NCBI GenBank assembly: GCA_021647945.1
Contig: JAKITT010000001.1
Location: 1 to 64,000 of the forward strand
Source: Candidatus Polarisedimenticolaceae bacterium
Lineage (GTDB): Bacteria > Pseudomonadota > Gammaproteobacteria > Chromatiales > Chromatiaceae
Reading direction: 5' to 3'
DNA length: 64,000 bases
The notes beneath the pieces were generated by a model. The model saw nothing but the letters and a program-made list of their open reading frames with translations. It was not told the origin of the DNA and did no database searches. Below are positions 1 through 64,000 of this stretch, in pieces; position 1 is the first letter of the stretch; each line of letters opens with the position of its first letter. The position numbers and the translations under genes were made by a program.

Positions 1-23
1 GCAGTACACCAAACATTGAGCTG

Positions 24-30
24 GTTAGGT
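24..30 (+). other. Possible R' box of a truncated attC site
   Basis: GTTAGGT at this position fits the integron core-site consensus GTTRRRY and is preceded by a CTG as in many attC sites. It lies just upstream of the alcohol dehydrogenase fragment, where the preceding cassette boundary would be expected if the 168-416 region is a cassette. The other half of the site would lie before the window, so the match may be chance. Confidence 0.22.
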
Positions 31-70
31 CTCTCTGTTCATAATCTTTTATCTACTATACCAATTTTTA

Positions 71-145
71 TTTTCCTCCCCCTCTCTCCCCCTCTTCTTT
101 TCTTCTTTCTCCTTTCTTTCCTCTCTCCTTCCCCCCCTTTCCTCC
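71..145. repeat. 75-nt pure polypyrimidine tract
   Basis: Every base from 71 to 145 is C or T, with no exact repeat unit. It sits directly before the gene fragment at 168. Such a mirror-like tract could form triplex DNA, but it could also be an assembly or sequencing artefact near a contig edge. No gene is visible in 1-167. Confidence 0.85.
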
Positions 146-167
146 ATCACTGACAAAGAAAGGGAAG

Positions 168-416
168 TTGATTTTAATTAACACGGGATTGCTAACTAAC
201 TTATTATCAATTACCAAAAGAAATGTGATTTGTGGTGTGGCAGGCGAGAGTAAAGAAGGTTTAGAGTTCCTTAAAAAGTGTATTGAAACAGGAAATTTTG
301 ATGCAGTTATCGACAGAGTTTATCCTTTAGAGAAAACTGCTGAGGCTCACAAATATGTTGATATAGGGCATAAAAAGGGAAATGTAGTTATATCAATGGA
401 GCATAAAGAAACCTAA
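168..416 (+). pseudogene. C-terminal fragment of a zinc-type NAD(P)-dependent alcohol dehydrogenase (MDR family)
   Basis: The 82 residues resemble only the extreme C-terminus of medium-chain dehydrogenases/reductases: a Rossmann-side stretch with CGVAGESKEGLEFLKK, then the family tail with AVIDRVYPLEKTAEAHKYVD and GHKKGNVVIS. The catalytic zinc domain and the nucleotide-binding core are missing, whereas full enzymes are about 320-350 residues. The open frame starts at a TTG behind a GGGAAG stretch, so a short product could be made, but it could not be an active enzyme. Its stop codon lies in the left core box of the split attC-like site, so the fragment behaves as the body of an integron cassette. 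I call it a gene remnant. Confidence 0.6.
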
Positions 417-482
417 TCGGGTAGCCGAGGGTATCTAACCCTCAGCCCCCACAACACCCTGCATGCGGCTCCGCACAGGGCG
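417..482 (-). ncRNA. Group II intron domains V and VI
   Basis: On the minus strand, CGCCCTG pairs with CAGGGTG around an inner GCG/CGC stem (455-482). This gives a domain V with a CGC-type triad as in class IIC introns. It is followed by a second hairpin, GCTGAGGGT/ACCCTCGGC (421-444), as domain VI. The intron 3' end follows directly. The RNA core looks intact even though the protein is broken, so it might still splice if a maturase acts in trans. Confidence 0.6.
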
Positions 483-484
483 TT

Positions 485-1613
485 TCACTTAGAATGGTGA
501 AGCTTGATCCATCCATCACGTAATGCATAAAGCCCCTGGGATTTAAGGTAAGCATTGGATAATGCTTGCTGAATTCCGGGGGTCTTTGAACTACGCCATG
601 GATCTTTGCTGGTAATGCCACACGCAACCGCTGTTTTCACATGCACCCCGAGTCGCATCAGACCTCTTACTTTGGTTCGTGGTTTTCGCCACTGTCGCCA
701 ATAGGCCATTCGAACTCTACGCCTGATCCATTGATCCAGATCGACACAGCGTTGATAGCCACTGGCTATTCCAAAGTAGTTGATCCAGCCGCGTAGATAT
801 TGGCTGATCTTGAAGAGCTGATACCGCTTCACCTGCACGAAGACTCTTTACCAAGATCGTAAAGTCGTCGGCATTGCGGGCAAATTTGTGTCCACGTTTA
901 TCTAGCTCTTTGTCGAGTGGATCGAGCATGATGTTGGCCAGTAAGGGGGATAATGGACCGCCTTGTGGGACACCTTCTCGACTCTCTACGTAGCGTTGGT
1001 TTTCCATTATTCCAGCGCATAGGTGGCGTTTGGTCAACCTTAGAAGACGTTTGTCCTTCACCCTGTAACCAAGGTGTGTCATCAGAAGGGTATGATCCAC
1101 CTGGTCGAAGAATTTTGAGAGATCAACATCTACGGCAAAGCGTCTCTCTTCCTTGATGATGCGCTGTACCTGCTTGATGGCTTGTTGCCCATTTCGGCCC
1201 GGTCGGAAGCCGAAGCTATTGTTTGAGAAACCGGGGTCGAAAATGGGGGTAAGCACTTGGGCTATCGCTTGCTGGATCACGCGGTCTATGACGGTTGGAA
1301 TCCTCAGTTGGCGTTTACTGCCATCGGGTTTATCAATTTCAATGCGCCTGACCGGTGATGGTTTGTACTGACCTGTTTTCAGGTCAGTCATTGCCTTTTT
1401 CCAGCCTCCTGATTGTGCCCAGGCAGGGAACTCATCAATGGTCATACCGTCAATGCCAGCGCCCCCTTTGTTGGCTCGAACACGCTTCCATGCCGCTTGC
1501 AGATTTGCACGCTGTAGCATTTGTCCGAGTAGATTTTCGCTAAAGGCTGGCTTCGGATCAGTACGCTGAATCACGTCGCTACCGGACGGTGTTCGTGCGT
1601 TCAGGTCTGACAA
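485..1613 (-). pseudogene. ltrA: Group II intron reverse transcriptase/maturase, internally deleted and frameshifted
   Basis: The N-terminal frame (1613 to about 840) carries RT blocks: GAGIDGMTIDEF, the RIPTVIDRVIQQA block, FGFRPGRN, VDVDLSKFFDQVDH and GVPQGGPLSPLLANI. The expected FARYADD catalytic motif reads FARNADD, replacing the tyrosine before the two aspartates. Just after VKSLRAGEAV the frame breaks. The neighbouring frame (838-485) resumes with LFKISQYLRGWINYFGI, WIRRRVRMAYWRQW and a typical maturase C-terminus. The thumb/linker that normally joins these segments is missing, so this is a deletion plus a frame change. With both lesions the protein should be non-functional. It lies inside the intron described at 416-2063. 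Confidence 0.85.
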
Positions 1614-2063
1614 GGCTCCTCCTTTATTCTAGTGTTCAGCCCTTCACCCTGTCCCACCCATTACGGTGGGCATTTGGCTACTATGGCCTCTGCTGACTTC
1701 TGCTTAATCACAATGGCAATTGCTCACCACCGCGCTGTCGGTTTACATCGGGTTCGCTCTCCTTTGTTGATGACATCAAAGGAGCCAAGGCATTTCTATA
1801 CCAGAGCCTCACTGGTTTTATACCGATCGCATGTTAAGCAGATCTCCCCAGATAAGAATATGAACTGTCACTGCACTGCTGCATCATTTACGGTGGCCGT
1901 TAGGTCACGTGGCTTCGATGTCTTGTGCCATCTCGCCTTCAGCCTACGCCTCGTATGATGTTTTTGTTCATCAGCTCGCAGCTTCCCCTCATGGGGCCTA
2001 CTGTTGGTGTGTCCGGCTTCCTTCAGACCGCCCCATTAGTTCATGCCCATGCTGGGCGTACAC

Positions 2064-2176
2064 AATAGCAATTGAGAGGGACAAACCTCCGCAGTGTTTA
2101 AATTGTGCATTCCCTTCGGTCATTGTTGCACAATTTAAACACCACTACGGCCTGCCCCTCATTGCTGGCGTTATGC
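2064..2176 (+). other. attC-like recombination site, split by the intron (left core at 411-415)
   Basis: Rejoining 411-415 to 2064 recreates ACCTAAA, close to the left-core consensus RYYYAAC. The right end has GCGTTATGC (2169-2177), close to GTTRRRY. Between them lies a long imperfect inverted repeat. AGCAATTGAG near the left end pairs with CTCATTGCT near the right end with one extra T on the left, like the extrahelical base of attC sites. Perfect 16-bp inner arms follow (2094-2109 and 2127-2142). The total of about 118 nt is within the attC size range. The orientation (conserved core on the right) matches cassettes reading on the plus strand. No integrase gene is in the window. Confidence 0.6.
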
Positions 2177-2229
2177 GTCTGAAAATTCCAGTGGATTGCA
2201 AAAGGCACACGTTGTGCTAACATTCTGGT

Positions 2230-2514
2230 ATGAAATGTTTTGCTTGGAACTCTGAAAAAAATGAAGCCCTAATGAAAGAGAGGGGCGTCTCATTTGAACG
2301 AATCATCTATCTTATTGAAAATGATGGATTACTTGCTGTTATCACACACCCAAATCAAGATAAATACCCGAACCAAAGAATGTTCATAGTGAATGTTGAG
2401 GCATACGCATACTTGGTTCCATTTGTTGAAGATGAAAAGGAAATTTTCTTAAAAACCATTATTCCTAGTCGCAAAGCCACAAAGAAATACCTGGAGGTTA
2501 ATGATGAGCATTAA
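2230..2514 (+). CDS. brnT: BrnT-like toxin of a toxin-antitoxin pair
   Basis: A 94-residue protein with the BrnT layout: an N-terminal CFAWNSEKN (family form FEWDxxKN), then KERGVSFERI, and a C-terminal IIPSRKATKKY matching the family ISARKAT-x(n)-Y ending. BrnT proteins are small ribonucleases of the RelE fold that block translation by cleaving RNA and are neutralised by BrnA. The gene starts 54 nt after the attC-like site. It overlaps the antitoxin gene, which follows it on the same strand, the usual brnT-brnA order. Toxin-antitoxin pairs are common stabilisers of integron cassette arrays. Activity is inferred from family resemblance only. Confidence 0.7.
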   Translation: MKCFAWNSEKNEALMKERGVSFERIIYLIENDGLLAVITHPNQDKYPNQRMFIVNVEAYAYLVPFVEDEKEIFLKTIIPSRKATKKYLEVNDEH

Positions 2515-2824
2515 ATTAGATAAGGAAGAAAAAGAGATATTGGAATCATATGAAAATGATGAGTGGGTTTCTGTCTCTAATCCCGATGAAATTAGTCGCT
2601 ATCAGGCGGCAGCTAAGGCGACATTCAAAAAAAATAAACGGGTGAATATTCGCATTTCTGGCGTAGATCTAGAGTTAATTCAGGAACGAGCTTTAATTGA
2701 AGGTATTCCTTATCAGACATTAATGTCTAGTATTTTGCATAAGTATGTTAATGGGCGACTGACGGATAAAGCCTATAAAATTAAATCAGACTGTCGTGTT
2801 ATTGATAGCTTTAATATGCCGTAA
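2501..2824 (+). CDS. brnA: BrnA/CopG-type antitoxin
   Basis: A 107-residue protein. After an acidic, lysine-rich N-terminus (residues 1-45) it has KKNKRVNIRISGVDLELIQ followed by GIPYQTLMSSILHKYVNGRL, the ribbon-helix-helix signature of CopG-like antitoxins that pair with BrnT-type toxins. It should bind both its toxin and the operon promoter. The start overlaps the toxin gene by 11-14 nt (two adjacent ATG codons at 2501 and 2504), which implies translational coupling. The last ten or so residues (after KSD) are not conserved in what I know of the family. Confidence 0.75.
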   Translation: MMSIKLDKEEKEILESYENDEWVSVSNPDEISRYQAAAKATFKKNKRVNIRISGVDLELIQERALIEGIPYQTLMSSILHKYVNGRLTDKAYKIKSDCRVIDSFNMP

Positions 2825-2845
2825 GCAAGGGGAATAATTAAACTT

Positions 2846-3046
2846 ATGGGGTTTAAAACTGAACCAACGGGATACGCAAAAACGGCTCTTTCTGACCTTC
2901 AAGGCTCATGGGGGAATTTGCGTAGGGCAGTGGTAGAAAGTTTTGGTTTTCCTGGTTCGGATAAGCTGTTATTTCATATTGATGAAGCAATGAGTTGGGA
3001 GGAGGAGATAAGCCTAATTACTCTCTATGTTTGTTTGATACAGTAG
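2846..3046 (+). CDS. Unrecognised short ORF, 66 residues
   Basis: I do not recognise this reading frame. It begins with ATG 22 nt after the antitoxin stop, behind a GGGG-containing stretch, and its N-terminal part (KTEPTGYAKTALSDLQG, then NLRRAVVESFGFP) has plausible protein-like composition. It could be a small cassette gene, the remnant of a larger gene, or non-coding sequence. No transmembrane segment or known motif is visible. Confidence 0.3.
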   Translation: MGFKTEPTGYAKTALSDLQGSWGNLRRAVVESFGFPGSDKLLFHIDEAMSWEEEISLITLYVCLIQ

Positions 3047-3075
3047 CGCACCCAGATTTACCAAACGAGTTTTAG

Positions 3076-3519
3076 ATGAAAAAAGTTGCGCGACCCATTT
3101 TAGCCGGCATGGTGCTGATCACGATCATTTGGCTGTTTATTGGAGATATCACCCCAACACAGCCGCCTTGGTTCAGTGCAGAACAGGTGTCACAAGGGGA
3201 AGAGCTCTATAGTGAACACTGTAGTAGCTGCCATGGTGTACATGCTGAGGGGGCTAAATCTTGGAGAACACCCGATGAGAATGGCCACTTACCGCCACCA
3301 CCCTTGGACGGTGCCGCTCATACCTGGCACCACCCAAAATCATTTTTGCAGCAGACTATTCTGGAGGGTGGGGCCAAACTAGGTGGCGTAATGCCGCCAT
3401 TTGCAGACAAACTGTCAGCAGATGAGGTGGATGCCGTCATTGCATGGATTCAGTCACTCTGGCCGACCGATATCTACTATAGCTGGAGCAAACGAGAGCA
3501 AAAAAGGGCAAACCAGTAG
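3076..3519 (+). CDS. Membrane-anchored monohaem cytochrome c
   Basis: 147 residues. Residues 7-23 form one hydrophobic helix that is either an uncleaved signal anchor or a signal peptide. A class I cytochrome c domain follows, with haem-binding CSSCHG (residues 49-54) and a candidate methionine ligand in GGVMPPFADKLS (about 107-118). The closing helix has EVDAVIAWIQSLW. It should carry electrons on the periplasmic side of the inner membrane. The partner is not evident; a small membrane protein gene follows 88 nt later. There is no signature of a specific oxidase subunit. Confidence 0.8.
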   Translation: MKKVARPILAGMVLITIIWLFIGDITPTQPPWFSAEQVSQGEELYSEHCSSCHGVHAEGAKSWRTPDENGHLPPPPLDGAAHTWHHPKSFLQQTILEGGAKLGGVMPPFADKLSADEVDAVIAWIQSLWPTDIYYSWSKREQKRANQ

Positions 3520-3607
3520 CGAATGGGAAGAGGCACGGTCTCTCTAGATTCACCATCAAAAATCGCGCATGTCCCGATGAAACGCGGTGTGTCACAGAGG
3601 ATGTGAA

Positions 3608-3907
3608 ATGAGCTTTAACATTGCAGCACTCCCAATCCTAATTCTTGCCGTAGTGGGTGCGGGATCAATGTTTTGGGTGATGAAGGTACTGTCTAATGAG
3701 GTCTCCCATGAAAAGCTGAATAATGTGGAAGAGTTAAGTAAGTTATGGAAGACAAGCTTTCCACCCTCATCCGTTCTGACAGAACGGGGGCTAAAAATAC
3801 AATTTAGATATCGTCTCTTTATCATCCTCTTAATTATTGGCACAGGTGTTATGGGATATTTTCTAACTGGCTTTAGCCTTTCACCAATAGCCTATTGTGC
3901 TGAATGA
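3608..3907 (+). CDS. Small two-helix inner-membrane protein
   Basis: I chose ATG 3608 because a GAGG element (3597-3600) sits at normal spacing. An in-frame start at 3587 would add seven residues ahead of the hydrophobic segment. The 99-residue product has one hydrophobic helix near residues 4-24, a charged middle containing EELSKLWKTSFPP, and a second helix near 65-88. No known family is recognised. It follows the cytochrome at 3076-3519 on the same strand and could be its membrane partner, but that is inference. Confidence 0.55.
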   Translation: MSFNIAALPILILAVVGAGSMFWVMKVLSNEVSHEKLNNVEELSKLWKTSFPPSSVLTERGLKIQFRYRLFIILLIIGTGVMGYFLTGFSLSPIAYCAE

Positions 3908-4265
3908 GAAGGCCAACTCACACTGCCCGACTATCAACGCAAGTAGGCGCAACCATTACAAACTGAGGTGGTTGCAAGCGTGACTAAACAACCGTAGGTC
4001 CGGACAGTGCATCCAAACCGTGCGCTTGAAAGCGCACCTACAGTCAATCATGCCTCAATCAATGGTATCGGAGTAATCGATTGGGCTCCCTTGATAGCAA
4101 TGCCAAAACCAAAATGAAATAGGGTCAGGTTCTTGAAATCTACATTTCAAGAACCTGACCCTAGGATTTTCATCCCGTACTACAATCGGTTCTCCTCAGG
4201 CAGTTATGCTACTGGCTGAGTGATCATAGTAGGAACAAATGACGGTTACAGGGTGCTGGTTCCCT
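3908..4265. other. Gene-free interval with hairpins
   Basis: No credible gene on either strand. It holds a short hairpin GTGCGCTT/AAGCGCAC (4020-4037) flanked by GTAGGT and ACCTAC, and the long perfect palindrome described separately. It separates a plus-strand gene pair from a convergent minus-strand cytochrome gene. Confidence 0.7.
4120..4163. repeat. Perfect 20-bp inverted repeat with 4-nt loop (REP-like)
   Basis: Arms 4120-4139 and 4144-4163 (starting TAGGGTCAGGTTCTTG) are exact reverse complements around CTAC. There is no following T-run, so it is not a classic terminator. It lies between two convergent transcription units and may block both. Similar 'GGGTCAGGTTC' hairpins accompany REP-associated IS200-like transposases elsewhere, but no such gene is here. 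Confidence 0.85.
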
Positions 4266-5237
4266 TTAGTTCCATCCCTGTAATACCCAGTTTTCCCACA
4301 TAGGCCGATCCTTAGAGTCTGGAACATACCCACTATCAAGGCTATGGCAGAATACACACTTCACTGTGAGAGATCGTTCCCTTGATAGATAGAGATTCAT
4401 CCCTTCTATACCACCATATGCATGTCTGACACGACCCGATCCTTGGTGACAGGGTGAGCAGCCTTCGCCGCCAGCCACTTTGGTGTTGGTCAGTTGATGA
4501 TAGGGTGGACGGTCAAGTGGGTTGGCTCTCCAAACTTGCTCCCCAGTTTGACTATCAGTTACATAGCCACCTACCGTCGGGGTATGGGTTAGGCGATCAT
4601 TGGTGAGATTATTGTAATCAAACCCAGGTCGTCCACCGTTACGACCGAGCACGTTTGGCCAGCTATGTGGCCCCAGCGGCCCGCCAGCAGGATTGCTCCA
4701 TGAGTAGACATCCCTGGCCACTGTTTTGGCCATGTGGCAGCGGTCACAACCCCATCGGGTGATTTTAATCTGGCGTGCGGCAACGGCTCCATCTGCATCT
4801 GAGATCGTCAGGGTGACGGCCCTGGGCAAGAGAGAAGCTCCCTCTGAGTCTTTTTCACCGGGTTTGAACAACTCTCCACCAACACTGGCTTCAGTGACCA
4901 CAAATGCCCCTCTATAGATACCATCTTCCCCAAGATGCTCCTCCATCAGACCTTCCACAGGCTCTGCAAGGCCTTCAACTGAAAACGTCAGATAAGATGA
5001 GCTACCGCTGTATCCTTCAAGGGAAAAACCGACGGAAATATCATGTCCATCCATCGGCCAGAGATTTGGATTCACCCCCAGCCACTCATAACGTGCGGCA
5101 CTGTAGACCCAAAAATAGGGGTCCAGATTATACATACTCTTATCAGTATCGATGATGGGTGGCTGCGCCCGCGCTCCGCTCATTGCAAACACGAGACCAA
5201 GCAGCGCAAAGTTGATAATGGGGATAAATCGTTTCAT
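4266..5237 (-). CDS. Periplasmic triheme cytochrome c
   Basis: The start at 5237 is chosen because it gives a clean signal peptide (MKRFIPIINFALLGLV... ending SGARA) and has AAGGAG nine nt upstream. A further in-frame ATG at 5285 would add 16 charged residues in front. The mature protein (about 300 residues) has an N-terminal half without haem sites that looks like a beta-rich, Ig-like domain (VTLTISDADGAVAARQIKI). A C-terminal half with three haem motifs follows: CDRCH, CSPCH and CVFCH. Many prolines and aromatics separate the sites, unlike the compact c7 modules at the other end of the window. The electron partner is unknown; the gene stands alone between repeat-rich gaps. Confidence 0.75.
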   Translation of the reverse strand: MKRFIPIINFALLGLVFAMSGARAQPPIIDTDKSMYNLDPYFWVYSAARYEWLGVNPNLWPMDGHDISVGFSLEGYSGSSSYLTFSVEGLAEPVEGLMEEHLGEDGIYRGAFVVTEASVGGELFKPGEKDSEGASLLPRAVTLTISDADGAVAARQIKITRWGCDRCHMAKTVARDVYSWSNPAGGPLGPHSWPNVLGRNGGRPGFDYNNLTNDRLTHTPTVGGYVTDSQTGEQVWRANPLDRPPYHQLTNTKVAGGEGCSPCHQGSGRVRHAYGGIEGMNLYLSRERSLTVKCVFCHSLDSGYVPDSKDRPMWENWVLQGWN

Positions 5238-5470
5238 TCCATATTGCTCCTTTATTTTCTTACGTAGTGCCATCAAGCTGGACACTTATCTCGAAAATAA
5301 GTCGATCAAACCAGCAAGTCAAGATATCTCAGATTATGCCAGCCATTTGAGGAAGTATTATCCTTAGCCTAACAACAGAGGCATATTTAACCTCAAACTA
5401 TGAGAGGGCCACACCAAAGACTTTGATCCCTTCTGTTAGAGCTTCCAAACACGAAAATACAAACTAAAGT

Positions 5471-5500
5471 TATATAGGGCAATATAGGGCAATATAGGGT
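5471..5500. repeat. Three tandem copies of a 10-bp unit (AATATAGGGC)
   Basis: TATATAGGGC, AATATAGGGC and AATATAGGGT stand head to tail directly before the left arm of the interrupted hairpin element. No gene is involved. Confidence 0.85.
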
Positions 5501-5810
5501 GCCTCTATTAATTCATGGATGAGCAGCTTGAACCCATAATTCCCAATGGCAGCGTCGCTAAGTGCTTGCAATAGAGCAACTATTACAAGCACTTAGCACC
5601 TTGCTCTTGAAAATCATGAAAGGGGTATCCACTCCATTGGCCTAATAGGGTAGGTGCACATTCATGTGCATGTTTGCAGGTTCGGCTGGTCGCATAAATG
5701 CGACCCTACACGAGCATGAAAGTATCTGGAGTGGAAAAAGGCCAATGAAGTGGATACCCCCTTATTATGATCTCAATCTGTCTCACCCAGAATTAATAGA
5801 GGTGCCCTTT
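5497..5810. repeat. Short hairpin element split by a 258-bp insert
   Basis: The left part, 5497-5532, carries the arm CCTCTATTAATTCA, the loop TGGATGAGCAGCT and the start of the right arm. The rest of the right arm, AATTAATAGAGG, appears only at 5791-5802. An intact relative with the same 13-nt loop sits at 16165-16215. The insert (about 5533-5790) contains another hairpin (arms 5557-5574 and 5580-5597, one mismatch) and copy A of the palindromic element. This explains the gap between the cytochrome gene and gnd. Confidence 0.75.
5622..5760 (+). repeat. Palindromic element family 1, copy A (long form)
   Basis: 139 bp bounded by terminal inverted repeats GGGGTATCCACTCCATTGGC and the complement of GGGGTATCCACTTCATTGGC. 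Inside are two further hairpins: GTGCACATTCATGTGCA and GGTCGCATAAATGCGACC. It has no ORF. Structure and copy number fit a MITE-like or REP-composite element. Other copies are at 17403, 22448 and 41888. Confidence 0.85.
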
Positions 5811-5844
5811 AGTCAGTGATCTCAACAATAGAGCGGAGCATCAA

Positions 5845-7293
5845 ATGAATAGTGCGGATATCGGCCTGATTGGGCTGGCAGTTATGGGGCAAAACCTGGC
5901 CCTGAATATCAATGATCATGGTTATAAAGTTGTCGCCTACAACCGTTCCACGCAGAAGGTGGATGATTTCCTAAACGGCGCTGCCAAAAGGAGTGAGATC
6001 GTCGGCGCTTACTCACCCGCTGAGCTGGCTGCCAAACTGCAAACGCCCCGCAAGATTATCCTGATGGTGCGCGCAGGCGAGGCGGTCGACCAGACCATCG
6101 AAGCACTGCTGCCGCATCTGCAACAGGGTGACATCATCATTGATGGTGGAAACTCTCACTTTCCCGACACTGACCGACGTACGGCTGAACTGGCAAAACA
6201 GGGCATCCATTTTCTCGGCTGTGGCATCTCGGGCGGTGAGGAGGGGGCAAGAAATGGCCCGTCAATCATGCCCGGTGGCAACCCTGAGGGGTGGCCAGCG
6301 CTCAAGCCGATCTTCCAGGCGATTGCCGCTAAGGTCGATGATCAGGCCTGCTGCCAGTGGGTGGGGGAAGGGGGTGCAGGCCACTATGTAAAGATGGTTC
6401 ACAACGGCATTGAGTATGGCGATATGCAGTTGATCTGCGAGGCCTATCACCTGATGCGCACGGGGCTTGGCCAGACGATTGATGAGACACAGAAGGTCTT
6501 CAGCCGTTGGAACCAGGGGGTACTCGACTCCTATCTGATTGAGATCACTGCGGACATTCTCGGTTTTACAGATGAGCAGGGGAACGCCATAGTCGAGCAG
6601 ATTCTCGACAGCGCCGGACAGAAAGGCACCGGCAAGTGGACTGGCATTAGCGCGCTGGAGTTGGGTGCGCCACTCACGCTGATCGGGGAGGCAGTATTCG
6701 CTCGTTTTCTCTCCGCCCTGAATGATGAACGCCGCCGTGCCGCACCACAGTTCGTTAGTGAGGGCTCACCTTTTGATGGTGACAGCGCATCAATCATCGA
6801 CGATATCCACGATGCCCTCTACGCCTCCAAGATCATCTCCTACGCCCAGGGGTATATGCTGATGCGTGAGGCGGCAAAAGCCTACGGCTGGCAACTCAGT
6901 TTTGGTGATATCGCACTGATGTGGCGTGGCGGCTGCATCATCCGCAGCGTTTTTCTTGCGGATATCAAACGGGCCTTTGATGACAACCCACAGTTGGATA
7001 ATCTGCTACTGGCCCCCTTCTTCACCGAGGCGATCAAAAAGGCCGAGCCTGGCTGGCGCCGGGCGGTGATGTTTGGTATTCAGCAGGGCATCCCGATGCC
7101 CGCCTTTAGCTCCGCCCTCGCCTTCTTTGATGGCTATCGCTGTGAATGCTTGCCTGCCAATCTGTTGCAGGCACAGCGCGACTACTTTGGTGCGCATATG
7201 TATGAGCGCATCGACCAGCCACGTGGTCAGTTTTTCCATACCGATTGGATCGGCTCTGGCGCGGCGGCCTCCTCCAGCACCTATCAGGTATAG
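5845..7293 (+). CDS. gnd: 6-phosphogluconate dehydrogenase, decarboxylating
   Basis: 482 residues, the full length of the bacterial enzyme, which oxidises 6-phosphogluconate to ribulose 5-phosphate with release of CO2 and NADPH. The N-terminal nucleotide site reads GLIGLAVMGQNLALNI. Substrate and catalytic motifs are IIDGGNSHFPDT, GCGISGGEEGARNGPSIMPGG and HYVKMVHNGIEYGDMQLI (catalytic lysine). The C-terminal tail ends FHTDWIGSGAAASSSTYQV, as in the homodimeric form. It is the first gene of a gnd-zwf-pgl operon; zwf starts 3 nt after its stop. The operon runs backwards relative to pathway order. Expression probably starts in the repeat-rich gap upstream, where I see no convincing promoter. 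Confidence 0.97.
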   Translation: MNSADIGLIGLAVMGQNLALNINDHGYKVVAYNRSTQKVDDFLNGAAKRSEIVGAYSPAELAAKLQTPRKIILMVRAGEAVDQTIEALLPHLQQGDIIIDGGNSHFPDTDRRTAELAKQGIHFLGCGISGGEEGARNGPSIMPGGNPEGWPALKPIFQAIAAKVDDQACCQWVGEGGAGHYVKMVHNGIEYGDMQLICEAYHLMRTGLGQTIDETQKVFSRWNQGVLDSYLIEITADILGFTDEQGNAIVEQILDSAGQKGTGKWTGISALELGAPLTLIGEAVFARFLSALNDERRRAAPQFVSEGSPFDGDSASIIDDIHDALYASKIISYAQGYMLMREAAKAYGWQLSFGDIALMWRGGCIIRSVFLADIKRAFDDNPQLDNLLLAPFFTEAIKKAEPGWRRAVMFGIQQGIPMPAFSSALAFFDGYRCECLPANLLQAQRDYFGAHMYERIDQPRGQFFHTDWIGSGAAASSSTYQV

Positions 7294-7296
7294 ATC

Positions 7297-8778
7297 ATGG
7301 CTGACCCCTCTACCTACGTTATCTTCGGCTCGACCGGCAACCTCTCTCGCATCAAGCTGATGCCGGCACTCTACCATCTCGATGCGGTGGGCAAACTGCC
7401 GCTGGAGACCAAGATTCTCGCCATCGGCCGCAGCATTCAGGATCGTGATGAGTTCATTAGCAAAGTGCGGGAGTGGATCAGTGAAAAGGCGCGCGGCGGT
7501 CTGGACAGTATGCTGTTCGAACGTTTTTCAAACCGCCTGCTCTACGTCAAAGGTGACCTCACCGAACCTGAAATGTATCAGCGGCTCAACTCACTGCTTG
7601 AGAATCGCTACGCCTTTCCCGGTAATGTTGCCTACTACATGGCGATCCGCCCGGCTGATTTTGGCGGGGTAATTGACAATCTTGGCCAAGTCGGCCTGCT
7701 GGATGAGTCTGATGGCTGGAAGCGGGTGGTGATCGAAAAACCGTTCGGCTATGACCTAAAGAGCGCGCAAGCACTGCAACAGCGCATCAGTCGCCATCTA
7801 AAGGAGGAGCAGGTCTACCGTATTGACCACTATCTAGGCAAAAGCACGGTGCGCAACGTATTGGTCTTCCGCTTCGCTAACCTGCTGTTGGAACCTGTGT
7901 GGAATCGTCACTATATCGACCATATCCAGATCACCCACTCCGAACAGCTCGGCGTGGGCAGCCGTGCCGCTTTCTACGATGGGGTGGGTGCACTGCGCGA
8001 TATGATTCAGAGCCATCTGTTGCAGTTGATGACACTGGTGGCGATGGAGCCTCCCGCCTCGATGACCGCTGAAGATCTGCGTGATGAGAAGGTGAAGGTA
8101 CTGAAATCGATCCGCCCCATCCCACAAGATGCCGTGCATGAACACGTTTGTCGTGCACAGTATACAGCTGGAACGATCAATGGTGATCAATCAGTTGTGG
8201 GCTATCTGGATGAGGAGAACGTGCCGCAAGGCAGCACCACTGAAACCTATGCAGCGATGAAGCTCTACATCGACAACTGGCGCTGGCGTGGTGTGCCCTT
8301 CTATCTACGCACCGGCAAACGTATGGCAGAGGGCCGGTCAATGGTCAGCATCTGCTTCAAACAACCGCCGCAACAGTTCTATTGCGATGCCAGTGAAGAG
8401 CTGCGTCACAATTGGGTGCTACTCGGAATTCAACCCGACGAGTGCCTGCGCATGGAGGTGACAGTCAAAGAGCCGGGGCTGGCGATGCACACCCGGCAGA
8501 CCAGTCTTGATGCCGGTCTACGCCTTGAAGGGGAGGATACAACCGACGCCTATGAGGATCTGCTGTTGGATGTGATCGAAGGCGACCGTTCACTATTCCT
8601 ACGCTACGACGAGGTGGAGTATGCTTGGCGGGTCATGCAGCCGGTACTGAATGAGTGGAGCAGCAATCGCGATAGCATCGCTACCTATCCAGCAGGCTCA
8701 TGGGGGCCAAAAGAGAGCTGCCAGTTGTTCGACAGTGAGAAACATCAGTGGCGACACAACCTGGAGCCATTTAAGTGA
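7297..8778 (+). CDS. zwf: Glucose-6-phosphate 1-dehydrogenase
   Basis: 493 residues, normal size. It oxidises glucose 6-phosphate to 6-phosphogluconolactone, reducing NADP (or NAD). The coenzyme motif is [19 protein letters not shown], where most homologues have GASGDLAxRKL, so the aspartate is asparagine here. The substrate motif [21 protein letters not shown] keeps the active-site RIDHYLGK, with serine in place of the usual glutamate after it. [11 protein letters not shown] and the late [17 protein letters not shown] block are conserved. It is tightly packed between gnd (3-nt gap) and pgl (4-nt overlap), so the three are almost surely co-translated. Confidence 0.96.
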
Positions 8779-9476
8779 AACACCATTGGTCACGCTTTGA
8801 GAGTGCAGAGGCGGTCGCCGAAGATGGCTGCGACAAGACCCTAGCTGCGGCAAAACAGGCGATTGAGCAACGCGGCTCCTTTCATATTCTCCTGGCCGGT
8901 GGCAGCACGCCAACATTATGTTACCGACGGTTGGCTAGCAGTGATGCTGACTGGCCCCACTGGCACATCTACTTTGGTGATGAACGATGTTTACCGAAGC
9001 TTGATCCCGCGCGTAATAGTCAGATGGCGGCATTGGCACTCACCGAACAGGTGGCAATACCCAGTAGCCAGATCCACCCCATTCCAGCAGAACTGGGCGC
9101 AGAAGAGGCGGCAAAACAGTATGACGCTTTGATCAGCAACATACTGCCATTTGATATGGTACTGCTGGGCATGGGGGAGGATGGTCACACCGCCAGTCTT
9201 TTTCCTGGTCAGCAACATCCCGCAGGGCGGTCAGTAGTGGCTGTTCACAATGCACCCAAACCACCCGCTGATCGAGTCAGCCTCTCAGCCGCGGCACTCA
9301 GCAATTGCCGCCAACTGCTATTTCTGGTGACCGGCAGGGGCAAACAGCAGGCAGTGGCTCAATGGCGCAACGGTAAGAGGCTGCCCATCACACAGATTGA
9401 AGCGATTGGACCGAGCGAAGTGCTCATCGACGCCGATGCTTGGCCCGCTAATCAGCCAACCAATCCTCACGTTTAG
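8775..9476 (+). CDS. pgl: 6-phosphogluconolactonase
   Basis: 233 residues of the DevB/SOL type, hydrolysing 6-phosphogluconolactone to 6-phosphogluconate, the step between zwf and gnd. Family motifs are [26 protein letters not shown] and [16 protein letters not shown]. The GTG start overlaps the zwf stop (GTGA), the usual coupling in this operon. Its last 29 nt overlap the end of a convergent minus-strand lipoprotein gene, so no terminator separates the two units. Confidence 0.93.
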
Positions 9477-9933
9477 CACGACGCCAACGGACACTCTGTA
9501 GCAACCACTCACCCTCATACCGCACTAACTTCATCTCAAAGAGATGGATGGTGGCACGCAGTGCGAGTAGATGTTCAAAACCCTCAATAGGATCACCGGC
9601 TAAGCCAGCCAACAGCACCAAATCAGCTTGGTCAGGTTGAGAGAAGGTGAGTTTTTTAATGCGGGTCAGGGTGTGGATATTTTTATGGCGCAAAAAATAT
9701 CCCGCCACCAGGGCAACGATATTCTGCTGTTTCCGATTTCGCTCATCACGGTAATCTTTGGCGATCAGTGATTTCATCGCGAACGTATCACGCGCTTGAG
9801 TAGCCGCCTCGCCAGCAGCGATGTAGGCCTTAATCTGATCTTCGGGTGAGTCGCTGTTTTGACTGCAAGCAGTAATAAACAAAAGGGTGACGATACAAAG
9901 AAGCGCGACCACCCTTTTGCTATAAGTTTTCAT
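9448..9933 (-). CDS. Small lipoprotein of unknown function
   Basis: The start at 9933 is chosen because it begins a signal peptide directly (MKTYSKRVVALLCIVTLLF) with lipobox ITAC; a longer frame from 9993 puts 20 polar residues ahead of it. The mature protein is about 138 residues and mostly helical, ending in a beta-like stretch (MKLVRYEGEWLLQSVRW) reminiscent of NTF2-like folds. That fold is only a guess. It is anchored in the cell envelope by a lipidated cysteine near residue 23. It overlaps pgl tail to tail by 29 nt. No family name can be given. Confidence 0.7.
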   Translation of the reverse strand: MKTYSKRVVALLCIVTLLFITACSQNSDSPEDQIKAYIAAGEAATQARDTFAMKSLIAKDYRDERNRKQQNIVALVAGYFLRHKNIHTLTRIKKLTFSQPDQADLVLLAGLAGDPIEGFEHLLALRATIHLFEMKLVRYEGEWLLQSVRWRRAKREDWLAD

Positions 9934-9993
9934 CTCATCTAGCCCGGATATTTCATGAATTTGTGCAAAGATTGCGCAGGATATTGGTTTCAC

Positions 9994-10243
9994 AAGGAAA
10001 TTTCTGAAGAAACCCCGTATCAGTGATTACGGGTGACTGAAGAAATATTTCTTGTGGAATCAATAGACAAGCAAGATTGTACATAATTTATGAATTATCC
10101 GGGCTAAAGCCCTTTGTACGAAAAATAGTTTTCGTCCCGGCAAGGCAAAAATGTTCGAAAAGCCGGAGTTTACTGGAGTAAATGAGGGCTTTGAGATCAT
10201 TTTTAACGCCGCAGGGGCGGAAAATATGAATCGTAAAAAGGGT
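9994..10243. other. Gene-free gap, short inverted repeats
   Basis: The interval between the lipoprotein promoter side and the end of dapB contains GGGCTAAAGCCC (10102-10113), a CGAAAA/TTTTCG pair and a CCGC-CCCT-GCGG mini-stem (near 10211). None is followed by a clear T-run, so none is called a terminator. Confidence 0.5.
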
Positions 10244-12201
<1,958 letters not shown>

Positions 12202-12221
12202 AGGGCTCTTTTCGCTATGAA

Positions 12222-12267
12222 ACCGCAGAGGCGCAAAGCTGTAAAAACAACCTTGCGCCTGTGCGGT
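12222..12267 (-). repeat. Hairpin between dnaK and dnaJ
   Basis: Arms 12222-12236 and 12253-12267 (ACCGCAGAGGCGCAA and TTGCGCCTGTGCGGT) are complementary except for one position. There is no T-run after it on the minus strand, so it is more likely an mRNA processing or partial-attenuation site that sets the dnaK to dnaJ ratio, or a REP-like repeat, than a full terminator. Confidence 0.7.
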
Positions 12268-12304
12268 TCAGAAAAACTAACAGGGGGGTAAAATGACCCG
12301 CTGC

Positions 12305-14245
12305 TTACTTCTTGTCGTCTTTGACCTCTTCAAACTCGGCATCGACAACATCATCATCTTTGGCAGCAGTGGCGCTCTCTGTCGCTTCACCCGGTGCGGC
12401 TCCTTCGGCGCCCGCTTCTGCACCTTGCTGGGCGTAGAGACGTTCGGCCATCTTGCCAGAAGCATCGGTCAGATCTTTAGTTTTGGCTTCGATCTCTTCT
12501 TTGTTGTCACCTTTCATCGCCTCTTCAAGGGCGGTGATGGCTGACTCAATAGACTCTTTCTCATCCGCTTCGAGCTTATCTTCACCCAGCTCATCCATGC
12601 TCTTCTTGGTAGCATGGATCATGCTGTCGGCTTGGTTGCGTGTCACTGCCAGCTCTTGGAAGGCATGATCTTCTGCGGCGTGTGCCTCAGCATCTTTGAC
12701 CATCCGGTCGACCTCTTCATCACTCAAGCCTGATGAGGCTTTGATGATGATCGACTGCTCTTTACCAGTTGCTTTATCTTTTGCGGAGACATTGAGAATA
12801 CCATTGGCATCAATATCAAAGCTCACTTCAATCTGCGGCATGCCACGTGGTGATGGTGGGATGTCGGTCAGATCAAAACGGCCCAGTGATTTGTTGCCAC
12901 TGGCCACTTCACGTTCACCCTGTAGCACATGCACGGTGACAGCCGTCTGATTATCATCAGCGGTTGAGAAGGTCTGGCCAGCATTGGTTGGGATGGTGGT
13001 GTTCTTGTCGATCAGTTTGGTCATAACGCCACCAAGCGTCTCAATGCCGAGTGACAGTGGCGTCACGTCCAGCAGCAACACATCTTTCACTTCACCGCCA
13101 AGTACACCGCCCTGAATAGAGGCACCAATAGCAACGGCCTCATCTGGATTAACATCTTTACGCGGGGCTTTGCCGAAGAACTTCTCTACCGTCTCCTGCA
13201 CTTTAGGCATACGGCTCTGACCACCCACCAGAATCACTTCGTCGATCTCTGAACCGGTCAGGCCGGCATCTTTCAATGCGACACGGCAAGGTTCAATGGT
13301 GCGTGTTACCAAGTCATCAACCAGCGCTTCAAGCTTGGCACGGGTCAGTTTGACGTTGAGATGTTTAGGGCCGGTAGCATCTGCGGTGATGTAAGGCAGA
13401 TTGATATCGGTCTGCTGACCATTAGAGAGTTCACACTTGGCTTTCTCGGCGGCCTCTTTTAGGCGCTGTAGTGCGAGTGGATCGTTACGCAGATCAAAAC
13501 CCTGCTCTTTCTGGAAGGTCTCTACCAGGAAGTCGATGATGCGCAGATCAAAATCTTCGCCACCGAGGAAGGTATCACCGTTGGTGGAGAGCACTTCAAA
13601 CTGATGCTCGCCATCAATTTCGGCGATCTCAATGATGGAGATATCAAAGGTACCACCACCCAGATCAAAGACAGCCAGGGTCTGGTCGCCACGTTTTTTG
13701 TCCATACCGTAGGCCAGTGCGGCAGCGGTAGGCTCGTTGATGATACGTTTTACTTCGAGACCCGCGATACGGCCTGCATCTTTGGTTGCCTGGCGTTGTG
13801 AATCATTAAAGTAGGCCGGTACGGTAATGACCGCTTCGGTCACATCTTCGCCAAGATAGTCTTCAGCGGTTGATTTCATCTTCTGCAGAATTTTGGCTGA
13901 GATCTCTGGGGCGGCCATCTTCTTGCCGTGTGCCTCAACCCATGCGTCACCGTTGTCAGCTTTGACGATGTTGTAGGGCACCATCTTGATATCGCGCTGT
14001 ACTACTTCATCTTCAAAGCGACGACCGATCAGACGTTTGATGGCAAACAGGGTGTTGGTTGGGTTGGTGACGGCCTGACGTTTGGCTGCCTGACCAACTA
14101 AAACTTCACCATCGGCGGTATAGGCGATGATGGAAGGGGTGGTGCGATCACCCTCACTATTTTCAATTACCTTGGCGGTATCACCCTCCATCACTGCGAC
14201 GCAGGAGTTGGTGGTGCCGAGGTCAATTCCGATGATTTTTCCCAT
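12305..14245 (-). CDS. dnaK: Molecular chaperone DnaK (Hsp70)
   Basis: 646 residues. It starts [19 protein letters not shown], the first phosphate-binding loop of the actin-like ATPase (1-380). It continues with [12 protein letters not shown] and [13 protein letters not shown], then the substrate-binding beta domain ([17 protein letters not shown] onward, 390-500), a helical lid, and the acidic tail [13 protein letters not shown]-driven binding and release of unfolded polypeptides occurs in the cytoplasm with DnaJ and GrpE. A GGAG element lies ten nt before ATG. The gene sits 67 nt after grpE with no visible separate promoter. Confidence 0.98.
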
Positions 14246-14312
14246 TATCTGAGTTCTCCAGATGTAATAATTAGTTCAGTATGTTGGCAAGATGGGGCCG
14301 CACGTTGCGATT

Positions 14313-14921
14313 TCAAGCCTGTTCGTCAATTGGTTTAACAGGTGCCTGTGAGACCATCACCATGGCGGGACGTACTAGACGGCCATTGAGGGTGTAACCC
14401 TTCTGAATAACGGTAATGACCGTATTGGGTTCCACATCGGGGCTTGGCACCATCGACATCGCTTGATGAAATTCTGGGTTAAAGGGTTCACCCGCTGGGT
14501 TCACTTCAACAATGGCAAACTTCTCCATCGCATTGGCGAAAAGAGTCAAGGTCATCTCTGTGCCTTGCAGCAGATGGGTCACATCCGCACTCCCATCTTG
14601 GGCCGCCGTCAGCCCCAGTTCTAGGCTATCCTTGATCGGCAGTAACTCACGTACAAACTTCTCAATGCCGAACTTATGCGCATTCTCCAGCTCTTTCTGC
14701 TGACGGCGACGCACATTGTCCAACTCAGCACGCGCACGTATCAGCTGGTCCCAATTCTCATCGGCTTTGGACTTTGCCTCTTCCAATAGACGGCTCAAGT
14801 CTTGCTCCAACTCCACCGCCTCATCCAGCTCTTGCTCGACAGATGATGCCTCCAATACTTCACCTTGCAGCTCGACCTCTTGCTCATCTTCAGGCTGTTC
14901 TGTTCGTGGCTCATCTGCCAT
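14313..14921 (-). CDS. grpE: Nucleotide exchange factor GrpE
   Basis: 202 residues. A long acidic, Glu/Gln-rich N-terminus (1-55) leads into the dimerising coiled coil (LIRARAELDNVRRRQQKELE, about 60-85). The C-terminal beta-wing follows, with VEVNPAGEPFNPEFHQAMSM and VIQKGYTLNGRLVRPAMVMV. GrpE opens DnaK to release ADP and acts as a thermosensor. A GAGG ribosome site precedes ATG. It is the second gene of the hrcA-led operon, 121 nt after hrcA. Confidence 0.96.
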   Translation of the reverse strand: MADEPRTEQPEDEQEVELQGEVLEASSVEQELDEAVELEQDLSRLLEEAKSKADENWDQLIRARAELDNVRRRQQKELENAHKFGIEKFVRELLPIKDSLELGLTAAQDGSADVTHLLQGTEMTLTLFANAMEKFAIVEVNPAGEPFNPEFHQAMSMVPSPDVEPNTVITVIQKGYTLNGRLVRPAMVMVSQAPVKPIDEQA

Positions 14922-15042
14922 TTTTCTACCTCAAACTTTAATAGAGAGCGCCATGTCGTGGCACCATTTAATAGGGGATAAACGCAGCGTAAAAATATTC
15001 AAACACCGCACGTTAAATTTAGTGATGTGAAGATGGGGTTTC

Positions 15043-16098
15043 TCAGCGCGATTTCAAGGCCGCGCCCAATAATTTTGCGGTGACATCAACCAGTGGCACA
15101 ACGCGATCATAGGCCATACGGGTCGGGCCGATCACACCCAGTACGCCGACCACCTGACCATCAACCTGATAGGGGGCAGTCACCAGACTACAGCCGTCGA
15201 ATAGCTTGTAACCCGAGTCACCGCCGAGAAAAATCTGCACCCCATCGGCCCCCATAAAGCCATCCAGCAGATGGATAATCTGGTTCTTCTCGGTAAACGC
15301 CTCAAACAGCTGCTTCAGGCGATCCACACTGGCCAGCTCCTCAAATCCCATCAAATTGGTCTGCCCGGCGATAACACAATCCTCTTTCGCCTCGGCATCT
15401 TCGACTACCTGCCCGGCCATCTTCACCGCTTGGTGCATCAGATCATCCATGCGTTGCTGGGTCTCCTGCATCTCTTGCAGTAGACGTGCACGCACCCGAC
15501 TCATATCTTCACCGTTAAAAGTATGGTTGAGGTAGTTGGCTGCCTGCTCCAGCTGGGAGCGGCTCAATTCGCGTTCAACACGAATGATTCGATTGTGTAC
15601 TTCACCTTGGTTGGTGACCAGAATAGCCAGCACTTGGTTGCCGGAGAGTGGTAGAAATTCAATCTGCCGAAAAGAGGTCTGTTCACGTTTTGGCAGTGTC
15701 ACGACACCCGCCATACTGGTGATGCCCGACAACAGCTGCGATACATTTTGCATCATCACCGCAGGGTCGCCCTCAAGCGACAGCTGGACGCGGATGGCAT
15801 TCACCTCGTGTTCATTGATCGGCTGCAACGTCAACAGTGAGTCAACAAAGACGCGATACCCTTCAAGCGTTGGGACACGGCCTGCGGAGGTGTGCGGTGA
15901 GGCGACTAGCCCCAACGCTTCCAGGTCAGACATGACGTTACGAATGGTTGCCGGACTCAGATCCAAACCGGCATCTTTGGCCAGTGTGCGTGAGCCTATC
16001 GGCTGCCCTTCGCGGATGTAACGCTCAATCAGTGTCTTTAGAAAATGCTGTGCACGTTCACTGACTGCACCTTCACTCACAACATTTTTGGCGGTCAA
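15043..16098 (-). CDS. hrcA: Heat-inducible transcription repressor HrcA
   Basis: 351 residues. It has an N-terminal winged helix (LIERYIREGQPIGSRTLA, LSPATIRNVMSDLEALG), the linker SPHTSAGRVPTLEGYRVFVD, a GAF-like middle, and the C-terminal GVLGVIGPTRMAYDRVVPLVD motif. HrcA normally represses heat-shock genes through CIRCE operators. I searched the grpE and hrcA upstream regions by eye and found no TTAGCACTC/GAGTGCTAA pair. The start is TTG at 16098, directly behind GAGGTGATT, which decides it. Many enteric gammaproteobacteria lack hrcA, so its presence is of some taxonomic use. Confidence 0.95.
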   Translation of the reverse strand: MTAKNVVSEGAVSERAQHFLKTLIERYIREGQPIGSRTLAKDAGLDLSPATIRNVMSDLEALGLVASPHTSAGRVPTLEGYRVFVDSLLTLQPINEHEVNAIRVQLSLEGDPAVMMQNVSQLLSGITSMAGVVTLPKREQTSFRQIEFLPLSGNQVLAILVTNQGEVHNRIIRVERELSRSQLEQAANYLNHTFNGEDMSRVRARLLQEMQETQQRMDDLMHQAVKMAGQVVEDAEAKEDCVIAGQTNLMGFEELASVDRLKQLFEAFTEKNQIIHLLDGFMGADGVQIFLGGDSGYKLFDGCSLVTAPYQVDGQVVGVLGVIGPTRMAYDRVVPLVDVTAKLLGAALKSR

Positions 16099-16125
16099 AA
16101 ATCACCTCGGGACAACAGCCAGGCC

Positions 16126-16156
16126 ATATAACGCTTTAGCTCTCAAATGGTGTCAA
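16126..16156 (-). promoter_or_regulatory. Candidate hrcA promoter
   Basis: On the minus strand TTGACA (16156-16151) and TTATAT (16131-16126) are 19 nt apart, a little long for the housekeeping sigma factor. The extended CTTGAC also recalls a heat-shock -35 box, but no CCCCAT-type -10 follows. It lies about 30 nt upstream of the TTG start of hrcA. Confidence 0.3.
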
Positions 16157-16164
16157 GAGCCAAA

Positions 16165-16215
16165 GGTCACCTCTATTGATTCATGGATGAGCAGCTTGAA
16201 TCAATAGAGGTGACC
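16165..16215. repeat. Intact copy of the short hairpin element
   Basis: Perfect 19-bp arms (16165-16183 and 16197-16215) flank the loop TGGATGAGCAGCT. The same loop and similar arms occur in the interrupted copy at 5497-5532. It sits just upstream of the hrcA promoter candidate in the 360-bp gap between hrcA and a cytochrome gene. The rest of that gap shows no gene. Confidence 0.85.
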
Positions 16216-16458
16216 ATAAGTCAGCGAGAAGCTATCAACTCCACCCTAGTGAGTCAAGATAGCGTCCAATTGCAATGGCGATCTGCACCGCCCATATAGA
16301 GAGATTTTCACCGCACCAATACCCCCCTCAGCAACTGCTATCTACCCGGTTGCATTGGTATTTACCCCGGGCGAATAGGACGATGAGTCATGTTACAGTT
16401 GAGGTCATAATAAATAGGCTTGCGACTGACGCTACAAGATCAAACATGAGGGGGATAT

Positions 16459-17145
16459 ATGAAGCAGTTTATCATTCTGACCATATTGGCTTGGTCTCTT
16501 TCCAGCACCAGTCAAGCAGCCCCCATCGATCTCATGGCTCTGGAGACGGGGAAAAAAACCTATAATGCATTTTGCATCTACTGTCACGGTGCAAAAGGTG
16601 AAGGTGATGGCCAGGCGGCAGCACTCAATGGCGTGCCGCTCGTTGATATCTCCAACAAGGCTTACATGTCTCTCCTCAGCGATCAGGATATCTATGACCG
16701 GATCGCCTACGGCAAAGAAAAATTCCCCTATATACAGATGCCGGGCTGGCGTTCAAATCTCAAACCACAAGAGATCAAAGCGGTGGTTGTCTATGTTAGA
16801 AGCCTCGCTGTCGACAAGGGTGCATTGAAAGGGCCCACACCAAAAGAGCGTGAAGAGCGGTTCAACAACAGCTCTGCCGAAAAGGGGCGTATCTACTATC
16901 TGAAGTACTGCTCCACCTGCCACGGTAGAACAGGTGATGGTAAAGGCCCCGTTGCCAATACGCTAAAGCTGAAACCTGCCTGCTTTAATGACCCAAAAAT
17001 CACTGAGCAGCTGACCACTGAAAACGTCAAAAAATATGTCACTGATATCAGTGAGGAACGTGGCCGCTATATGCCGATATTTGAGCCATTCATCGAAGAG
17101 TATATTGATGAGATCGTGCAACACATAAAAACACTCGCCAAGTAA
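16459..17145 (+). CDS. Dihaem cytochrome c, periplasmic
   Basis: 228 residues with a signal peptide (MKQFIILTILAWSLSSTSQA). There are two class I cytochrome c domains. The first has CIYCHG near residue 39 and the methionine ligand candidate in YIQMPGW (about 97). The second has CSTCHG near residue 151 and the candidate RYMPIF (about 201). Linked double domains of this type act as soluble carriers or subunits of periplasmic dehydrogenases. The small membrane protein gene follows after 5 nt, so the pair is probably one operon. No enzyme subunit gene is adjacent to give a specific role. Confidence 0.85.
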   Translation: MKQFIILTILAWSLSSTSQAAPIDLMALETGKKTYNAFCIYCHGAKGEGDGQAAALNGVPLVDISNKAYMSLLSDQDIYDRIAYGKEKFPYIQMPGWRSNLKPQEIKAVVVYVRSLAVDKGALKGPTPKEREERFNNSSAEKGRIYYLKYCSTCHGRTGDGKGPVANTLKLKPACFNDPKITEQLTTENVKKYVTDISEERGRYMPIFEPFIEEYIDEIVQHIKTLAK

Positions 17146-17150
17146 AAAAG

Positions 17151-17381
17151 ATGACTCAACCACAACATGACCAACAGCCCCACAAATCAGTTCAGATTGG
17201 TGTCTACGCAATGATGCTTGGCCTGGTTGGCTCTGCCATCGCCTACTTGGGGCTTTGGCTGGAGTCAGACATGATGGGGCTCGTCGGTTTCTGCCTGGTA
17301 GGCATCGCCATACCCGGCGCACTTATCTCCCTCTTCTGGAGCGTGCTGCACGCTTGGCGCAACAGGGGGCAGCCGGAGTAG
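17151..17381 (+). CDS. Small two-helix membrane protein
   Basis: 76 residues with two hydrophobic helices, at about 17-38 (IGVYAMMLGLVGSAIAYLGLWL) and 41-65 (GLVGFCLVGIAIPGALISLFW), and a short basic tail. It starts 5 nt after the dihaem cytochrome gene. The family is not recognised. It could anchor or assist the cytochrome, which is an inference from position. Confidence 0.6.
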   Translation: MTQPQHDQQPHKSVQIGVYAMMLGLVGSAIAYLGLWLESDMMGLVGFCLVGIAIPGALISLFWSVLHAWRNRGQPE

Positions 17382-17402
17382 CACCGCATTTAAACCGAAA
17401 AA

Positions 17403-17525
17403 GAGGTATCCACTCCATTGGCCTAATATGGCTGTAGGTGCACATTCATGTGCACGTTTGCAGGTTCGGCTGGTCGCATAAATGCGACCCTACACGAGCA
17501 TAAAGTGTCTGGAGTGGACACCCCC
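17403..17525 (+). repeat. Palindromic element family 1, copy B (short form)
   Basis: About 123 bp, starting GAGGTATCCACTCCATTGGC and ending CTGGAGTGGACACCCCC. It contains the same GTGCAC and GGTCGCAT hairpins as copy A but lacks the second inner GGCCAATGAAG segment near its right end. It fills the first part of the gap before lptD; 17526-17747 holds no supported gene. Confidence 0.85.
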
Positions 17526-17747
17526 TTAACCAAAAAACCGTTCTAACATCACCTCCCTTATCCTATCGATAGAGGCCACTGCACAACCGGCCAGCAAAGA
17601 AATCTCTCTCCCATCGAATACAAACAGATGGCTGCTCGCTGTGTGACGTTGATTTGAATAAATAGAGATTCTATGCGACTTTAGCGAGCGAGCGGTTGCA
17701 GCGATGCAAACCACCACCTTACCCACCCTTTCCAGAGTCTATCTTTA

Positions 17748-20006
17748 GTGCAAAAACTTGCCATTGGCTGCCTATATTTTCTCTCACTGACAGCCTGGGC
17801 AGAACCGATATCGCGTGTTGACCGCGACCTTGGCGAGCAGCGCTGTGATGTAGTCGTGGTGCGACCAGATCCAGCCCATCCTATAGGTAACACCGAAGAC
17901 CGCCGCCTCTTTATTGAAGCGGACAATAGCGAACTAGAGAGGGAGAGTGAGCAGTCCCACTATATTGGTAACGTAGAGCTACACTATAAGCGCACCTATC
18001 TCGAAGCAGACCGCATCGACCATCTCTCGCAACAAAATAGGATCAACGCCACTGGCAACGTCTATATCTCAAAGCCAGGTTTCAGAGCCACCAGCGATCA
18101 CCTACAGATGGATACACAGAGTGAGCAGGCTCAGCTAGACCAAGCAGAGTATCGCCTGCTGAAGAAGTACGCACGCGGTCATGCTGAAAAGATACGCATC
18201 ATTGATGACAATTACAGCGTGTATGATCAGATCAGCTACACCACCTGTAAACCAGGCAGTGATGCTTGGTTGATAGAGGCAGATGAACTACAGATCGATG
18301 AGAATATCGGGCTGGGCCGGGCCTACCACGCCACCTTCTATGTACAGAATCTGCCAGTACTCTACACCCCCTATATCAGCTTCCCCATTGATGACCGGCG
18401 TATGTCTGGATTTCTATCACCCACCATTGGTGGCAGCGACGCGACCGGTAGTGACAACTCACTCTCCTACTATCTCAACTTGGCCCCCAACTACGATCTC
18501 ATCTTAACCCCACGCCATATGGAGAAGCGGGGTTTAATGCTGGGCAGTGAGTTCCGCTATCTGAGCCGCTACCGCCATCGCGGCAGCATCAAGAGCGAGT
18601 ATATCTATGATGATCAAGGCCGGGAAAGTGATGAACCCATTGAGCGATACGCCCTAAGTTATAGAAACCATTGGCAGCTCTCATCCAACTGGGACAACAA
18701 CCTTTTCTATGACGGCATCTCTGACAAAACCTATCTGGATGATTTTGAAAACAGCCTGTTTGCTAGAAGCACCCGCTACCTTGAGCGGCGGGCCGATCTG
18801 AACTACCGAGGTGCCTACGGCAATCTGCTTGTGCGGGCGCAGTCATACCAGACCATTGACCGCAGTATCGCCAGCAGTAGCAGCCCCTACACACGTCTAC
18901 CACAACTACTCTGGACAACTGACCAGCATGACCGGAGTTTGGGGCTGCACTATGAACTGACCGCAGAACTCACCCACTTCCAACATGATGAGCGCATCCA
19001 AGGCCAACGACTGATTCTAAAGCCGTCGGTCAGTCTGCCACTACGCCGCAGTTATGGTCACCTCACCCCAAAACTCAGCATTAACTACAACGACTACCTT
19101 CTTGAGCAACTGAGCAGTGACCAGGACAGGTCCCCCTCACTCATACTGCCAACAGCCAGCCTGGATAGCGGTTTGGTCTTCGAGCGCGAGATAGGTTGGT
19201 TCGGCAGCAAGACAACACAGACATTAGAGCCACGACTCTTCTACCTCTACACCCCTTATGAAGAGCAGGATGAAACCCCCAACTTTGACAGTGCAGAACT
19301 AGGCTTTAGTTTTGCTAACCTATTCCGTGATAACCGCTTCAGTGGCAACGACCGAATCGGCGACGCCAATCAACTCACCACCGCCCTCACCTCACGTATT
19401 CTAGATGCAAAGAGTGGCCGTGAACTACTGCGCGGCAGTATTGGTCAGACCCACTACTTTCGTGACCGCAAGGTGCAGTTAAGCGGAACTGTTGATGAGT
19501 TACGCAGCTCATCCATTGCCGCTGAACTCAGCGCCTCTCTCGGCGCTGGCTGGCGCACCTCACTCAATCTACAGTGGGACCCCCACGCTGAAAAGAAAGA
19601 GCTGATACAGAACAAAGCGCGCCTCTACTATCGCGGCGGCAACAATAAGCTGATCAACCTCAGTTACAGCTACAACCGTGACACGATTAGTACCGGGTTG
19701 GGGGCAGAAGATGTCGACCTCTCCTTCCACTGGCCACTCCATCCACACTTTAAAATCATGGGTGGTTGGGACTACTCGCTCTACCACGAAGAGAGTTTTG
19801 AGCGTTTCGCCGGGTTTGAGTATGGCGGTGGCTGCTGCTGGGTAGTGCGTACCCTCTATAGAGAATATTTACAGGATATTGAGTCAGAGCGATCATCATC
19901 GTTTATGATACAGATCGAACTACGCGGGTTAGGCATGGTCGGTAATCCAATGTTAACGTTCCTAAAAGATAACATCAGCGGTTTTATCGTGCCAGAAGCC
20001 CAATAA
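17748..20006 (+). CDS. lptD: LPS-assembly protein LptD
   Basis: 752 residues, an outer-membrane beta-barrel that with LptE inserts lipopolysaccharide into the outer leaflet. A GTG start gives a signal peptide (MQKLAIGCLYFLSLTAWA). The N-terminal periplasmic OstA-like domain includes SHYIGNVELHYKRTYLEADRI and NATGNVYISKPGF. The barrel domain begins around residue 200 (PYISFPIDDRRMSGFLSP). Cysteines at C33, in YTTCKPGS and the adjacent pair in GGGCCWVV fit the two inter-domain disulfides known for LptD. surA follows 32 nt later, then pdxA, the standard gammaproteobacterial order. Confidence 0.95.
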   Translation: MQKLAIGCLYFLSLTAWAEPISRVDRDLGEQRCDVVVVRPDPAHPIGNTEDRRLFIEADNSELERESEQSHYIGNVELHYKRTYLEADRIDHLSQQNRINATGNVYISKPGFRATSDHLQMDTQSEQAQLDQAEYRLLKKYARGHAEKIRIIDDNYSVYDQISYTTCKPGSDAWLIEADELQIDENIGLGRAYHATFYVQNLPVLYTPYISFPIDDRRMSGFLSPTIGGSDATGSDNSLSYYLNLAPNYDLILTPRHMEKRGLMLGSEFRYLSRYRHRGSIKSEYIYDDQGRESDEPIERYALSYRNHWQLSSNWDNNLFYDGISDKTYLDDFENSLFARSTRYLERRADLNYRGAYGNLLVRAQSYQTIDRSIASSSSPYTRLPQLLWTTDQHDRSLGLHYELTAELTHFQHDERIQGQRLILKPSVSLPLRRSYGHLTPKLSINYNDYLLEQLSSDQDRSPSLILPTASLDSGLVFEREIGWFGSKTTQTLEPRLFYLYTPYEEQDETPNFDSAELGFSFANLFRDNRFSGNDRIGDANQLTTALTSRILDAKSGRELLRGSIGQTHYFRDRKVQLSGTVDELRSSSIAAELSASLGAGWRTSLNLQWDPHAEKKELIQNKARLYYRGGNNKLINLSYSYNRDTISTGLGAEDVDLSFHWPLHPHFKIMGGWDYSLYHEESFERFAGFEYGGGCCWVVRTLYREYLQDIESERSSSFMIQIELRGLGMVGNPMLTFLKDNISGFIVPEAQ

Positions 20007-20038
20007 CCACCGCAAAACTTAATGAGAATAGAGAGTCT

Positions 20039-21343
20039 GTGAGAGTACAAACCCAACGCTATCGACGGCTGCAAGCAGCACTACTGAGCTTCAGCCTGCT
20101 TTTTTCTGCCCTGCCCAGCTGGGCCGTGACCACTCTCGATCACATCGTTGCCATTGTTAATGATGATGTCATCACCGATAGTGAGCTGAAGGATGAGATC
20201 GCTCGTATCGCACTACAGATTCAATCTCGCAAACAACAACTGCCCCCGCATGCCACCCTGCGTCGACAGGTGATGGAGCGACTAATTCTAACCCGCCTAC
20301 AGCTACAGAAGGCGAAAGAGTCCGGCATCAGTGTCAATGAGAGCATGCTCACTGACACCGTCAATAACATCGCTCAACAAAACAAGATTACCATTCAGCA
20401 ACTGCGTGAAACACTGGAGAGTGATGGCGTCAGCTTTCAAGCCTTTCGCGAAGATATTCGCCAGCAAATCACCCTACGGCGTCTGCAACAACGCGATGTC
20501 ATCAACCGCATTTTTGTCACCGATCAGGAGCTAGAACGAGAGATCAAGCAGAGTGGAAAAGGGGCAAACAACCGTCAAGAGGTACAACTTCAACACATTT
20601 TACTCGGCATCAAAGAGGGCGCATCGGAAGAGACCATCACCACCACTCGTGCCGCAGCAGAGCAACTCATTGAACAACTGAAGGCGGGCAAAGATTTCAC
20701 CAGCCTGGCCATTCAGCACTCTGATGGCCGACGCGCGCTGGAGGGTGGTGATCTGGGCTGGTACAAACCATCACAAGTCCCCACCCTATTTGTTGAAGCA
20801 CTCAGTAGTATGAGAACAGGTGACATCAGCGCCCCTATCCACAGCGCCAGTGGTTTCCACATCATCAAACTGGCCGCTGAAAAGGGTATCGAACGACTCG
20901 TCATCACACAGAGCAAGGCCCGCCACATCCTCATCAATACCAATGAGGTGGTCTCAGACCATGATGCACGCACCCGTCTTGTACAGCTGCGCGAACGGAT
21001 CCTAGGTGGCGATGATTTTGCTGCACTGGCACAATCACACTCTGATGATAAAGGCTCAGCCATTAACGGCGGTGACCTCGGCTGGGTCAACCCCGGTGCA
21101 ATGGTACCGATCTTTGAACAGCAGATGGACGAGCAGGTATTAGGTGAAATCAGCCCCCCCTTTCGTACCCAGTTTGGTTGGCACATCGTGCAGGTACTCG
21201 ACCGCCGCGATTACGACAGCACCGATGAAGTACTGAAAAATAACGCCCTCATTGCAGTGCGCCGCAGAAAAGCAGATGAGGCGACCGACCTATGGCTTAG
21301 GCGACTACGTGATGAGGCCTATATCGATCTTCGCCTGGAGTAG
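20039..21343 (+). CDS. surA: Periplasmic chaperone/peptidyl-prolyl isomerase SurA
   Basis: 434 residues. A GTG start and signal peptide (cleaved near LPSWA) precede an N-terminal chaperone domain ([18 protein letters not shown], residues about 35-180). Two parvulin domains follow, each with the typical GGDLGW motif: the first about 185-285 with [10 protein letters not shown], the second about 295-395 with [11 protein letters not shown] short C-terminal helix closes the fold. SurA escorts outer-membrane proteins, LptD among them, to the Bam machine, which explains its position directly after lptD. Confidence 0.95.
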
Positions 21344-21345
21344 TC

Positions 21346-22347
21346 GTGAGTACCCTTCCTCGTCTGGCGCTCACCCCTGGGGAGCCTGCCGGCATTGGGC
21401 CTGATCTGACGATCAAAATTGCCCAACAGCCCCACCCTGCACAGATCGTTGCTATTGCCGACCCTGAGATGCTGCAACAGCGAGCAGAACAGCTGGGGCT
21501 ACCGCTAGCACTGCAACCATTTGATCCAGCAAAAGCAAACGAACCCCAGCGCGCGGGTCAGCTACAGATCCTGCCGATCAAGATGGCACAACAGGTTAAA
21601 CCCGGCCAACCAACAGCCACCAATGCAGACTATCTGTTAGAGACGCTACGACGAGCAACAGAGGGGTGCCAACACGGTGAGTTTGATGCACTGGTCACCG
21701 GACCGCTGCATAAGGGCATTATTAACCGGGCCGGCATCCCCTTCACCGGCCATACTGAGTACCTCGCCGACCTCTGCCAAGCTGACCCGGTCATGATGCT
21801 GGCCATTCCAGAGCTACGCGTCGCCCTTGCCACCACCCATATGCCACTCTCTGAGGTGAGTCGTCACATCACCACCGCATCACTTGAGCGAGTGATCCGC
21901 ACCCTACAGCGGGAGTTGACAGAACGTTTTGGCATTAGCCACCCCCGCACGCTGGTCTGTGGACTCAATCCACACGCAGGCGAAGAGGGCCATCTTGGTC
22001 GGGAAGAGATCGAGACCATATCGCCCCTATTGGAGCGGTTACGAAATGAGGGGATGGATCTGATTGGGCCACTACCCGCCGACACCCTATTCACTGAAAA
22101 GAGCCTACAACAGGCCGATGCTGTTTTGGCGATGTATCACGATCAAGGGCTGCCAGTACTCAAACACCGTGGTTTCGGTCGTGCCGTTAACATCACCCTC
22201 GGCCTACCAATCATTCGCATCTCAGTCGATCACGGCACCGCTTTTGAATTAGCAGGAACAGGCCAAGCCGATACGGGAAGTTTAGAGACAGCGCTTACGA
22301 TGGCGACCAAAATGGCTATCCGTTCTCTGCGCGGTAACGTCACTTAG
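21346..22347 (+). CDS. pdxA: 4-hydroxythreonine-4-phosphate dehydrogenase
   Basis: 333 residues. PdxA oxidises 4-phosphohydroxythreonine in pyridoxal phosphate synthesis. Motifs are [13 protein letters not shown] at the N-terminus, [16 protein letters not shown] and FTGHTEYLA, metal/substrate residues in [14 protein letters not shown], and [16 protein letters not shown] with [13 protein letters not shown] near the end. The GTG start lies 2 nt after surA. In most relatives rsmA follows; here the next 1.3 kb hold a repeat and unrelated genes instead. Confidence 0.95.
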
Positions 22348-22447
22348 ATATACCTGGTTACCCACAAAGCTCAGCCATTGTATAGGCTGATATTACGTTG
22401 TTAGGCCAGCAAATACGCACGCTACCTTATTGGCTGTAGTGAAAAAT

Positions 22448-22569
22448 GGGGTATCCACTCCAGACACTTTATGCTCGTGTAGGGTCGCATTTATGCGACC
22501 AGCCGAACCTGCAAACATGCACATGAATGTGCACCTACAGCCATATTAGGCCAATGGAGTGGATACCCC
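22448..22569 (-). repeat. Palindromic element family 1, copy C (short form)
   Basis: 122 bp in inverted orientation relative to copies A and B, bounded by GGGGTATCCACTCC and GGAGTGGATACCCC. It lies downstream of pdxA. The rest of the gap (22348-22447 and 22570-22742) shows no gene. Confidence 0.85.
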
Positions 22570-22742
22570 TTTAGTGAAATTTAGCCTGAACGCCCTTAAT
22601 TTGCGCCACTTAAGAGGCCGTGTCACCACGCATCAATTGTAAGTCATTGATATTACAATCACATCATGTAGCTGAGCTTTGTACGTAATCAGGTAGATAT
22701 ATATAGGGAAGTATCCAGCGGAGCGGGTGCTGAGAAAGCGAC

Positions 22743-22892
22743 TTAGCGGCTCACCAAGGCTGGGCTAAAACTGTTTGGAACCATAACATCTGATTTGTAC
22801 TGAACCACCACGGTAGCACCGAGCGCAATAACGACCAATAGAACAAGTACAACCAGAAAATCTGGTTTTTGATGGGGGGTTGGATGCATCAT
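22743..22892 (-). CDS. Small single-helix membrane peptide, 49 residues
   Basis: The frame MMHPTPHQKPDF is followed by a hydrophobic helix (LVVLVLLVVIALGATVVV) and a polar tail ending ALVSR. It starts 75 nt after the ankyrin-repeat gene on the same strand and could be co-transcribed with it. No strong ribosome site is visible. It is supported only by composition, so moderately doubtful. Confidence 0.4.
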   Translation of the reverse strand: MMHPTPHQKPDFLVVLVLLVVIALGATVVVQYKSDVMVPNSFSPALVSR

Positions 22893-22967
22893 AATATTAA
22901 GTCTGTATCAATCGTCCATTTTTTTCTTTGAAATCAGTCACAAAGCACAACTACGTAATATTTTCCA

Positions 22968-23438
22968 TTACTCGCTAGCACCGGCATCACTCAGCAGAGA
23001 GAGCACCGCCTCATGTTTACCCTTTGTTGCCATCGTGATGGCCGAGCTACCGCCCTTATCTTTGGCACTTACATCAGCACCGAGCGTAATTAACTGCTCC
23101 ACCACCACACTAAAACCAAAAGCAGAGGCCGCCATCAGCGCCGTAGCACCTTGTGCATCTGTTGCATTTACGTCTGCACCGGCTCCCAGCAGCGCCCGCA
23201 CAGTGCGAATGTTGCCATTTGAAGCAGCTCCCATTAGCGCTGTTCTACCCGCTGGATTTTTACTATTAACATCAATGCCCTGCCCCAACAGATCACGTAC
23301 AACTTCTACTCGACCAGCAGTCGCGGCACTAATTAAACTCAAACTTGGATCAACAGCATGCGCGGTCGAACTTATGCCACTAAAAATTAAAAATAAGATT
23401 ATAAAATGTAGGTTGTTCATTTGGGCTTTAGCATCCAT
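22968..23438 (-). CDS. Secreted ankyrin-repeat protein
   Basis: 156 residues. A signal peptide (NNLHFIILFLIFSGISSTAHA) is followed by four ankyrin repeats: LISAATAGRVEVVRDLLGQG, TALMGAASNGNIRTVRALLG, TALMAASAFGFSVVVEQLIT and SAITMATKGKHEAVLSLLSD. Such exported ankyrin proteins bind partner proteins in the periplasm; some protect against peroxide or sit beside catalase genes, but there is no such neighbour here. The start could be 23438 or the second ATG six codons later. It occupies the place where rsmA would be expected, on the opposite strand. Confidence 0.8.
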   Translation of the reverse strand: MDAKAQMNNLHFIILFLIFSGISSTAHAVDPSLSLISAATAGRVEVVRDLLGQGIDVNSKNPAGRTALMGAASNGNIRTVRALLGAGADVNATDAQGATALMAASAFGFSVVVEQLITLGADVSAKDKGGSSAITMATKGKHEAVLSLLSDAGASE

Positions 23439-23720
23439 GATGTAACTCTCTGTTTAGTTAATCGGCAGAAGCATCAAAATCATGAATATAAATTGCTTCT
23501 TTTTCCTTTATCAATCTACGTCTTAGGGGAATATTTAAAACCAATTTGCTAACTACTCAGCGAGTAGTAATTTTTTGCCACTACGGCTCAAATTCCCACA
23601 ACGGCTCAACAGCCTAAGGATAAATGTAAATTTACAGGTGTAAATCATCATTTTTATCCACTCTTCCTTGAGAAGAGCCTTGATATTGCGACATTCAAAA
23701 CACCCGCTTACTGGAAAAAA

Positions 23721-24104
23721 ATGAACCAGGACAACCCACAGAAGATTCAGATTGAAGTTGAGAGCCTCTACCTCAGTGCAGAATCTGAGCCAGAGATAAA
23801 TCGTTACGTCTTCTCCTACACCATCACCATATTGAACAACGGCAGTGAAGCCGCAAAATTGCTCGACCGCCACTGGATCATCACCGATGCCAACGGTAAT
23901 AAAAAAGAGGTTAAAGGCAAAGGGGTCATTGGTGAACAACCCCACTTAGCACCAGGCGAGACGTTTCGATACACCAGTGGTGCCGTTCTTGAGACCCCGC
24001 TTGGCAGCATGCAAGGAAGCTACAGCATGATCAATGATGACGGCAGACCCTTCCTCGCCGAGATCCCTGTTTTTTCACTCAGCAAACCTGGCATACTCCA
24101 TTAA
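23721..24104 (+). CDS. apaG: ApaG domain protein
   Basis: 127 residues, the usual ApaG size, all beta-sandwich. Family stretches are VESLYLSAESEPEINRYVFSYTITI, LLDRHWIITDANG, VKGKGVIGEQPHLAPGETFRYTSG and PLGSMQGSY. The fold resembles fibronectin III domains; its cellular role is unsettled. It precedes apaH, the standard pairing. The start is an ATG after a weak TGGA. Confidence 0.93.
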   Translation: MNQDNPQKIQIEVESLYLSAESEPEINRYVFSYTITILNNGSEAAKLLDRHWIITDANGNKKEVKGKGVIGEQPHLAPGETFRYTSGAVLETPLGSMQGSYSMINDDGRPFLAEIPVFSLSKPGILH

Positions 24105-24132
24105 TAATTAAAACACTACGGAGACGACAACC

Positions 24133-24978
24133 ATCGCAATCTACGCCATCGGTGATATTCAGGGCTGTTACAACGAGTTTCGGCAGCTGCTGGATAAGCT
24201 CAAATTTGACCCCGTAAAAGATCGCCTCTGGATTGCCGGCGATATGGTCAATCGTGGGCCACACTCACTCAAAGTAGTGCGTTATTTAATGGCGCTGGGC
24301 AGCCGCGCCATCTGTGTGCTGGGCAATCACGATCTGCACCTACTGGCGCTCTCCGAAGGCAACATTAAACACAATCGCGACACGGGGCTGTATGACATTC
24401 TGAATGCACCTGATCGGGATGAACTGCTCCACTGGATTCGCCACCGTCCCCTGATGCACCACTCAGAGAAGAGGGGCTATAGCCTGATTCATGCTGGACT
24501 ACCGCCCCAATGGGATATTCCAACAGCACTGAGTTTAGCCCATGAGGTTGAGGCCGTTCTACAGGGCGATGGCTACCACGCCTTTTGTCACGACATGTAT
24601 GGCGATAAACCTGATATCTGGTCTGAAGGTCTTCATGGTATGGGACGCCTGCGCTTCATCGTCAACTGCTTCACTCGCATGCGCTTCTGCGACAGAGAGG
24701 GACGTTTGGCACTCAGAGAGAAAGGGCCACCTACCAGCCCATATAACACAGATCTCCTACCCTGGTATAAAATACCGGGTCGGGCCAGTGCCGATGATCG
24801 AATCCTATTTGGTCACTGGTCAACGTTGGGTTACTACAACAACCACAACGTCTGGGCGTTGGATAGCGGCTGTCTTTGGGGCAACAAGCTGACCGCCGTT
24901 AAGGTGCGTAAACGCAAAAAACCCATCCCCATTCATCAAAACTGCAACGGCGCCCTGCAACCTAGCGTGAGACGCTGA
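24133..24978 (+). CDS. apaH: Symmetrical bis(5'-nucleosyl)-tetraphosphatase, probable AUC start
   Basis: ApaH cleaves Ap4A to two ADP. The metallophosphatase signature GDIQGC lies at codons 7-12 only if translation begins at 24133, whose codon is ATC. That start gives M-A-I-Y-A-I-G-D-I-Q, matching other ApaH N-termini residue for residue, and 281 residues, the family length. A GGAG at 24120-24123 sits nine nt upstream. There is no ATG, GTG or TTG between the upstream stop (24109) and this point. The first ATG (24244) falls inside the metal motif GDMVNRGP and would drop the first metal site. Later motifs are LGNHDLHLLA, HAGLPPQWD and the C-terminal LDSGCLWGNKLTAV. Either AUC initiates or the ATG was changed by mutation or sequencing error. 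Confidence 0.88.
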   Translation: MAIYAIGDIQGCYNEFRQLLDKLKFDPVKDRLWIAGDMVNRGPHSLKVVRYLMALGSRAICVLGNHDLHLLALSEGNIKHNRDTGLYDILNAPDRDELLHWIRHRPLMHHSEKRGYSLIHAGLPPQWDIPTALSLAHEVEAVLQGDGYHAFCHDMYGDKPDIWSEGLHGMGRLRFIVNCFTRMRFCDREGRLALREKGPPTSPYNTDLLPWYKIPGRASADDRILFGHWSTLGYYNNHNVWALDSGCLWGNKLTAVKVRKRKKPIPIHQNCNGALQPSVRR

Positions 24979-24996
24979 ACTAAACGCTGGCTGAAC

Positions 24997-25494
24997 CTAG
25001 GAGCCTGTCCGCTCTAAGGTAAGAAAGGTGTAGTCATATCGATTTTTTTGATCCGCTTGATGATCTTGCTGCGCGGTCACGTGCCAATCATCATTTAGCT
25101 CTGGGAAATAGGCATCACCATCAAATGTCTGTTGGATACGTGTCAGATAGATCCGTTGCGCCAATGGCAGCGCTTCAGCATAGAAGCGCCCCCCCCCCAC
25201 GATCATAATCTCATCAACACTGCCCGCCTCTTCAAGTGCTGCTTGCAGCGAATGAACCACAACGGCACCTTCAGCCCGATAGCTTTGATTACGTGTCACA
25301 ACAATGTGTCTGCGTTGCGGCAACAATCCAGGCAACGACTCCCAGGTTAAACGGCCCATCACGATAGGTTTACCCATCGTCAGACGTTTAAAATGCTGTA
25401 GATCTGCGGGTAGACGCCAAGGCAGGCGATTATCTTTACCGATGACACCATTCTCAGCGACCGCTGCGATCAGTGAAATAGTTGGCCGCGCCAC
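24997..25494 (-). CDS. folA: Dihydrofolate reductase
   Basis: 165 residues. It starts ISLIAAVAENGVIGKDNRLPW, with the substrate-loop tryptophan and DLQHFKRLT (active-site acid), then GRLTWESL, IVVTRNQ and the cofactor motif IMIVGGGRFYAEAL. It reduces dihydrofolate to tetrahydrofolate with NADPH, regenerating the cofactor used by thymidylate synthase, whose gene lies 39 nt upstream on the same strand. Its end faces apaH with an 18-nt gap. Confidence 0.96.
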   Translation of the reverse strand: MARPTISLIAAVAENGVIGKDNRLPWRLPADLQHFKRLTMGKPIVMGRLTWESLPGLLPQRRHIVVTRNQSYRAEGAVVVHSLQAALEEAGSVDEIMIVGGGRFYAEALPLAQRIYLTRIQQTFDGDAYFPELNDDWHVTAQQDHQADQKNRYDYTFLTLERTGS

Positions 25495-25533
25495 TAGGGA
25501 GCCTCTGAATAAGTCATGATTGTTTTAGACTCC

Positions 25534-26328
25534 CTAAACGGCTACCGGTGCTTTTATCGCTGAATGAGACTGGTAATCGAGCAATTCACAATCTTCATAA
25601 CGAAAATCAAACAACGACTTAACATCAGGATTAAGCCTCATCTGTGGCAGTGGATAGGTCTCACGTGACAGTTGAAGATCGACCTGCTCCATATGGTTGG
25701 AGTAGAGATGCGCATCACCAAACGTATGAATAAACTCCCCCACCTTTAACCCTGTCACCTGGGCGATCATCATCGTCAACAGACTGTATGAGGCGATATT
25801 GAAGGGTACACCGAGAAAAATATCTGCACTGCGTTGATAGAGCTGGCAGGAGAGCCGCCCTTCAGCCACATAAAACTGGAACAGGCAGTGGCAAGGAGGC
25901 AAAGCCATCTGCTCTATCTGAGCCGGGTTCCACGCACTCACCAGCAACCGCCGTGAGTCTGGATTCTTTTTGATCTGCTCTAACAGCTGGCTGATCTGGT
26001 CAATCGAGCCACCATTGGGCGCAGGCCAGGAGCGCCACTGAGCGCCATACACCGGCCCAAGATCACCGCTCTCATCGGCCCACTCATCCCAAATGCGGAC
26101 ACCATTCTCCGTTAGATAACGGATATTGGTATCACCCTGTAGAAACCAAAGCAGCTCATGGATAATCGATCGCAGGTGCACCTTTTTTGTCGTCACCAGC
26201 GGAAACCCCTTACTCAGATCAAACCGCATCTGATAACCAAACAGGCTAGTGGTACCGGTGCCGGTACGATCCTCTTTTAGAACACCGTGGTCACGCACAT
26301 GGCGCATAAAATCAAGATACTGTTGCAT
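25534..26328 (-). CDS. thyA: Thymidylate synthase
   Basis: 264 residues, equal to the enteric enzyme. Motifs are [19 protein letters not shown] (phosphate-binding arginine), [17 protein letters not shown], the nucleophile in [31 protein letters not shown] and [12 protein letters not shown]. It methylates dUMP to dTMP using methylene-tetrahydrofolate. It sits 3 nt after lgt and just ahead of folA, the common lgt-thyA-folA operon. Confidence 0.97.
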
Positions 26329-26331
26329 GCG

Positions 26332-27174
26332 CTACCCCGAAACTCGCTTGCCTTTATAGGCCATCACTAGAAAAACGGCACCAAAAAAGAGCATCGGCAG
26401 ACTCAACACCTGCCCCTGCGTCAGCCAGCCACCGGCAAGGTAACCGATGTGTGCATCCGGCAGTCGAATAAACTCAACGCTAAATCTAAACAGGCCATAC
26501 CCCAACAGGAACATCGCCGAAACAGCCATGCGCGGACGTGTCTGCGAGGAGAAGACCCATAGTATAAGGAATAGCAGCACCCCTTCGAGCAGGCTCTCAT
26601 AGAGTTGTGATGGGTGAACCGGCAGACTCCACTGCGCCCCTGAGGCTAAACCAACACAGTAGGATGGAAACTCAACACAGGGGAGACGCATGCCCCAAGG
26701 CATATCTGTCGGGCCACCCCACAGCTCACCATTGATGAAGTTTCCAATACGACCGGTAAAGAGGCCAAACGGTACTAATGGTGCGATAAAGTCAGTCGTT
26801 TGAAAAAATGTTTTGCCCTGTTGCCTAGCCAAGAGGCCCATCGCAACAAGCACACCTATCAGCCCACCATGGAAGGACATGCCGCCCTCCCACACTCTAA
26901 AGAGACTCAACGGATCTGCAACCAAACCTGACCAGCCGTAAAACAGGGTGTAACCCAACCGGCCACCCACCACGGCACCCAAAACGAAGTAGAAGACCAG
27001 ATCATCGACCTGCTCCTCTGTCCAACCTGAATGCGCTTTTGCTGCACGCAAACGGGCAAGCCACCAACCGCCAGAAAAAGCGAGCAGGTACATCACACCA
27101 TACCAATGCACTTTTAACGGGCCGAGGGCGAATACAACAGGATCAATATCTGGATAGTTCAACATGGCGAGCAT
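26332..27174 (-). CDS. lgt: Phosphatidylglycerol-prolipoprotein diacylglyceryl transferase
   Basis: 280 residues with seven hydrophobic helices. Signatures are [41 protein letters not shown] and the Lgt hallmark [13 protein letters not shown]; near the end come [12 protein letters not shown] and [13 protein letters not shown]. It adds the diacylglyceryl group to lipobox cysteines, so it serves the several lipoproteins in this window. Start ambiguous between 27174 and the ATG three codons later; no clear ribosome site favours either. Confidence 0.95.
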
Positions 27175-27473
27175 CTTATCACGAAGAATCTGCTCCGCAG
27201 CCTACTATTCTGGCCAGAAAAAATAGCGGCAACATCTCAATAATGCCCCTCCTACTCAAACCTAGCGCACAGAGAAAAGCAGTACCTAACAGGATTAGCA
27301 TTCCTTATAAAGCATGAAAACCCCGCTTTTTAGGCGTTATAACTGTAAAAAACGAACCTAAGTCACAGAATGACTACTACACCTCTCAATGCAACGTCAA
27401 GTTTTTTAATCCAGTGCCGTTACAGAAAGCAACTAACACAGCACTACGACGTTACACGTAAGGGATAATAAAC

Positions 27474-27833
27474 ATGAACGCAAACGTACAACCATTTATT
27501 CACCCGGCCATGGATACTCTTGGAGCGCGCATGCGCAGACGTCGCAGAGAAAAATGCATGACCCAGGAACAGCTCGCGGTAAAGGCCGGCACCAACCAAG
27601 CCGTTATCCAGAAAATTGAGAATGGCAAAAGCCTTAGACCTCGCAAAATCGATGAGATCGCCAAAGTGCTTGAGGTCAACCCAGCATGGCTGATGTTTGG
27701 TGAGAAATCTGGTGCGACTATGAGTGAAGATGCCCTCGAAGTTGCCAGAGCATGGTCAAGATTGCCTGAGGCCGTGCGTAACAGAATCAAACGTCAAATC
27801 CATGAGCAGCTGATGTTGAATACCTCACGGTAA
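27474..27833 (+). CDS. XRE-family transcriptional regulator
   Basis: 119 residues. A helix-turn-helix domain at about 15-75 (LGARMRRRRREKCMTQEQLA, AGTNQAVIQKIENG, KIDEIAKVLEVNPAWLMFG) resembles the Cro/C1 type. A helical C-terminal tail of about 40 residues (ARAWSRLPEAVRNRIKRQIH) may dimerise. It binds DNA as a dimer; targets are unknown. It stands alone with a good terminator after it. The 300-bp upstream gap has no gene and probably carries its promoter (AAGGGATAATAAAC precedes ATG). It could be a stress or phage-type regulator. Confidence 0.85.
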   Translation: MNANVQPFIHPAMDTLGARMRRRRREKCMTQEQLAVKAGTNQAVIQKIENGKSLRPRKIDEIAKVLEVNPAWLMFGEKSGATMSEDALEVARAWSRLPEAVRNRIKRQIHEQLMLNTSR

Positions 27834-27874
27834 GAATCCCCCCCGCCAGAGAAATCTGGCAATATAGCCCTTTC

Positions 27875-27903
27875 ACCGGACTTTCTAAGTCCGGTTTTTT
27901 TTT
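27875..27903 (+). terminator. Rho-independent terminator
   Basis: The stem ACCGGACTT/AAGTCCGGT with loop TCT is followed by nine T residues, 42 nt after the XRE regulator stop. It ends the plus-strand unit ahead of the convergent cupin gene. Confidence 0.92.
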
Positions 27904-27935
27904 GCCCGTAATAAAAGTAGAAGAGGGGGGGCAAT

Positions 27936-28325
27936 CTACCGCTCAAAATCACCTGGTTTTACGTGTAGATCTGTGTCATTTAAAACATGTTCCTGAATAC
28001 AGCCGAAATCCAATGCGACACACGGTACATCACCATATACCCATGCATCATGCCCCTGAGATAATTCAAATGATTGCCCAGGACCTACAATCTCTTCCTT
28101 TCCACTTGCACCTTTAACAACAAAGCTTCCAGATATGATGTAACCGATATGCCTTTCTGAAGGTTTCCCTGACTCTATCCCAACGTGCTCTGACCACTTC
28201 CAGCCAGGTTTATATCTACCTAAGCCTACATAGGAAGTACTGAGAATTTCAGCTGATCTTGAACTACCATCAATGAACTCCCTAATACGGTTCGATCCGG
28301 CAAGCTCTTTTATAACGATCTCCAT
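27936..28325 (-). CDS. Cupin-domain protein
   Basis: 129 residues with a single small beta-barrel. The first motif region is GWKWSEHVG...SERHIGYIISGSF, and the second GPGQSFELSQGHDAWVYGDVPC. Two or three histidines at metal positions (EHVG, RHIGYI, GHDAW) suggest a bound metal. Cupins of this short type include isomerases, dioxygenases and sensor proteins, and I cannot choose. The gene follows the DUF3530 gene on the same strand after a 25-nt gap, so they may be co-transcribed. Confidence 0.75.
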   Translation of the reverse strand: MEIVIKELAGSNRIREFIDGSSRSAEILSTSYVGLGRYKPGWKWSEHVGIESGKPSERHIGYIISGSFVVKGASGKEEIVGPGQSFELSQGHDAWVYGDVPCVALDFGCIQEHVLNDTDLHVKPGDFER

Positions 28326-28350
28326 TTAAATCACCACTTTTATATATAAC

Positions 28351-29148
28351 TCATTTATCAACCACCTCAGTACCAGGAGCCACTCGGCCTATCCATTTGG
28401 CAATATAGCTCACCAACACCTGTGTCATGCCTCTAAACTGGTGATCCGCCCCCAACACCTCATCCTGCCTAAATAGAGGATCTGCACCCTTTTTCCCTGC
28501 AGAATAACGCCGCGTTGCTGTGGCCATAACCTCCGGCAGATCACGGCTTCCATAGATATCCAACAGCGGTATATCAATTGTGGCCAACTGCTCATACATC
28601 AGCGTTTGCGCTGCTGCATCTGGCGGCACCAGCCGCACTCCGACCATCACCACTGCCTGAATTTCAGCAGCAGGCTGACCCGCCATGTAGTCAATCACCA
28701 TCGCAGCACCCAAACCATGGCCAACCAATACAACATTGAGCAACCCCGACTGCCTTAGATGGGCTAGCGCCGCCTCAACTCGTGGCGCCGCCTCAGCTGC
28801 CACTCCGCGATACTCCTCAGGCACCGCATCAACCGGAGCCACCGGCATCTGTAGCGACAGCAGATGCCAACCCGATGCAGGCAGCTGAGTGCGTAACGCA
28901 TGAATCACTCCCGCCTCATCAGGCTGCCCACCAACATCATGCAACAGAATCACCGCCCCACGGCGTTGTGCTGGTGTCGCAGGCGTCTGCAGGGCAATAA
29001 AACCTATCTCCGGTGTCTGTAGTTCCACCCACTCTCCGTCAATATGGCTACCTTTGAGTTGCGCTGCAATATATGACTCACGCATCAGATCCGAGGCATA
29101 GAGTCCGGTAGAGCCAAACAGCAGCATCAACACCAATAATCGATACAT
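28351..29148 (-). CDS. DUF3530-like exported alpha/beta-hydrolase fold protein
   Basis: The start at 29148 is chosen because GGAG precedes it and it yields a signal peptide (MYRLLVLMLLFGSTGLYA). The fold has the oxyanion stretch GAVILLHDVGGQPDEAGVIH and a nucleophile-elbow position reading LVGHGLGAAMVID, where the serine of GxSxG is glycine. A later LLDIYGSRDLPEV and GADHQFRGM would supply acid and histidine. The missing nucleophile suggests binding or a different chemistry rather than ordinary esterase activity. It is periplasmic. Resemblance to the DUF3530 group is from overall pattern. Confidence 0.7.
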   Translation of the reverse strand: MYRLLVLMLLFGSTGLYASDLMRESYIAAQLKGSHIDGEWVELQTPEIGFIALQTPATPAQRRGAVILLHDVGGQPDEAGVIHALRTQLPASGWHLLSLQMPVAPVDAVPEEYRGVAAEAAPRVEAALAHLRQSGLLNVVLVGHGLGAAMVIDYMAGQPAAEIQAVVMVGVRLVPPDAAAQTLMYEQLATIDIPLLDIYGSRDLPEVMATATRRYSAGKKGADPLFRQDEVLGADHQFRGMTQVLVSYIAKWIGRVAPGTEVVDK

Positions 29149-29391
29149 AACATCTCCAGAGAGTGGCAAAGGAACAGTATTAGTAACTACTCGGCATGTT
29201 TAGATTTTATCTCAAATCGAGGCATTTTCGCACGGAGAGAGGGAGCATATAGGCCATATGTAACCGATTGAGTACGAAAATAACGAAGCGTTGAGACAAA
29301 AGATGAATATGCTGAGTAGTTACTGTTCAGTTTCAATTAAGGCTGGTGGCTTAAGCTCACATTTATAAACCACTACAGCGTGAGAGAAACC

Positions 29392-29916
29392 ATGAACAAC
29401 ACAGATATCAAAGTATGGGACCCACTGATCCGCCTCTTTCACTGGGGTCTCGTCATCAGTTTTTGCATCGCCTTTGTCTCAGAGGATAACCTAATGAGAG
29501 CGCATGTCTATGCCGGTTACACCATTATCGGCCTACTTATCTTCCGTCTCATTTGGGGCATGATAGGCACCCAGCATGCTCGCTTTTCAGACTTTGTTCG
29601 ACCACCCCATGCCGCAATAACCTATCTGAAAGAGATGTTATTCGGACGAGCTACCCACTATTCAGGCCACAATCCCGCCGGTGGTCTGATGATTATCATG
29701 TTGCTGGCCAGCCTACTACTCACCAGCCTCACGGGCCTGGGCACCTACCATCTCGGCTTCGGTGAAGAGATCTTGGAAGAGGTGCATGAGTTTTTTGCTA
29801 ATTTCACCCTGCTACTAATTTTCATCCATATCAGCGGTGTGCTCTTAGGCAGTCTCTACCATGATGAAAATCTGATTCGCGCCATGTTCACCGGCAGAAA
29901 ACAGCGACAGGAGTGA
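29392..29916 (+). CDS. Cytochrome b561-family membrane protein
   Basis: 174 residues from ATG 29392 (GAGA at good spacing; an in-frame GTG at 29380 would add four). It has four hydrophobic helices with KVWDPLIRLFHWGLVISF, HVYAGYTIIGLLIFRLIWG, FSGHNPAGG-type loop residues (HYSGHNPAGGLMII) and FIHISGVLLGSL. The repeated histidines fit dihaem b-type coordination as in Ni-Fe hydrogenase b subunits. It should pass electrons between quinol and the periplasmic cytochromes encoded next. The following b561/DHC fusion gene overlaps or abuts it. Confidence 0.88.
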   Translation: MNNTDIKVWDPLIRLFHWGLVISFCIAFVSEDNLMRAHVYAGYTIIGLLIFRLIWGMIGTQHARFSDFVRPPHAAITYLKEMLFGRATHYSGHNPAGGLMIIMLLASLLLTSLTGLGTYHLGFGEEILEEVHEFFANFTLLLIFIHISGVLLGSLYHDENLIRAMFTGRKQRQE

Positions 29917-29924
29917 GGTGCAAC

Positions 29925-31043
29925 ATGCCATCATCAAAAACAGCGCTCGTTTGGAATCTGCCGGTAAGACTCTTTCACTGGGGTGTGGTCTGCTGCTTTA
30001 TCACCGCTTGGTCAACACTCGATAGCCGCTATCTCGACATCCACATCTTCAGCGGATACAGCACCATGGGTCTGCTCCTATTCCGCATTTTATGGGGCTG
30101 GCTTGGCGGCCCATATGCCCGCTTCAGTGATTTCTCCTTCACTGGGCATGAGGTTTTAAGCCACTTTAAAGAGACAATGAAGGGGCGACCAAAACCGTTC
30201 ATTGGCCACAACCCCGCCGGTAGCTGGGCGATCTACCTATTGATTGGCTTAAGTGCGGCCATCACCCTCAGCGGCCTCATCACGCTAGGTGGCGAAGAGC
30301 AGCATGGGCCGCTGGCTGGGCTACTCTCTTTTAGTCAGGGCGACATCGCCCACCAGATTCATGAGCTTCTAGCTTGGTCAACGCTGGCGGTTATTGCCAT
30401 TCACATTTCCGGTGTATTGCTTGAGAGCCGACTACTCAATGAGAATCTCATTAGATCGATGATCACGGGCAAAAAGCGAATCCCCACCACAGCGCCCCCT
30501 GCAATAGCACACCACAACACGGCGATCACACTATTAGTCGTGCTAAGCGGTGCCGCCCTATTCTGGTTCATGGGTTATCTCACCGCTCCCGACGATAAAC
30601 CTTATCGCCCCTTCATCGGCCCGGAGTTGGCCGACAATGCACTCTGGCGCGAAGAGTGCGGCAGCTGCCATCTCGCCTTCCACCCCTCTCTACTGCCAGC
30701 ACGTTCATGGCAAAAAATGCTGCGTGAACAGGCCACTCATTTTGAGGAGGATCTATTCCTGGAGGCCGATACCATCAACGCGTTACAGATCTTTCTCACC
30801 AACAATGCGGCCGAATGGGCCGCCACTGAGGCGGCGTGGAAGATCAATCACAGCATTGCAGAGAACGAGACGCCACTCTCCATCACCGAGACGGGCTACT
30901 GGCAAGAGAAACATGGCGAACTAGCCGATGCAGTGTGGCAAACAGACCCGGTCAAAGGCAAAAGTGATTGTGCCGCCTGCCACCTGGATGCCGATCTTGG
31001 TACGTTTGAAGATGGCGCAATGCATCTACCCAATAATTTTTAA
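29925..31043 (+). CDS. Cytochrome b561 fused to a dihaem cytochrome c (DHC-type)
   Basis: 372 residues from ATG 29925 behind GAGG; a GTG at 29913 overlapping the previous stop is the alternative. Residues 1-190 repeat the b561 pattern (VWNLPVRLFHWGVVCCF, GYSTMGLLLFRILWGWLGG, GHNPAGSWAIYL, AIHISGVLLE). A fifth helix (about 198-220) leads to a periplasmic dihaem domain with CGSCHLAFHPSLLPARSW and CAACHLDADLGTFEDG. This domain is closely similar to the separate protein at 31898. The fusion probably hands electrons from quinol through b haems straight to c haems. The gene ends at the first base of a 286-bp repeat. Confidence 0.88.
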   Translation: MPSSKTALVWNLPVRLFHWGVVCCFITAWSTLDSRYLDIHIFSGYSTMGLLLFRILWGWLGGPYARFSDFSFTGHEVLSHFKETMKGRPKPFIGHNPAGSWAIYLLIGLSAAITLSGLITLGGEEQHGPLAGLLSFSQGDIAHQIHELLAWSTLAVIAIHISGVLLESRLLNENLIRSMITGKKRIPTTAPPAIAHHNTAITLLVVLSGAALFWFMGYLTAPDDKPYRPFIGPELADNALWREECGSCHLAFHPSLLPARSWQKMLREQATHFEEDLFLEADTINALQIFLTNNAAEWAATEAAWKINHSIAENETPLSITETGYWQEKHGELADAVWQTDPVKGKSDCAACHLDADLGTFEDGAMHLPNNF

Positions 31044-31328
31044 GTCACTAACCACCCGCATAGCGGGAGGCTTGAGGAAAGCCCCTAAAAGGGGCTATTG
31101 GGTAGGTGCTCATGCTTAGGCAAAATAGCCTCCTAACTTGGTTGAAAACAGATATAACCACAGAGAACACAGAGGGCACAGAGAATCCAAAACACTTTTC
31201 TTTTCTCTGTGCCCTCTGTGTTCTCTGTGGTGTATTCTTGGCCGTTACCATGAGACCACATGCATGCCGGAATGGCAGAGCCTTTTCAAGTCTCACCGGC
31301 AAAGCCGGTGGTTTACCTCAATTTGAAT
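31043..31328 (+). repeat. CACAGAG-rich repeat family 2, copy 1
   Basis: 286 bp beginning right at the stop of the b561/DHC gene. It contains CCCGCATAGCGGG and AGCCCCTAAAAGGGGCT hairpins, a large inverted repeat CACAGAGAACACAGAG .. CTCTGTGTTCTCTGTG, and a closing ACCGGCAAAGCCGGT hairpin. It interrupts an otherwise compact operon. Copies with over 85 percent visible identity are at 52031 and 58079. Confidence 0.9.
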
Positions 31329-31470
31329 TATGCGTGAACACTTTGAGATTGGACAATGCGGCATCTGTTTTTTTTACCAATAATGGTCTCAATTTCAGTT
31401 TCAGTTCAGGTCGCCCAGATAGACTTTTAGACAATGGAGCAAATGGCCCCAAGTCAGCAATGAGGATATT

Positions 31471-31872
31471 ATGAACTGTAAACATTTCACCATCGCAGCC
31501 CTACTGATTGTAGCGCCGCTCAGCACGCAGGCCGACGCCATCAGCGATCTACAGGCGACCTACCAAAACGCTGGGGCAAGCCAATTTAGTGCCACTGCGG
31601 GTAAAACGCTCTGGCACAAAGGCTTCACCGATGTTAAAAGTGGCCAACAGCGCCAATGCACGACCTGCCATACGGAGAACCTACAAAACCGAGGTGAGCA
31701 TATCCGCACTGGTAAGGTGATTGAACCGATGGCACCATCCGCCAACCCAGAGCGTCTGACCCAGGTAAAAAAGATCAAAAAGTGGCTGCATCGCAACTGC
31801 AAGTGGACTCTCGGCAGAGAGTGCTCAGCACAAGAGAAGGGTGATCTACTCGCCTTTTTAAAGAATCTATAA
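31471..31872 (+). CDS. SHP-type monohaem cytochrome c (DUF1924)
   Basis: 133 residues with a signal peptide (cleaved near STQADA). It has one haem motif, QCTTCHTENLQNRGEHIRTGKVIEPMAPS, the hallmark of SHP, the oxygen-binding high-spin cytochrome first described in Rhodobacter sphaeroides. The C-terminal CKWTLGRECSAQEKGDLLAFL, with two cysteines able to form a disulfide, is typical. In other bacteria shp sits with dhc and a b561 gene, as here. GAGGATATT precedes ATG. The physiological substrate is unknown. Confidence 0.87.
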   Translation: MNCKHFTIAALLIVAPLSTQADAISDLQATYQNAGASQFSATAGKTLWHKGFTDVKSGQQRQCTTCHTENLQNRGEHIRTGKVIEPMAPSANPERLTQVKKIKKWLHRNCKWTLGRECSAQEKGDLLAFLKNL

Positions 31873-31897
31873 CAGAATTAATCAAACGAGGTACACC

Positions 31898-32491
31898 ATG
31901 AAATTCAACCTAAAAAGCGCATCACTGCTTATCCTGACCATCACACTGGTTGGCATCAGCACCACCACATTCAGCCGTGATGTCAAAATCACCGTTAACG
32001 AAGAGACACAATCACTCTTTAGCGGCTGGTTTAGCGGCGACAAGTCGGGGGTTGCAGCGGTCAATAACCCACTCTATCTCGATGAGTGTGGCAGCTGTCA
32101 CTTCGCCTATCAGCCTGGGCTGCTACCCATCGCCTCCTGGGAAAAAATCATGTCGAGTTTAGATAATCACTTTGGCGAGAATGCCGAATTGGCCGATGAG
32201 GAGCGCGCACAGATCCGCAACTACCTGTTGGATAGCGCAGCAGGCCGCACCAACCGCAAAATCTCGGTCAAATTCATACGTTCACTACGTGATGGGCAGG
32301 TGCCACTGCGCATCTCGGAGATCCCTTACTTCATCCACGAGCACGATGAGCTGTCACGCAAGATGGTGCAGGATAACCCAGAGGTAAAATCCTTCAGCCG
32401 CTGCGATGCCTGTCATTCTGATGCAGATAAAGGCATTTTCGATGAAGATGCCATCAATATCCCCGGTTTTGGCCGTTGGGAAGATGACTAA
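31898..32491 (+). CDS. Dihaem cytochrome c DHC
   Basis: 197 residues with a signal peptide (MKFNLKSASLLILTITLVGI). Two haem motifs, CGSCHFAYQPGLLPIASWEK and CDACHSDADKGIFDEDAINIPG, are separated by about 100 residues, matching the DHC family that donates electrons to SHP. It begins 25 nt after the SHP gene, with a good GAGG site. Its last 8 nt overlap the PepSY gene. Its similarity to the domain fused at 29925 points to duplication of the DHC module. Confidence 0.9.
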   Translation: MKFNLKSASLLILTITLVGISTTTFSRDVKITVNEETQSLFSGWFSGDKSGVAAVNNPLYLDECGSCHFAYQPGLLPIASWEKIMSSLDNHFGENAELADEERAQIRNYLLDSAAGRTNRKISVKFIRSLRDGQVPLRISEIPYFIHEHDELSRKMVQDNPEVKSFSRCDACHSDADKGIFDEDAINIPGFGRWEDD

Positions 32492-32801
32492 TCTGAGCAG
32501 ATCAACAGGGATTCTATTAACGGCAGCCCTGTTACTCAGCGGCCTTATTCACAATGTCCAGGCAGGCGATGAGATTGGACATCAACAGGCACGCGCGCTG
32601 GTAGCGGCAGGTAAAATTCTGCCGCTACAGCAAATTCTCAACCAGATTGAGCCGCTTGGACGGTTACTGGAGGTAGAGTTAGAGTTTGAGAAAGGGGATT
32701 ATATCTACGAAATCGAACGGGTTGATTCACAAGGCCGCGTCTGGGAGTTAGAGTTTAATGCCAGCAGCGGTCAGCTAATCAAGCAACAGGAGGAGAGATA
32801 G
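32484..32801 (+). CDS. PepSY-domain periplasmic protein
   Basis: 105 residues from ATG 32484; earlier in-frame codons lie inside the DHC gene. A signal peptide ([18 protein letters not shown]) is followed by one PepSY-like module: [20 protein letters not shown], then [37 protein letters not shown]. PepSY proteins often accompany PhoP/PhoQ-like systems and may modulate the sensor or bind metal. It overlaps the DHC gene by 8 nt and is 2 nt from the response regulator, a strong sign of one operon. Confidence 0.85.
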
Positions 32802-32803
32802 GG

Positions 32804-33472
32804 ATGCGTCTACTACTCGTTGAAGATGATGTCGAGTTGGCCAACCACCTACAAGCGGAGCTAGCCCGCCAAGGGTATGCGGTTGATCACGTTGATAACG
32901 GCATCGACGCTGAACTCAAGGCGGAGTTAGAACCCTATGACGCGGTGATCCTCGACCTCGGTCTGCCTGGTCGACCCGGCCTTGAGGTGTTGCAAAACTG
33001 GCGTCAGAAAAAGAACAGGGTTCCCGTCATTATCCTCACCGCCCGTGACGCCTGGCACGAGCGGGTCGATGGTTTCAAAGCGGGTGCTGATGACTATCTC
33101 GGCAAACCCTTCCACTCCGAAGAGCTGGTCGCCCGCCTCCAGGCGCTGATCCGGCGTAGCCACGATATGGCAGGCCAGAACATTCATTGCGGCGGACTCA
33201 GCCTCGACGAGGAGCGACAGCAGGTCACCCTCACAGATGGTCAGACCCTAGAACTCACCGGCACTGAATTTCGTCTATTGCGTGTCTTCATGCTGCACCC
33301 CGGCCGTATCTTGTCAAAGACCCGCCTCACCGAACACGTTTACGATCAAGATTTCGACCGTGACAGCAATCTGATTGAGGTCTACGTGCGCCGACTGCGT
33401 GACAAAGTGGGCAAACAACGCATCATCCCAAAACGCGGCCAGGGCTACCTCTTCGTGGAACGGCCCGAGTGA
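32804..33472 (+). CDS. OmpR/PhoP-family response regulator
   Basis: 222 residues. The receiver domain (1-115) has acidic pocket [13 protein letters not shown], phosphoacceptor in [19 protein letters not shown], switch residues [10 protein letters not shown] and lysine in [10 protein letters not shown] winged-helix DNA-binding domain (125-220) shows [35 protein letters not shown] and [11 protein letters not shown]. It should respond to the sensor encoded next and plausibly control the haem-protein operon in which it lies. Confidence 0.95.
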
Positions 33473-34785
33473 ACTCACTGCAGCAACGGTTGCAGCCCGG
33501 CCTCACTCTGAGTCTGATCTGTTTCATGGGGTTACTGTGGTGGGCCGGTAGCCAAGCCGTAAAAGAGCTGGGCGAAGAGCTGATCGCCTCTCGCCTGCAA
33601 CATGATGCCGAAAGTCTACTGGCCGCCATTGATCTCACCACCCCCAAAGAGCGAGCTGAACTGAAACAGATCAACCCCATCTACAAACAGCCCTTCTCTG
33701 GCCACTACTACGCCATTCGTTGGGCTGACGGCAGCACCCTCTTCTCTCGTTCCTTATGGGACCAACAACTAGAGATACCGCCACTCAGCGCCACTGAAAA
33801 CAGACAGTGGTACGCCACCGGCCCAGATGGGCAAAAGCTACTGCTCTGGGCACACCACTACCAAAAAAAGGGAGAAAACTTCACCCTCACGGTCGCCGAA
33901 GACCTCACCCCACTACAGCGCCACCTCAGCCGGTTCCAGTGGACATTTGCCGGCCTCGCCGCTCTCGTGCTGCTGATCCTGCTCATCATGCAGAAACGCA
34001 TCATCGACCACTCATTCCGCGGCCTCGGCCAGCTGCGTGCTGAGATCAAACAGCTGGAACAAGGCGAGATAATCACCCTCTCTGAGCAGGTGCCTAGCGA
34101 AGTGCTGCCACTGGTCGAGGAGTTCAACCATCTACTTGAGCTACTTGCACAGCGCCTGGAGCGATCACGTAACGCCCTCGGCAACCTTGCCCATGCCCTT
34201 AAGACTCCATTGAGTTTGCTCATCCAACAGATCGACCATCCCACCTTGGATCAACACCCCAAACTGCGCAGTGATGCCCTGGCCCAGACACAACGTATCC
34301 AGAATCTGATGGAGCGCGAGCTGAAGCGCGCCCGCCTTGCAGGCACCGGCACACCCGGTCAACGCTTTGATGCCCAACAGGAGCTGCCCACCCTGATTGA
34401 GGTGTTGCAACAGGTACACCAGCGAAGAGCGCTTGATATCAAACTAACAATTGATCCCGTTACCCCCCCTTTTGGTGACCGGGAAGATATGCTGGAGTTG
34501 ATTGGCAATCTACTGGATAACGCCTGCAAGTGGGCCGATAGCCGTGTCTATTGCAGCCTCTCAGGATCAGAACAGATCCATATCACCGTTGAGGATGATG
34601 GCCCGGGCGAAAGTAAGCAAGGATTGGAGAGGCTGACCGAACGAGGCGTCCGCCTGGATGAGTCCATCGAAGGGCATGGCCTCGGCCTCAGCATCGCCAA
34701 GGAGATCATCACGCTCTACAACGGCTCAATCCACTTTGATCGCTCCGAAACACTTGGTGGGCTACGTATCAAAATCTCCCTATAA
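33469..34785 (+). CDS. Sensor histidine kinase (PhoQ/QseC-like)
   Basis: 438 residues, with a GTG start overlapping the regulator stop by 4 nt. Two membrane helices (about 15-35 and 150-170) enclose a periplasmic domain of about 115 residues. A HAMP-like linker leads to the H box [19 protein letters not shown]. ATPase motifs are [15 protein letters not shown] (N), VEDDGPGES (G1) and [18 protein letters not shown] (G2). The signal is unknown; given the neighbours, redox state or a nitrogen/oxygen species is a reasonable guess. Confidence 0.94.
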
Positions 34786-35261
34786 ACAGTAACTCCCTCC
34801 ATTTTAGCGAACAACAATCTCCAAAATAGAGCAGCAATGCCTGTCTGATCAACCCACCTATATTGATAATATGCTGTCAAAACAGCAGCAATGCGCTACC
34901 ATCTGGGAACCTCTGCTCACATCCGAAAAAACACAGAACAGGGCAAAACAACCTATATTTGTCTGCAAATAAAGCGAAACAGCTCCCTACTTGCCGCGAT
35001 CGACAGAATAAGACGAACGACCACAAACACCTTAAAACAGCCGTAAATTAATCCAGCGGCCCAAACCAATACCCCTAATTTCCCACATAAACCAGCTGTA
35101 CCATATCGGGTAAAAGCTCAAGTCCTATATCTAACTACCGACAACATACTCCAGAGAGTAATTTTTCACACGGACTCCCAATGGGCCTGTTATGCAGTCA
35201 CCTAAATTGGCGATGCAAGTGAATGCTTGCACCCATTGAGAGATTTAATAACGGAAAAAGT
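34786..35261. other. Gene-free interval before the subtilase gene
   Basis: 476 nt with no credible ORF, low G+C in places (TATTGATAATATGCTG near 34861) and no clear terminator after the kinase gene. It presumably holds the promoter of the large secreted protein downstream, but I see no box pair good enough to call. Confidence 0.5.
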
Positions 35262-38200
35262 ATGCCTTATCTATCGCAAAGCCATCGCTATTTTATTCAC
35301 CCCCTCCTGGCCCTAATATCCATAGGGCTCGCCTCATGTGGCGGTGGCGGTGGGGGTGGGAGCAACAACGCTACACCAGATAGCACCGAGCTAACATATA
35401 GCATCGACGGCACCGTCACCGGACTGACTGGCACCGTTGTTTTGCTAAATAACCTATCTGATTCACAAACAATCAGTATCGATGGCTCTGTTGAATTCAT
35501 ACAGCTACCGAGTGATTCCAGCTACAGCATCACAATTAAGGCGATGCCGAGTGGGCAGGTCTGCAGCGTCAACAATGGAAGCGGGCAAGTTGGCACAACA
35601 GGTATCACAGACATCACGGTTGATTGTGCCACCACAGTGACTAACAGTGATTTTGCTATTGGAGGAACGGTCGACGGGCTCAACGGCACATTGGTGCTGC
35701 AGAACAATGAGGGGGATACTACGGCAGTTAGTGGCAACAGTGCTTATCCATTGGCAGCTAGTAGCATCAGTGCCTATACGTTTTCTACTCGAATGATAAA
35801 CCAGGCACTCTACAACGTGACGATTGCCGAGCACCCTGAAGGGCAACTCTGTTCAGTTGCAAATAGTAGTGGCTTGGTCGATGGTAGCGATATTAGCGAT
35901 ACCATCATTATTTGCACTGCAGATGACACCACCATCTCCCTCTCAGGCACCATTTCAGCCGTGCCACTAACTCATATCGATAGTGATATCAACGACCCAC
36001 TCGCCACCACAAACGTCAATAACAACGACTTCCCTGTTGCTCAGCTCATCCCCAGTTTCTCCACCGTGCAAGGTTTTGCAACAAAGGCAGGGACAGGGCG
36101 CATTCAGGATGCAGACCGCTTCGCCACCACCAGTGACGAGTTTGATATTTACCGTGTTTTGCTACAAAAGGATCAATTGATCCAGCTTCAAGTGGTCGAT
36201 TTTGATGGTGCAGATATCTTTACCGGAGATTTAGATCTCTATCTTTATGACATCGACGAAAATTTAGTGGGCGGCTCAAAGTTAGTGACCGAGTTTGAGA
36301 GCATTCGCGTACCGAGTGATGGGGAGTATTATATCAAGGTGCTGGCTTTCAGCGGCACATCAAAATACAGCCTCTCCTTAACAGGCATCCAACCCCTCGG
36401 CATGCCCGGCGGTCAGGAGTCAATGGATTTTAGAGTAGACGAGGCGGTAGTACAGTTCAAACCCATTGCATTTGCTCAAGGGATCCAAGCCGCCAGCCTT
36501 TCTGTTAGCGTGAACCATACCGACACCTCACGTGCCACACTGGCCCATTTTGACACCATGCTGAACATCAGTAGCTCGCTGACTCCTTCTTCGGCACTAA
36601 GCCCCGCGCTGCAAACACTGGCCACAAATAATCCAGAGAGCTACCAGAAATTTCAAACATTGCAGCAGATCAAGCAGCTTTCTCTGCGTGACGATGTAGA
36701 GTTTGCAGAGCCAAACTACATCTATCAAGCGCTTAAAGTACCCAATGATCAGTACTATGGTTATCAATGGCACTACCCCGCCATTAAGCTGCCTCAAGCA
36801 TGGGATATCACCACCGGCTCTCGAGACGACGGTGAACCTAATGTCATCGTTGCGGTGGTCGATACGGGCGTCTATCTCACCCACCCAGAGCTTGAAAACC
36901 AGCTAGTAGATGGCTATGACTTCATCTCCGACCCACAAAATGCATTGGATGGTAATGGCATCGACTCAAACCCCGATGACCCAGGCGACAGCTCTCAGTT
37001 AGGCAGTAGCAGCTGGCATGGCACCCATGTATCAGGCACCGTCGCAGCTGAGTCCAATAACTCAGTCGGCATTGCCGGGGTGGCATGGGGCGCTAAAGTG
37101 ATGCCGCTTCGTGTACTGGGTGCCTACGGCGGATCAGGTTATGACATCAACCAAGCCCTTCTGTTTGCCGCCGGTTTGGCCAATGATAGCGGCACCGTGC
37201 CCGCCCAAAAAGCTGATGTGATCAACCTCAGCCTCGGCGGCAGCGGTTACTCACAAGCCGCCCAAAACACCTATAACCTCGTCCGTAGCACAGGTGTTTT
37301 AGTAGTCGCAGCCGCAGGCAACGCCAATAACAGCGTGCTTCACTACCCCGCCTCCTATGATGGCGTCATCTCAGTGAGCGCCACCGATTTTGCCAACAAT
37401 CGCGCCCCCTACTCAAGCTATGGTAGCCGTGTCGATGTGGCCGCTCCAGGCGGCTCTACTGGCGTTGACCTCAATGGCGATGGCTCTGGCGATGGTGTAC
37501 TAAGCACCTTGGTCAATGACTCCTCAGGCACTCGCGTCGCTTCATTTAGCTTCTATCAGGGCACTTCAATGGCCACGCCACACATGGCGGGAGTATTGGC
37601 CTTGATGCGGGCTGTCTATCCATCACTCACTCCCAATGATATCGATGGACTGCTGGCCTCTGGCGTCATAACAACCGACCTAGGGGCCATAGGTCGAGAT
37701 GACTATTTTGGTCATGGTTTGATCGATGCACTCAAAGCGGTACAAGCTGCCGAGACATTGGCAAATAGCGGTGTACCACCCACACCACCCGCCATCATCG
37801 AAGTAACCCCATCACAAATAACCTTTGGTTTAGCTAGTGACGCCACGGTCACGGTGACCAACAGCGGCGGCGGAACCCCCTCTGTCACCGGCACAGTATC
37901 AGATAGCAGCTGGCTAAGCGTCACGGCCTCTGCGGTTGATGCTGAAGGCCTGGGAGAGTATGCGATAACTATCGATCGTAGTGGCTTGAGTAGCTCCTCA
38001 TCCACCTACCAAGGAAGCATCACCTTCTCACTCAGCACCGGCAGTACCGTGGTGGTTCAAGTATCCATGATCATTGGCATTGTTGATAACACAGGCAGCG
38101 TTGGCTCACTCTACATTCTGCTACTTGATTCTGAATACAACATCCTCGACCAAGCCATTCCAGTGCCACAGGGCAATGGCATATTCGACTACCAGTTTGA

Positions 38201-38471
38201 TAATGTCCCACCCGGTGAGTACCGAATCATCGGTGGCTCAGACATTGATAACGATATTTTTATCTGTCAGATGGCGGAGATGTGTGGCGGCTACCCAACC
38301 GCAGACAGTATGACCCCAGTTAACACAATCAACGTAAACATCACTGATCTCGACTTCGTGGTCGATATTCTTGCAAACTTTGGCATAGGTACGCTCTCTG
38401 TAGCAGAGGGTACTCATGGGTCAACCGGCATTATGCGCTTGCCGGTAAAGAGTAAGCAGATTACAAAATAG
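35262..38471 (+). CDS. Lipoprotein subtilisin-like serine protease
   Basis: About 1069 residues from ATG 35262, which gives a clean signal peptide ending in lipobox LASC followed by seven glycines; an upstream ATG (35223) adds 13 residues. Two small beta domains (about 40-225) precede a pre-peptidase PPC-like domain (FDIYRVLLQKDQLIQLQVVD, about 285-380) and a propeptide. The S8 catalytic domain follows, with Asp in VVDTGVYLTHPELE (534), His in SWHGTHVSGTVA (586) and Ser in GTSMATPHMAGV (769). The C-terminus has a BACON-like beta domain and a further beta domain. The tethered, exported protease may process the neighbouring giant proteins, which is an inference from position. Confidence 0.9.
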   Translation: MPYLSQSHRYFIHPLLALISIGLASCGGGGGGGSNNATPDSTELTYSIDGTVTGLTGTVVLLNNLSDSQTISIDGSVEFIQLPSDSSYSITIKAMPSGQVCSVNNGSGQVGTTGITDITVDCATTVTNSDFAIGGTVDGLNGTLVLQNNEGDTTAVSGNSAYPLAASSISAYTFSTRMINQALYNVTIAEHPEGQLCSVANSSGLVDGSDISDTIIICTADDTTISLSGTISAVPLTHIDSDINDPLATTNVNNNDFPVAQLIPSFSTVQGFATKAGTGRIQDADRFATTSDEFDIYRVLLQKDQLIQLQVVDFDGADIFTGDLDLYLYDIDENLVGGSKLVTEFESIRVPSDGEYYIKVLAFSGTSKYSLSLTGIQPLGMPGGQESMDFRVDEAVVQFKPIAFAQGIQAASLSVSVNHTDTSRATLAHFDTMLNISSSLTPSSALSPALQTLATNNPESYQKFQTLQQIKQLSLRDDVEFAEPNYIYQALKVPNDQYYGYQWHYPAIKLPQAWDITTGSRDDGEPNVIVAVVDTGVYLTHPELENQLVDGYDFISDPQNALDGNGIDSNPDDPGDSSQLGSSSWHGTHVSGTVAAESNNSVGIAGVAWGAKVMPLRVLGAYGGSGYDINQALLFAAGLANDSGTVPAQKADVINLSLGGSGYSQAAQNTYNLVRSTGVLVVAAAGNANNSVLHYPASYDGVISVSATDFANNRAPYSSYGSRVDVAAPGGSTGVDLNGDGSGDGVLSTLVNDSSGTRVASFSFYQGTSMATPHMAGVLALMRAVYPSLTPNDIDGLLASGVITTDLGAIGRDDYFGHGLIDALKAVQAAETLANSGVPPTPPAIIEVTPSQITFGLASDATVTVTNSGGGTPSVTGTVSDSSWLSVTASAVDAEGLGEYAITIDRSGLSSSSSTYQGSITFSLSTGSTVVVQVSMIIGIVDNTGSVGSLYILLLDSEYNILDQAIPVPQGNGIFDYQFDNVPPGEYRIIGGSDIDNDIFICQMAEMCGGYPTADSMTPVNTINVNITDLDFVVDILANFGIGTLSVAEGTHGSTGIMRLPVKSKQITK

Positions 38472-38549
38472 TCTTCTTCAAGTTGCTGCACAAAAGCATC
38501 CATAGAGATCAGCACTATTTATAACTATTCAGTACCCTTGAAAAGATCT

Positions 38550-38640
38550 CTGTAGGGCGGGATTTATCCCGCCAGCGGAGCCAAATTGAGCCGCATGGTT
38601 TTATTTCGACACCACAGGCGGGATAAATCCCGCCCTACAG
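38550..38640. repeat. REP-like double hairpin
   Basis: Arms 38550-38573 and 38617-38640 are perfect 24-nt reverse complements (CTGTAGGGCGGGATTTATCC...). Each arm is itself a hairpin GGCGGGAT/ATCCCGCC. It lies 80 nt after the subtilase stop; the rest of the 355-bp gap is gene-free. Confidence 0.9.
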
Positions 38641-38826
38641 CCTGAAACAACAGGTGAGCTGAATAGTTACCGCTATTTTTCATACCTTCATACAGTATTC
38701 AGTATTGACCTATCCTTACCAATAGGAATTAAACGTCACTGGGCATTATTGTTTCAACACATTATAGAATTCACATGAACCTGCCGACATAGATGATAAG
38801 AGCAAATCACTTTATAAGGTTTTTCA

Positions 38827-41742
38827 GTGTACAGATATGTATTAACCAAGCGCAGCACCCACATCAGGCAGCTCTTTTTGTTCTGCCTAATCCTACCTAC
38901 CCTGCTTATCTACGGATGTGGAGGTGGCGGCGGCGGCGGTGGTGGCGAGACACCCGTTGCAACAGTAACACTTGACACTATTGAGTTAAGCAGCGAAGAG
39001 AGTGTTATCGCCAAAGGAACATCAACTCAACTCTCTGCAACAGGTCTCTACTCCGACGCATCTATTCAAGACCTCACCTCTACGGTGAGCTGGTCAGTCG
39101 ATAACGACGCTATACTGAGCGTTGATAGCACAGGTCTACTCACCGGTTTAACCACCGGAACAACAACCGTTACCGCCACCTTTGATACAGTGCAAAATAG
39201 CATTGATATCACCATCTCACCCGCCACACTTGACACTATTGAGTTACGCAGCGAAGAGAGTGTTGTCGCCAAAGGAACATCAACTCAACTCTCTGCTACA
39301 GGTCTCTACTCCGACGCATCGATTCAAGACCTCACTTCTACAGTGAGCTGGTCAGTCGATGCCGACGCCATACTGAGCGTTGATAGCACAGGTCTACTCA
39401 CCGGTTTAACCGCAGGCTCGACAACGGTCACAGCAGCCTCTGGTGCCGTACAAAACAGTATCAACATCACCATATCACCCGCCACACTCACAAGCCTCAC
39501 GCTCTCACCGAAAAACCCCACTGTCGCCTTGGGAACATCATTGCAACTGTCGGTATCGGGGCTCTTTTCTGATGGCACAACACAAGACCTCACAACACAA
39601 TCGACTTGGGGCTCCTCAGATCTTGCTGTCGCCACATTCGACACACCCGGCCTGCTATCGGCACTCAGCCAAGGCAGCGCCACAATTTCAGTCATCAATG
39701 GCACTATCTCAGGCAACACCTCACTCACCGTTTCACCTGCCACATTGAGTCAGATTGAGATCAACCTAACCAAGTCTGAGATTGCTCTGGGAACAGGCAT
39801 TCAGGCCGAAGCGATTGGCCTATTTAGTGATAACACCGTTCAGACACTGACCGGACAGGTGACCTGGAGCAGCAGTGATGATGCGGTTGCTACCGTTTCA
39901 AACCAGGCAGGCAGTGCCGGTTGGATTGAGAGTGTAACTGTCGGCACCATTCAGCTGAGCGCGCTCTATAGTGGCGTGACGGGTAGTACTGCATTTGAGG
40001 TAAAAGGGGCACAGCTCACCTCAATTGATATAACCCCAACAGAACTGAGTATGGCCGCAGGTTTAACCGAAAATTTTACTGCAACAGGGCGATATTCAGA
40101 TGGTTCTGTGCAAGACCTCACAGCGTTGGCAGTATGGCAATCGAGCAACTCATCCGTGGCCACCATCGAAAACAGCAGTGGCCACCATGGTGAAGTAGCG
40201 AGTTTAGTGGCGGGCCTCAGCACTATTTCAGCCACATTTGACGGTCTCTCTGGCAATACAGCGCTGACAATAACCCCTGCACTGTTGCAATCCATCTCCC
40301 TGGATGTCACTTCATCATCAGTAGCGGCAGGGTTAAAAATTGAGTTTCAAGCGACCGGACACTACTCTGACGGCGCTACGGCTGATCTAACCGAGCAGGC
40401 CACATGGCTCAGCGCTGATGAGTCAGTCGTGAGCAGTGACCCATCCATTGGCGGCCTATTCATCTCACAGGCAGCCGGTGATGCCATTATCACCGCCAGC
40501 GTTGATGACATATTGGGCTTCCACTTTTTCACTGTCACACCTGCCACACTCGTCTCAATCGTCATTGACCAAGCAACCCCCACGATTGCTCTCGGCACAC
40601 AGCTCACCTTCACAGCAACCGGGCACTACTCTGATGCCACCACACAAGATATCTCCAACACCGTCACTTGGCAGAGTTCTGATCCAGACACCGCAACCAT
40701 CAGCAACAGTGATCTGTCATATGGAGAGACACAGGGGTTGCTAGAGGGGAGTACCACAATAACCGCTCACTTCGAAAGTATGAGTGACACGACAACACTG
40801 AACATCACAGCAGCTACACTATCCTCCATCACACTGTCAGGCAGTGGCGCAAATCTTGTAGATGGCTCCACCATGTCACTGCAAGCAACCGCCAATTTCT
40901 CCGACAGCAGTACCCAGGATTTCACTCAATTTGTAACCTGGAGCAGCAGTGCAGAGGAGATTGCATCGATCAGCAATAAAGAGGGCGAACGTGGATTAGT
41001 GACCGGCATCGCTGTTGGTAGCGCACAACTTTCTGCTCAATTTGATGGCCTATCGGCAGCAACCCCCTATGACCTCACCATTGTAAGCGACCCAGATGCG
41101 CCGATCTCACTGGCACTATCGGTTGAACCCAATGTGATTTTGAACAATGGCAGTGACAGCACCACGCTCAGCGTCACACTGCAACCGACTGAGGCAGCAG
41201 GCACCATTGCCGATGGCACGGTGGTTGAGTTTGAGATATCTGAGGGCAATACGGTCACAAATTTCAACGCAAGCACGACAGATGGCACCACCTCCATTCC
41301 ACTAAGCTCAACCTATTCAGGCATGATCTCAATTAAAGCAACAGTGCAAGGGCTTACCGTGAATAGCACTTCATCACTCTATTCAACGGACAATTTCTCC
41401 ACAGTCATTGGCAAAGCGGCCAATATGTCGCCTGACTATGATAATGGAACTTACCGTATTGGCTCTTGGTTTGGACTGTACATGCGGAACTACTCAAACC
41501 GAGAGTTTGATGTGCTTTACTACCAGATAAATAATGGCGGAGTATTGATTAGTGAGACCTATGATCCAGCATTTCTTAGCGACGGTACATTAACCGCCGG
41601 TGAGTCAGCTGGGGTGGTCTATATATTAGATGCTTTAGATGGTGACCAAGTTGATAATGGCATTAGTGCCAGCTACCTGTTGCAAGACGCCGCCACAGCA
41701 GCCCCAGCCTTTGGTTTTTCTGTCACTTATAGCGTAAATTGA
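38827..41742 (+). CDS. Large lipoprotein with tandem Big2 immunoglobulin-like repeats
   Basis: 971 residues, GTG start behind AAGG. A signal peptide ends in lipobox IYGC and is followed by nine glycines. About nine bacterial Ig-like (Big2) repeats of 85-95 residues fill residues 45-800, each built as LxxIxLxxxxxxVAxGxSxQLxATGxYSDGxxQDLTxxVTWxSS. The first two units are nearly identical and 258 bp apart at the DNA level. The last 170 residues differ: a further beta domain, then a globular end with YYQINNGGVLISETYDPAFLS. The role is probably a cell-surface adhesin or scaffold. Its lipid anchor style matches the two neighbours. Confidence 0.85.
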   Translation: MYRYVLTKRSTHIRQLFLFCLILPTLLIYGCGGGGGGGGGETPVATVTLDTIELSSEESVIAKGTSTQLSATGLYSDASIQDLTSTVSWSVDNDAILSVDSTGLLTGLTTGTTTVTATFDTVQNSIDITISPATLDTIELRSEESVVAKGTSTQLSATGLYSDASIQDLTSTVSWSVDADAILSVDSTGLLTGLTAGSTTVTAASGAVQNSINITISPATLTSLTLSPKNPTVALGTSLQLSVSGLFSDGTTQDLTTQSTWGSSDLAVATFDTPGLLSALSQGSATISVINGTISGNTSLTVSPATLSQIEINLTKSEIALGTGIQAEAIGLFSDNTVQTLTGQVTWSSSDDAVATVSNQAGSAGWIESVTVGTIQLSALYSGVTGSTAFEVKGAQLTSIDITPTELSMAAGLTENFTATGRYSDGSVQDLTALAVWQSSNSSVATIENSSGHHGEVASLVAGLSTISATFDGLSGNTALTITPALLQSISLDVTSSSVAAGLKIEFQATGHYSDGATADLTEQATWLSADESVVSSDPSIGGLFISQAAGDAIITASVDDILGFHFFTVTPATLVSIVIDQATPTIALGTQLTFTATGHYSDATTQDISNTVTWQSSDPDTATISNSDLSYGETQGLLEGSTTITAHFESMSDTTTLNITAATLSSITLSGSGANLVDGSTMSLQATANFSDSSTQDFTQFVTWSSSAEEIASISNKEGERGLVTGIAVGSAQLSAQFDGLSAATPYDLTIVSDPDAPISLALSVEPNVILNNGSDSTTLSVTLQPTEAAGTIADGTVVEFEISEGNTVTNFNASTTDGTTSIPLSSTYSGMISIKATVQGLTVNSTSSLYSTDNFSTVIGKAANMSPDYDNGTYRIGSWFGLYMRNYSNREFDVLYYQINNGGVLISETYDPAFLSDGTLTAGESAGVVYILDALDGDQVDNGISASYLLQDAATAAPAFGFSVTYSVN
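38970..39485 (+). repeat. Two tandem 258-bp coding repeats inside the Big2 gene
   Basis: Unit 1 (38970-39227) and unit 2 (39228-39485) both begin ACTTGACACTATTGAGTTA and stay nearly identical for about 200 nt, then diverge near the end of each unit. The remaining Big2 units share only protein-level likeness, so this is a recent duplication. Confidence 0.85.
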
Positions 41743-42040
41743 GCGCCTCAAATTTGCGACCCCATATCACCCTAAGTCCCCAGCATTCCCCTTCCCAGCG
41801 CGTCGGCCTACATATCAGATCGACGTGTAGTGATTGTCACCCATTAAATGCTCTTTTAAGTTAGAGGCGCGCTAATAAGTCATGAAAGGGGCTATCCACT
41901 TCATTGGCCTTTTCCCACTCCAGACACTTTATGCTCGTTTAGGGTCGCATTTATGCGACCAGCCGAACCTGCGAGCCTGCACATGACAGGGATTGTTCCC
42001 AACAATCCTTCTGCATTTCCTCCTTATATGGACCCACTCC

Positions 42041-42328
42041 GGTTTGCAAGACACTTTGTCGATGCCAAGAGGAAATCATTGCTCTCATATATCCGGCCTA
42101 TTAATGGAAAACTATCTTGTTTCCTGGCCCCGATGGTTATCTGCGCTCATCCTCCTCATCATCCTTACGGCCTCTTAAGAGCCAATGCAGGAAACAGGTT
42201 TTGAATGAGCCGGTCTGACCTTTCTTACCATCCGACTATTTGTCTTTTGCAACTGTTGGAAAGGGGTTAACTCTTTCTCAATCGACGGGAAGTGCTGTCA
42301 ACAGTACTCGCCAATGATAATTTCTCTG
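42041..42328 (-). ncRNA. Candidate bridge-RNA region of the IS1111-type element
   Basis: The segment lies between the transposase stop and the distal inverted repeat and has no supported ORF. It contains separated complementary stretches (TTGTTTCCTG near 42117 and CAGGAAACA near 42187). By analogy with IS110-family bridge RNAs, a structured RNA with target and donor loops is expected here; I did not fold it. Confidence 0.4.
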
Positions 42329-43348
42329 TCATACGGCAACACGATAGCTCTCACCTTTTGCCATGATGACCCACGCGATCCGAGCCATCTTGTTGGCAAC
42401 TGCAACACAGGCTCTATTATGCCCCCGGCGTTCTAACAAGGCTTGAGCCCATCGGCTAAAGCGATCTGTCTTGTTTGCTGAATGTCGCAGTACTGCCCGA
42501 GCACCGTGGATAAATAGTGTTCTGAGATAGCTGTCACCACGTTTACTGATCCCCAGGAGGACGGTCTTGCCGCCACTTGAATGCTGGCCGGGTACCAAAC
42601 CTAACCACGCGGAAAAATGACGGCCATTCACAAAGTTTTTGCCATCTCCTGCCGCAGCATAGGTGGCGCTGGCAGTAAGTGGCCCAACCCCTAAAATCTC
42701 ATCGAGTCGGCGGCACACCTCATTTCCCTGATTGAGACTTTTGATCCGAGCCTCACACTGCTTAAACCGCTTGTCCATGCTCTTTAGCTCTTCCTGGAAT
42801 TCTGAAAATATCTCTCGTGTCAGGGGGGTTAATCCATTCTTTGCATCCTCCAGAATCTCGGGGAGTGCTTTACGCACAGCAGCTACCCCCATATTGATCA
42901 CCACCCCATATTCTGCCAACAATCCGCGAATTTGATTCACCAGGGCGGTACGCTCTTTTTTGATACGCTCCCGTTGGCGGTGGAAATTCTGAATATCCTG
43001 CTGCTCAACTGATTTGATCGGCACAAAACGCATATTGGGACGCTGGGCTGCCTCTGCGATCCCTTCAGCATCGTTGTAATCGTTCTTGTTGCCTTTAACG
43101 TAGGGTTTGACATATTGAGGAGCGATAAGACGAACCTCATGCCCCAGAGCAAGAAACTCTCTCGCCCAGTAGTTGGCGCCACCACAAGCCTCCATCGCTA
43201 TCAAACAGGGTTCTAAGTTAGCCATGTACGCCAACAGCTGCTTTCTTTTGAGTAACTTCTTTTTGATATACCGCCCCACATGATTAACGGCATACAGGTG
43301 AAAGACAGATTTTGCTATATCAAGGCCAATCATTGTAATCTTGGTCAT
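42329..43348 (-). CDS. IS110-family transposase (DEDD RuvC-like)
   Basis: 339 residues, complete. The N-terminal DEDD domain carries MIGLDIAKSVFHLYAV, CLIAMEACGGANYWAREF and VKGNKNDYNDAEGIAEAA, supplying the acidic residues. A coiled middle (about 120-215) follows. The C-terminal Tnp domain has GVGPLTASATYAAAGDG, FSAWLGLVPGQHSSGGK and GISKRGDSYLRTLFIHGARAVL, with the conserved serine region. It recombines DNA under guidance of an element-encoded RNA. All motifs look intact, so the element may be active. Confidence 0.95.
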   Translation of the reverse strand: MTKITMIGLDIAKSVFHLYAVNHVGRYIKKKLLKRKQLLAYMANLEPCLIAMEACGGANYWAREFLALGHEVRLIAPQYVKPYVKGNKNDYNDAEGIAEAAQRPNMRFVPIKSVEQQDIQNFHRQRERIKKERTALVNQIRGLLAEYGVVINMGVAAVRKALPEILEDAKNGLTPLTREIFSEFQEELKSMDKRFKQCEARIKSLNQGNEVCRRLDEILGVGPLTASATYAAAGDGKNFVNGRHFSAWLGLVPGQHSSGGKTVLLGISKRGDSYLRTLFIHGARAVLRHSANKTDRFSRWAQALLERRGHNRACVAVANKMARIAWVIMAKGESYRVAV

Positions 43349-43680
43349 TGGATCTACTCCACTTGTTTAGATGGTTGGTAACAACTCCATCTTGGCCCTT
43401 TTGAGGCCGCTTATAAAGTGGAGTGGGTCCATACCATTATCCATGGAGGTCAATGTGCACCTACAGCCATATTAGGCCAATGGAGTGGATACCCCCTTAG
43501 TCATGATTGTTCCTTAAAGAAGAAAAGTCACTAATTTGACTTATATCAATCAAATAATGAATCCAGCGATTTAAACCTCTTAAGAACTCCATGCTGTTGC
43601 CGACATTTAAGTGGCGTTAGTTTAATCCGCCACAGTCTGTCGCCCACACTCTGTTGGCCAAAATAACACTTGGATATGAC

Positions 43681-43848
43681 ATGGATATGCACAGATACCG
43701 ACCTACCCACGGCTTAAAGCCATATGTACTTATCTTCTCTCTGGCCCTGTTCACAGTGCTGCTTAGCGGCTGTGGTGGCGGTGGAGGCGGCTCATCCTCT
43801 GGAACAGATGATGCAGCATCCCGCACTGTTATTTCTGGTCACGCATAA
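43681..43848 (+). CDS. Tiny lipoprotein, 55 residues
   Basis: The start is uncertain among ATG 43681, ATG 43687 and TTG 43654. It has a hydrophobic signal (YVLIFSLALFTVLLSGC) ending in a lipobox, then six glycines, a Ser-rich stretch and only about 17 further residues. It has the same lipobox-polyglycine head as the proteins at 35262 and 38827, but no body. It ends 14 nt before the giant gene, in another frame. It may be a real short lipoprotein or the detached head of an ancestral giant protein. Confidence 0.55.
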   Translation: MDMHRYRPTHGLKPYVLIFSLALFTVLLSGCGGGGGGSSSGTDDAASRTVISGHA

Positions 43849-43862
43849 AGATAGGTCCAGCC

Positions 43863-46800
43863 ATGATTTCGCTGATCACCAAAGGTCCATCCAAAACCCT
43901 GCTGCTAGTTGTTACAGCACTCCTTCTAACGCTCTCAGTCATCAGCCATGCCGACGTGGTCAAATTTATCTATGCCTACAGCGGTAGTGGGACACTATTA
44001 CAGCCAGTCAACGCCGCCAATATCTGCCCTGACCCCAATGGTGGCAGCACTCCTGCCACTGTCTGTCATGGTGTGAGCGTAAACGCCGACGGAACCTTTT
44101 TACTTGATCTCGGCACTACGCAACACAGTAGTGATAGCAACCTAGCGCTGATATCCAACCATTACAAACACTTGCCCCCCCAATCTGCGGGGGATCAAGA
44201 TCAGTTCATCCTACTCAAAAGCCAGCGCCGACTTGAGCATGTGGCCACTGGAGCCACCACCGACGGGGTTGAAATTGGCCTCCTCTCTGAGGCGGTAGTC
44301 GCCGCCGTCGAAGATCTCTATGGTGTCCCGGCCAGCGCGGATGGATTGATCATTCCACAGCTCGCCAGTCGCTTAGCTACGGTAGATGCCGATTGGGCCA
44401 ACAGTGCGCTAGCTACTGAGCGCAACGCCTTTACTGATGATGAATCACGTGAACTGCACAACCGAAATCTACGCCAGCTAAGCGACACCGACTCAGAAGT
44501 GCTGGCCGAGCTTGCCATAGCCGCCATGCGCAATGAGGGTGATGAGCAGGGCCGTCTATTGGTTCGCAAAAGTTTGCTACAGGCCGTCGCTGACCCTACC
44601 CAGTTTAAACAGCTGACTCAGCGCACACTGAGACTACTGAATTTAGTTGAAGGTGCTGAAGCGGCTGAACCACTCTTGGTGCTTCAGGCCAGCCGTTACT
44701 CGGTAAAAACAGGCACACAAGTGGTGCTGGATACCGCTGCGAGCCTCAATGCAGACCGCTTCTTTGGCTACGACTGGCTCGGTGTGGATAGTGATAAAGC
44801 CACCGCCCAATTCACCCGCACCGAAACGGGTTCCTATCTGGTCTGTACCACCGGCGAGTACATCGGTGGCGACGAAAGCAGTACCGACTGTATACAGATT
44901 AAAGTACGCAAACCCACCATCGCCATTATAAAAAGTGATACCGACCAAGTAGAGGTGGGGAACACCATTAACCTGGATGGCAGTAGCAGCATCAGTGCAG
45001 ATACTTTTGCCTGGAGTGGCACCGGCACTTTTGCTACACCCAGCATCTCAATATCCACTTGGACAGCACCGTTAACCCCGGGTGAACACCAGCTAACACT
45101 GACCATTAATGAGAGTGAAACTGACCAGATAACCATCCATGTATTTGAGGTCAAACCGATTGCCATTCCGCGGGCGGATCAACAGGTCTACCTGCTTGTC
45201 GATGGGGCTGGCGTGCAGCTCACCTCTGAGAGCATCACCTCTGATGGCTCTGCTGTGGAGTCGGTTGCCTGGAGCATCATCGAGCGCCCAGTCGGTAGCA
45301 ACCCATCAATCACCGGCAGCAATCTGGCCAATGCCCGCTTCCAAACCGATCTTCCTGGTGATTACCTTATTCGCCTAACCGCCACTTACCACGGCAACCA
45401 AGACAGTGCGTCACTCTTGATTCATGCCGACAAAGTGGGCGTTCCTGTCGCTAATGCGGGGGGTGACCGTACCGCTTTTCGCAACCAAACACTCACTCTT
45501 GATGGCAGTGCCAGCAGTAGCCCCGATGGTTTGACTCTCAGCTATCTCTGGCAGAGCAACACCACCCTTCTGACCAATGCCGATCAGGCCATCGCTAAAT
45601 TCATCGCCAGTGAGCTGGGTGAGCATGAGGTGATATTGACGGTGACCGCTGGGGGTGAACAGTCACAACAGCGAATCAAAGTGACGGTGGTTAACCAACT
45701 ACCGAGTGCAACAGATCATCAATTTGAGGCGACCATTGGCACCATTCTGCATGAGCAGCTTCTCACCAACGACCCTGATGGTGATGCACTCGAATACCAA
45801 CTTATCAGCAAACCAACACTGGGCAGTCTCAATCTTGACCCTATCACCGGCCAATTTGACTACCTGGCAGGCGGCGAAGCGGGCTGCCTCTACTCAAATA
45901 GCATGCTGGAGGTCAGCAGTGACCAGCAGGTTCCTGTACTGCGCCTCTGTGCTGACCGCACCTTTGCAGCCCCGGGTGAGGTGGTCACACTCACCGCAGC
46001 ACCCTCTGCCAACTCAACCAAGCTGACCGCGCTCACCTGGATAGGTGTCAGCAGTAATAGTGACACTGCCCAATTCTCTAGCACCGAAGTTGGCATACAC
46101 CTCATTTGTGTCGAAGGCCAGATGGGCAGTAGCCACGTCATCAGCACCGCCTGTGTGGAGATCGAGATCGGCACCGGGGCACCACCAGGATTCGACCCTG
46201 GCGAAACCTACACTGATCGGTTCACCTATCGGGTATTTGATGGCTATGGTCACTCCAGAGTCGCCACTGTCATCATCACCATCGGCTGGCGCAATGGTCT
46301 GCCTGTTGTCCTTGATGCCACCTATCTCCTGGAGCCAAGTGCAACGCTAAATGAGCAGATAGTCGGCAGCGATATTGATGGCCAAACCCTCACATTTCGC
46401 ATCATTGACCCACCCACTCTGGGCAGCGTCACACTCACCAATGCCAGCAATGGTAATTTTCGATATCAGGCGGGCAGCGTCGTTGGGGTTGATCAATTCA
46501 CCGTGGTCGCTAATGACGGCTTGGTCGACTCAAAACTGGCCACCATCAAGCTCACCATCTCAACACCTGATGCGGGGAATCAAGCGCCCATCGCATTGGA
46601 CTTGGTCAATCTAACCACCACTGAAGATACGGCACTTACCGGCCAGCTCAACGCCAGCGATGCCGATGGCGATGCACTCGAGTTCCTTCTGGCTACCCAG
46701 CCAACACGGGGCAGCGTAGTGATCACCAACCCAACAAACGGCAGCTTCCTCTACACACCCAACCAAGGTGAGACCGGTAGCGATAGCTTCACTTTTTACG

Positions 46801-49800
46801 CATTTGATGGTCAAGAGGCCTCTAACCACGCAACAGTTTCGATCACCATCGAAGCGAACCCAACCCCTGTCGTGGTCAATAACGCCCCTGTCGCCAATAG
46901 CCAAGGACCACTCACAACGGCACAAGGTGTCACCATCAATGGCACACTGGTCGCCACTGATAGCGATAATGACACCCTCACCTACAGCATCATCACGTAC
47001 CCCAGCCGTGGCTCGGTTGAACTGAATGCCAGCACGGGTCAGTTTAGTTACCAACCCGACAGCAGTGCCGTGGGTGATGACCTCTTCACCTTCACCGCAA
47101 GCGACAATAGCACCAGTGCCATACCCGCTCAGGTCACCATCATCATCGAAGCCAATCCAAACCTGCCACCACTCGCCGAATCACAAGGGCCGCTGGCAGG
47201 CCAAGAGGAAGAGAATCTAACGGGCACCCTACAAGGCAGTGACCCTGAGGGGGCCGATCTAACCTTCCGCATCACCACCCAGTCAACAAATGGCGTCGTA
47301 ACCCTAATAGATGCACAGGCAGGCACCTTCCGCTACGTGCCTGAAGCCGACACCTTCGGCAGCGATCAATTTAGTTTTGTCGTCAATGATGGCAGCCGAG
47401 ACTCAACACCTGCCGAGGTGACACTGGATATCAGCAACGTCAATGACCTGCCACTACTCGAGGCGCTGTCAGATAAGAGCATCCCTGCCGATCAGACATT
47501 GCAGGGGCAATTTACCGCCACAGATGCTGACAATGATCTCTTAACATTCCGTGTAGTGACCAATGGCAGCCTCGGCACCCTCACCTTTACCAATGCCAAC
47601 ACCGGTGCCTTCGCCTATCAACCCAGTGGCTCCGTGGGCACCGATCAGGTGACTGTCGATGTCACCGATAGCACGGCAAGTGCCACGCCTGTCACACTGA
47701 CCATTGATGTTCTCATCGCCAACCGCGCGCCAGTCGCTGCAAATCTAAGCTTCAGTGCCTATGAGACGGTCACCTATACCGGCGCCTTCCCCAGCAGCGA
47801 CCCCGATGGTAATGCACTCACCGTTGAGATCATCATGACACCTGAGTGGGGCGAGCTAACCCTAATCGACCAAGGGGCTGAAGGTTTTAGCTACCGCGCA
47901 CTCTCAGGGAGTACCGGACAAGACCAATTTAGCTACCGTGTAACCGATGGCCTACTCTGGTCTGCTACCGCTCAAGTCACCATTGAGATCAGTTCAGCCA
48001 ATGACCTCTGCCGAGGCCCCGGCATTGGTAAGCAGGATCGAGATGATGATGGCTTTGCCGGCTTCATTGAGACCGCCTTCTCCACCAATCCAGATTTAGC
48101 CGCAGAGACCCCTGTTGGGTTAGACCCCGTAGCACTCGGTGTCAACTTTAGTAACGATGATGACGGTGATGGCTACTTAGACTATGCCGAGCTGTGGATG
48201 GGCACCGACTACACCGATGCCAACTCACGCCCAGGCGACTCACTCACCGCCGAGCTGCCCGACTGCCTCACTGCTCTCTATGATGATAGAGCGCCCGCGC
48301 TAATGGCACTAGCCCTGCCCACCGCCCCCCTCACCGTGGGTGACACAGGTCTACAAGTCAGTGGTGCCTGGACCGGTCTCGACAATGCCGCTGGCATCGC
48401 CACCCTGCAAATTGAGATGAGCAGCCCCTCGGGTCTGACCTACACCCAGAACCATCAATTTAGTGATAACCCGCTGCATGTCGCCGATCCCGTGCTACTG
48501 CTTGAGGTGGGTAAATATGATGAGGCGGGAATATGGACACTGAAACAGCTCACGCTCACCGATGCCTGGGGTAATGAATTGACCCTCAGCACCAGTGCGC
48601 TGACAAATGCCGGTTATGCCACCCAGTTTGAGCTAATCAACGCCAATGCAGATGATCTGCCTCCCGTTTTGGTCTCACTCGATATCAGCACACCCGCGGT
48701 TGATCTAGAGAGTGTCGATCCCAAGGTGCGGCTGGCCCTACATAGCACCGACAATCTTTCAGGTGTTGCACTCGCCACCTTTGCCCTGCGTGGCCCCTCA
48801 GGGCAGTTCATCTATGGACAGCTCCCCATATCACCCGCCAACACGGACTTTACCGGTGAACTCCAGAGCCAAACAGTGCCCAGCTATACTGAGCAAGGTA
48901 CCTGGACACTGATGGATCTAATGCTACAGGATGCCGCAGGCAACACCCTGCAACTCTCCGAAAGTGCCCTGCTTGCACGTGGTATCGCAACGGAGATCAC
49001 CTTCACCGGACCAACACCCGACCTGACGGCCCCAGAACTGCTCGCGCTATACACCACCACATCGCTGATTGATCTGGTTGGTGGGCCACAAACCGCCCGT
49101 TTCGTAATGAATACAAGTGATGCAGCATCAGGTGTCTCAAGGGTTGGGCTAACGCTCAAAGGCCCCTCTGGCCAACATGTGAGCGCCGAGGCACGCAGCC
49201 TTGACGCACCCAATATCTGGCAGGCACACCTCGCCACCAGTGAGATTGGAGGTGAAGTTGAAACGGGCATCTGGCAGGTCGATGAGGCCACGCTTGAAGA
49301 TGCCGCTGGCAATCGCGTAGTTTTCAATGCCGCCGCACTCGCCAGTGCAGAGATTGTGGTACAAGTCGAAATAGTCAACACAGGCAACTGCATCTGCGCA
49401 CCCGTCAACCATCTGCCTATCGCATTGGGCAGCAGTTTCACCACCGTCGAGGAGCAACCCGTATCGGGAGAGATGATCGCGCAAGATGAAGATGGCGATG
49501 AACTCTTCTACACCATCACGCAGCCAGCCAGCCTGGGCCGCGTCATCATCGACAACCCCACCACAGGTGCTTTCACCTACACGCCAAATAGTTTTGCACA
49601 CGGCACCGACCACTTTGAATTCCAGGTGGATGTTGGCATTGGCGTCTCCAATAGCGCCACCGTGGTGATTGAGATCAGCGCCGTCAATAACGCACCGATT
49701 GCAGAAAATTTGAGTCTGACAATTGAGCAAAACAGTCAACACCTCGACCACCTACCAGCCAGTGATCCCGATGGTGACACATTGACCTATAGCATCCTCT

Positions 49801-51995
49801 CCGGCCCCAGCCAGGGCACATTCACTCTGACACCTGAAACGGGCGCTGGTGGCTTCCAGTTCACCTCAACGGCCGATCAGGTGGGCGATGAAGTGGTGCT
49901 CTACCGCGTTGAGGATCCTAGCGGTGAACAGGCATCGGGTGAGATTCATATCAAGGTGATACCGCCTCCCGTTCTGCGTGAGTTTACCGTACTCACCCCT
50001 AAACTCTATGCCGAAGATGCCACTGCAACAGTCAGCGCTGAGGTGGTGCTCACCGAAGCCATCTCACTCTTCAGCGAAATGCGGATAACACTTTCTAGCC
50101 CCAGTGACCAGCCACTCGTCTTTATCGTCAACGACATCGACCCCTCCTCCGATAAGGTGGTCTTCTCACTGCCGGTCGATGGCAACCTTGCTCTACCCCT
50201 TGAGGTCGGCACATGGCGCCTCTTCAATTTGACTGCAAAACGTCATGTCGAAGGTATCTACCAAGTGGTGGCACTCGATATCGCCGCAGAGGGATTCAAC
50301 AATATTGTCACCGTCGTGGCAGGTGACAAACCAGCCAGTAGCCCACCCACCGCTGAGGGCGCAACACTACGCGCCTATGCCGGTGTTCCTCTAACAGGGC
50401 AACTCATTGGCAACGACCCCGAGGATGACCCACTCACCTATGTCATCACCCAAGCCCCCACCAAGGGCAGTTTGGACGTTGATACTGCCACTGGCGAGTT
50501 CACCTACACTCCAAATAGTGATGCACTAAACAGCGACAGCTTCTGGTTCCGTGTTGATGATGAGCAGTTCCAATCAGCTGCGGTAGCGGTCAACATCAAT
50601 ATTGAGGATCCTAGCCAAGCCTGCGAGCGTGGTGAACCGGCCCCTGATCTTGATAACGATGGTTACATCGACGTCATCGAATACGCCTTTGCCACCCTGC
50701 ACAATGATGCCAACTCCACCCCCGTTGAGCTGGATCCCGTGGCACTCGGCATTCGCTTCGATGACGATGATGACAGCGATGGTTTTGCCGACCACATTGA
50801 GGTGTGGCTTGGTTCAGATCCCAATGACAGCAACTCTCGACCCACCGACTCAAACGACAGAAAACTGCCCGACTGTTTTGAGGTAGGTGATGATGCCATT
50901 CGGCCACGGCTACTTGGTTATCATCTGTTGACCCCAGCGATCATCATTGGGCAGGACAAACCCGCCATCTTCCTGGCACTCTCTCTGGCCGACAATGCAG
51001 CGGGTCTAAAACGGGTTCGCGTTGGACTGCTCACCCCTTCCGGTGTCTACACCACCTTCGCCGCTGGCTTTGATGACAAACCACTGATACGGGGTGTGCA
51101 GCTGCGTTCAGCAGGTCTCAGTGACTACTCCGAGACCGGCACATGGGAAGTGGTCAGCCTGACTATCTATGATGAAGCGGGCAATGTACTGCGTCTTGAT
51201 GATCAACAGTTGCAACAGCAGGGCTACCCCACCACCATTATGGTCAGCAACCCGAATAGTGACGGCACTCCACCCACACTCAGCGGAGTGAACATACTGA
51301 CCGATGCACTGGATATTGACCAAGGTATCTCAACCGTTGAGATTGAGCTTGATGTCAGTGATACGGTGGCCGGAATGGCCATCATCCAGCTCGACCTACA
51401 GAGTCCAAGCGGACAGACGCTGGCGTTGAGCCACCGATTCGACACCGCACTCAATGATGCACGCGTGCGTTTGACCAGCGACCCCATGGGTGACTTCGCC
51501 GAAGCCGGTGTCTGGCAGATCAGCTCTCTATTGCTGATTGATGCTGCAGGTAACAGTGTCCAGCTGGCGGATGAGCTGCTCTCACGTGGCCTACCAAACC
51601 AGCTCTCTGTCACCAATAGTCAGAGCGATGCCACACCACCCAGCCTGGACGGGTTGTTGGTACTCAACCCCATCATTGACCCAAGCAGCGGCTTCGCAGA
51701 GATCGCATTTGCGGTGACGGCCAGTGATGCGGGTGCCGGTATCGCCTCTATTCGTATCGAAGTGACCGGCCCATCTGGACAGATGCTCAACGCCTTCGGT
51801 GCTTTTGAAGCGAGCACTCCCAATAGTGTTGATATCCAGATGCAGACAACGGCATTGAACGCGCTCACCGAGCGAGGCATTTGGAACATCAGCCGTGTTG
51901 AAATGGTCGATGGTGCCGGTAACCGTCTACTGCTGGATACCGATGCGCTTGATCAGCTCGGCGTGGATCGAGTGATCACACTGCAAAGCAACTAA
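43863..51995 (+). CDS. Giant secreted multi-domain protein (cadherin-like, PKD-like and calcium-repeat domains)
   Basis: 2710 residues. A signal peptide (KTLLLVVTALLLTLSVISHA) is followed by a unique N-terminal domain (30-270). PKD/Ig-like domains span about 270-610. Cadherin-like repeats of about 90 residues span about 610-1376 (DPDGDALEY, GTDQFTYxxxDG patterns), with more near 1840-2030 and 2160-2250. Two calcium-type blocks sit near 1380-1460 (DRDDDGFAGFIETAFSTNPD, DDDGDGYLDYAELWMGTDY) and 2255-2340 (DLDNDGYIDVIEYAF, DDDDSDGFADHIEVWLGSD). About seven copies of a roughly 110-residue unit follow these, each with SPSGQ and ETGxWxLxxLxLxDxAGN. No sorting signal is evident at the C-terminus. 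It is likely a surface adhesin or matrix protein, secreted by an unknown route. Confidence 0.85.
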   Translation: MISLITKGPSKTLLLVVTALLLTLSVISHADVVKFIYAYSGSGTLLQPVNAANICPDPNGGSTPATVCHGVSVNADGTFLLDLGTTQHSSDSNLALISNHYKHLPPQSAGDQDQFILLKSQRRLEHVATGATTDGVEIGLLSEAVVAAVEDLYGVPASADGLIIPQLASRLATVDADWANSALATERNAFTDDESRELHNRNLRQLSDTDSEVLAELAIAAMRNEGDEQGRLLVRKSLLQAVADPTQFKQLTQRTLRLLNLVEGAEAAEPLLVLQASRYSVKTGTQVVLDTAASLNADRFFGYDWLGVDSDKATAQFTRTETGSYLVCTTGEYIGGDESSTDCIQIKVRKPTIAIIKSDTDQVEVGNTINLDGSSSISADTFAWSGTGTFATPSISISTWTAPLTPGEHQLTLTINESETDQITIHVFEVKPIAIPRADQQVYLLVDGAGVQLTSESITSDGSAVESVAWSIIERPVGSNPSITGSNLANARFQTDLPGDYLIRLTATYHGNQDSASLLIHADKVGVPVANAGGDRTAFRNQTLTLDGSASSSPDGLTLSYLWQSNTTLLTNADQAIAKFIASELGEHEVILTVTAGGEQSQQRIKVTVVNQLPSATDHQFEATIGTILHEQLLTNDPDGDALEYQLISKPTLGSLNLDPITGQFDYLAGGEAGCLYSNSMLEVSSDQQVPVLRLCADRTFAAPGEVVTLTAAPSANSTKLTALTWIGVSSNSDTAQFSSTEVGIHLICVEGQMGSSHVISTACVEIEIGTGAPPGFDPGETYTDRFTYRVFDGYGHSRVATVIITIGWRNGLPVVLDATYLLEPSATLNEQIVGSDIDGQTLTFRIIDPPTLGSVTLTNASNGNFRYQAGSVVGVDQFTVVANDGLVDSKLATIKLTISTPDAGNQAPIALDLVNLTTTEDTALTGQLNASDADGDALEFLLATQPTRGSVVITNPTNGSFLYTPNQGETGSDSFTFYAFDGQEASNHATVSITIEANPTPVVVNNAPVANSQGPLTTAQGVTINGTLVATDSDNDTLTYSIITYPSRGSVELNASTGQFSYQPDSSAVGDDLFTFTASDNSTSAIPAQVTIIIEANPNLPPLAESQGPLAGQEEENLTGTLQGSDPEGADLTFRITTQSTNGVVTLIDAQAGTFRYVPEADTFGSDQFSFVVNDGSRDSTPAEVTLDISNVNDLPLLEALSDKSIPADQTLQGQFTATDADNDLLTFRVVTNGSLGTLTFTNANTGAFAYQPSGSVGTDQVTVDVTDSTASATPVTLTIDVLIANRAPVAANLSFSAYETVTYTGAFPSSDPDGNALTVEIIMTPEWGELTLIDQGAEGFSYRALSGSTGQDQFSYRVTDGLLWSATAQVTIEISSANDLCRGPGIGKQDRDDDGFAGFIETAFSTNPDLAAETPVGLDPVALGVNFSNDDDGDGYLDYAELWMGTDYTDANSRPGDSLTAELPDCLTALYDDRAPALMALALPTAPLTVGDTGLQVSGAWTGLDNAAGIATLQIEMSSPSGLTYTQNHQFSDNPLHVADPVLLLEVGKYDEAGIWTLKQLTLTDAWGNELTLSTSALTNAGYATQFELINANADDLPPVLVSLDISTPAVDLESVDPKVRLALHSTDNLSGVALATFALRGPSGQFIYGQLPISPANTDFTGELQSQTVPSYTEQGTWTLMDLMLQDAAGNTLQLSESALLARGIATEITFTGPTPDLTAPELLALYTTTSLIDLVGGPQTARFVMNTSDAASGVSRVGLTLKGPSGQHVSAEARSLDAPNIWQAHLATSEIGGEVETGIWQVDEATLEDAAGNRVVFNAAALASAEIVVQVEIVNTGNCICAPVNHLPIALGSSFTTVEEQPVSGEMIAQDEDGDELFYTITQPASLGRVIIDNPTTGAFTYTPNSFAHGTDHFEFQVDVGIGVSNSATVVIEISAVNNAPIAENLSLTIEQNSQHLDHLPASDPDGDTLTYSILSGPSQGTFTLTPETGAGGFQFTSTADQVGDEVVLYRVEDPSGEQASGEIHIKVIPPPVLREFTVLTPKLYAEDATATVSAEVVLTEAISLFSEMRITLSSPSDQPLVFIVNDIDPSSDKVVFSLPVDGNLALPLEVGTWRLFNLTAKRHVEGIYQVVALDIAAEGFNNIVTVVAGDKPASSPPTAEGATLRAYAGVPLTGQLIGNDPEDDPLTYVITQAPTKGSLDVDTATGEFTYTPNSDALNSDSFWFRVDDEQFQSAAVAVNINIEDPSQACERGEPAPDLDNDGYIDVIEYAFATLHNDANSTPVELDPVALGIRFDDDDDSDGFADHIEVWLGSDPNDSNSRPTDSNDRKLPDCFEVGDDAIRPRLLGYHLLTPAIIIGQDKPAIFLALSLADNAAGLKRVRVGLLTPSGVYTTFAAGFDDKPLIRGVQLRSAGLSDYSETGTWEVVSLTIYDEAGNVLRLDDQQLQQQGYPTTIMVSNPNSDGTPPTLSGVNILTDALDIDQGISTVEIELDVSDTVAGMAIIQLDLQSPSGQTLALSHRFDTALNDARVRLTSDPMGDFAEAGVWQISSLLLIDAAGNSVQLADELLSRGLPNQLSVTNSQSDATPPSLDGLLVLNPIIDPSSGFAEIAFAVTASDAGAGIASIRIEVTGPSGQMLNAFGAFEASTPNSVDIQMQTTALNALTERGIWNISRVEMVDGAGNRLLLDTDALDQLGVDRVITLQSN

Positions 51996-52030
51996 CAGCT
52001 GAGTAGGGTGGGCACGCTGTTTGTGCCCAC

Positions 52031-52327
52031 AGTCACTAACCACCCGCATAGCGGGAGGCTTGAGGAAAGCCCCTAAAAGGGGCTATTGGTTACGTGCTCA
52101 TGCTTAGGCAAAATAGCCTCCTAACCGGTTGAAAACAGATATAACCACAGAGAACACAGAGAATCCAAAATACTTTTCTTTTCTCTGTGCCCTCTGTGCC
52201 CTCTGTGCCCTCTGTGTTCTCTGTGGTTTATTCTTGTTGGCCGTTACCATGGGGCCACATGCACGCCGGAACGGCAGAGCCTTTTCAAGCCTCACCGGCA
52301 AAGCCGGTGGTTTACCTCAATTTGAAT
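52031..52327 (+). repeat. CACAGAG-rich repeat family 2, copy 2
   Basis: 297 bp starting 36 nt after the giant gene. Its right arm has two extra copies of the 9-nt unit CCCTCTGTG relative to copy 1, while its left arm lacks one matching unit, so the arms are no longer equal. The hairpins at both ends are kept. Confidence 0.9.
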
Positions 52328-52438
52328 AGTGATTAGCGACTCAGGCCGCTACACGGCCACAAATCAGAGAGTAACAAAATCAATCACTTACGATGTTGTT
52401 ACTCAAGAGGTACAAAGCTCAGTCATTCAGATGATTCA

Positions 52439-52511
52439 CTGTAGGAGCGGCGCCTCGCCGCGATGAATCCCGCTGCCAAGCCCAATCGCGGCGAGGGCGC
52501 CGCTCCTACAG
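52439..52511. repeat. REP-like GC-rich hairpin
   Basis: Arms 52439-52464 and 52485-52511 (CTGTAGGAGCGGCGCCTCGC...) pair with one bulged G around a 20-nt loop. It lies in a gene-free 740-bp stretch between the giant gene and the minus-strand operon. Confidence 0.9.
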
Positions 52512-52604
52512 ACTCTTTACATAGACATGCTGAGCTTTCCATTTGAATTAACCACATTCCCAGAAATCCCGCATGGGCATAACAGCGTACCCACCCGGCT
52601 TTGT

Positions 52605-52647
52605 AGAAAAAAAACGGGAGCGGAGTTATCTCTCTCCTCCGCTCCCG
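52605..52647 (-). terminator. Rho-independent terminator of the 52.7-56.1 kb operon
   Basis: On the minus strand the stem CGGGAGCGGAG/CTCCGCTCCCG (arms 52637-52647 and 52615-52625) with an 11-nt loop is followed at once by eight T residues (52614-52607). It begins 89 nt after the cytochrome gene stop, the last gene of the unit. Confidence 0.9.
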
Positions 52648-52735
52648 CTGCTACAAACCAATCATCAAAAGAACACCCCTGCCCCATCAGCGACCCCTTA
52701 ACCAAGTGAGATCAGGGAGGACAAGTAATGGTTAT

Positions 52736-52990
52736 CTACTGAGACTGAGAGACAAGATAGCCATGTATCAGTTCAATCTCATCCTCGTTCAGCGGAGTCA
52801 TCTCCTTATGTTGCATTCGTGTCTGCATAGTCTGTAATACCAGTTTCCACTGTCTTGCATTCAACATGGAGGGTTCAGGAAGTTGATGGCAACTGGTGCA
52901 ACGCGCCTCAAAGAGCTTCTTGGCAAAACCATCATCCGCAATGACACCACTACTGAGTGTCAGCATGGTAATAAGCAGTATCACTCTCAT
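52736..52990 (-). CDS. Small monohaem cytochrome c
   Basis: 84 residues with a signal peptide (MRVILLITMLTLSSGVIA) leaving a mature chain of about 65. The haem motif is RCTSCHQLPEPSMLNARQWKLVLQTM, with a possible methionine ligand in MQHKEMTPLNEDE. The pattern CxxCHxLPxPxxxxxxxW resembles small cytochromes found beside metal or redoxin proteins. It overlaps the start of nothing downstream and shares 4 nt with the thioredoxin-fold gene upstream, so it is the last gene of a coupled operon. Confidence 0.85.
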   Translation of the reverse strand: MRVILLITMLTLSSGVIADDGFAKKLFEARCTSCHQLPEPSMLNARQWKLVLQTMQTRMQHKEMTPLNEDEIELIHGYLVSQSQ

Positions 52991-53517
52991 AGCAATCTAC
53001 TCAATACTTGACCCAATTTTCTACCATCACTGTAGTACTGGTTCATCTGCACAATACCCAGGCGATCCACCACAATAGTGGTGCCCATGCTGCCCTCGTA
53101 GAGATTCTCTACCGTCCTGTTAAGATCAACCAACACGGAGAGATCACGGTAACCGCTACTCACTTGAGAGGTGCGCGCATCGGTCACTGAGCCATTAACA
53201 TAATCAACCAGAAGAAACTGCACATTAGGGTAGCTGGCAATATAGGCGCGCATATGACTCATGTGGTTGTCACAGATGGGACACCACATGGTGAAATAGA
53301 GCACCACACCATCATGGGTGGCAAGCTCCGATGAGAGTGTATGGAAGGTGTTGAGGCTGGACTCTAGGGTAAAGTCTGGTGCAATTTGCCCCACTTGATT
53401 ACCGATAATGCCCGTCACAACGGCGGGGCGTTCATCCGAACTCGATGGGCTGAGGTTATCTTGGCAGCCGGTTAATCCCAGCACCAATAGAAGCACTATA
53501 TATTTAACGGAAGACAT
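52987..53517 (-). CDS. TlpA/peroxiredoxin-like thioredoxin-fold lipoprotein
   Basis: 176 residues. A signal peptide with lipobox LTGC (cysteine at 18) tethers it to the membrane. The thioredoxin-like domain starts GQIAPDFTLESSLNTFHTL and has the active-site pair in FTMWCPICDNHMSHM (CxxC). A late GTTIVVDRLGIVQ gives the cis-proline-like region, although the usual TPT is replaced. It could reduce haem-site cysteines or deliver or protect a metal site as Sco/TlpA proteins do. Overlaps of 4 nt (downstream cytochrome) and 14 nt (upstream barrel gene) bind it into the operon. Confidence 0.85.
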   Translation of the reverse strand: MSSVKYIVLLLVLGLTGCQDNLSPSSSDERPAVVTGIIGNQVGQIAPDFTLESSLNTFHTLSSELATHDGVVLYFTMWCPICDNHMSHMRAYIASYPNVQFLLVDYVNGSVTDARTSQVSSGYRDLSVLVDLNRTVENLYEGSMGTTIVVDRLGIVQMNQYYSDGRKLGQVLSRLL

Positions 53518-54475
53518 GACTCACCCCCACTGTAATGGTATCGGTAACGGGAAAATTCTCACCATAACCATCCTGTTGAATGGCGTGGTTGTATGACATT
53601 TTCACAATCCAATTACGATCCAGGGTGCTGTATGCCAGGGTACCAGTGAGAGAGCGTTTCTCCATTCCAGTGGTGGTATCTGTGTGACCATTGATCTCCC
53701 CTTCATCCTCTTGCAGATAGGCATAGGCGAGCGTGTAGGTGAGGCTGTCCATATTCTCAAGGAACTGGCTATAACCACCCGAGAGACTGATCAGTTTACG
53801 GTCACCCAACTTTTTATCGTAGGGTTCCACATACTTGCCATACGCTTGGTTAACAGGCCGCTCCATATACTTTCCGTAGGAGAGCGCTAGGGTGCTGTTC
53901 CAGGGGTAGATGGTCTTATCCAGCAATAGGTTGGCATCCAGGCGATAGAAGCCGCGTCCCGTCACATCAAAACTATTCTCCACATCATCGTAGGGTGATA
54001 TGCCGGTAGGCACGGTGAGTGAGGCACCAAAATAGACCGCCGGAATCAAATCCGCCGGTTTTCTCACCTTCCAGACACATTTGATGGCATCAAAGGCCTC
54101 ATACCAGAGGTTGATGGAGGCGTCGCCGATACCATCAGTCTGTGAAGAGATGCCGCTGTAGTCACTATCATTCCAGACATAGGGCAGAACCACACTCATC
54201 TGCCAACGATCGGCCAGACGATGGGCATAGCCAATGTTGAGTCGCCATTGGCTCAACTCGGAATCGGGTGGATCTTCAACATAGTCCCCCTCCTTATTCC
54301 AATAGCCATCGTAGCGCTCATAAGCCATTGATATATCCACCATCGCTTTGGAGAATTTGGGCAGGATCAGTGATGAAGAGGCGCCGCCCCCACAGCAGGA
54401 GGCGGCATAGAGTGTCTGCGGTAAAGCAAAAACAGCCCCCACGAAGAGGGCTGCATTAAGGGTCTTTTTATTCAT
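53504..54475 (-). CDS. Outer-membrane beta-barrel with N-terminal SCCGGG motif
   Basis: 323 residues. After the signal peptide (cleaved near LYAA) the mature chain begins SCCGGGASSSLILP, a vicinal cysteine pair that could bind metal. The rest alternates short amphipathic strands with turns (WRLNIGYAHRLADRWQMSVVLPYVW, LTYTLAYAYLQEDEG) and ends in phenylalanine-arginine (VGVSHVFR), as outer-membrane barrels do. It resembles transporter-like proteins annotated as phenol-pathway MetA-like. Its gene is between the Met-rich lipoprotein and the thioredoxin-fold gene, which supports a metal-handling role, though transport is unproven. Confidence 0.75.
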   Translation of the reverse strand: MNKKTLNAALFVGAVFALPQTLYAASCCGGGASSSLILPKFSKAMVDISMAYERYDGYWNKEGDYVEDPPDSELSQWRLNIGYAHRLADRWQMSVVLPYVWNDSDYSGISSQTDGIGDASINLWYEAFDAIKCVWKVRKPADLIPAVYFGASLTVPTGISPYDDVENSFDVTGRGFYRLDANLLLDKTIYPWNSTLALSYGKYMERPVNQAYGKYVEPYDKKLGDRKLISLSGGYSQFLENMDSLTYTLAYAYLQEDEGEINGHTDTTTGMEKRSLTGTLAYSTLDRNWIVKMSYNHAIQQDGYGENFPVTDTITVGVSHVFR

Positions 54476-54499
54476 TTTGACCTTGGAGTTATATGAGAA

Positions 54500-56116
54500 T
54501 TACAACGTTGTGGTGAAGATGGCATAATCATTCGTGCCATCTAGGGCGGGGGCCAATCCATCAGTCGTCTTCTGCTCACTATTGACAGTCAGACGGACTT
54601 GGAAGGTGTTTTCCACGCCATCCGTCAGGCCGGTTACGCCGGTAATGTTCCAGTAACCATCACTCTCATCGGTCATCGGTGACCAGTTAGTGCCATCTGT
54701 AGAGAACTCAACAGCGATAGGGTTGGCAGTCAACACATAGGTGGTTCCAGCACTGTAGGTCTCGTTTAGAAAGAGCTTAGGAAGCATCATCATGCTCTCT
54801 TTGACCGCAGCAAACAGACGCACGTTGTGGTTACCTGTCGTACCGGCAATGCTATCTTTGAACAGGTAGTAGGTACGCTGCTCAGTCATCCCCGCCATCA
54901 TCCCAGGGATGAGATCAAGCTGTCCCTTCAACTGATGTTTACCATTACCGTTCATGCCCATGACTACGGGTGGGAAGAACTTAACGGTCTCTGTAGCATC
55001 GGCCGTCACCATCAGCTCCCAATAGCCCATTGATACATCCCCCATCACAGAGGGCATCAGATAGTAGAGTGTGCAGTTATAGGTGCCTGCGGTGCTTGAT
55101 TCGCTGCAACCATCAACAGGTGTCATGTGCGTCATGCTCTCCATGTGCATTTTTGCCGCTAAAGATAGCGCCAGCCCATCAGCAGCCAAACCAGTGGCTG
55201 CATCAGTCACAATAACTTTGAACTGGGTTTTACCCTCCATCGCCGCCATCATGCCTGCCACATACTCAAAGCGGTAAGAGGCGCTGTGTGCATTTTTGGC
55301 AAAAGGGAGTGAGCCGATCTGAGTGGGCAAGAGACCCGTCCGGTCATTGCCATCTAGGAAGTTCTGGAGTGCCAGGGTGAACTGGCTCTGGATATTGGCG
55401 GTGAGCGGAGTCGCACCAACCATCACTGCTCCACCTGCACCTTCACCATCTAGTGTGCCATCGGCGAGATCTTCAGCCAGTGCAACCAGCAGGTCAAACT
55501 GCTCCTCTACGGTCAGCCCCAGATCCATCGTCAACTGACTAAAGGTTGCTGCTCGCACACCTGCCAGCAACTCTGCATCCGTCGCATCGATAGCTGGATC
55601 GGTCGCATCTACCGGCGCATCACCAAAATCTGCGGGAAAACCAAAGGCTGCTTCAAATGCGGTACGTGCAGTATCAAGTGTGATGCCATGCGTCTCAACC
55701 ATGTGACGCACAATGGTTGTCGCAGGGGTCATATGCACCTCTGAACCGCCCGACAGCGAACCCGCTGCAATATGAGCAGCTAAGAGACCGGCATTTCTAT
55801 TAAAACCTGTTGCTTCATCATCAAACGTACCGCCGGTTGATTCAAAGATCAGCTCTGCGGCGAGATATGCATTGGGAATCGGTACGCTATATGAACCATC
55901 CGCTTGCGTTAAGACTGGCCCGGCGATGGTATTGCCGCCAGCATCTTTAAAGACCACGCTCGCGCCATGAACCGGTGCGGCGACGACTGAACCCGTCACC
56001 GTTGTGGTGTCTGATGTATCACTAGAGGAGGAGCTACCACCACCGCCACATGCCGCGAGCACCCCAACCAATGGGATCACAGCCAGTTTCAACCAAGCCG
56101 ATTTTTTTAGGTTCAT
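54500..56116 (-). CDS. Methionine-rich lipoprotein with YtkA/FixH-like domain
   Basis: 538 residues from ATG 56116 (GAGGAG upstream). The lipobox LAAC is followed by four glycines and a serine stretch. A carboxypeptidase-regulatory-like beta domain (TVTGSVVAAPVHGASVVFKD) and a helical domain (about 100-250) precede a domain at about 280-420 built like YtkA-type copper proteins: TQFKVIVTDAATG, KMHMESMTHMTPVDGCSES, YYLMPSVMGDVSMGYWELMV. Methionines and histidines cluster here and in VVMGMNGNGKH and MMAGMTEQ. A last beta domain closes the chain. It is likely a periplasmic or surface metal binder, copper most plausibly. Confidence 0.78.
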   Translation of the reverse strand: MNLKKSAWLKLAVIPLVGVLAACGGGGSSSSSDTSDTTTVTGSVVAAPVHGASVVFKDAGGNTIAGPVLTQADGSYSVPIPNAYLAAELIFESTGGTFDDEATGFNRNAGLLAAHIAAGSLSGGSEVHMTPATTIVRHMVETHGITLDTARTAFEAAFGFPADFGDAPVDATDPAIDATDAELLAGVRAATFSQLTMDLGLTVEEQFDLLVALAEDLADGTLDGEGAGGAVMVGATPLTANIQSQFTLALQNFLDGNDRTGLLPTQIGSLPFAKNAHSASYRFEYVAGMMAAMEGKTQFKVIVTDAATGLAADGLALSLAAKMHMESMTHMTPVDGCSESSTAGTYNCTLYYLMPSVMGDVSMGYWELMVTADATETVKFFPPVVMGMNGNGKHQLKGQLDLIPGMMAGMTEQRTYYLFKDSIAGTTGNHNVRLFAAVKESMMMLPKLFLNETYSAGTTYVLTANPIAVEFSTDGTNWSPMTDESDGYWNITGVTGLTDGVENTFQVRLTVNSEQKTTDGLAPALDGTNDYAIFTTTL

Positions 56117-56385
56117 GTACAACTCCTCTATACTTATTAGCAATTCGGGACTACCCCTGATGGGCAACAATCCTAATCACCCAGCCCATCACTGGGAATG
56201 TGGCAAAATGTCGCACTGCCTGATCAGCGCTCTGTGCATCAAATGCCAAACCAAGCCTCAAATCGGTTCACAGCGAGCCGCCAGCTGAAGCGATGCCAAT
56301 ACCGCCACAAATCGACAGGCTGAAAAAAAACACCATTTCGAGTAGAGTGCGCGCATTCAAATAAGTGATTACTGCGGAGAACAAC

Positions 56386-57066
56386 ATGGCTAATGAGCGG
56401 CTAGCCCCTTCAATACTTTCGGCAAATTTTGCCAAGCTGGGCGAGGAGGTAGATAACATTCTCGCGGCGGGTGCAGATATCGTCCATTTCGATGTGATGG
56501 ATAACCACTATGTTCCCAATCTCACTGTTGGCCCATTGGTTTGCGAAGCGCTGACCAAACATGGCATTACCGCTCCGATTGATGTGCATCTCATGGTTAG
56601 CCCTGTCGATCGGATTGTTGGGGATTTTGCCCAAGCGGGTGCCAGCATTATCACCTTCCACCCTGAAGCTTCAGCCCACATCGACCGCACCCTACAGGTG
56701 ATTCATAGTGAAGGGTGCAAAGCGGGGCTGGTCTTCAACCCCGCCACCCCACTCTCTCACCTCGACTATGTGATGGATAAGATCGATATGATTCTGATCA
56801 TGTCGGTTAATCCCGGTTTTGGTGGGCAGAGTTTCATCCCCGCTGCACTCGATAAGCTGCGCCAAGCACGCCAACGGATCGACGACTCAGGTTTTGATAT
56901 CCGCCTGGAGATCGACGGTGGGGTCAAGGTTGATAATATCGCTGAAATCCGCGATGCGGGTGCCGACACCTTCGTTGCCGGTTCTGGTCTCTTTGGCCAC
57001 GCCAATGAGAGCGATCCACACCGCTACGACACCATCATCCAGCAGTTCCGCGATGCACTTAAGTGA
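56386..57066 (+). CDS. rpe: Ribulose-phosphate 3-epimerase
   Basis: 226 residues from ATG 56386, which has GGAG at good spacing; the longer frame from 56365 adds seven. TIM-barrel motifs are [79 protein letters not shown] and FVAGSGLFG, with the metal-binding His and Asp residues. It interconverts ribulose and xylulose 5-phosphate in the pentose phosphate and Calvin cycles. gph overlaps by 4 nt, the usual pair. Confidence 0.97.
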
Positions 57067-57725
57067 AAAGCATTCGCCTCATTCTGATCGATCTTGACGG
57101 CACGCTTATAGATAGCGTGCTGGATCTCACCTTCAGCATTGATAAGATGTTGCACCAACTTGGCCGCCCACCTGCGGGTGAAGCCAATGTGCGTAACTGG
57201 GTGGGAAACGGCGTACAGAGCCTCGTCAGCCGCGCACTCACGGGGGAGATGGATGGCCAACCCGACAAGGCGCTGTTTGAACGCGCCTTCCCCCTCTTCA
57301 TGGCGATCTACGCGGAGAACACCGCCCGTCACTCCACGATCTATCCCGGTGTTCGCGAGGGGCTGGATAGACTAAAAGAGGCGGGTTACCTACTCGGCTG
57401 CATCACCAACAAAGCGGGCGCATTTACAGAGCCACTGCTGAAAAAGATGGGACTCTTTGATGACTTCGAAATCATCATCTCTGGTGACACGCTGGCGGAG
57501 AAAAAGCCACACCCTCTGCCACTGCTATACGCCGCAGAGAAGTTTTCAGTACGGCCTGAGGATAGCATCATGATTGGTGACTCCATCAACGATATCAAAG
57601 CAGCCCGAGCGGCAGGTTTTAAAGCGGTGGCAGTCACTTATGGTTACAACCACGGCCAGGATATTCGAGACACCAACCCCGACATTGTGATCGACTCCAT
57701 CAACGAATTGCCTGAGTTGCTGTAA
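57063..57725 (+). CDS. gph: Phosphoglycolate phosphatase
   Basis: 220 residues, HAD superfamily. Motif I is [12 protein letters not shown], motif II falls near [11 protein letters not shown], and motifs III/IV are [12 protein letters not shown] and [17 protein letters not shown]. The cap domain is helical (about 15-85). It dephosphorylates 2-phosphoglycolate formed by DNA repair or by RuBisCO oxygenation. The GTG start overlaps the rpe stop. A tryptophan gene often follows in relatives; here repeats follow instead. Confidence 0.93.
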
Positions 57726-57741
57726 ATAAACAGCTTCAGAG

Positions 57742-57893
57742 CCACATAAAGAGAGGTTTGAGGAGAGCACCTAAAAGGAGCTTTTAGCGAGAAGACGGTG
57801 CTTACCTCTAACGGACTAAAAACAGATATAACCACAGAGGGCACAGAGGAGAGAGAACCCAATATAATTAATTCTCTGTGTTCTACCACAACC
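57742..57893 (+). repeat. Decayed copy of repeat family 2
   Basis: Only part of the element is recognisable: AGAGGTTTGAGGAGAGCACC, AAAACAGATATAACCACAGAGGGCACAGAGG and ATTCTCTGTGTTCT. It lies 16 nt after gph. The following 57894-58078 shows no gene. Confidence 0.7.
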
Positions 57894-58078
57894 TAAATTA
57901 GGAACTTAATTCTCGAATATCTCTTTGCCTTCTTACGCGCTACCCAGTCTTAAATTTACCGCTAAGATGGCCGCTATAAACCTCAGCCCTTTTGTAGCGA
58001 ACCTTATAACACCACTTAAACAGACTCAATTTAATTAACCCCCCTAAACAAGCAACAATGTCCTATCAATAGAAAAAT

Positions 58079-58358
58079 AGTCACTAACCGCCCGCATAGC
58101 GGGAGGCTTGAAGAAAGCCCCTAAAAGGGGCTATTGGTTACGTGCTCATACTTAGGGGAAATAGCCTCCTAACTGGTGGAAAACAGATATAACCACAGAG
58201 AACACAGAGGGCACAGAGAATCCAAAATACTTTTCTCTGTGCCCTCTGTGTTCTCTGTGGTTTATTCTTGTTGGCCGCTACCATGAGGCCACATGCACGC
58301 CGGAACGGCAGAGCCTTTTCAAGTCTCACCGGCAAAGCCGGTGGTTTACCTCAATTTT
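58079..58358 (+). repeat. CACAGAG-rich repeat family 2, copy 3
   Basis: 280 bp with the same start (AGTCACTAACC), the AGCCCCTAAAAGGGGCT hairpin, one ACACAGAGGGCACAGAG block each way and the closing ACCGGCAAAGCCGGT hairpin. It sits in the gap between gph and the PilJ-type gene. Confidence 0.9.
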
Positions 58359-58503
58359 AATTAAAGACAATTTTGCTTTACTTGATCATATTTTTAGGCT
58401 CAACTTAGACAACCTCATAAATTTATATTCTATTAATATCTGTCACAGTTTCAGTCAGTCTAAAACAGTCATGACTTGATCAGAGACTCCCGGAGATTTT
58501 CTT

Positions 58504-59397
58504 TTGAGTATGCGATTAAATATACCTACACTCTACACACTCCTTCTATTGCTTTTAGTGGGTCAAAGCGGCGCCGTTCATAGCGATGATAGTTACTCTG
58601 TGCAAGATTGGCACACCATCGTAAATCTGGCTGGGAAACAGCGAATGCTGACCCAACAGATAAGCAAAGAGATACTATTAATCGCCGCATCATCAGAGAA
58701 CAAAGGGCTCAATACGGCAGATATTTATAGCGAGCTATTAGAGAGCACAGAACTATTTGAACAGACACTGATCGGCTTGAGAGATGGCAATGAAGAGTTA
58801 AATTTACGGCCAGTAAAAAATAGTGCTATTAAAGCCAAATTAGAGATTGTCATAGGTATGTGGCAACAACTAAAACCCGACATTGACCACATACTCACAA
58901 CCTCCGATACAAAAGGTTATATCGCCGTTGCTTCACAGGCGCTTCCACTATTAAACGAAATGAACAGCACCGTTCATCTCATTGAAAAAACAGCCATTAT
59001 AGCGTCAGGAGAGACCAACAGTACGATTATTAACTATGCGGGAAGACAACGCATGCTCATTCAAAAAATGGCTAAAGAGGCACTTTTAATCCATCTATCA
59101 GGTGAGAATAGAAACAGTCTATTCCGTTCAATATGGATGTTTGAAGAGACCTTAAGAGCGTTAATTAATGGTGGTGAAATTACAAAAGATGATAATGAGA
59201 AAATCACCATCCAGAAAGTTAGTGACTCAACATCCCAAGCTCAACTGAGGAGAGTTGATAAATCGTGGGCGGGTTATAAGTCACTCCTCAATAATAAAAT
59301 AACAGCGCAGAGTATTATTCACATTTCAAACTGGAGCAAAAGCCTACTCATAGAGATGAATAGAGCGGTAAAAATGCTTGAGCGCAAAGTACCATAG
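58504..59397 (+). CDS. Exported protein with two PilJ-type sensory domains
   Basis: 297 residues. The TTG start at 58504 has GGAG at eight nt; an ATG two codons later is the alternative. A signal peptide (LLLLLLVGQSGAVHS) is followed by two type IV pilus-sensor (PilJ N-terminal) modules, recognisable by LAGKQRMLTQQISKEILLIA (about 38-57) and YAGRQRMLIQKMAKEALLIH (about 178-197), the same helix pair found in nitrate sensors NarX/NarQ-like and PilJ. There is no HAMP, kinase, cyclase or methyl-accepting part, so it lacks output of its own and may act as a periplasmic binding partner for another receptor or for the cytochromes that follow on the other strand. Confidence 0.82.
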   Translation: MSMRLNIPTLYTLLLLLLVGQSGAVHSDDSYSVQDWHTIVNLAGKQRMLTQQISKEILLIAASSENKGLNTADIYSELLESTELFEQTLIGLRDGNEELNLRPVKNSAIKAKLEIVIGMWQQLKPDIDHILTTSDTKGYIAVASQALPLLNEMNSTVHLIEKTAIIASGETNSTIINYAGRQRMLIQKMAKEALLIHLSGENRNSLFRSIWMFEETLRALINGGEITKDDNEKITIQKVSDSTSQAQLRRVDKSWAGYKSLLNNKITAQSIIHISNWSKSLLIEMNRAVKMLERKVP

Positions 59398-59417
59398 AAA
59401 TTCAAATAGTTTGATAC

Positions 59418-59768
59418 CTATTTTTTCTTAGGACTTTCGGTGATCTCATGGCAATTTTCACATAAATAGAGAGGAAACGCGTAAGCACTGTTATGACAGC
59501 CTGATGAGCCACAAAACTCATCGGATATTATTTTATTCATATTGATATCGTTGGCCCCAATCTTCTCAGCAAAAACCTTTGGGTGGCACTCACTGCACTC
59601 ATACCAAGCTGAATGCAGTTTATGCGGGTATGAGACGGGCCCTACACCCGCCTTTTGCATACTCTTAATTTTCCCATCCATTTTGATATCATCCGGCACC
59701 TGGTCTTCCGCACCAGCAGCAGAGCAAACTAACATACCAAATACCATTGCCACCAACGCTCTCATCAT
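59418..59768 (-). CDS. Small c7-like multihaem cytochrome with a CX4CH site
   Basis: 116 residues from ATG 59768 (AAGGTGG upstream; a longer frame from 59804 adds twelve). A signal peptide ends near SAAGA. The module has the family head VSYPHKLHSAWYECSECHPKVF (haem 1), then EFCGSSGCHNSAYAF where paralogues have CGxCH, giving a CX4CH site (haem 2), and LYLCENCHEIT (haem 3). Axial histidines in the PHKLH stretch fit c7-type triheme cytochromes. It is the last gene of the minus-strand cytochrome cluster. Confidence 0.85.
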   Translation of the reverse strand: MMRALVAMVFGMLVCSAAGAEDQVPDDIKMDGKIKSMQKAGVGPVSYPHKLHSAWYECSECHPKVFAEKIGANDINMNKIISDEFCGSSGCHNSAYAFPLYLCENCHEITESPKKK

Positions 59769-59872
59769 TATGGGATCCACCTTGTAATTTAAATAAATAT
59801 TCACCTACCGCAGCATAACAGAATAGATAAAAAACTCATGTGGAATGAGCAAGCACGCCGACTTAAAGCGGC

Positions 59873-60820
59873 TTAAAAATCAAATAATTCATTCTGCTGA
59901 CTCTTCTTCTCTTTTTGTGGCAAGTAGTGTCGTCGGATCATCCCCTTTTTCAGCGGTTCATCCTTGGGCTGATTGTGGCAACGACTGCAATCACTTATTG
60001 GAAATGCAACCTTGCCATGACAGCGGGCACACCATTTACCTTGGGCAATTTCAAGCATGGTGATATTGTTTTCACCGACCCCCTCTTTAAATATCGCACC
60101 ATCTTTTGTGGCGTGGCAAATATCACACTGCAACCAAAAACTGTGAATATCATGGGGAAAGACCACATCGGGCATAAAATCCCCCTTTGCTTCAAATACA
60201 ATCACACTGTCACGTGATTTTATTGCTTTAGCATCGGCCTCTGGATCTAAATTCCAAATAGGGTCAACAATCCCCTCACGTACCGCATCAGCCCAATTAA
60301 CAAGACCATACTTATCTAAAGGGAGGCCACTGCCTGTCAATGCGAGGGGGTGCCAACCTGAGGCGATCTCATGAAGTTTTGTATAGCGTTTCTGACGGGT
60401 ATCAATCAGGGGTTTTTCAGGATCATATCTATTCACCGAATGTTGGATAGGGCCAGCACTCCAACCAGGTTCTAGTGAATGGCAGCGGTCACACTCAAGC
60501 GCTTCCCATGCGATATTACCATCATGGCATGCGCCACACATCTTACGCTCAATGGAGATACCCGCCATTGTGATGTCATTGCTTCCTGCCTTTAAAGTAA
60601 ATATTTTTTCATGGCAGACGCTGCAACGATAACGAATCCGATGAAACCAGTGGGGAAATAAAACATCATCCACCTCAGCCTCACGCATCGCCTCAGCTTT
60701 AGAGTTCAGAACAATATCACCATACTCTGCCATAGCTTGATCCACGATCAAGAACGTTGTTAGCAGAACTAATAGCGCTACACGCAGTAACTTCAACAAC
60801 TCTTCACCATTTGCACGCAT
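59873..60820 (-). CDS. Hexahaem c7-like cytochrome
   Basis: 315 residues, with AGGA upstream and a signal peptide (LLVLLTTFLIVDQAMA). It is built of two triheme modules. Module 1 has LFPHWFHRIRYRCSVCHEKIF, KMCGACHDGNIAW and LECDRCHSLEP. A linker of about 80 residues (WHPLALTGSGLPLDKYGLVNWADA) leads to module 2 with VFPHDIHSFWLQCDICHATKD, KWCARCHGKVAF and ISDCSRCHNQP. This is the two-module layout of nanowire-type triheme c7 proteins. It is periplasmic or outer-surface and likely conducts electrons. Confidence 0.88.
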   Translation of the reverse strand: MRANGEELLKLLRVALLVLLTTFLIVDQAMAEYGDIVLNSKAEAMREAEVDDVLFPHWFHRIRYRCSVCHEKIFTLKAGSNDITMAGISIERKMCGACHDGNIAWEALECDRCHSLEPGWSAGPIQHSVNRYDPEKPLIDTRQKRYTKLHEIASGWHPLALTGSGLPLDKYGLVNWADAVREGIVDPIWNLDPEADAKAIKSRDSVIVFEAKGDFMPDVVFPHDIHSFWLQCDICHATKDGAIFKEGVGENNITMLEIAQGKWCARCHGKVAFPISDCSRCHNQPKDEPLKKGMIRRHYLPQKEKKSQQNELFDF

Positions 60821-60941
60821 ACTATTTTCCTAACCAAGGATTTGCAGTAACAAATCAGAAGATCATCTGATCAACTCTTTTTACAGCCCGACTCCTAGCC
60901 CGAATAATTCATGGCTGGCTGTTTTACGCTTTCAGCACAAA

Positions 60942-61346
60942 CTACTGTTTATTAAATATTGGCATGGCGACAGAGACAGAGGTGCTCCCCTGAGTAACTT
61001 CGGTAACCTCCTCCGGCTCATCTTCAGATGGAAGCACGTCATGCATGCCGTGAAATATCATACGTAGATACTCAATTTCAGTTTCTGTAAAGCCTGGCCA
61101 CATCACCTCATCATTCTGAATCAGATCAAGATCAGCCATGATCTCTTTTCCGGCATCCTCATTTGCAGAACCGCCTTTATTTAGCCAGAGCTTCTCTAAT
61201 AAATTTTTAATCTTACTATTACGGTAGACAAACCTAATCTTTGCAAAACGCCCAGCATCGGCTTCAAGTTGTCGAGCTATTGATGCCAACTGTTTAATTG
61301 ACAATTTGGCCAGAGACTCATAAATAGCTATTTCACGTTTATTCAT
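60942..61346 (-). CDS. Unrecognised helical cytoplasmic protein in the cytochrome cluster
   Basis: 134 residues, no signal peptide, no cysteines and no haem motif. The first 65 residues are helical and basic (LAKLSIKQLASIARQLEADAGRFAKIRFVYRNSKIKNLLEKLW). Then an acidic stretch with MWPGFTETEIEYLRMIFHGMHD follows, and a disordered, Thr/Ser/Glu-rich tail. AGGAAATG precedes the start. It lies between two hexahaem genes on the same strand. It could be a regulator or assembly factor, but no family is recognised. Confidence 0.6.
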   Translation of the reverse strand: MNKREIAIYESLAKLSIKQLASIARQLEADAGRFAKIRFVYRNSKIKNLLEKLWLNKGGSANEDAGKEIMADLDLIQNDEVMWPGFTETEIEYLRMIFHGMHDVLPSEDEPEEVTEVTQGSTSVSVAMPIFNKQ

Positions 61347-61407
61347 TTCACTGCATTTCCTACACGTAAATTCTGTTTGCTGACTTGAGTTTTGGCACGC
61401 TCAGCCA

Positions 61408-62607
61408 CTATTTTCTCTTCACCCTTTTTACTCTCTTCTTGCCAACATGTAGCAACACCTCCTCTTGCCGCGTATCCTTCTCCTGACTATGGCATCTTAG
61501 GCAATCGGCAAAGGTGAACGAGACCTTGCCATGACAATGGCCACAAAACTTCCCTTTAGACATGGCAACCATCTTCACATTGTTCTTCAATGATTCGGAA
61601 AAAATCTCCGGATGACATGAAGAGCATTCTATCCAGCTGGAGTGAACTTCATGATCAAACAACACATCTTTTACTTTGCTCTTGGCTTTAAAGTAGATCA
61701 GGTTCTCTCTAACTTCAGGCTGATAATTTTTATCCAATGAGTGAATAGGTTTAAAAATATCTAGCCGTTTCAACTCTAACCAGTCGATAAAACCAAAACG
61801 GTCAACAGGCATTTTTCCCTCTGGAAGCTTGTCAACATTCCACTCAGCACCCAGCATTTTAGCCACCTTGGCAATATTGTCATGGTCAACATGATCAACA
61901 TCATGCAGCCTTTTTGCCTCTTCAAGTCCGCCCATATGACATCGCTCACACTTCTCTTCGGCAGAGAAGGCGATCTTGCCGTTATGGCAAACACCACACT
62001 GTTCACCGGCAACAATTTTTTCCTGGGAGATCTCATTGCGCCACCTCTTCATGATAAAGATATCGCTGTGGCACACTTTGCACTCAAACCATATACGATG
62101 AACCCAGTGCGGGTAGATGACCGGGGCCAGCCCCTCTTTCTCCATCTTTGCCATGTTCGCATTCATGATGAAATTACCGATGAAACGCTCCTCCTTTTTC
62201 CATTTCATCAGCTCGGCATTCTTCTCTTTCTCTTTTCTTAGCTCACTAGCGATCAGTTTATCGACGCGTTTCTTAACTTTTTTCAGTTTTCTATCGATGC
62301 CGATATAGTACGTGTAACCACTCACCATGGCACTTGCCGCGTCTAACATATACATTCTCTGGCCAAAACCAATCTCTTTCGCCATCGCATCATTGGCTAA
62401 ACTTATGATCTCATCGAGCATGATCGTTTCGCTCTTTTTAATGAGATCAACCTGCGCTGAGAAGCTTAACGTTTTGTAGTTATAAATAAACTGCTGGCGA
62501 AACTCTGATTCGGCAGCAGTGACTAGGGGCGGCGCCAAAAGCGAGCACAACAGCGCCATTGCAAGCATAATTAACCGAGTTGTTCCTAAAACCCTGAACG
62601 TTTTCAT
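61408..62607 (-). CDS. Hexahaem c7-like cytochrome with N-terminal helical domain
   Basis: 399 residues from ATG 62607 (GAGGTG upstream; the frame from 62631 adds eight). The signal peptide is cleaved near VTAA. Residues about 30-130 form a charged helical domain without haem (FRQQFIYNYKTLSFSAQVDLI, KKRVDKLIASELRKEKEKNA). Then come two triheme modules: IYPHWVHRIWFECKVCHSDIF, EQCGVCHNGKIAF, EKCERCHMGG; and LFDHEVHSSWIECSSCHPEIF, KFCGHCHGKVSF, ADCLRCHSQEK. The linker RFGFIDWLELKRLDIFKPIHSLD matches that of its paralogues. The helical domain may mediate assembly with the coiled-coil protein encoded upstream. Confidence 0.87.
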   Translation of the reverse strand: MKTFRVLGTTRLIMLAMALLCSLLAPPLVTAAESEFRQQFIYNYKTLSFSAQVDLIKKSETIMLDEIISLANDAMAKEIGFGQRMYMLDAASAMVSGYTYYIGIDRKLKKVKKRVDKLIASELRKEKEKNAELMKWKKEERFIGNFIMNANMAKMEKEGLAPVIYPHWVHRIWFECKVCHSDIFIMKRWRNEISQEKIVAGEQCGVCHNGKIAFSAEEKCERCHMGGLEEAKRLHDVDHVDHDNIAKVAKMLGAEWNVDKLPEGKMPVDRFGFIDWLELKRLDIFKPIHSLDKNYQPEVRENLIYFKAKSKVKDVLFDHEVHSSWIECSSCHPEIFSESLKNNVKMVAMSKGKFCGHCHGKVSFTFADCLRCHSQEKDTRQEEVLLHVGKKRVKRVKRK

Positions 62608-62681
62608 CACCTCTCCCCCCATGCACTTCATTTAAACTCGGCATAAACAACAATGACCGTAGCAACGTGTTAATCCCTTAC

Positions 62682-63305
62682 TTACGCTGGTTTTTTAGCT
62701 TTTTTAATCGACTCTTTCAGAAGGCGTGTTGATTCTTTATAGCTGGTAGTTGCAGCCTTATATTTTTTAGCCTTTTTCTGTTTTGAGGCTTCAACTCTCC
62801 TCTTCATGGCTTCTTTATAGATGGTGAAAGCCTCGCTGCCACTGTTGACACTAATATCTCTTTTCCTTGCTCGCGCAATATAGGTGTCATTAACAATCTT
62901 CGCACTCTCCATGTCATTTTTTAGCTGCTTTATTTTACGCTCACCACTGCGCGACAGCTTTAATGCCTTACTCATTAAACTGTTAAGTCGCTTCAGTTCA
63001 AAATAGGCGTTTTTATACTCTTTGTTATTTATCTGGATGGCGATTCTATCTCTCACCTGCTGTGCTTCACTGATATTTGAGATCGCCTTTTGATTGCCAC
63101 TTGCCTTGATTTTCTCTAACACACTCTCAGACATGAGACGTTTGTTGATATAGGCGTACTTTCGAGTCACCGATTTCAGGAGTTTTTTCGGGGTCATCCC
63201 TTTTGGCAGAACATCTGACTCTTTTGCCGCAAGGTCACCAATACTCACCATCAGAAACAGACTTATGAAGCAAATATGCACCCATTTGAAGAACCTAACA
63301 TTCAT
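62682..63305 (-). CDS. Exported lysine-rich helical (coiled-coil) protein
   Basis: 207 residues, GAGGTTTAC before ATG and a signal peptide (WVHICFISLFLMVSIGDLAA). The mature chain is almost entirely helical and strongly basic, with heptad-like stretches (ERKIKQLKNDMESAKIVNDTY, YKEAMKRRVEASKQKKAKKYK). There is no cysteine or haem motif. The C-terminal lysine clusters could bind the acidic parts of cytochromes or the envelope. The family is not recognised; the role is inferred only from its place between two multihaem cytochrome genes. Confidence 0.7.
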   Translation of the reverse strand: MNVRFFKWVHICFISLFLMVSIGDLAAKESDVLPKGMTPKKLLKSVTRKYAYINKRLMSESVLEKIKASGNQKAISNISEAQQVRDRIAIQINNKEYKNAYFELKRLNSLMSKALKLSRSGERKIKQLKNDMESAKIVNDTYIARARKRDISVNSGSEAFTIYKEAMKRRVEASKQKKAKKYKAATTSYKESTRLLKESIKKAKKPA

Positions 63306-63401
63306 GTAAACCTCATACCCTCACTATCGTGATAAACGCATACGGGATGGCCAGTATTACTGACCATCCCGTGTCATCTATTAATCACTTAGGTAAAAAC
63401 A

Positions 63402-64000
63402 TTAATAAGTGCAGTTCTCACTTGCCTTACAAGTCTCAACGCGCTTCTTATCATGACAGCGGCTACAATCCTCAAGTGGGAAGGCAACTTTACCGTGACA
63501 CTCACCACAATATTTACCCTTGCCCATATCTTTCATGGTCATCACAGTATCACCAGCACCCCGGTCAAAACGCTTGGGGTGACAGCTCTTACACTTCAAC
63601 CACCAAGTGTGCGTGGTATGTGGGTAGAGCACTGCTGAGATTGACTCACTCTTTACAGGTATGACGATATCTTCGATATCCTCTTCACCCTCTTCATCAA
63701 ATACATAGTGAACAGGCGACTCATAGAGTGGATCTTCTGGGTCAAGCGAACCTTGTGGCAACGCAAGACCATCTTCTGTCAATCTGATCCAGTCAATCAG
63801 ACCATATTTATCTTTTGGAAGACCAGCGGATCTAAAAGCACGAGGCTGCCAGCTATCACCCCATTTGAAGGCAGTACCCGACTTTTTCTTGCCATCGCCT
63901 CTACCAGCCATTTTTCCACTTCGACCTGCAAACAGGCTGCTCTTAGCACTCTTTGCCTCTAGGTTAACCAGCTCATCTTTCGCTTGACGCTCATCATCAA
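63402..64000 (-). CDS. c7-like multihaem cytochrome, 5' end beyond the window
   Basis: The reading frame stays open from 63911 to the window edge (…ERQAKDELVNLEAKSAKSS upstream of the first internal ATG), so the gene is cut by the window. The visible part has the paralogue linker AGLPKDKYGLIDWIRLTEDG, an acidic insert (DEEGEEDIEDIV), and one triheme module: LYPHTTHTWWLKCKSCHPKRF, KYCGECHGKVAF and LEDCSRCHDKK. The unseen N-terminus probably holds another triheme module. It ends in a Cys-containing tail, TCKASENCTY. Confidence 0.88.
   Translation of the reverse strand, partial: DDERQAKDELVNLEAKSAKSSLFAGRSGKMAGRGDGKKKSGTAFKWGDSWQPRAFRSAGLPKDKYGLIDWIRLTEDGLALPQGSLDPEDPLYESPVHYVFDEEGEEDIEDIVIPVKSESISAVLYPHTTHTWWLKCKSCHPKRFDRGAGDTVMTMKDMGKGKYCGECHGKVAFPLEDCSRCHDKKRVETCKASENCTY

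Follow-up and report, generated by a model that had tools for sequence, protein, structure and literature searches.

At the left end of contig C159, in a 3.43-Mb assembly of 163 contigs, a hairpin resembling an attC recombination site appears to be interrupted by a group II intron. The locus raises three questions: whether the hairpin is a genuine attC site belonging to a gene cassette, where precisely the intron begins and ends, and what has since become of both elements. The window, meaning the whole stretch of 64,000 nt that was analysed, comprises that end of the contig. The best explanation, to which we give a probability of roughly 0.93, is that an intron inserted into the attC site of a cassette and subsequently decayed.

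Judged by its sequence features, the window intron is a group IIC-attC intron lying on the bottom strand within an attC site. The initial annotation had proposed such an intron within an attC-like hairpin; the Rfam matches for domains I-IV and domains V/VI confirmed the intron, and the hairpin that it splits is about 120 nt long. Group II ribozyme domains were recovered on the bottom strand by RF02001 (in part), RF01998 and RF00029 (Table 1). The intron-encoded reverse transcriptase/maturase (IEP), its gene itself being broken, belongs by sequence identity to the IIC-attC lineage; it showed RVT_1 and GIIM domains only, without an endonuclease domain. By DNA comparison, the nearest relatives were the ltrA introns within attC sites of class 1 integrons on Klebsiella, E. 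coli and Pseudomonas plasmids, at 79% identity over 95% of the intron. These class 1 integron introns, as well as S.ma.I2, share with the window copy the same ends, the same placement on the bottom strand of attC and the same TTGT/T junction; however, the ltrA copies reside in resistance integrons, whereas the window copy resides in a chromosomal gammaproteobacterial cassette.

The intron had been placed at 416-2063, which proved to be two bases too long. On plasmids, the empty aadA cassette site reads GAATTGT/TAGACA on the bottom strand, and the filled site reads GAATTGT-GTACGCCC...CCCGAT-TAGACA. Since the aadA insert begins with GTACG, the start moves inwards by two bases and the window intron becomes 416-2061, with a size of 1646 nt; filled and empty attC sites on resistance plasmids assign GT at 2063-2062 to the 5' exon. 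The arrangement GT/GTACGCC...CCGAT/T was seen in nearly all intact relatives examined, which included Thiohalobacter, Photobacterium and Thiotrichaceae as well as chromosome and plasmid copies, and most of their exons, when rejoined, scored as attC. In the window, the 5' exon ends in CTATTGT on the bottom strand and the 3' exon is TAGGT; this TTGT/T junction is that of an insertion into the bottom strand of attC, and agrees with the published rule for group IIC-attC introns (PMC7923331). Relatives showing the intron to end elsewhere had been named as grounds against the initial reading, and this was true only to the extent of those two bases.

Table 1. Coordinates of the features identified in the window, on other contigs of the same genome and in related genomes
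Feature	Position	Strand	Evidence or remark
Zinc-binding alcohol dehydrogenase/quinone reductase cassette gene, 3' part	1-415	+	Pfam ADH_zinc_N_2, 6e-10
First five bases (ACCTA) of R'' core box; 3' exon of intron	411-415	+	Rejoined ACCTA + AC = ACCTAAC
Group IIC-attC intron, decayed	416-2061	-	5' end GTACGCCC at 2061, 3' end CCCGAT at 416; Rfam and empty/filled sites
Intron domains V and VI	416-485	-	RF00029, 48.3 bits
Broken intron-encoded reverse transcriptase/maturase	485-1613	-	RVT_1 and GIIM (Pfam)
Intron domains I-IV, 3' portion	1639-1734	-	RF01998, 63.1 bits
Intron domain I, portion	1866-1984	-	RF02001, model 38-161/170; first 37 model positions missing (deletion)
Rest of attC (AC of R'', L'', central hairpin, L', R'); 5' exon of intron	2062-2176	+	Arm score 46.0 rejoined; hairpin fold
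BrnT-like toxin gene	2230-2514	+	PF04365, 7.9e-8, just below curated cut-off
CopG-type antitoxin gene	2501-2824	+	PF12441, 6e-5, below curated cut-off
Integrase gene, complete except one TGA stop	C145 (L011), 5283-6221		
Integrase, C-terminal part, different integrase	C86 (L012), 498-1079		
Integrase, N-terminal part	C153 (L013), 182-442		
Array of four attC sites, one strand	C63 (L125, 580-3487): 580-692, 1194-1302, 2810-2922, 3389-3487		
579-nt ORF-less IIC-attC intron in another attC, same genome	C42, 6960-7538 (L074)		Adjoins Phd/VapC-like toxin-antitoxin pair
ORF-less IIC-attC introns, 704-759 nt	L211 3188-3891; L212 3268-3972; L165 2069-2827; L199 1356-2106; L200 384-1138		Complete ribozyme domains; different sites, several genera

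Unlike the class 1 integron copies, the window copy has suffered partial deletion of both domain I and the IEP gene. Full-length relatives have about 73 nt more of domain I, at intron positions 33 to 80, and their RT gene is longer by about 206 nt. The RT part (717-1613) and the domain X, or maturase, part (485-838) lie in different frames with some 52 residues absent between them; IEP query residues 2-277 and 330-443 were matched separately, and the parts are 74% and 89% identical to the IEP of the class 1 integron IIC-attC intron (ltrA, WP_172691983). With domain I incomplete and the RT gene shortened and out of frame, the intron has probably lost the ability to splice or to move unaided, and most likely it is dead. 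Both intron ends, domains V and VI and the EBS1 loop (GAACAAAAACATC) have been kept, and on this basis the copy might be thought still active, either splicing from antisense transcripts or being moved by an enzyme acting in trans. This seems improbable, given that part of domain I is gone (the Rfam model starts at 38), that the RT gene is broken and that a search of the window's genome found no intact relative of the intron enzyme. Another decayed IIC-attC intron likewise lies at a contig edge and opposite to the cassettes; that intron is truncated at its 5' end, whereas the window copy retains both ends and has internal deletions. A search for an outward promoter of the window intron produced nothing above chance.

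When 416-2061 is removed, an attC site of 120 nt is restored, ending with GTTATGC at 2176. The rejoined R'' is ACCTAAC, a perfect instance of RYYYAAC; R' (GTTATGC, 2170-2176) fits GTTRRRY at six of seven positions and is found, too, at the end of real attC sites in relatives, so that a core box is present on either side. A palindrome of about 118 nt had been described beforehand, with ACCTAAA at its left; its R' box stood, while its size and left core did not, the core having looked imperfect because the boundary was two bases off. The R and L arms pair into a bottom-strand hairpin, in which R' and R'' pair, imperfectly, only under the corrected boundary; under the former boundary they are unpaired. 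The R''-L''-L'-R' layout and the length of about 120 nt are shared with attC sites of chromosomal integrons and CALIN (VCR-like in length), and the GGGAC...GCCCCT arms recur at another locus (L081). In contrast to those systems, the window attC is single and split by an intron, and the integrase genes lie on other contigs, broken or cut.

The attC character of the rejoined site was evaluated with an arm scorer, written after a simple core-plus-fold scan had missed long attC sites and calibrated on arrays of relatives. The rejoined site scored 46.0, against 36.3 with the former boundary and 32.0 for the filled site; real attC sites score from about 48 to 65, and the window site is near their low end. 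When the window was shuffled 60 times by dinucleotide, scores of at least 46 arose 0.48 times per 64-kb shuffle on both strands, or approximately 4e-6 per position, a figure that is an estimate since the core weights were set by hand, and that applies as the chance because the position is fixed by the intron. The bottom strand folded at -28.4 kcal/mol, compared with -13.3 for shuffles (z = -6.5). While RNAalifold returned no consensus for the attC alignment, the named R/L pairs were paired in 77.8% of cells, which was equalled by 0 of 500 shuffles. A covariance model (R1) was built from 28 attC sites taken from relatives and from plasmids, and its best match in 20 kb was 2056-2176 (12.4 bits, E = 0.12), scored with the intron still splitting the site. 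The filled site still matches because the 5' end of the intron on the top strand (GCGTAC), together with AC, partly rebuilds an R''-like box at 2056-2063 (GCGTA-c-AC).

IIC introns commonly insert after terminators (PMC4424553), and some relatives of the window intron sit after U-rich stems (for example, L059); the hairpin could be an inverted repeat of another kind, such as an ordinary transcription terminator, downstream of the dehydrogenase gene, after which a IIC intron had inserted. There is little to recommend this, since the stem lacks a T-run, no terminator-like site was found at 1600-3100, and the hairpin has attC core boxes on both ends with its arms in the R/L layout of attC. Moreover, contig C63 of this genome carries similar sites in an array, and one of these shares the central GTTTAAATTGTGC.

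The same cassette was found without an intron in another member of the family (G030). Window positions 1-415 aligned ungapped to a full-length dehydrogenase gene in that genome; the left flank, initially called a gene fragment, is a gene that the start of the contig cuts off, and whose TAA stop overlaps the attC core. In G030, ACCTAAC comes immediately after the stop codon of the gene, without interruption, and beyond it the sequence is homologous to the body of the window attC. The arm score of the G030 site was 58, against a maximum of 48 in 1000 shuffles. Behind R'' the site carries 25 additional bases, its R' is mutated and model R1 gave no match on it, which makes it a worn empty attC. 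The empty site that was to be looked for among relatives therefore exists, in worn form. Since G030 has the gene and ACCTAAC without an intron, the gene and the attC core were together before the intron arrived. A genome of the same genus (G001) was uninformative on the empty site because its contig ends within the neighbouring cytochrome c gene.

The order of gene, intron and attC is also the intermediate predicted for a cassette in the making, in which two intron copies recombine and join an unrelated gene to an attC, as proposed by Leon and Roy 2009 (as cited in PMC7923331); however, this is highly unlikely here, given that the intron-free G030 already has the same gene before ACCTAAC and a homologous attC body, which argues against cassette assembly by introns at the window locus, and that the 3' exon of a second intron copy (C42) continues the R box pairing.

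Alignment with G030 also concerned the quality of the contig. Window positions 41-145 formed a pyrimidine-only stretch (90% C/T) that was collinear, base for base, with the G030 dehydrogenase gene; the differences were mostly A to C and G to T, with pyrimidines kept. This stretch looks like miscalled bases rather than biology. The contig begins inside the gene with its first 145 bases partly corrupted, and the assembly is not of the best quality at this point.

Under insertion followed by decay, the intron would have reverse-spliced into the bottom strand of the dehydrogenase cassette attC at a point within the R'' core, where TTGT (IBS1, which closes the hairpin arm) meets T (IBS3). The last five bases of R'', as read on that strand, would thereby have been separated from the hairpin; without them IntI should fail to recognise the site, and the cassette is probably locked in place. 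The loss of part of domain I, and of about 200 nt of the RT gene with the break of frame, would have come later. The reverse-splicing route, the loss of IntI activity and the loss of splicing are what we infer; the junction expected where the intron is absent is ACCTAACAATAGC.

The toxin-antitoxin genes that follow the attC had also been regarded as a cassette, which was not borne out: no attC was found behind 2230-2824, nor was any second attC found in window positions 1-20000 with filters off, and searches of plasmids for the pair returned only distant BrnT relatives without cassette context. No match to intI was found on the window's contig, and the window, over the part scanned for attC, shows neither a second attC nor an intI with attI by which an integron or array would be recognised. 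The earlier statement that no integrase was nearby holds for the window, but the genome has intI on C145, C86 and C153 (Table 1). The suggestion that other contigs be checked for intI and attC was productive, yielding these integrase genes, the four-attC array on C63 and single attC sites on C97 and C12. Some attC sites of the array have the central GTTTAAATTGTGC in common with the window attC. Of the two settings first offered, a chromosomal cassette array or an isolated landing, the chromosomal cassette setting stood, and the array on C63 brings the genome closer to the former, while the window itself has only one attC. The integrase pieces and the attC array, which this assembly places on separate contigs, may or may not belong to one integron.

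The second copy in this genome, on C42, belongs to a set of introns with no ORF. It is without any RT gene, and its rejoined attC had an arm score of 54.5; in the genus mate G001, an intron located elsewhere, at the end of a contig, shares the short domain IV of the C42 copy. Copies with intact ends and less than 800 nt long numbered nine in seven genomes, and end-intact, RT-less copies of 530-759 nt were present in G005 (two, back to back), G033, G086, G218, G073 and G036 (two). All tested ORF-less copies had the full Rfam domains I-IV except that on C42, where domain I is partly deleted, and most reached the gathering score for domains V/VI. Copies from G005, G033, G086 and G218 were 79-93% identical, and those from C42 and G036 were 78-80% identical; a stretch of domain IV around CCCGACCGGGT was common to both groups. 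The two copies in G036, a complete genome in one contig, were 94% identical with unrelated flanks. No close IIC-attC enzyme was found in G036, where the best IEP match had 38% identity. The G073 copy looks like a separate deletion derivative. At L160 (2107-3615), two ORF-less introns stood back to back, the insertion point of one seemingly lying a single base within the 5' end of its neighbour (TTGTG/TACG), and L200 displayed a similar tandem.

The occurrence of end-intact, ORF-less introns at varied sites in several genera, including the window's genome, suggests movement in trans, which is the simplest reading of these copies. On balance, we lean towards a putative ORF-less branch of IIC-attC introns, with complete domains and ends and its own short domain IV, that has spread in trans within this gammaproteobacterial family. 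ORF-less introns are rare in bacteria according to reviews (PMC4424553), and no report of them in the IIC-attC class was found in the literature searched, which is no proof of absence. Such a branch would be more novel than the window insertion itself, which is of a kind already known and of which the window copy is a true, well-preserved example.

At the window locus, an environmental chromosomal cassette was hit by the same intron family that occurs in clinical resistance integrons, and the ends of the intron were fixed to the base. The main interest lies in the intron-free relative and in the ORF-less branch. If that branch is real and mobile, attC hairpins would be targets of enzyme-free introns that depend on the enzyme of another element.
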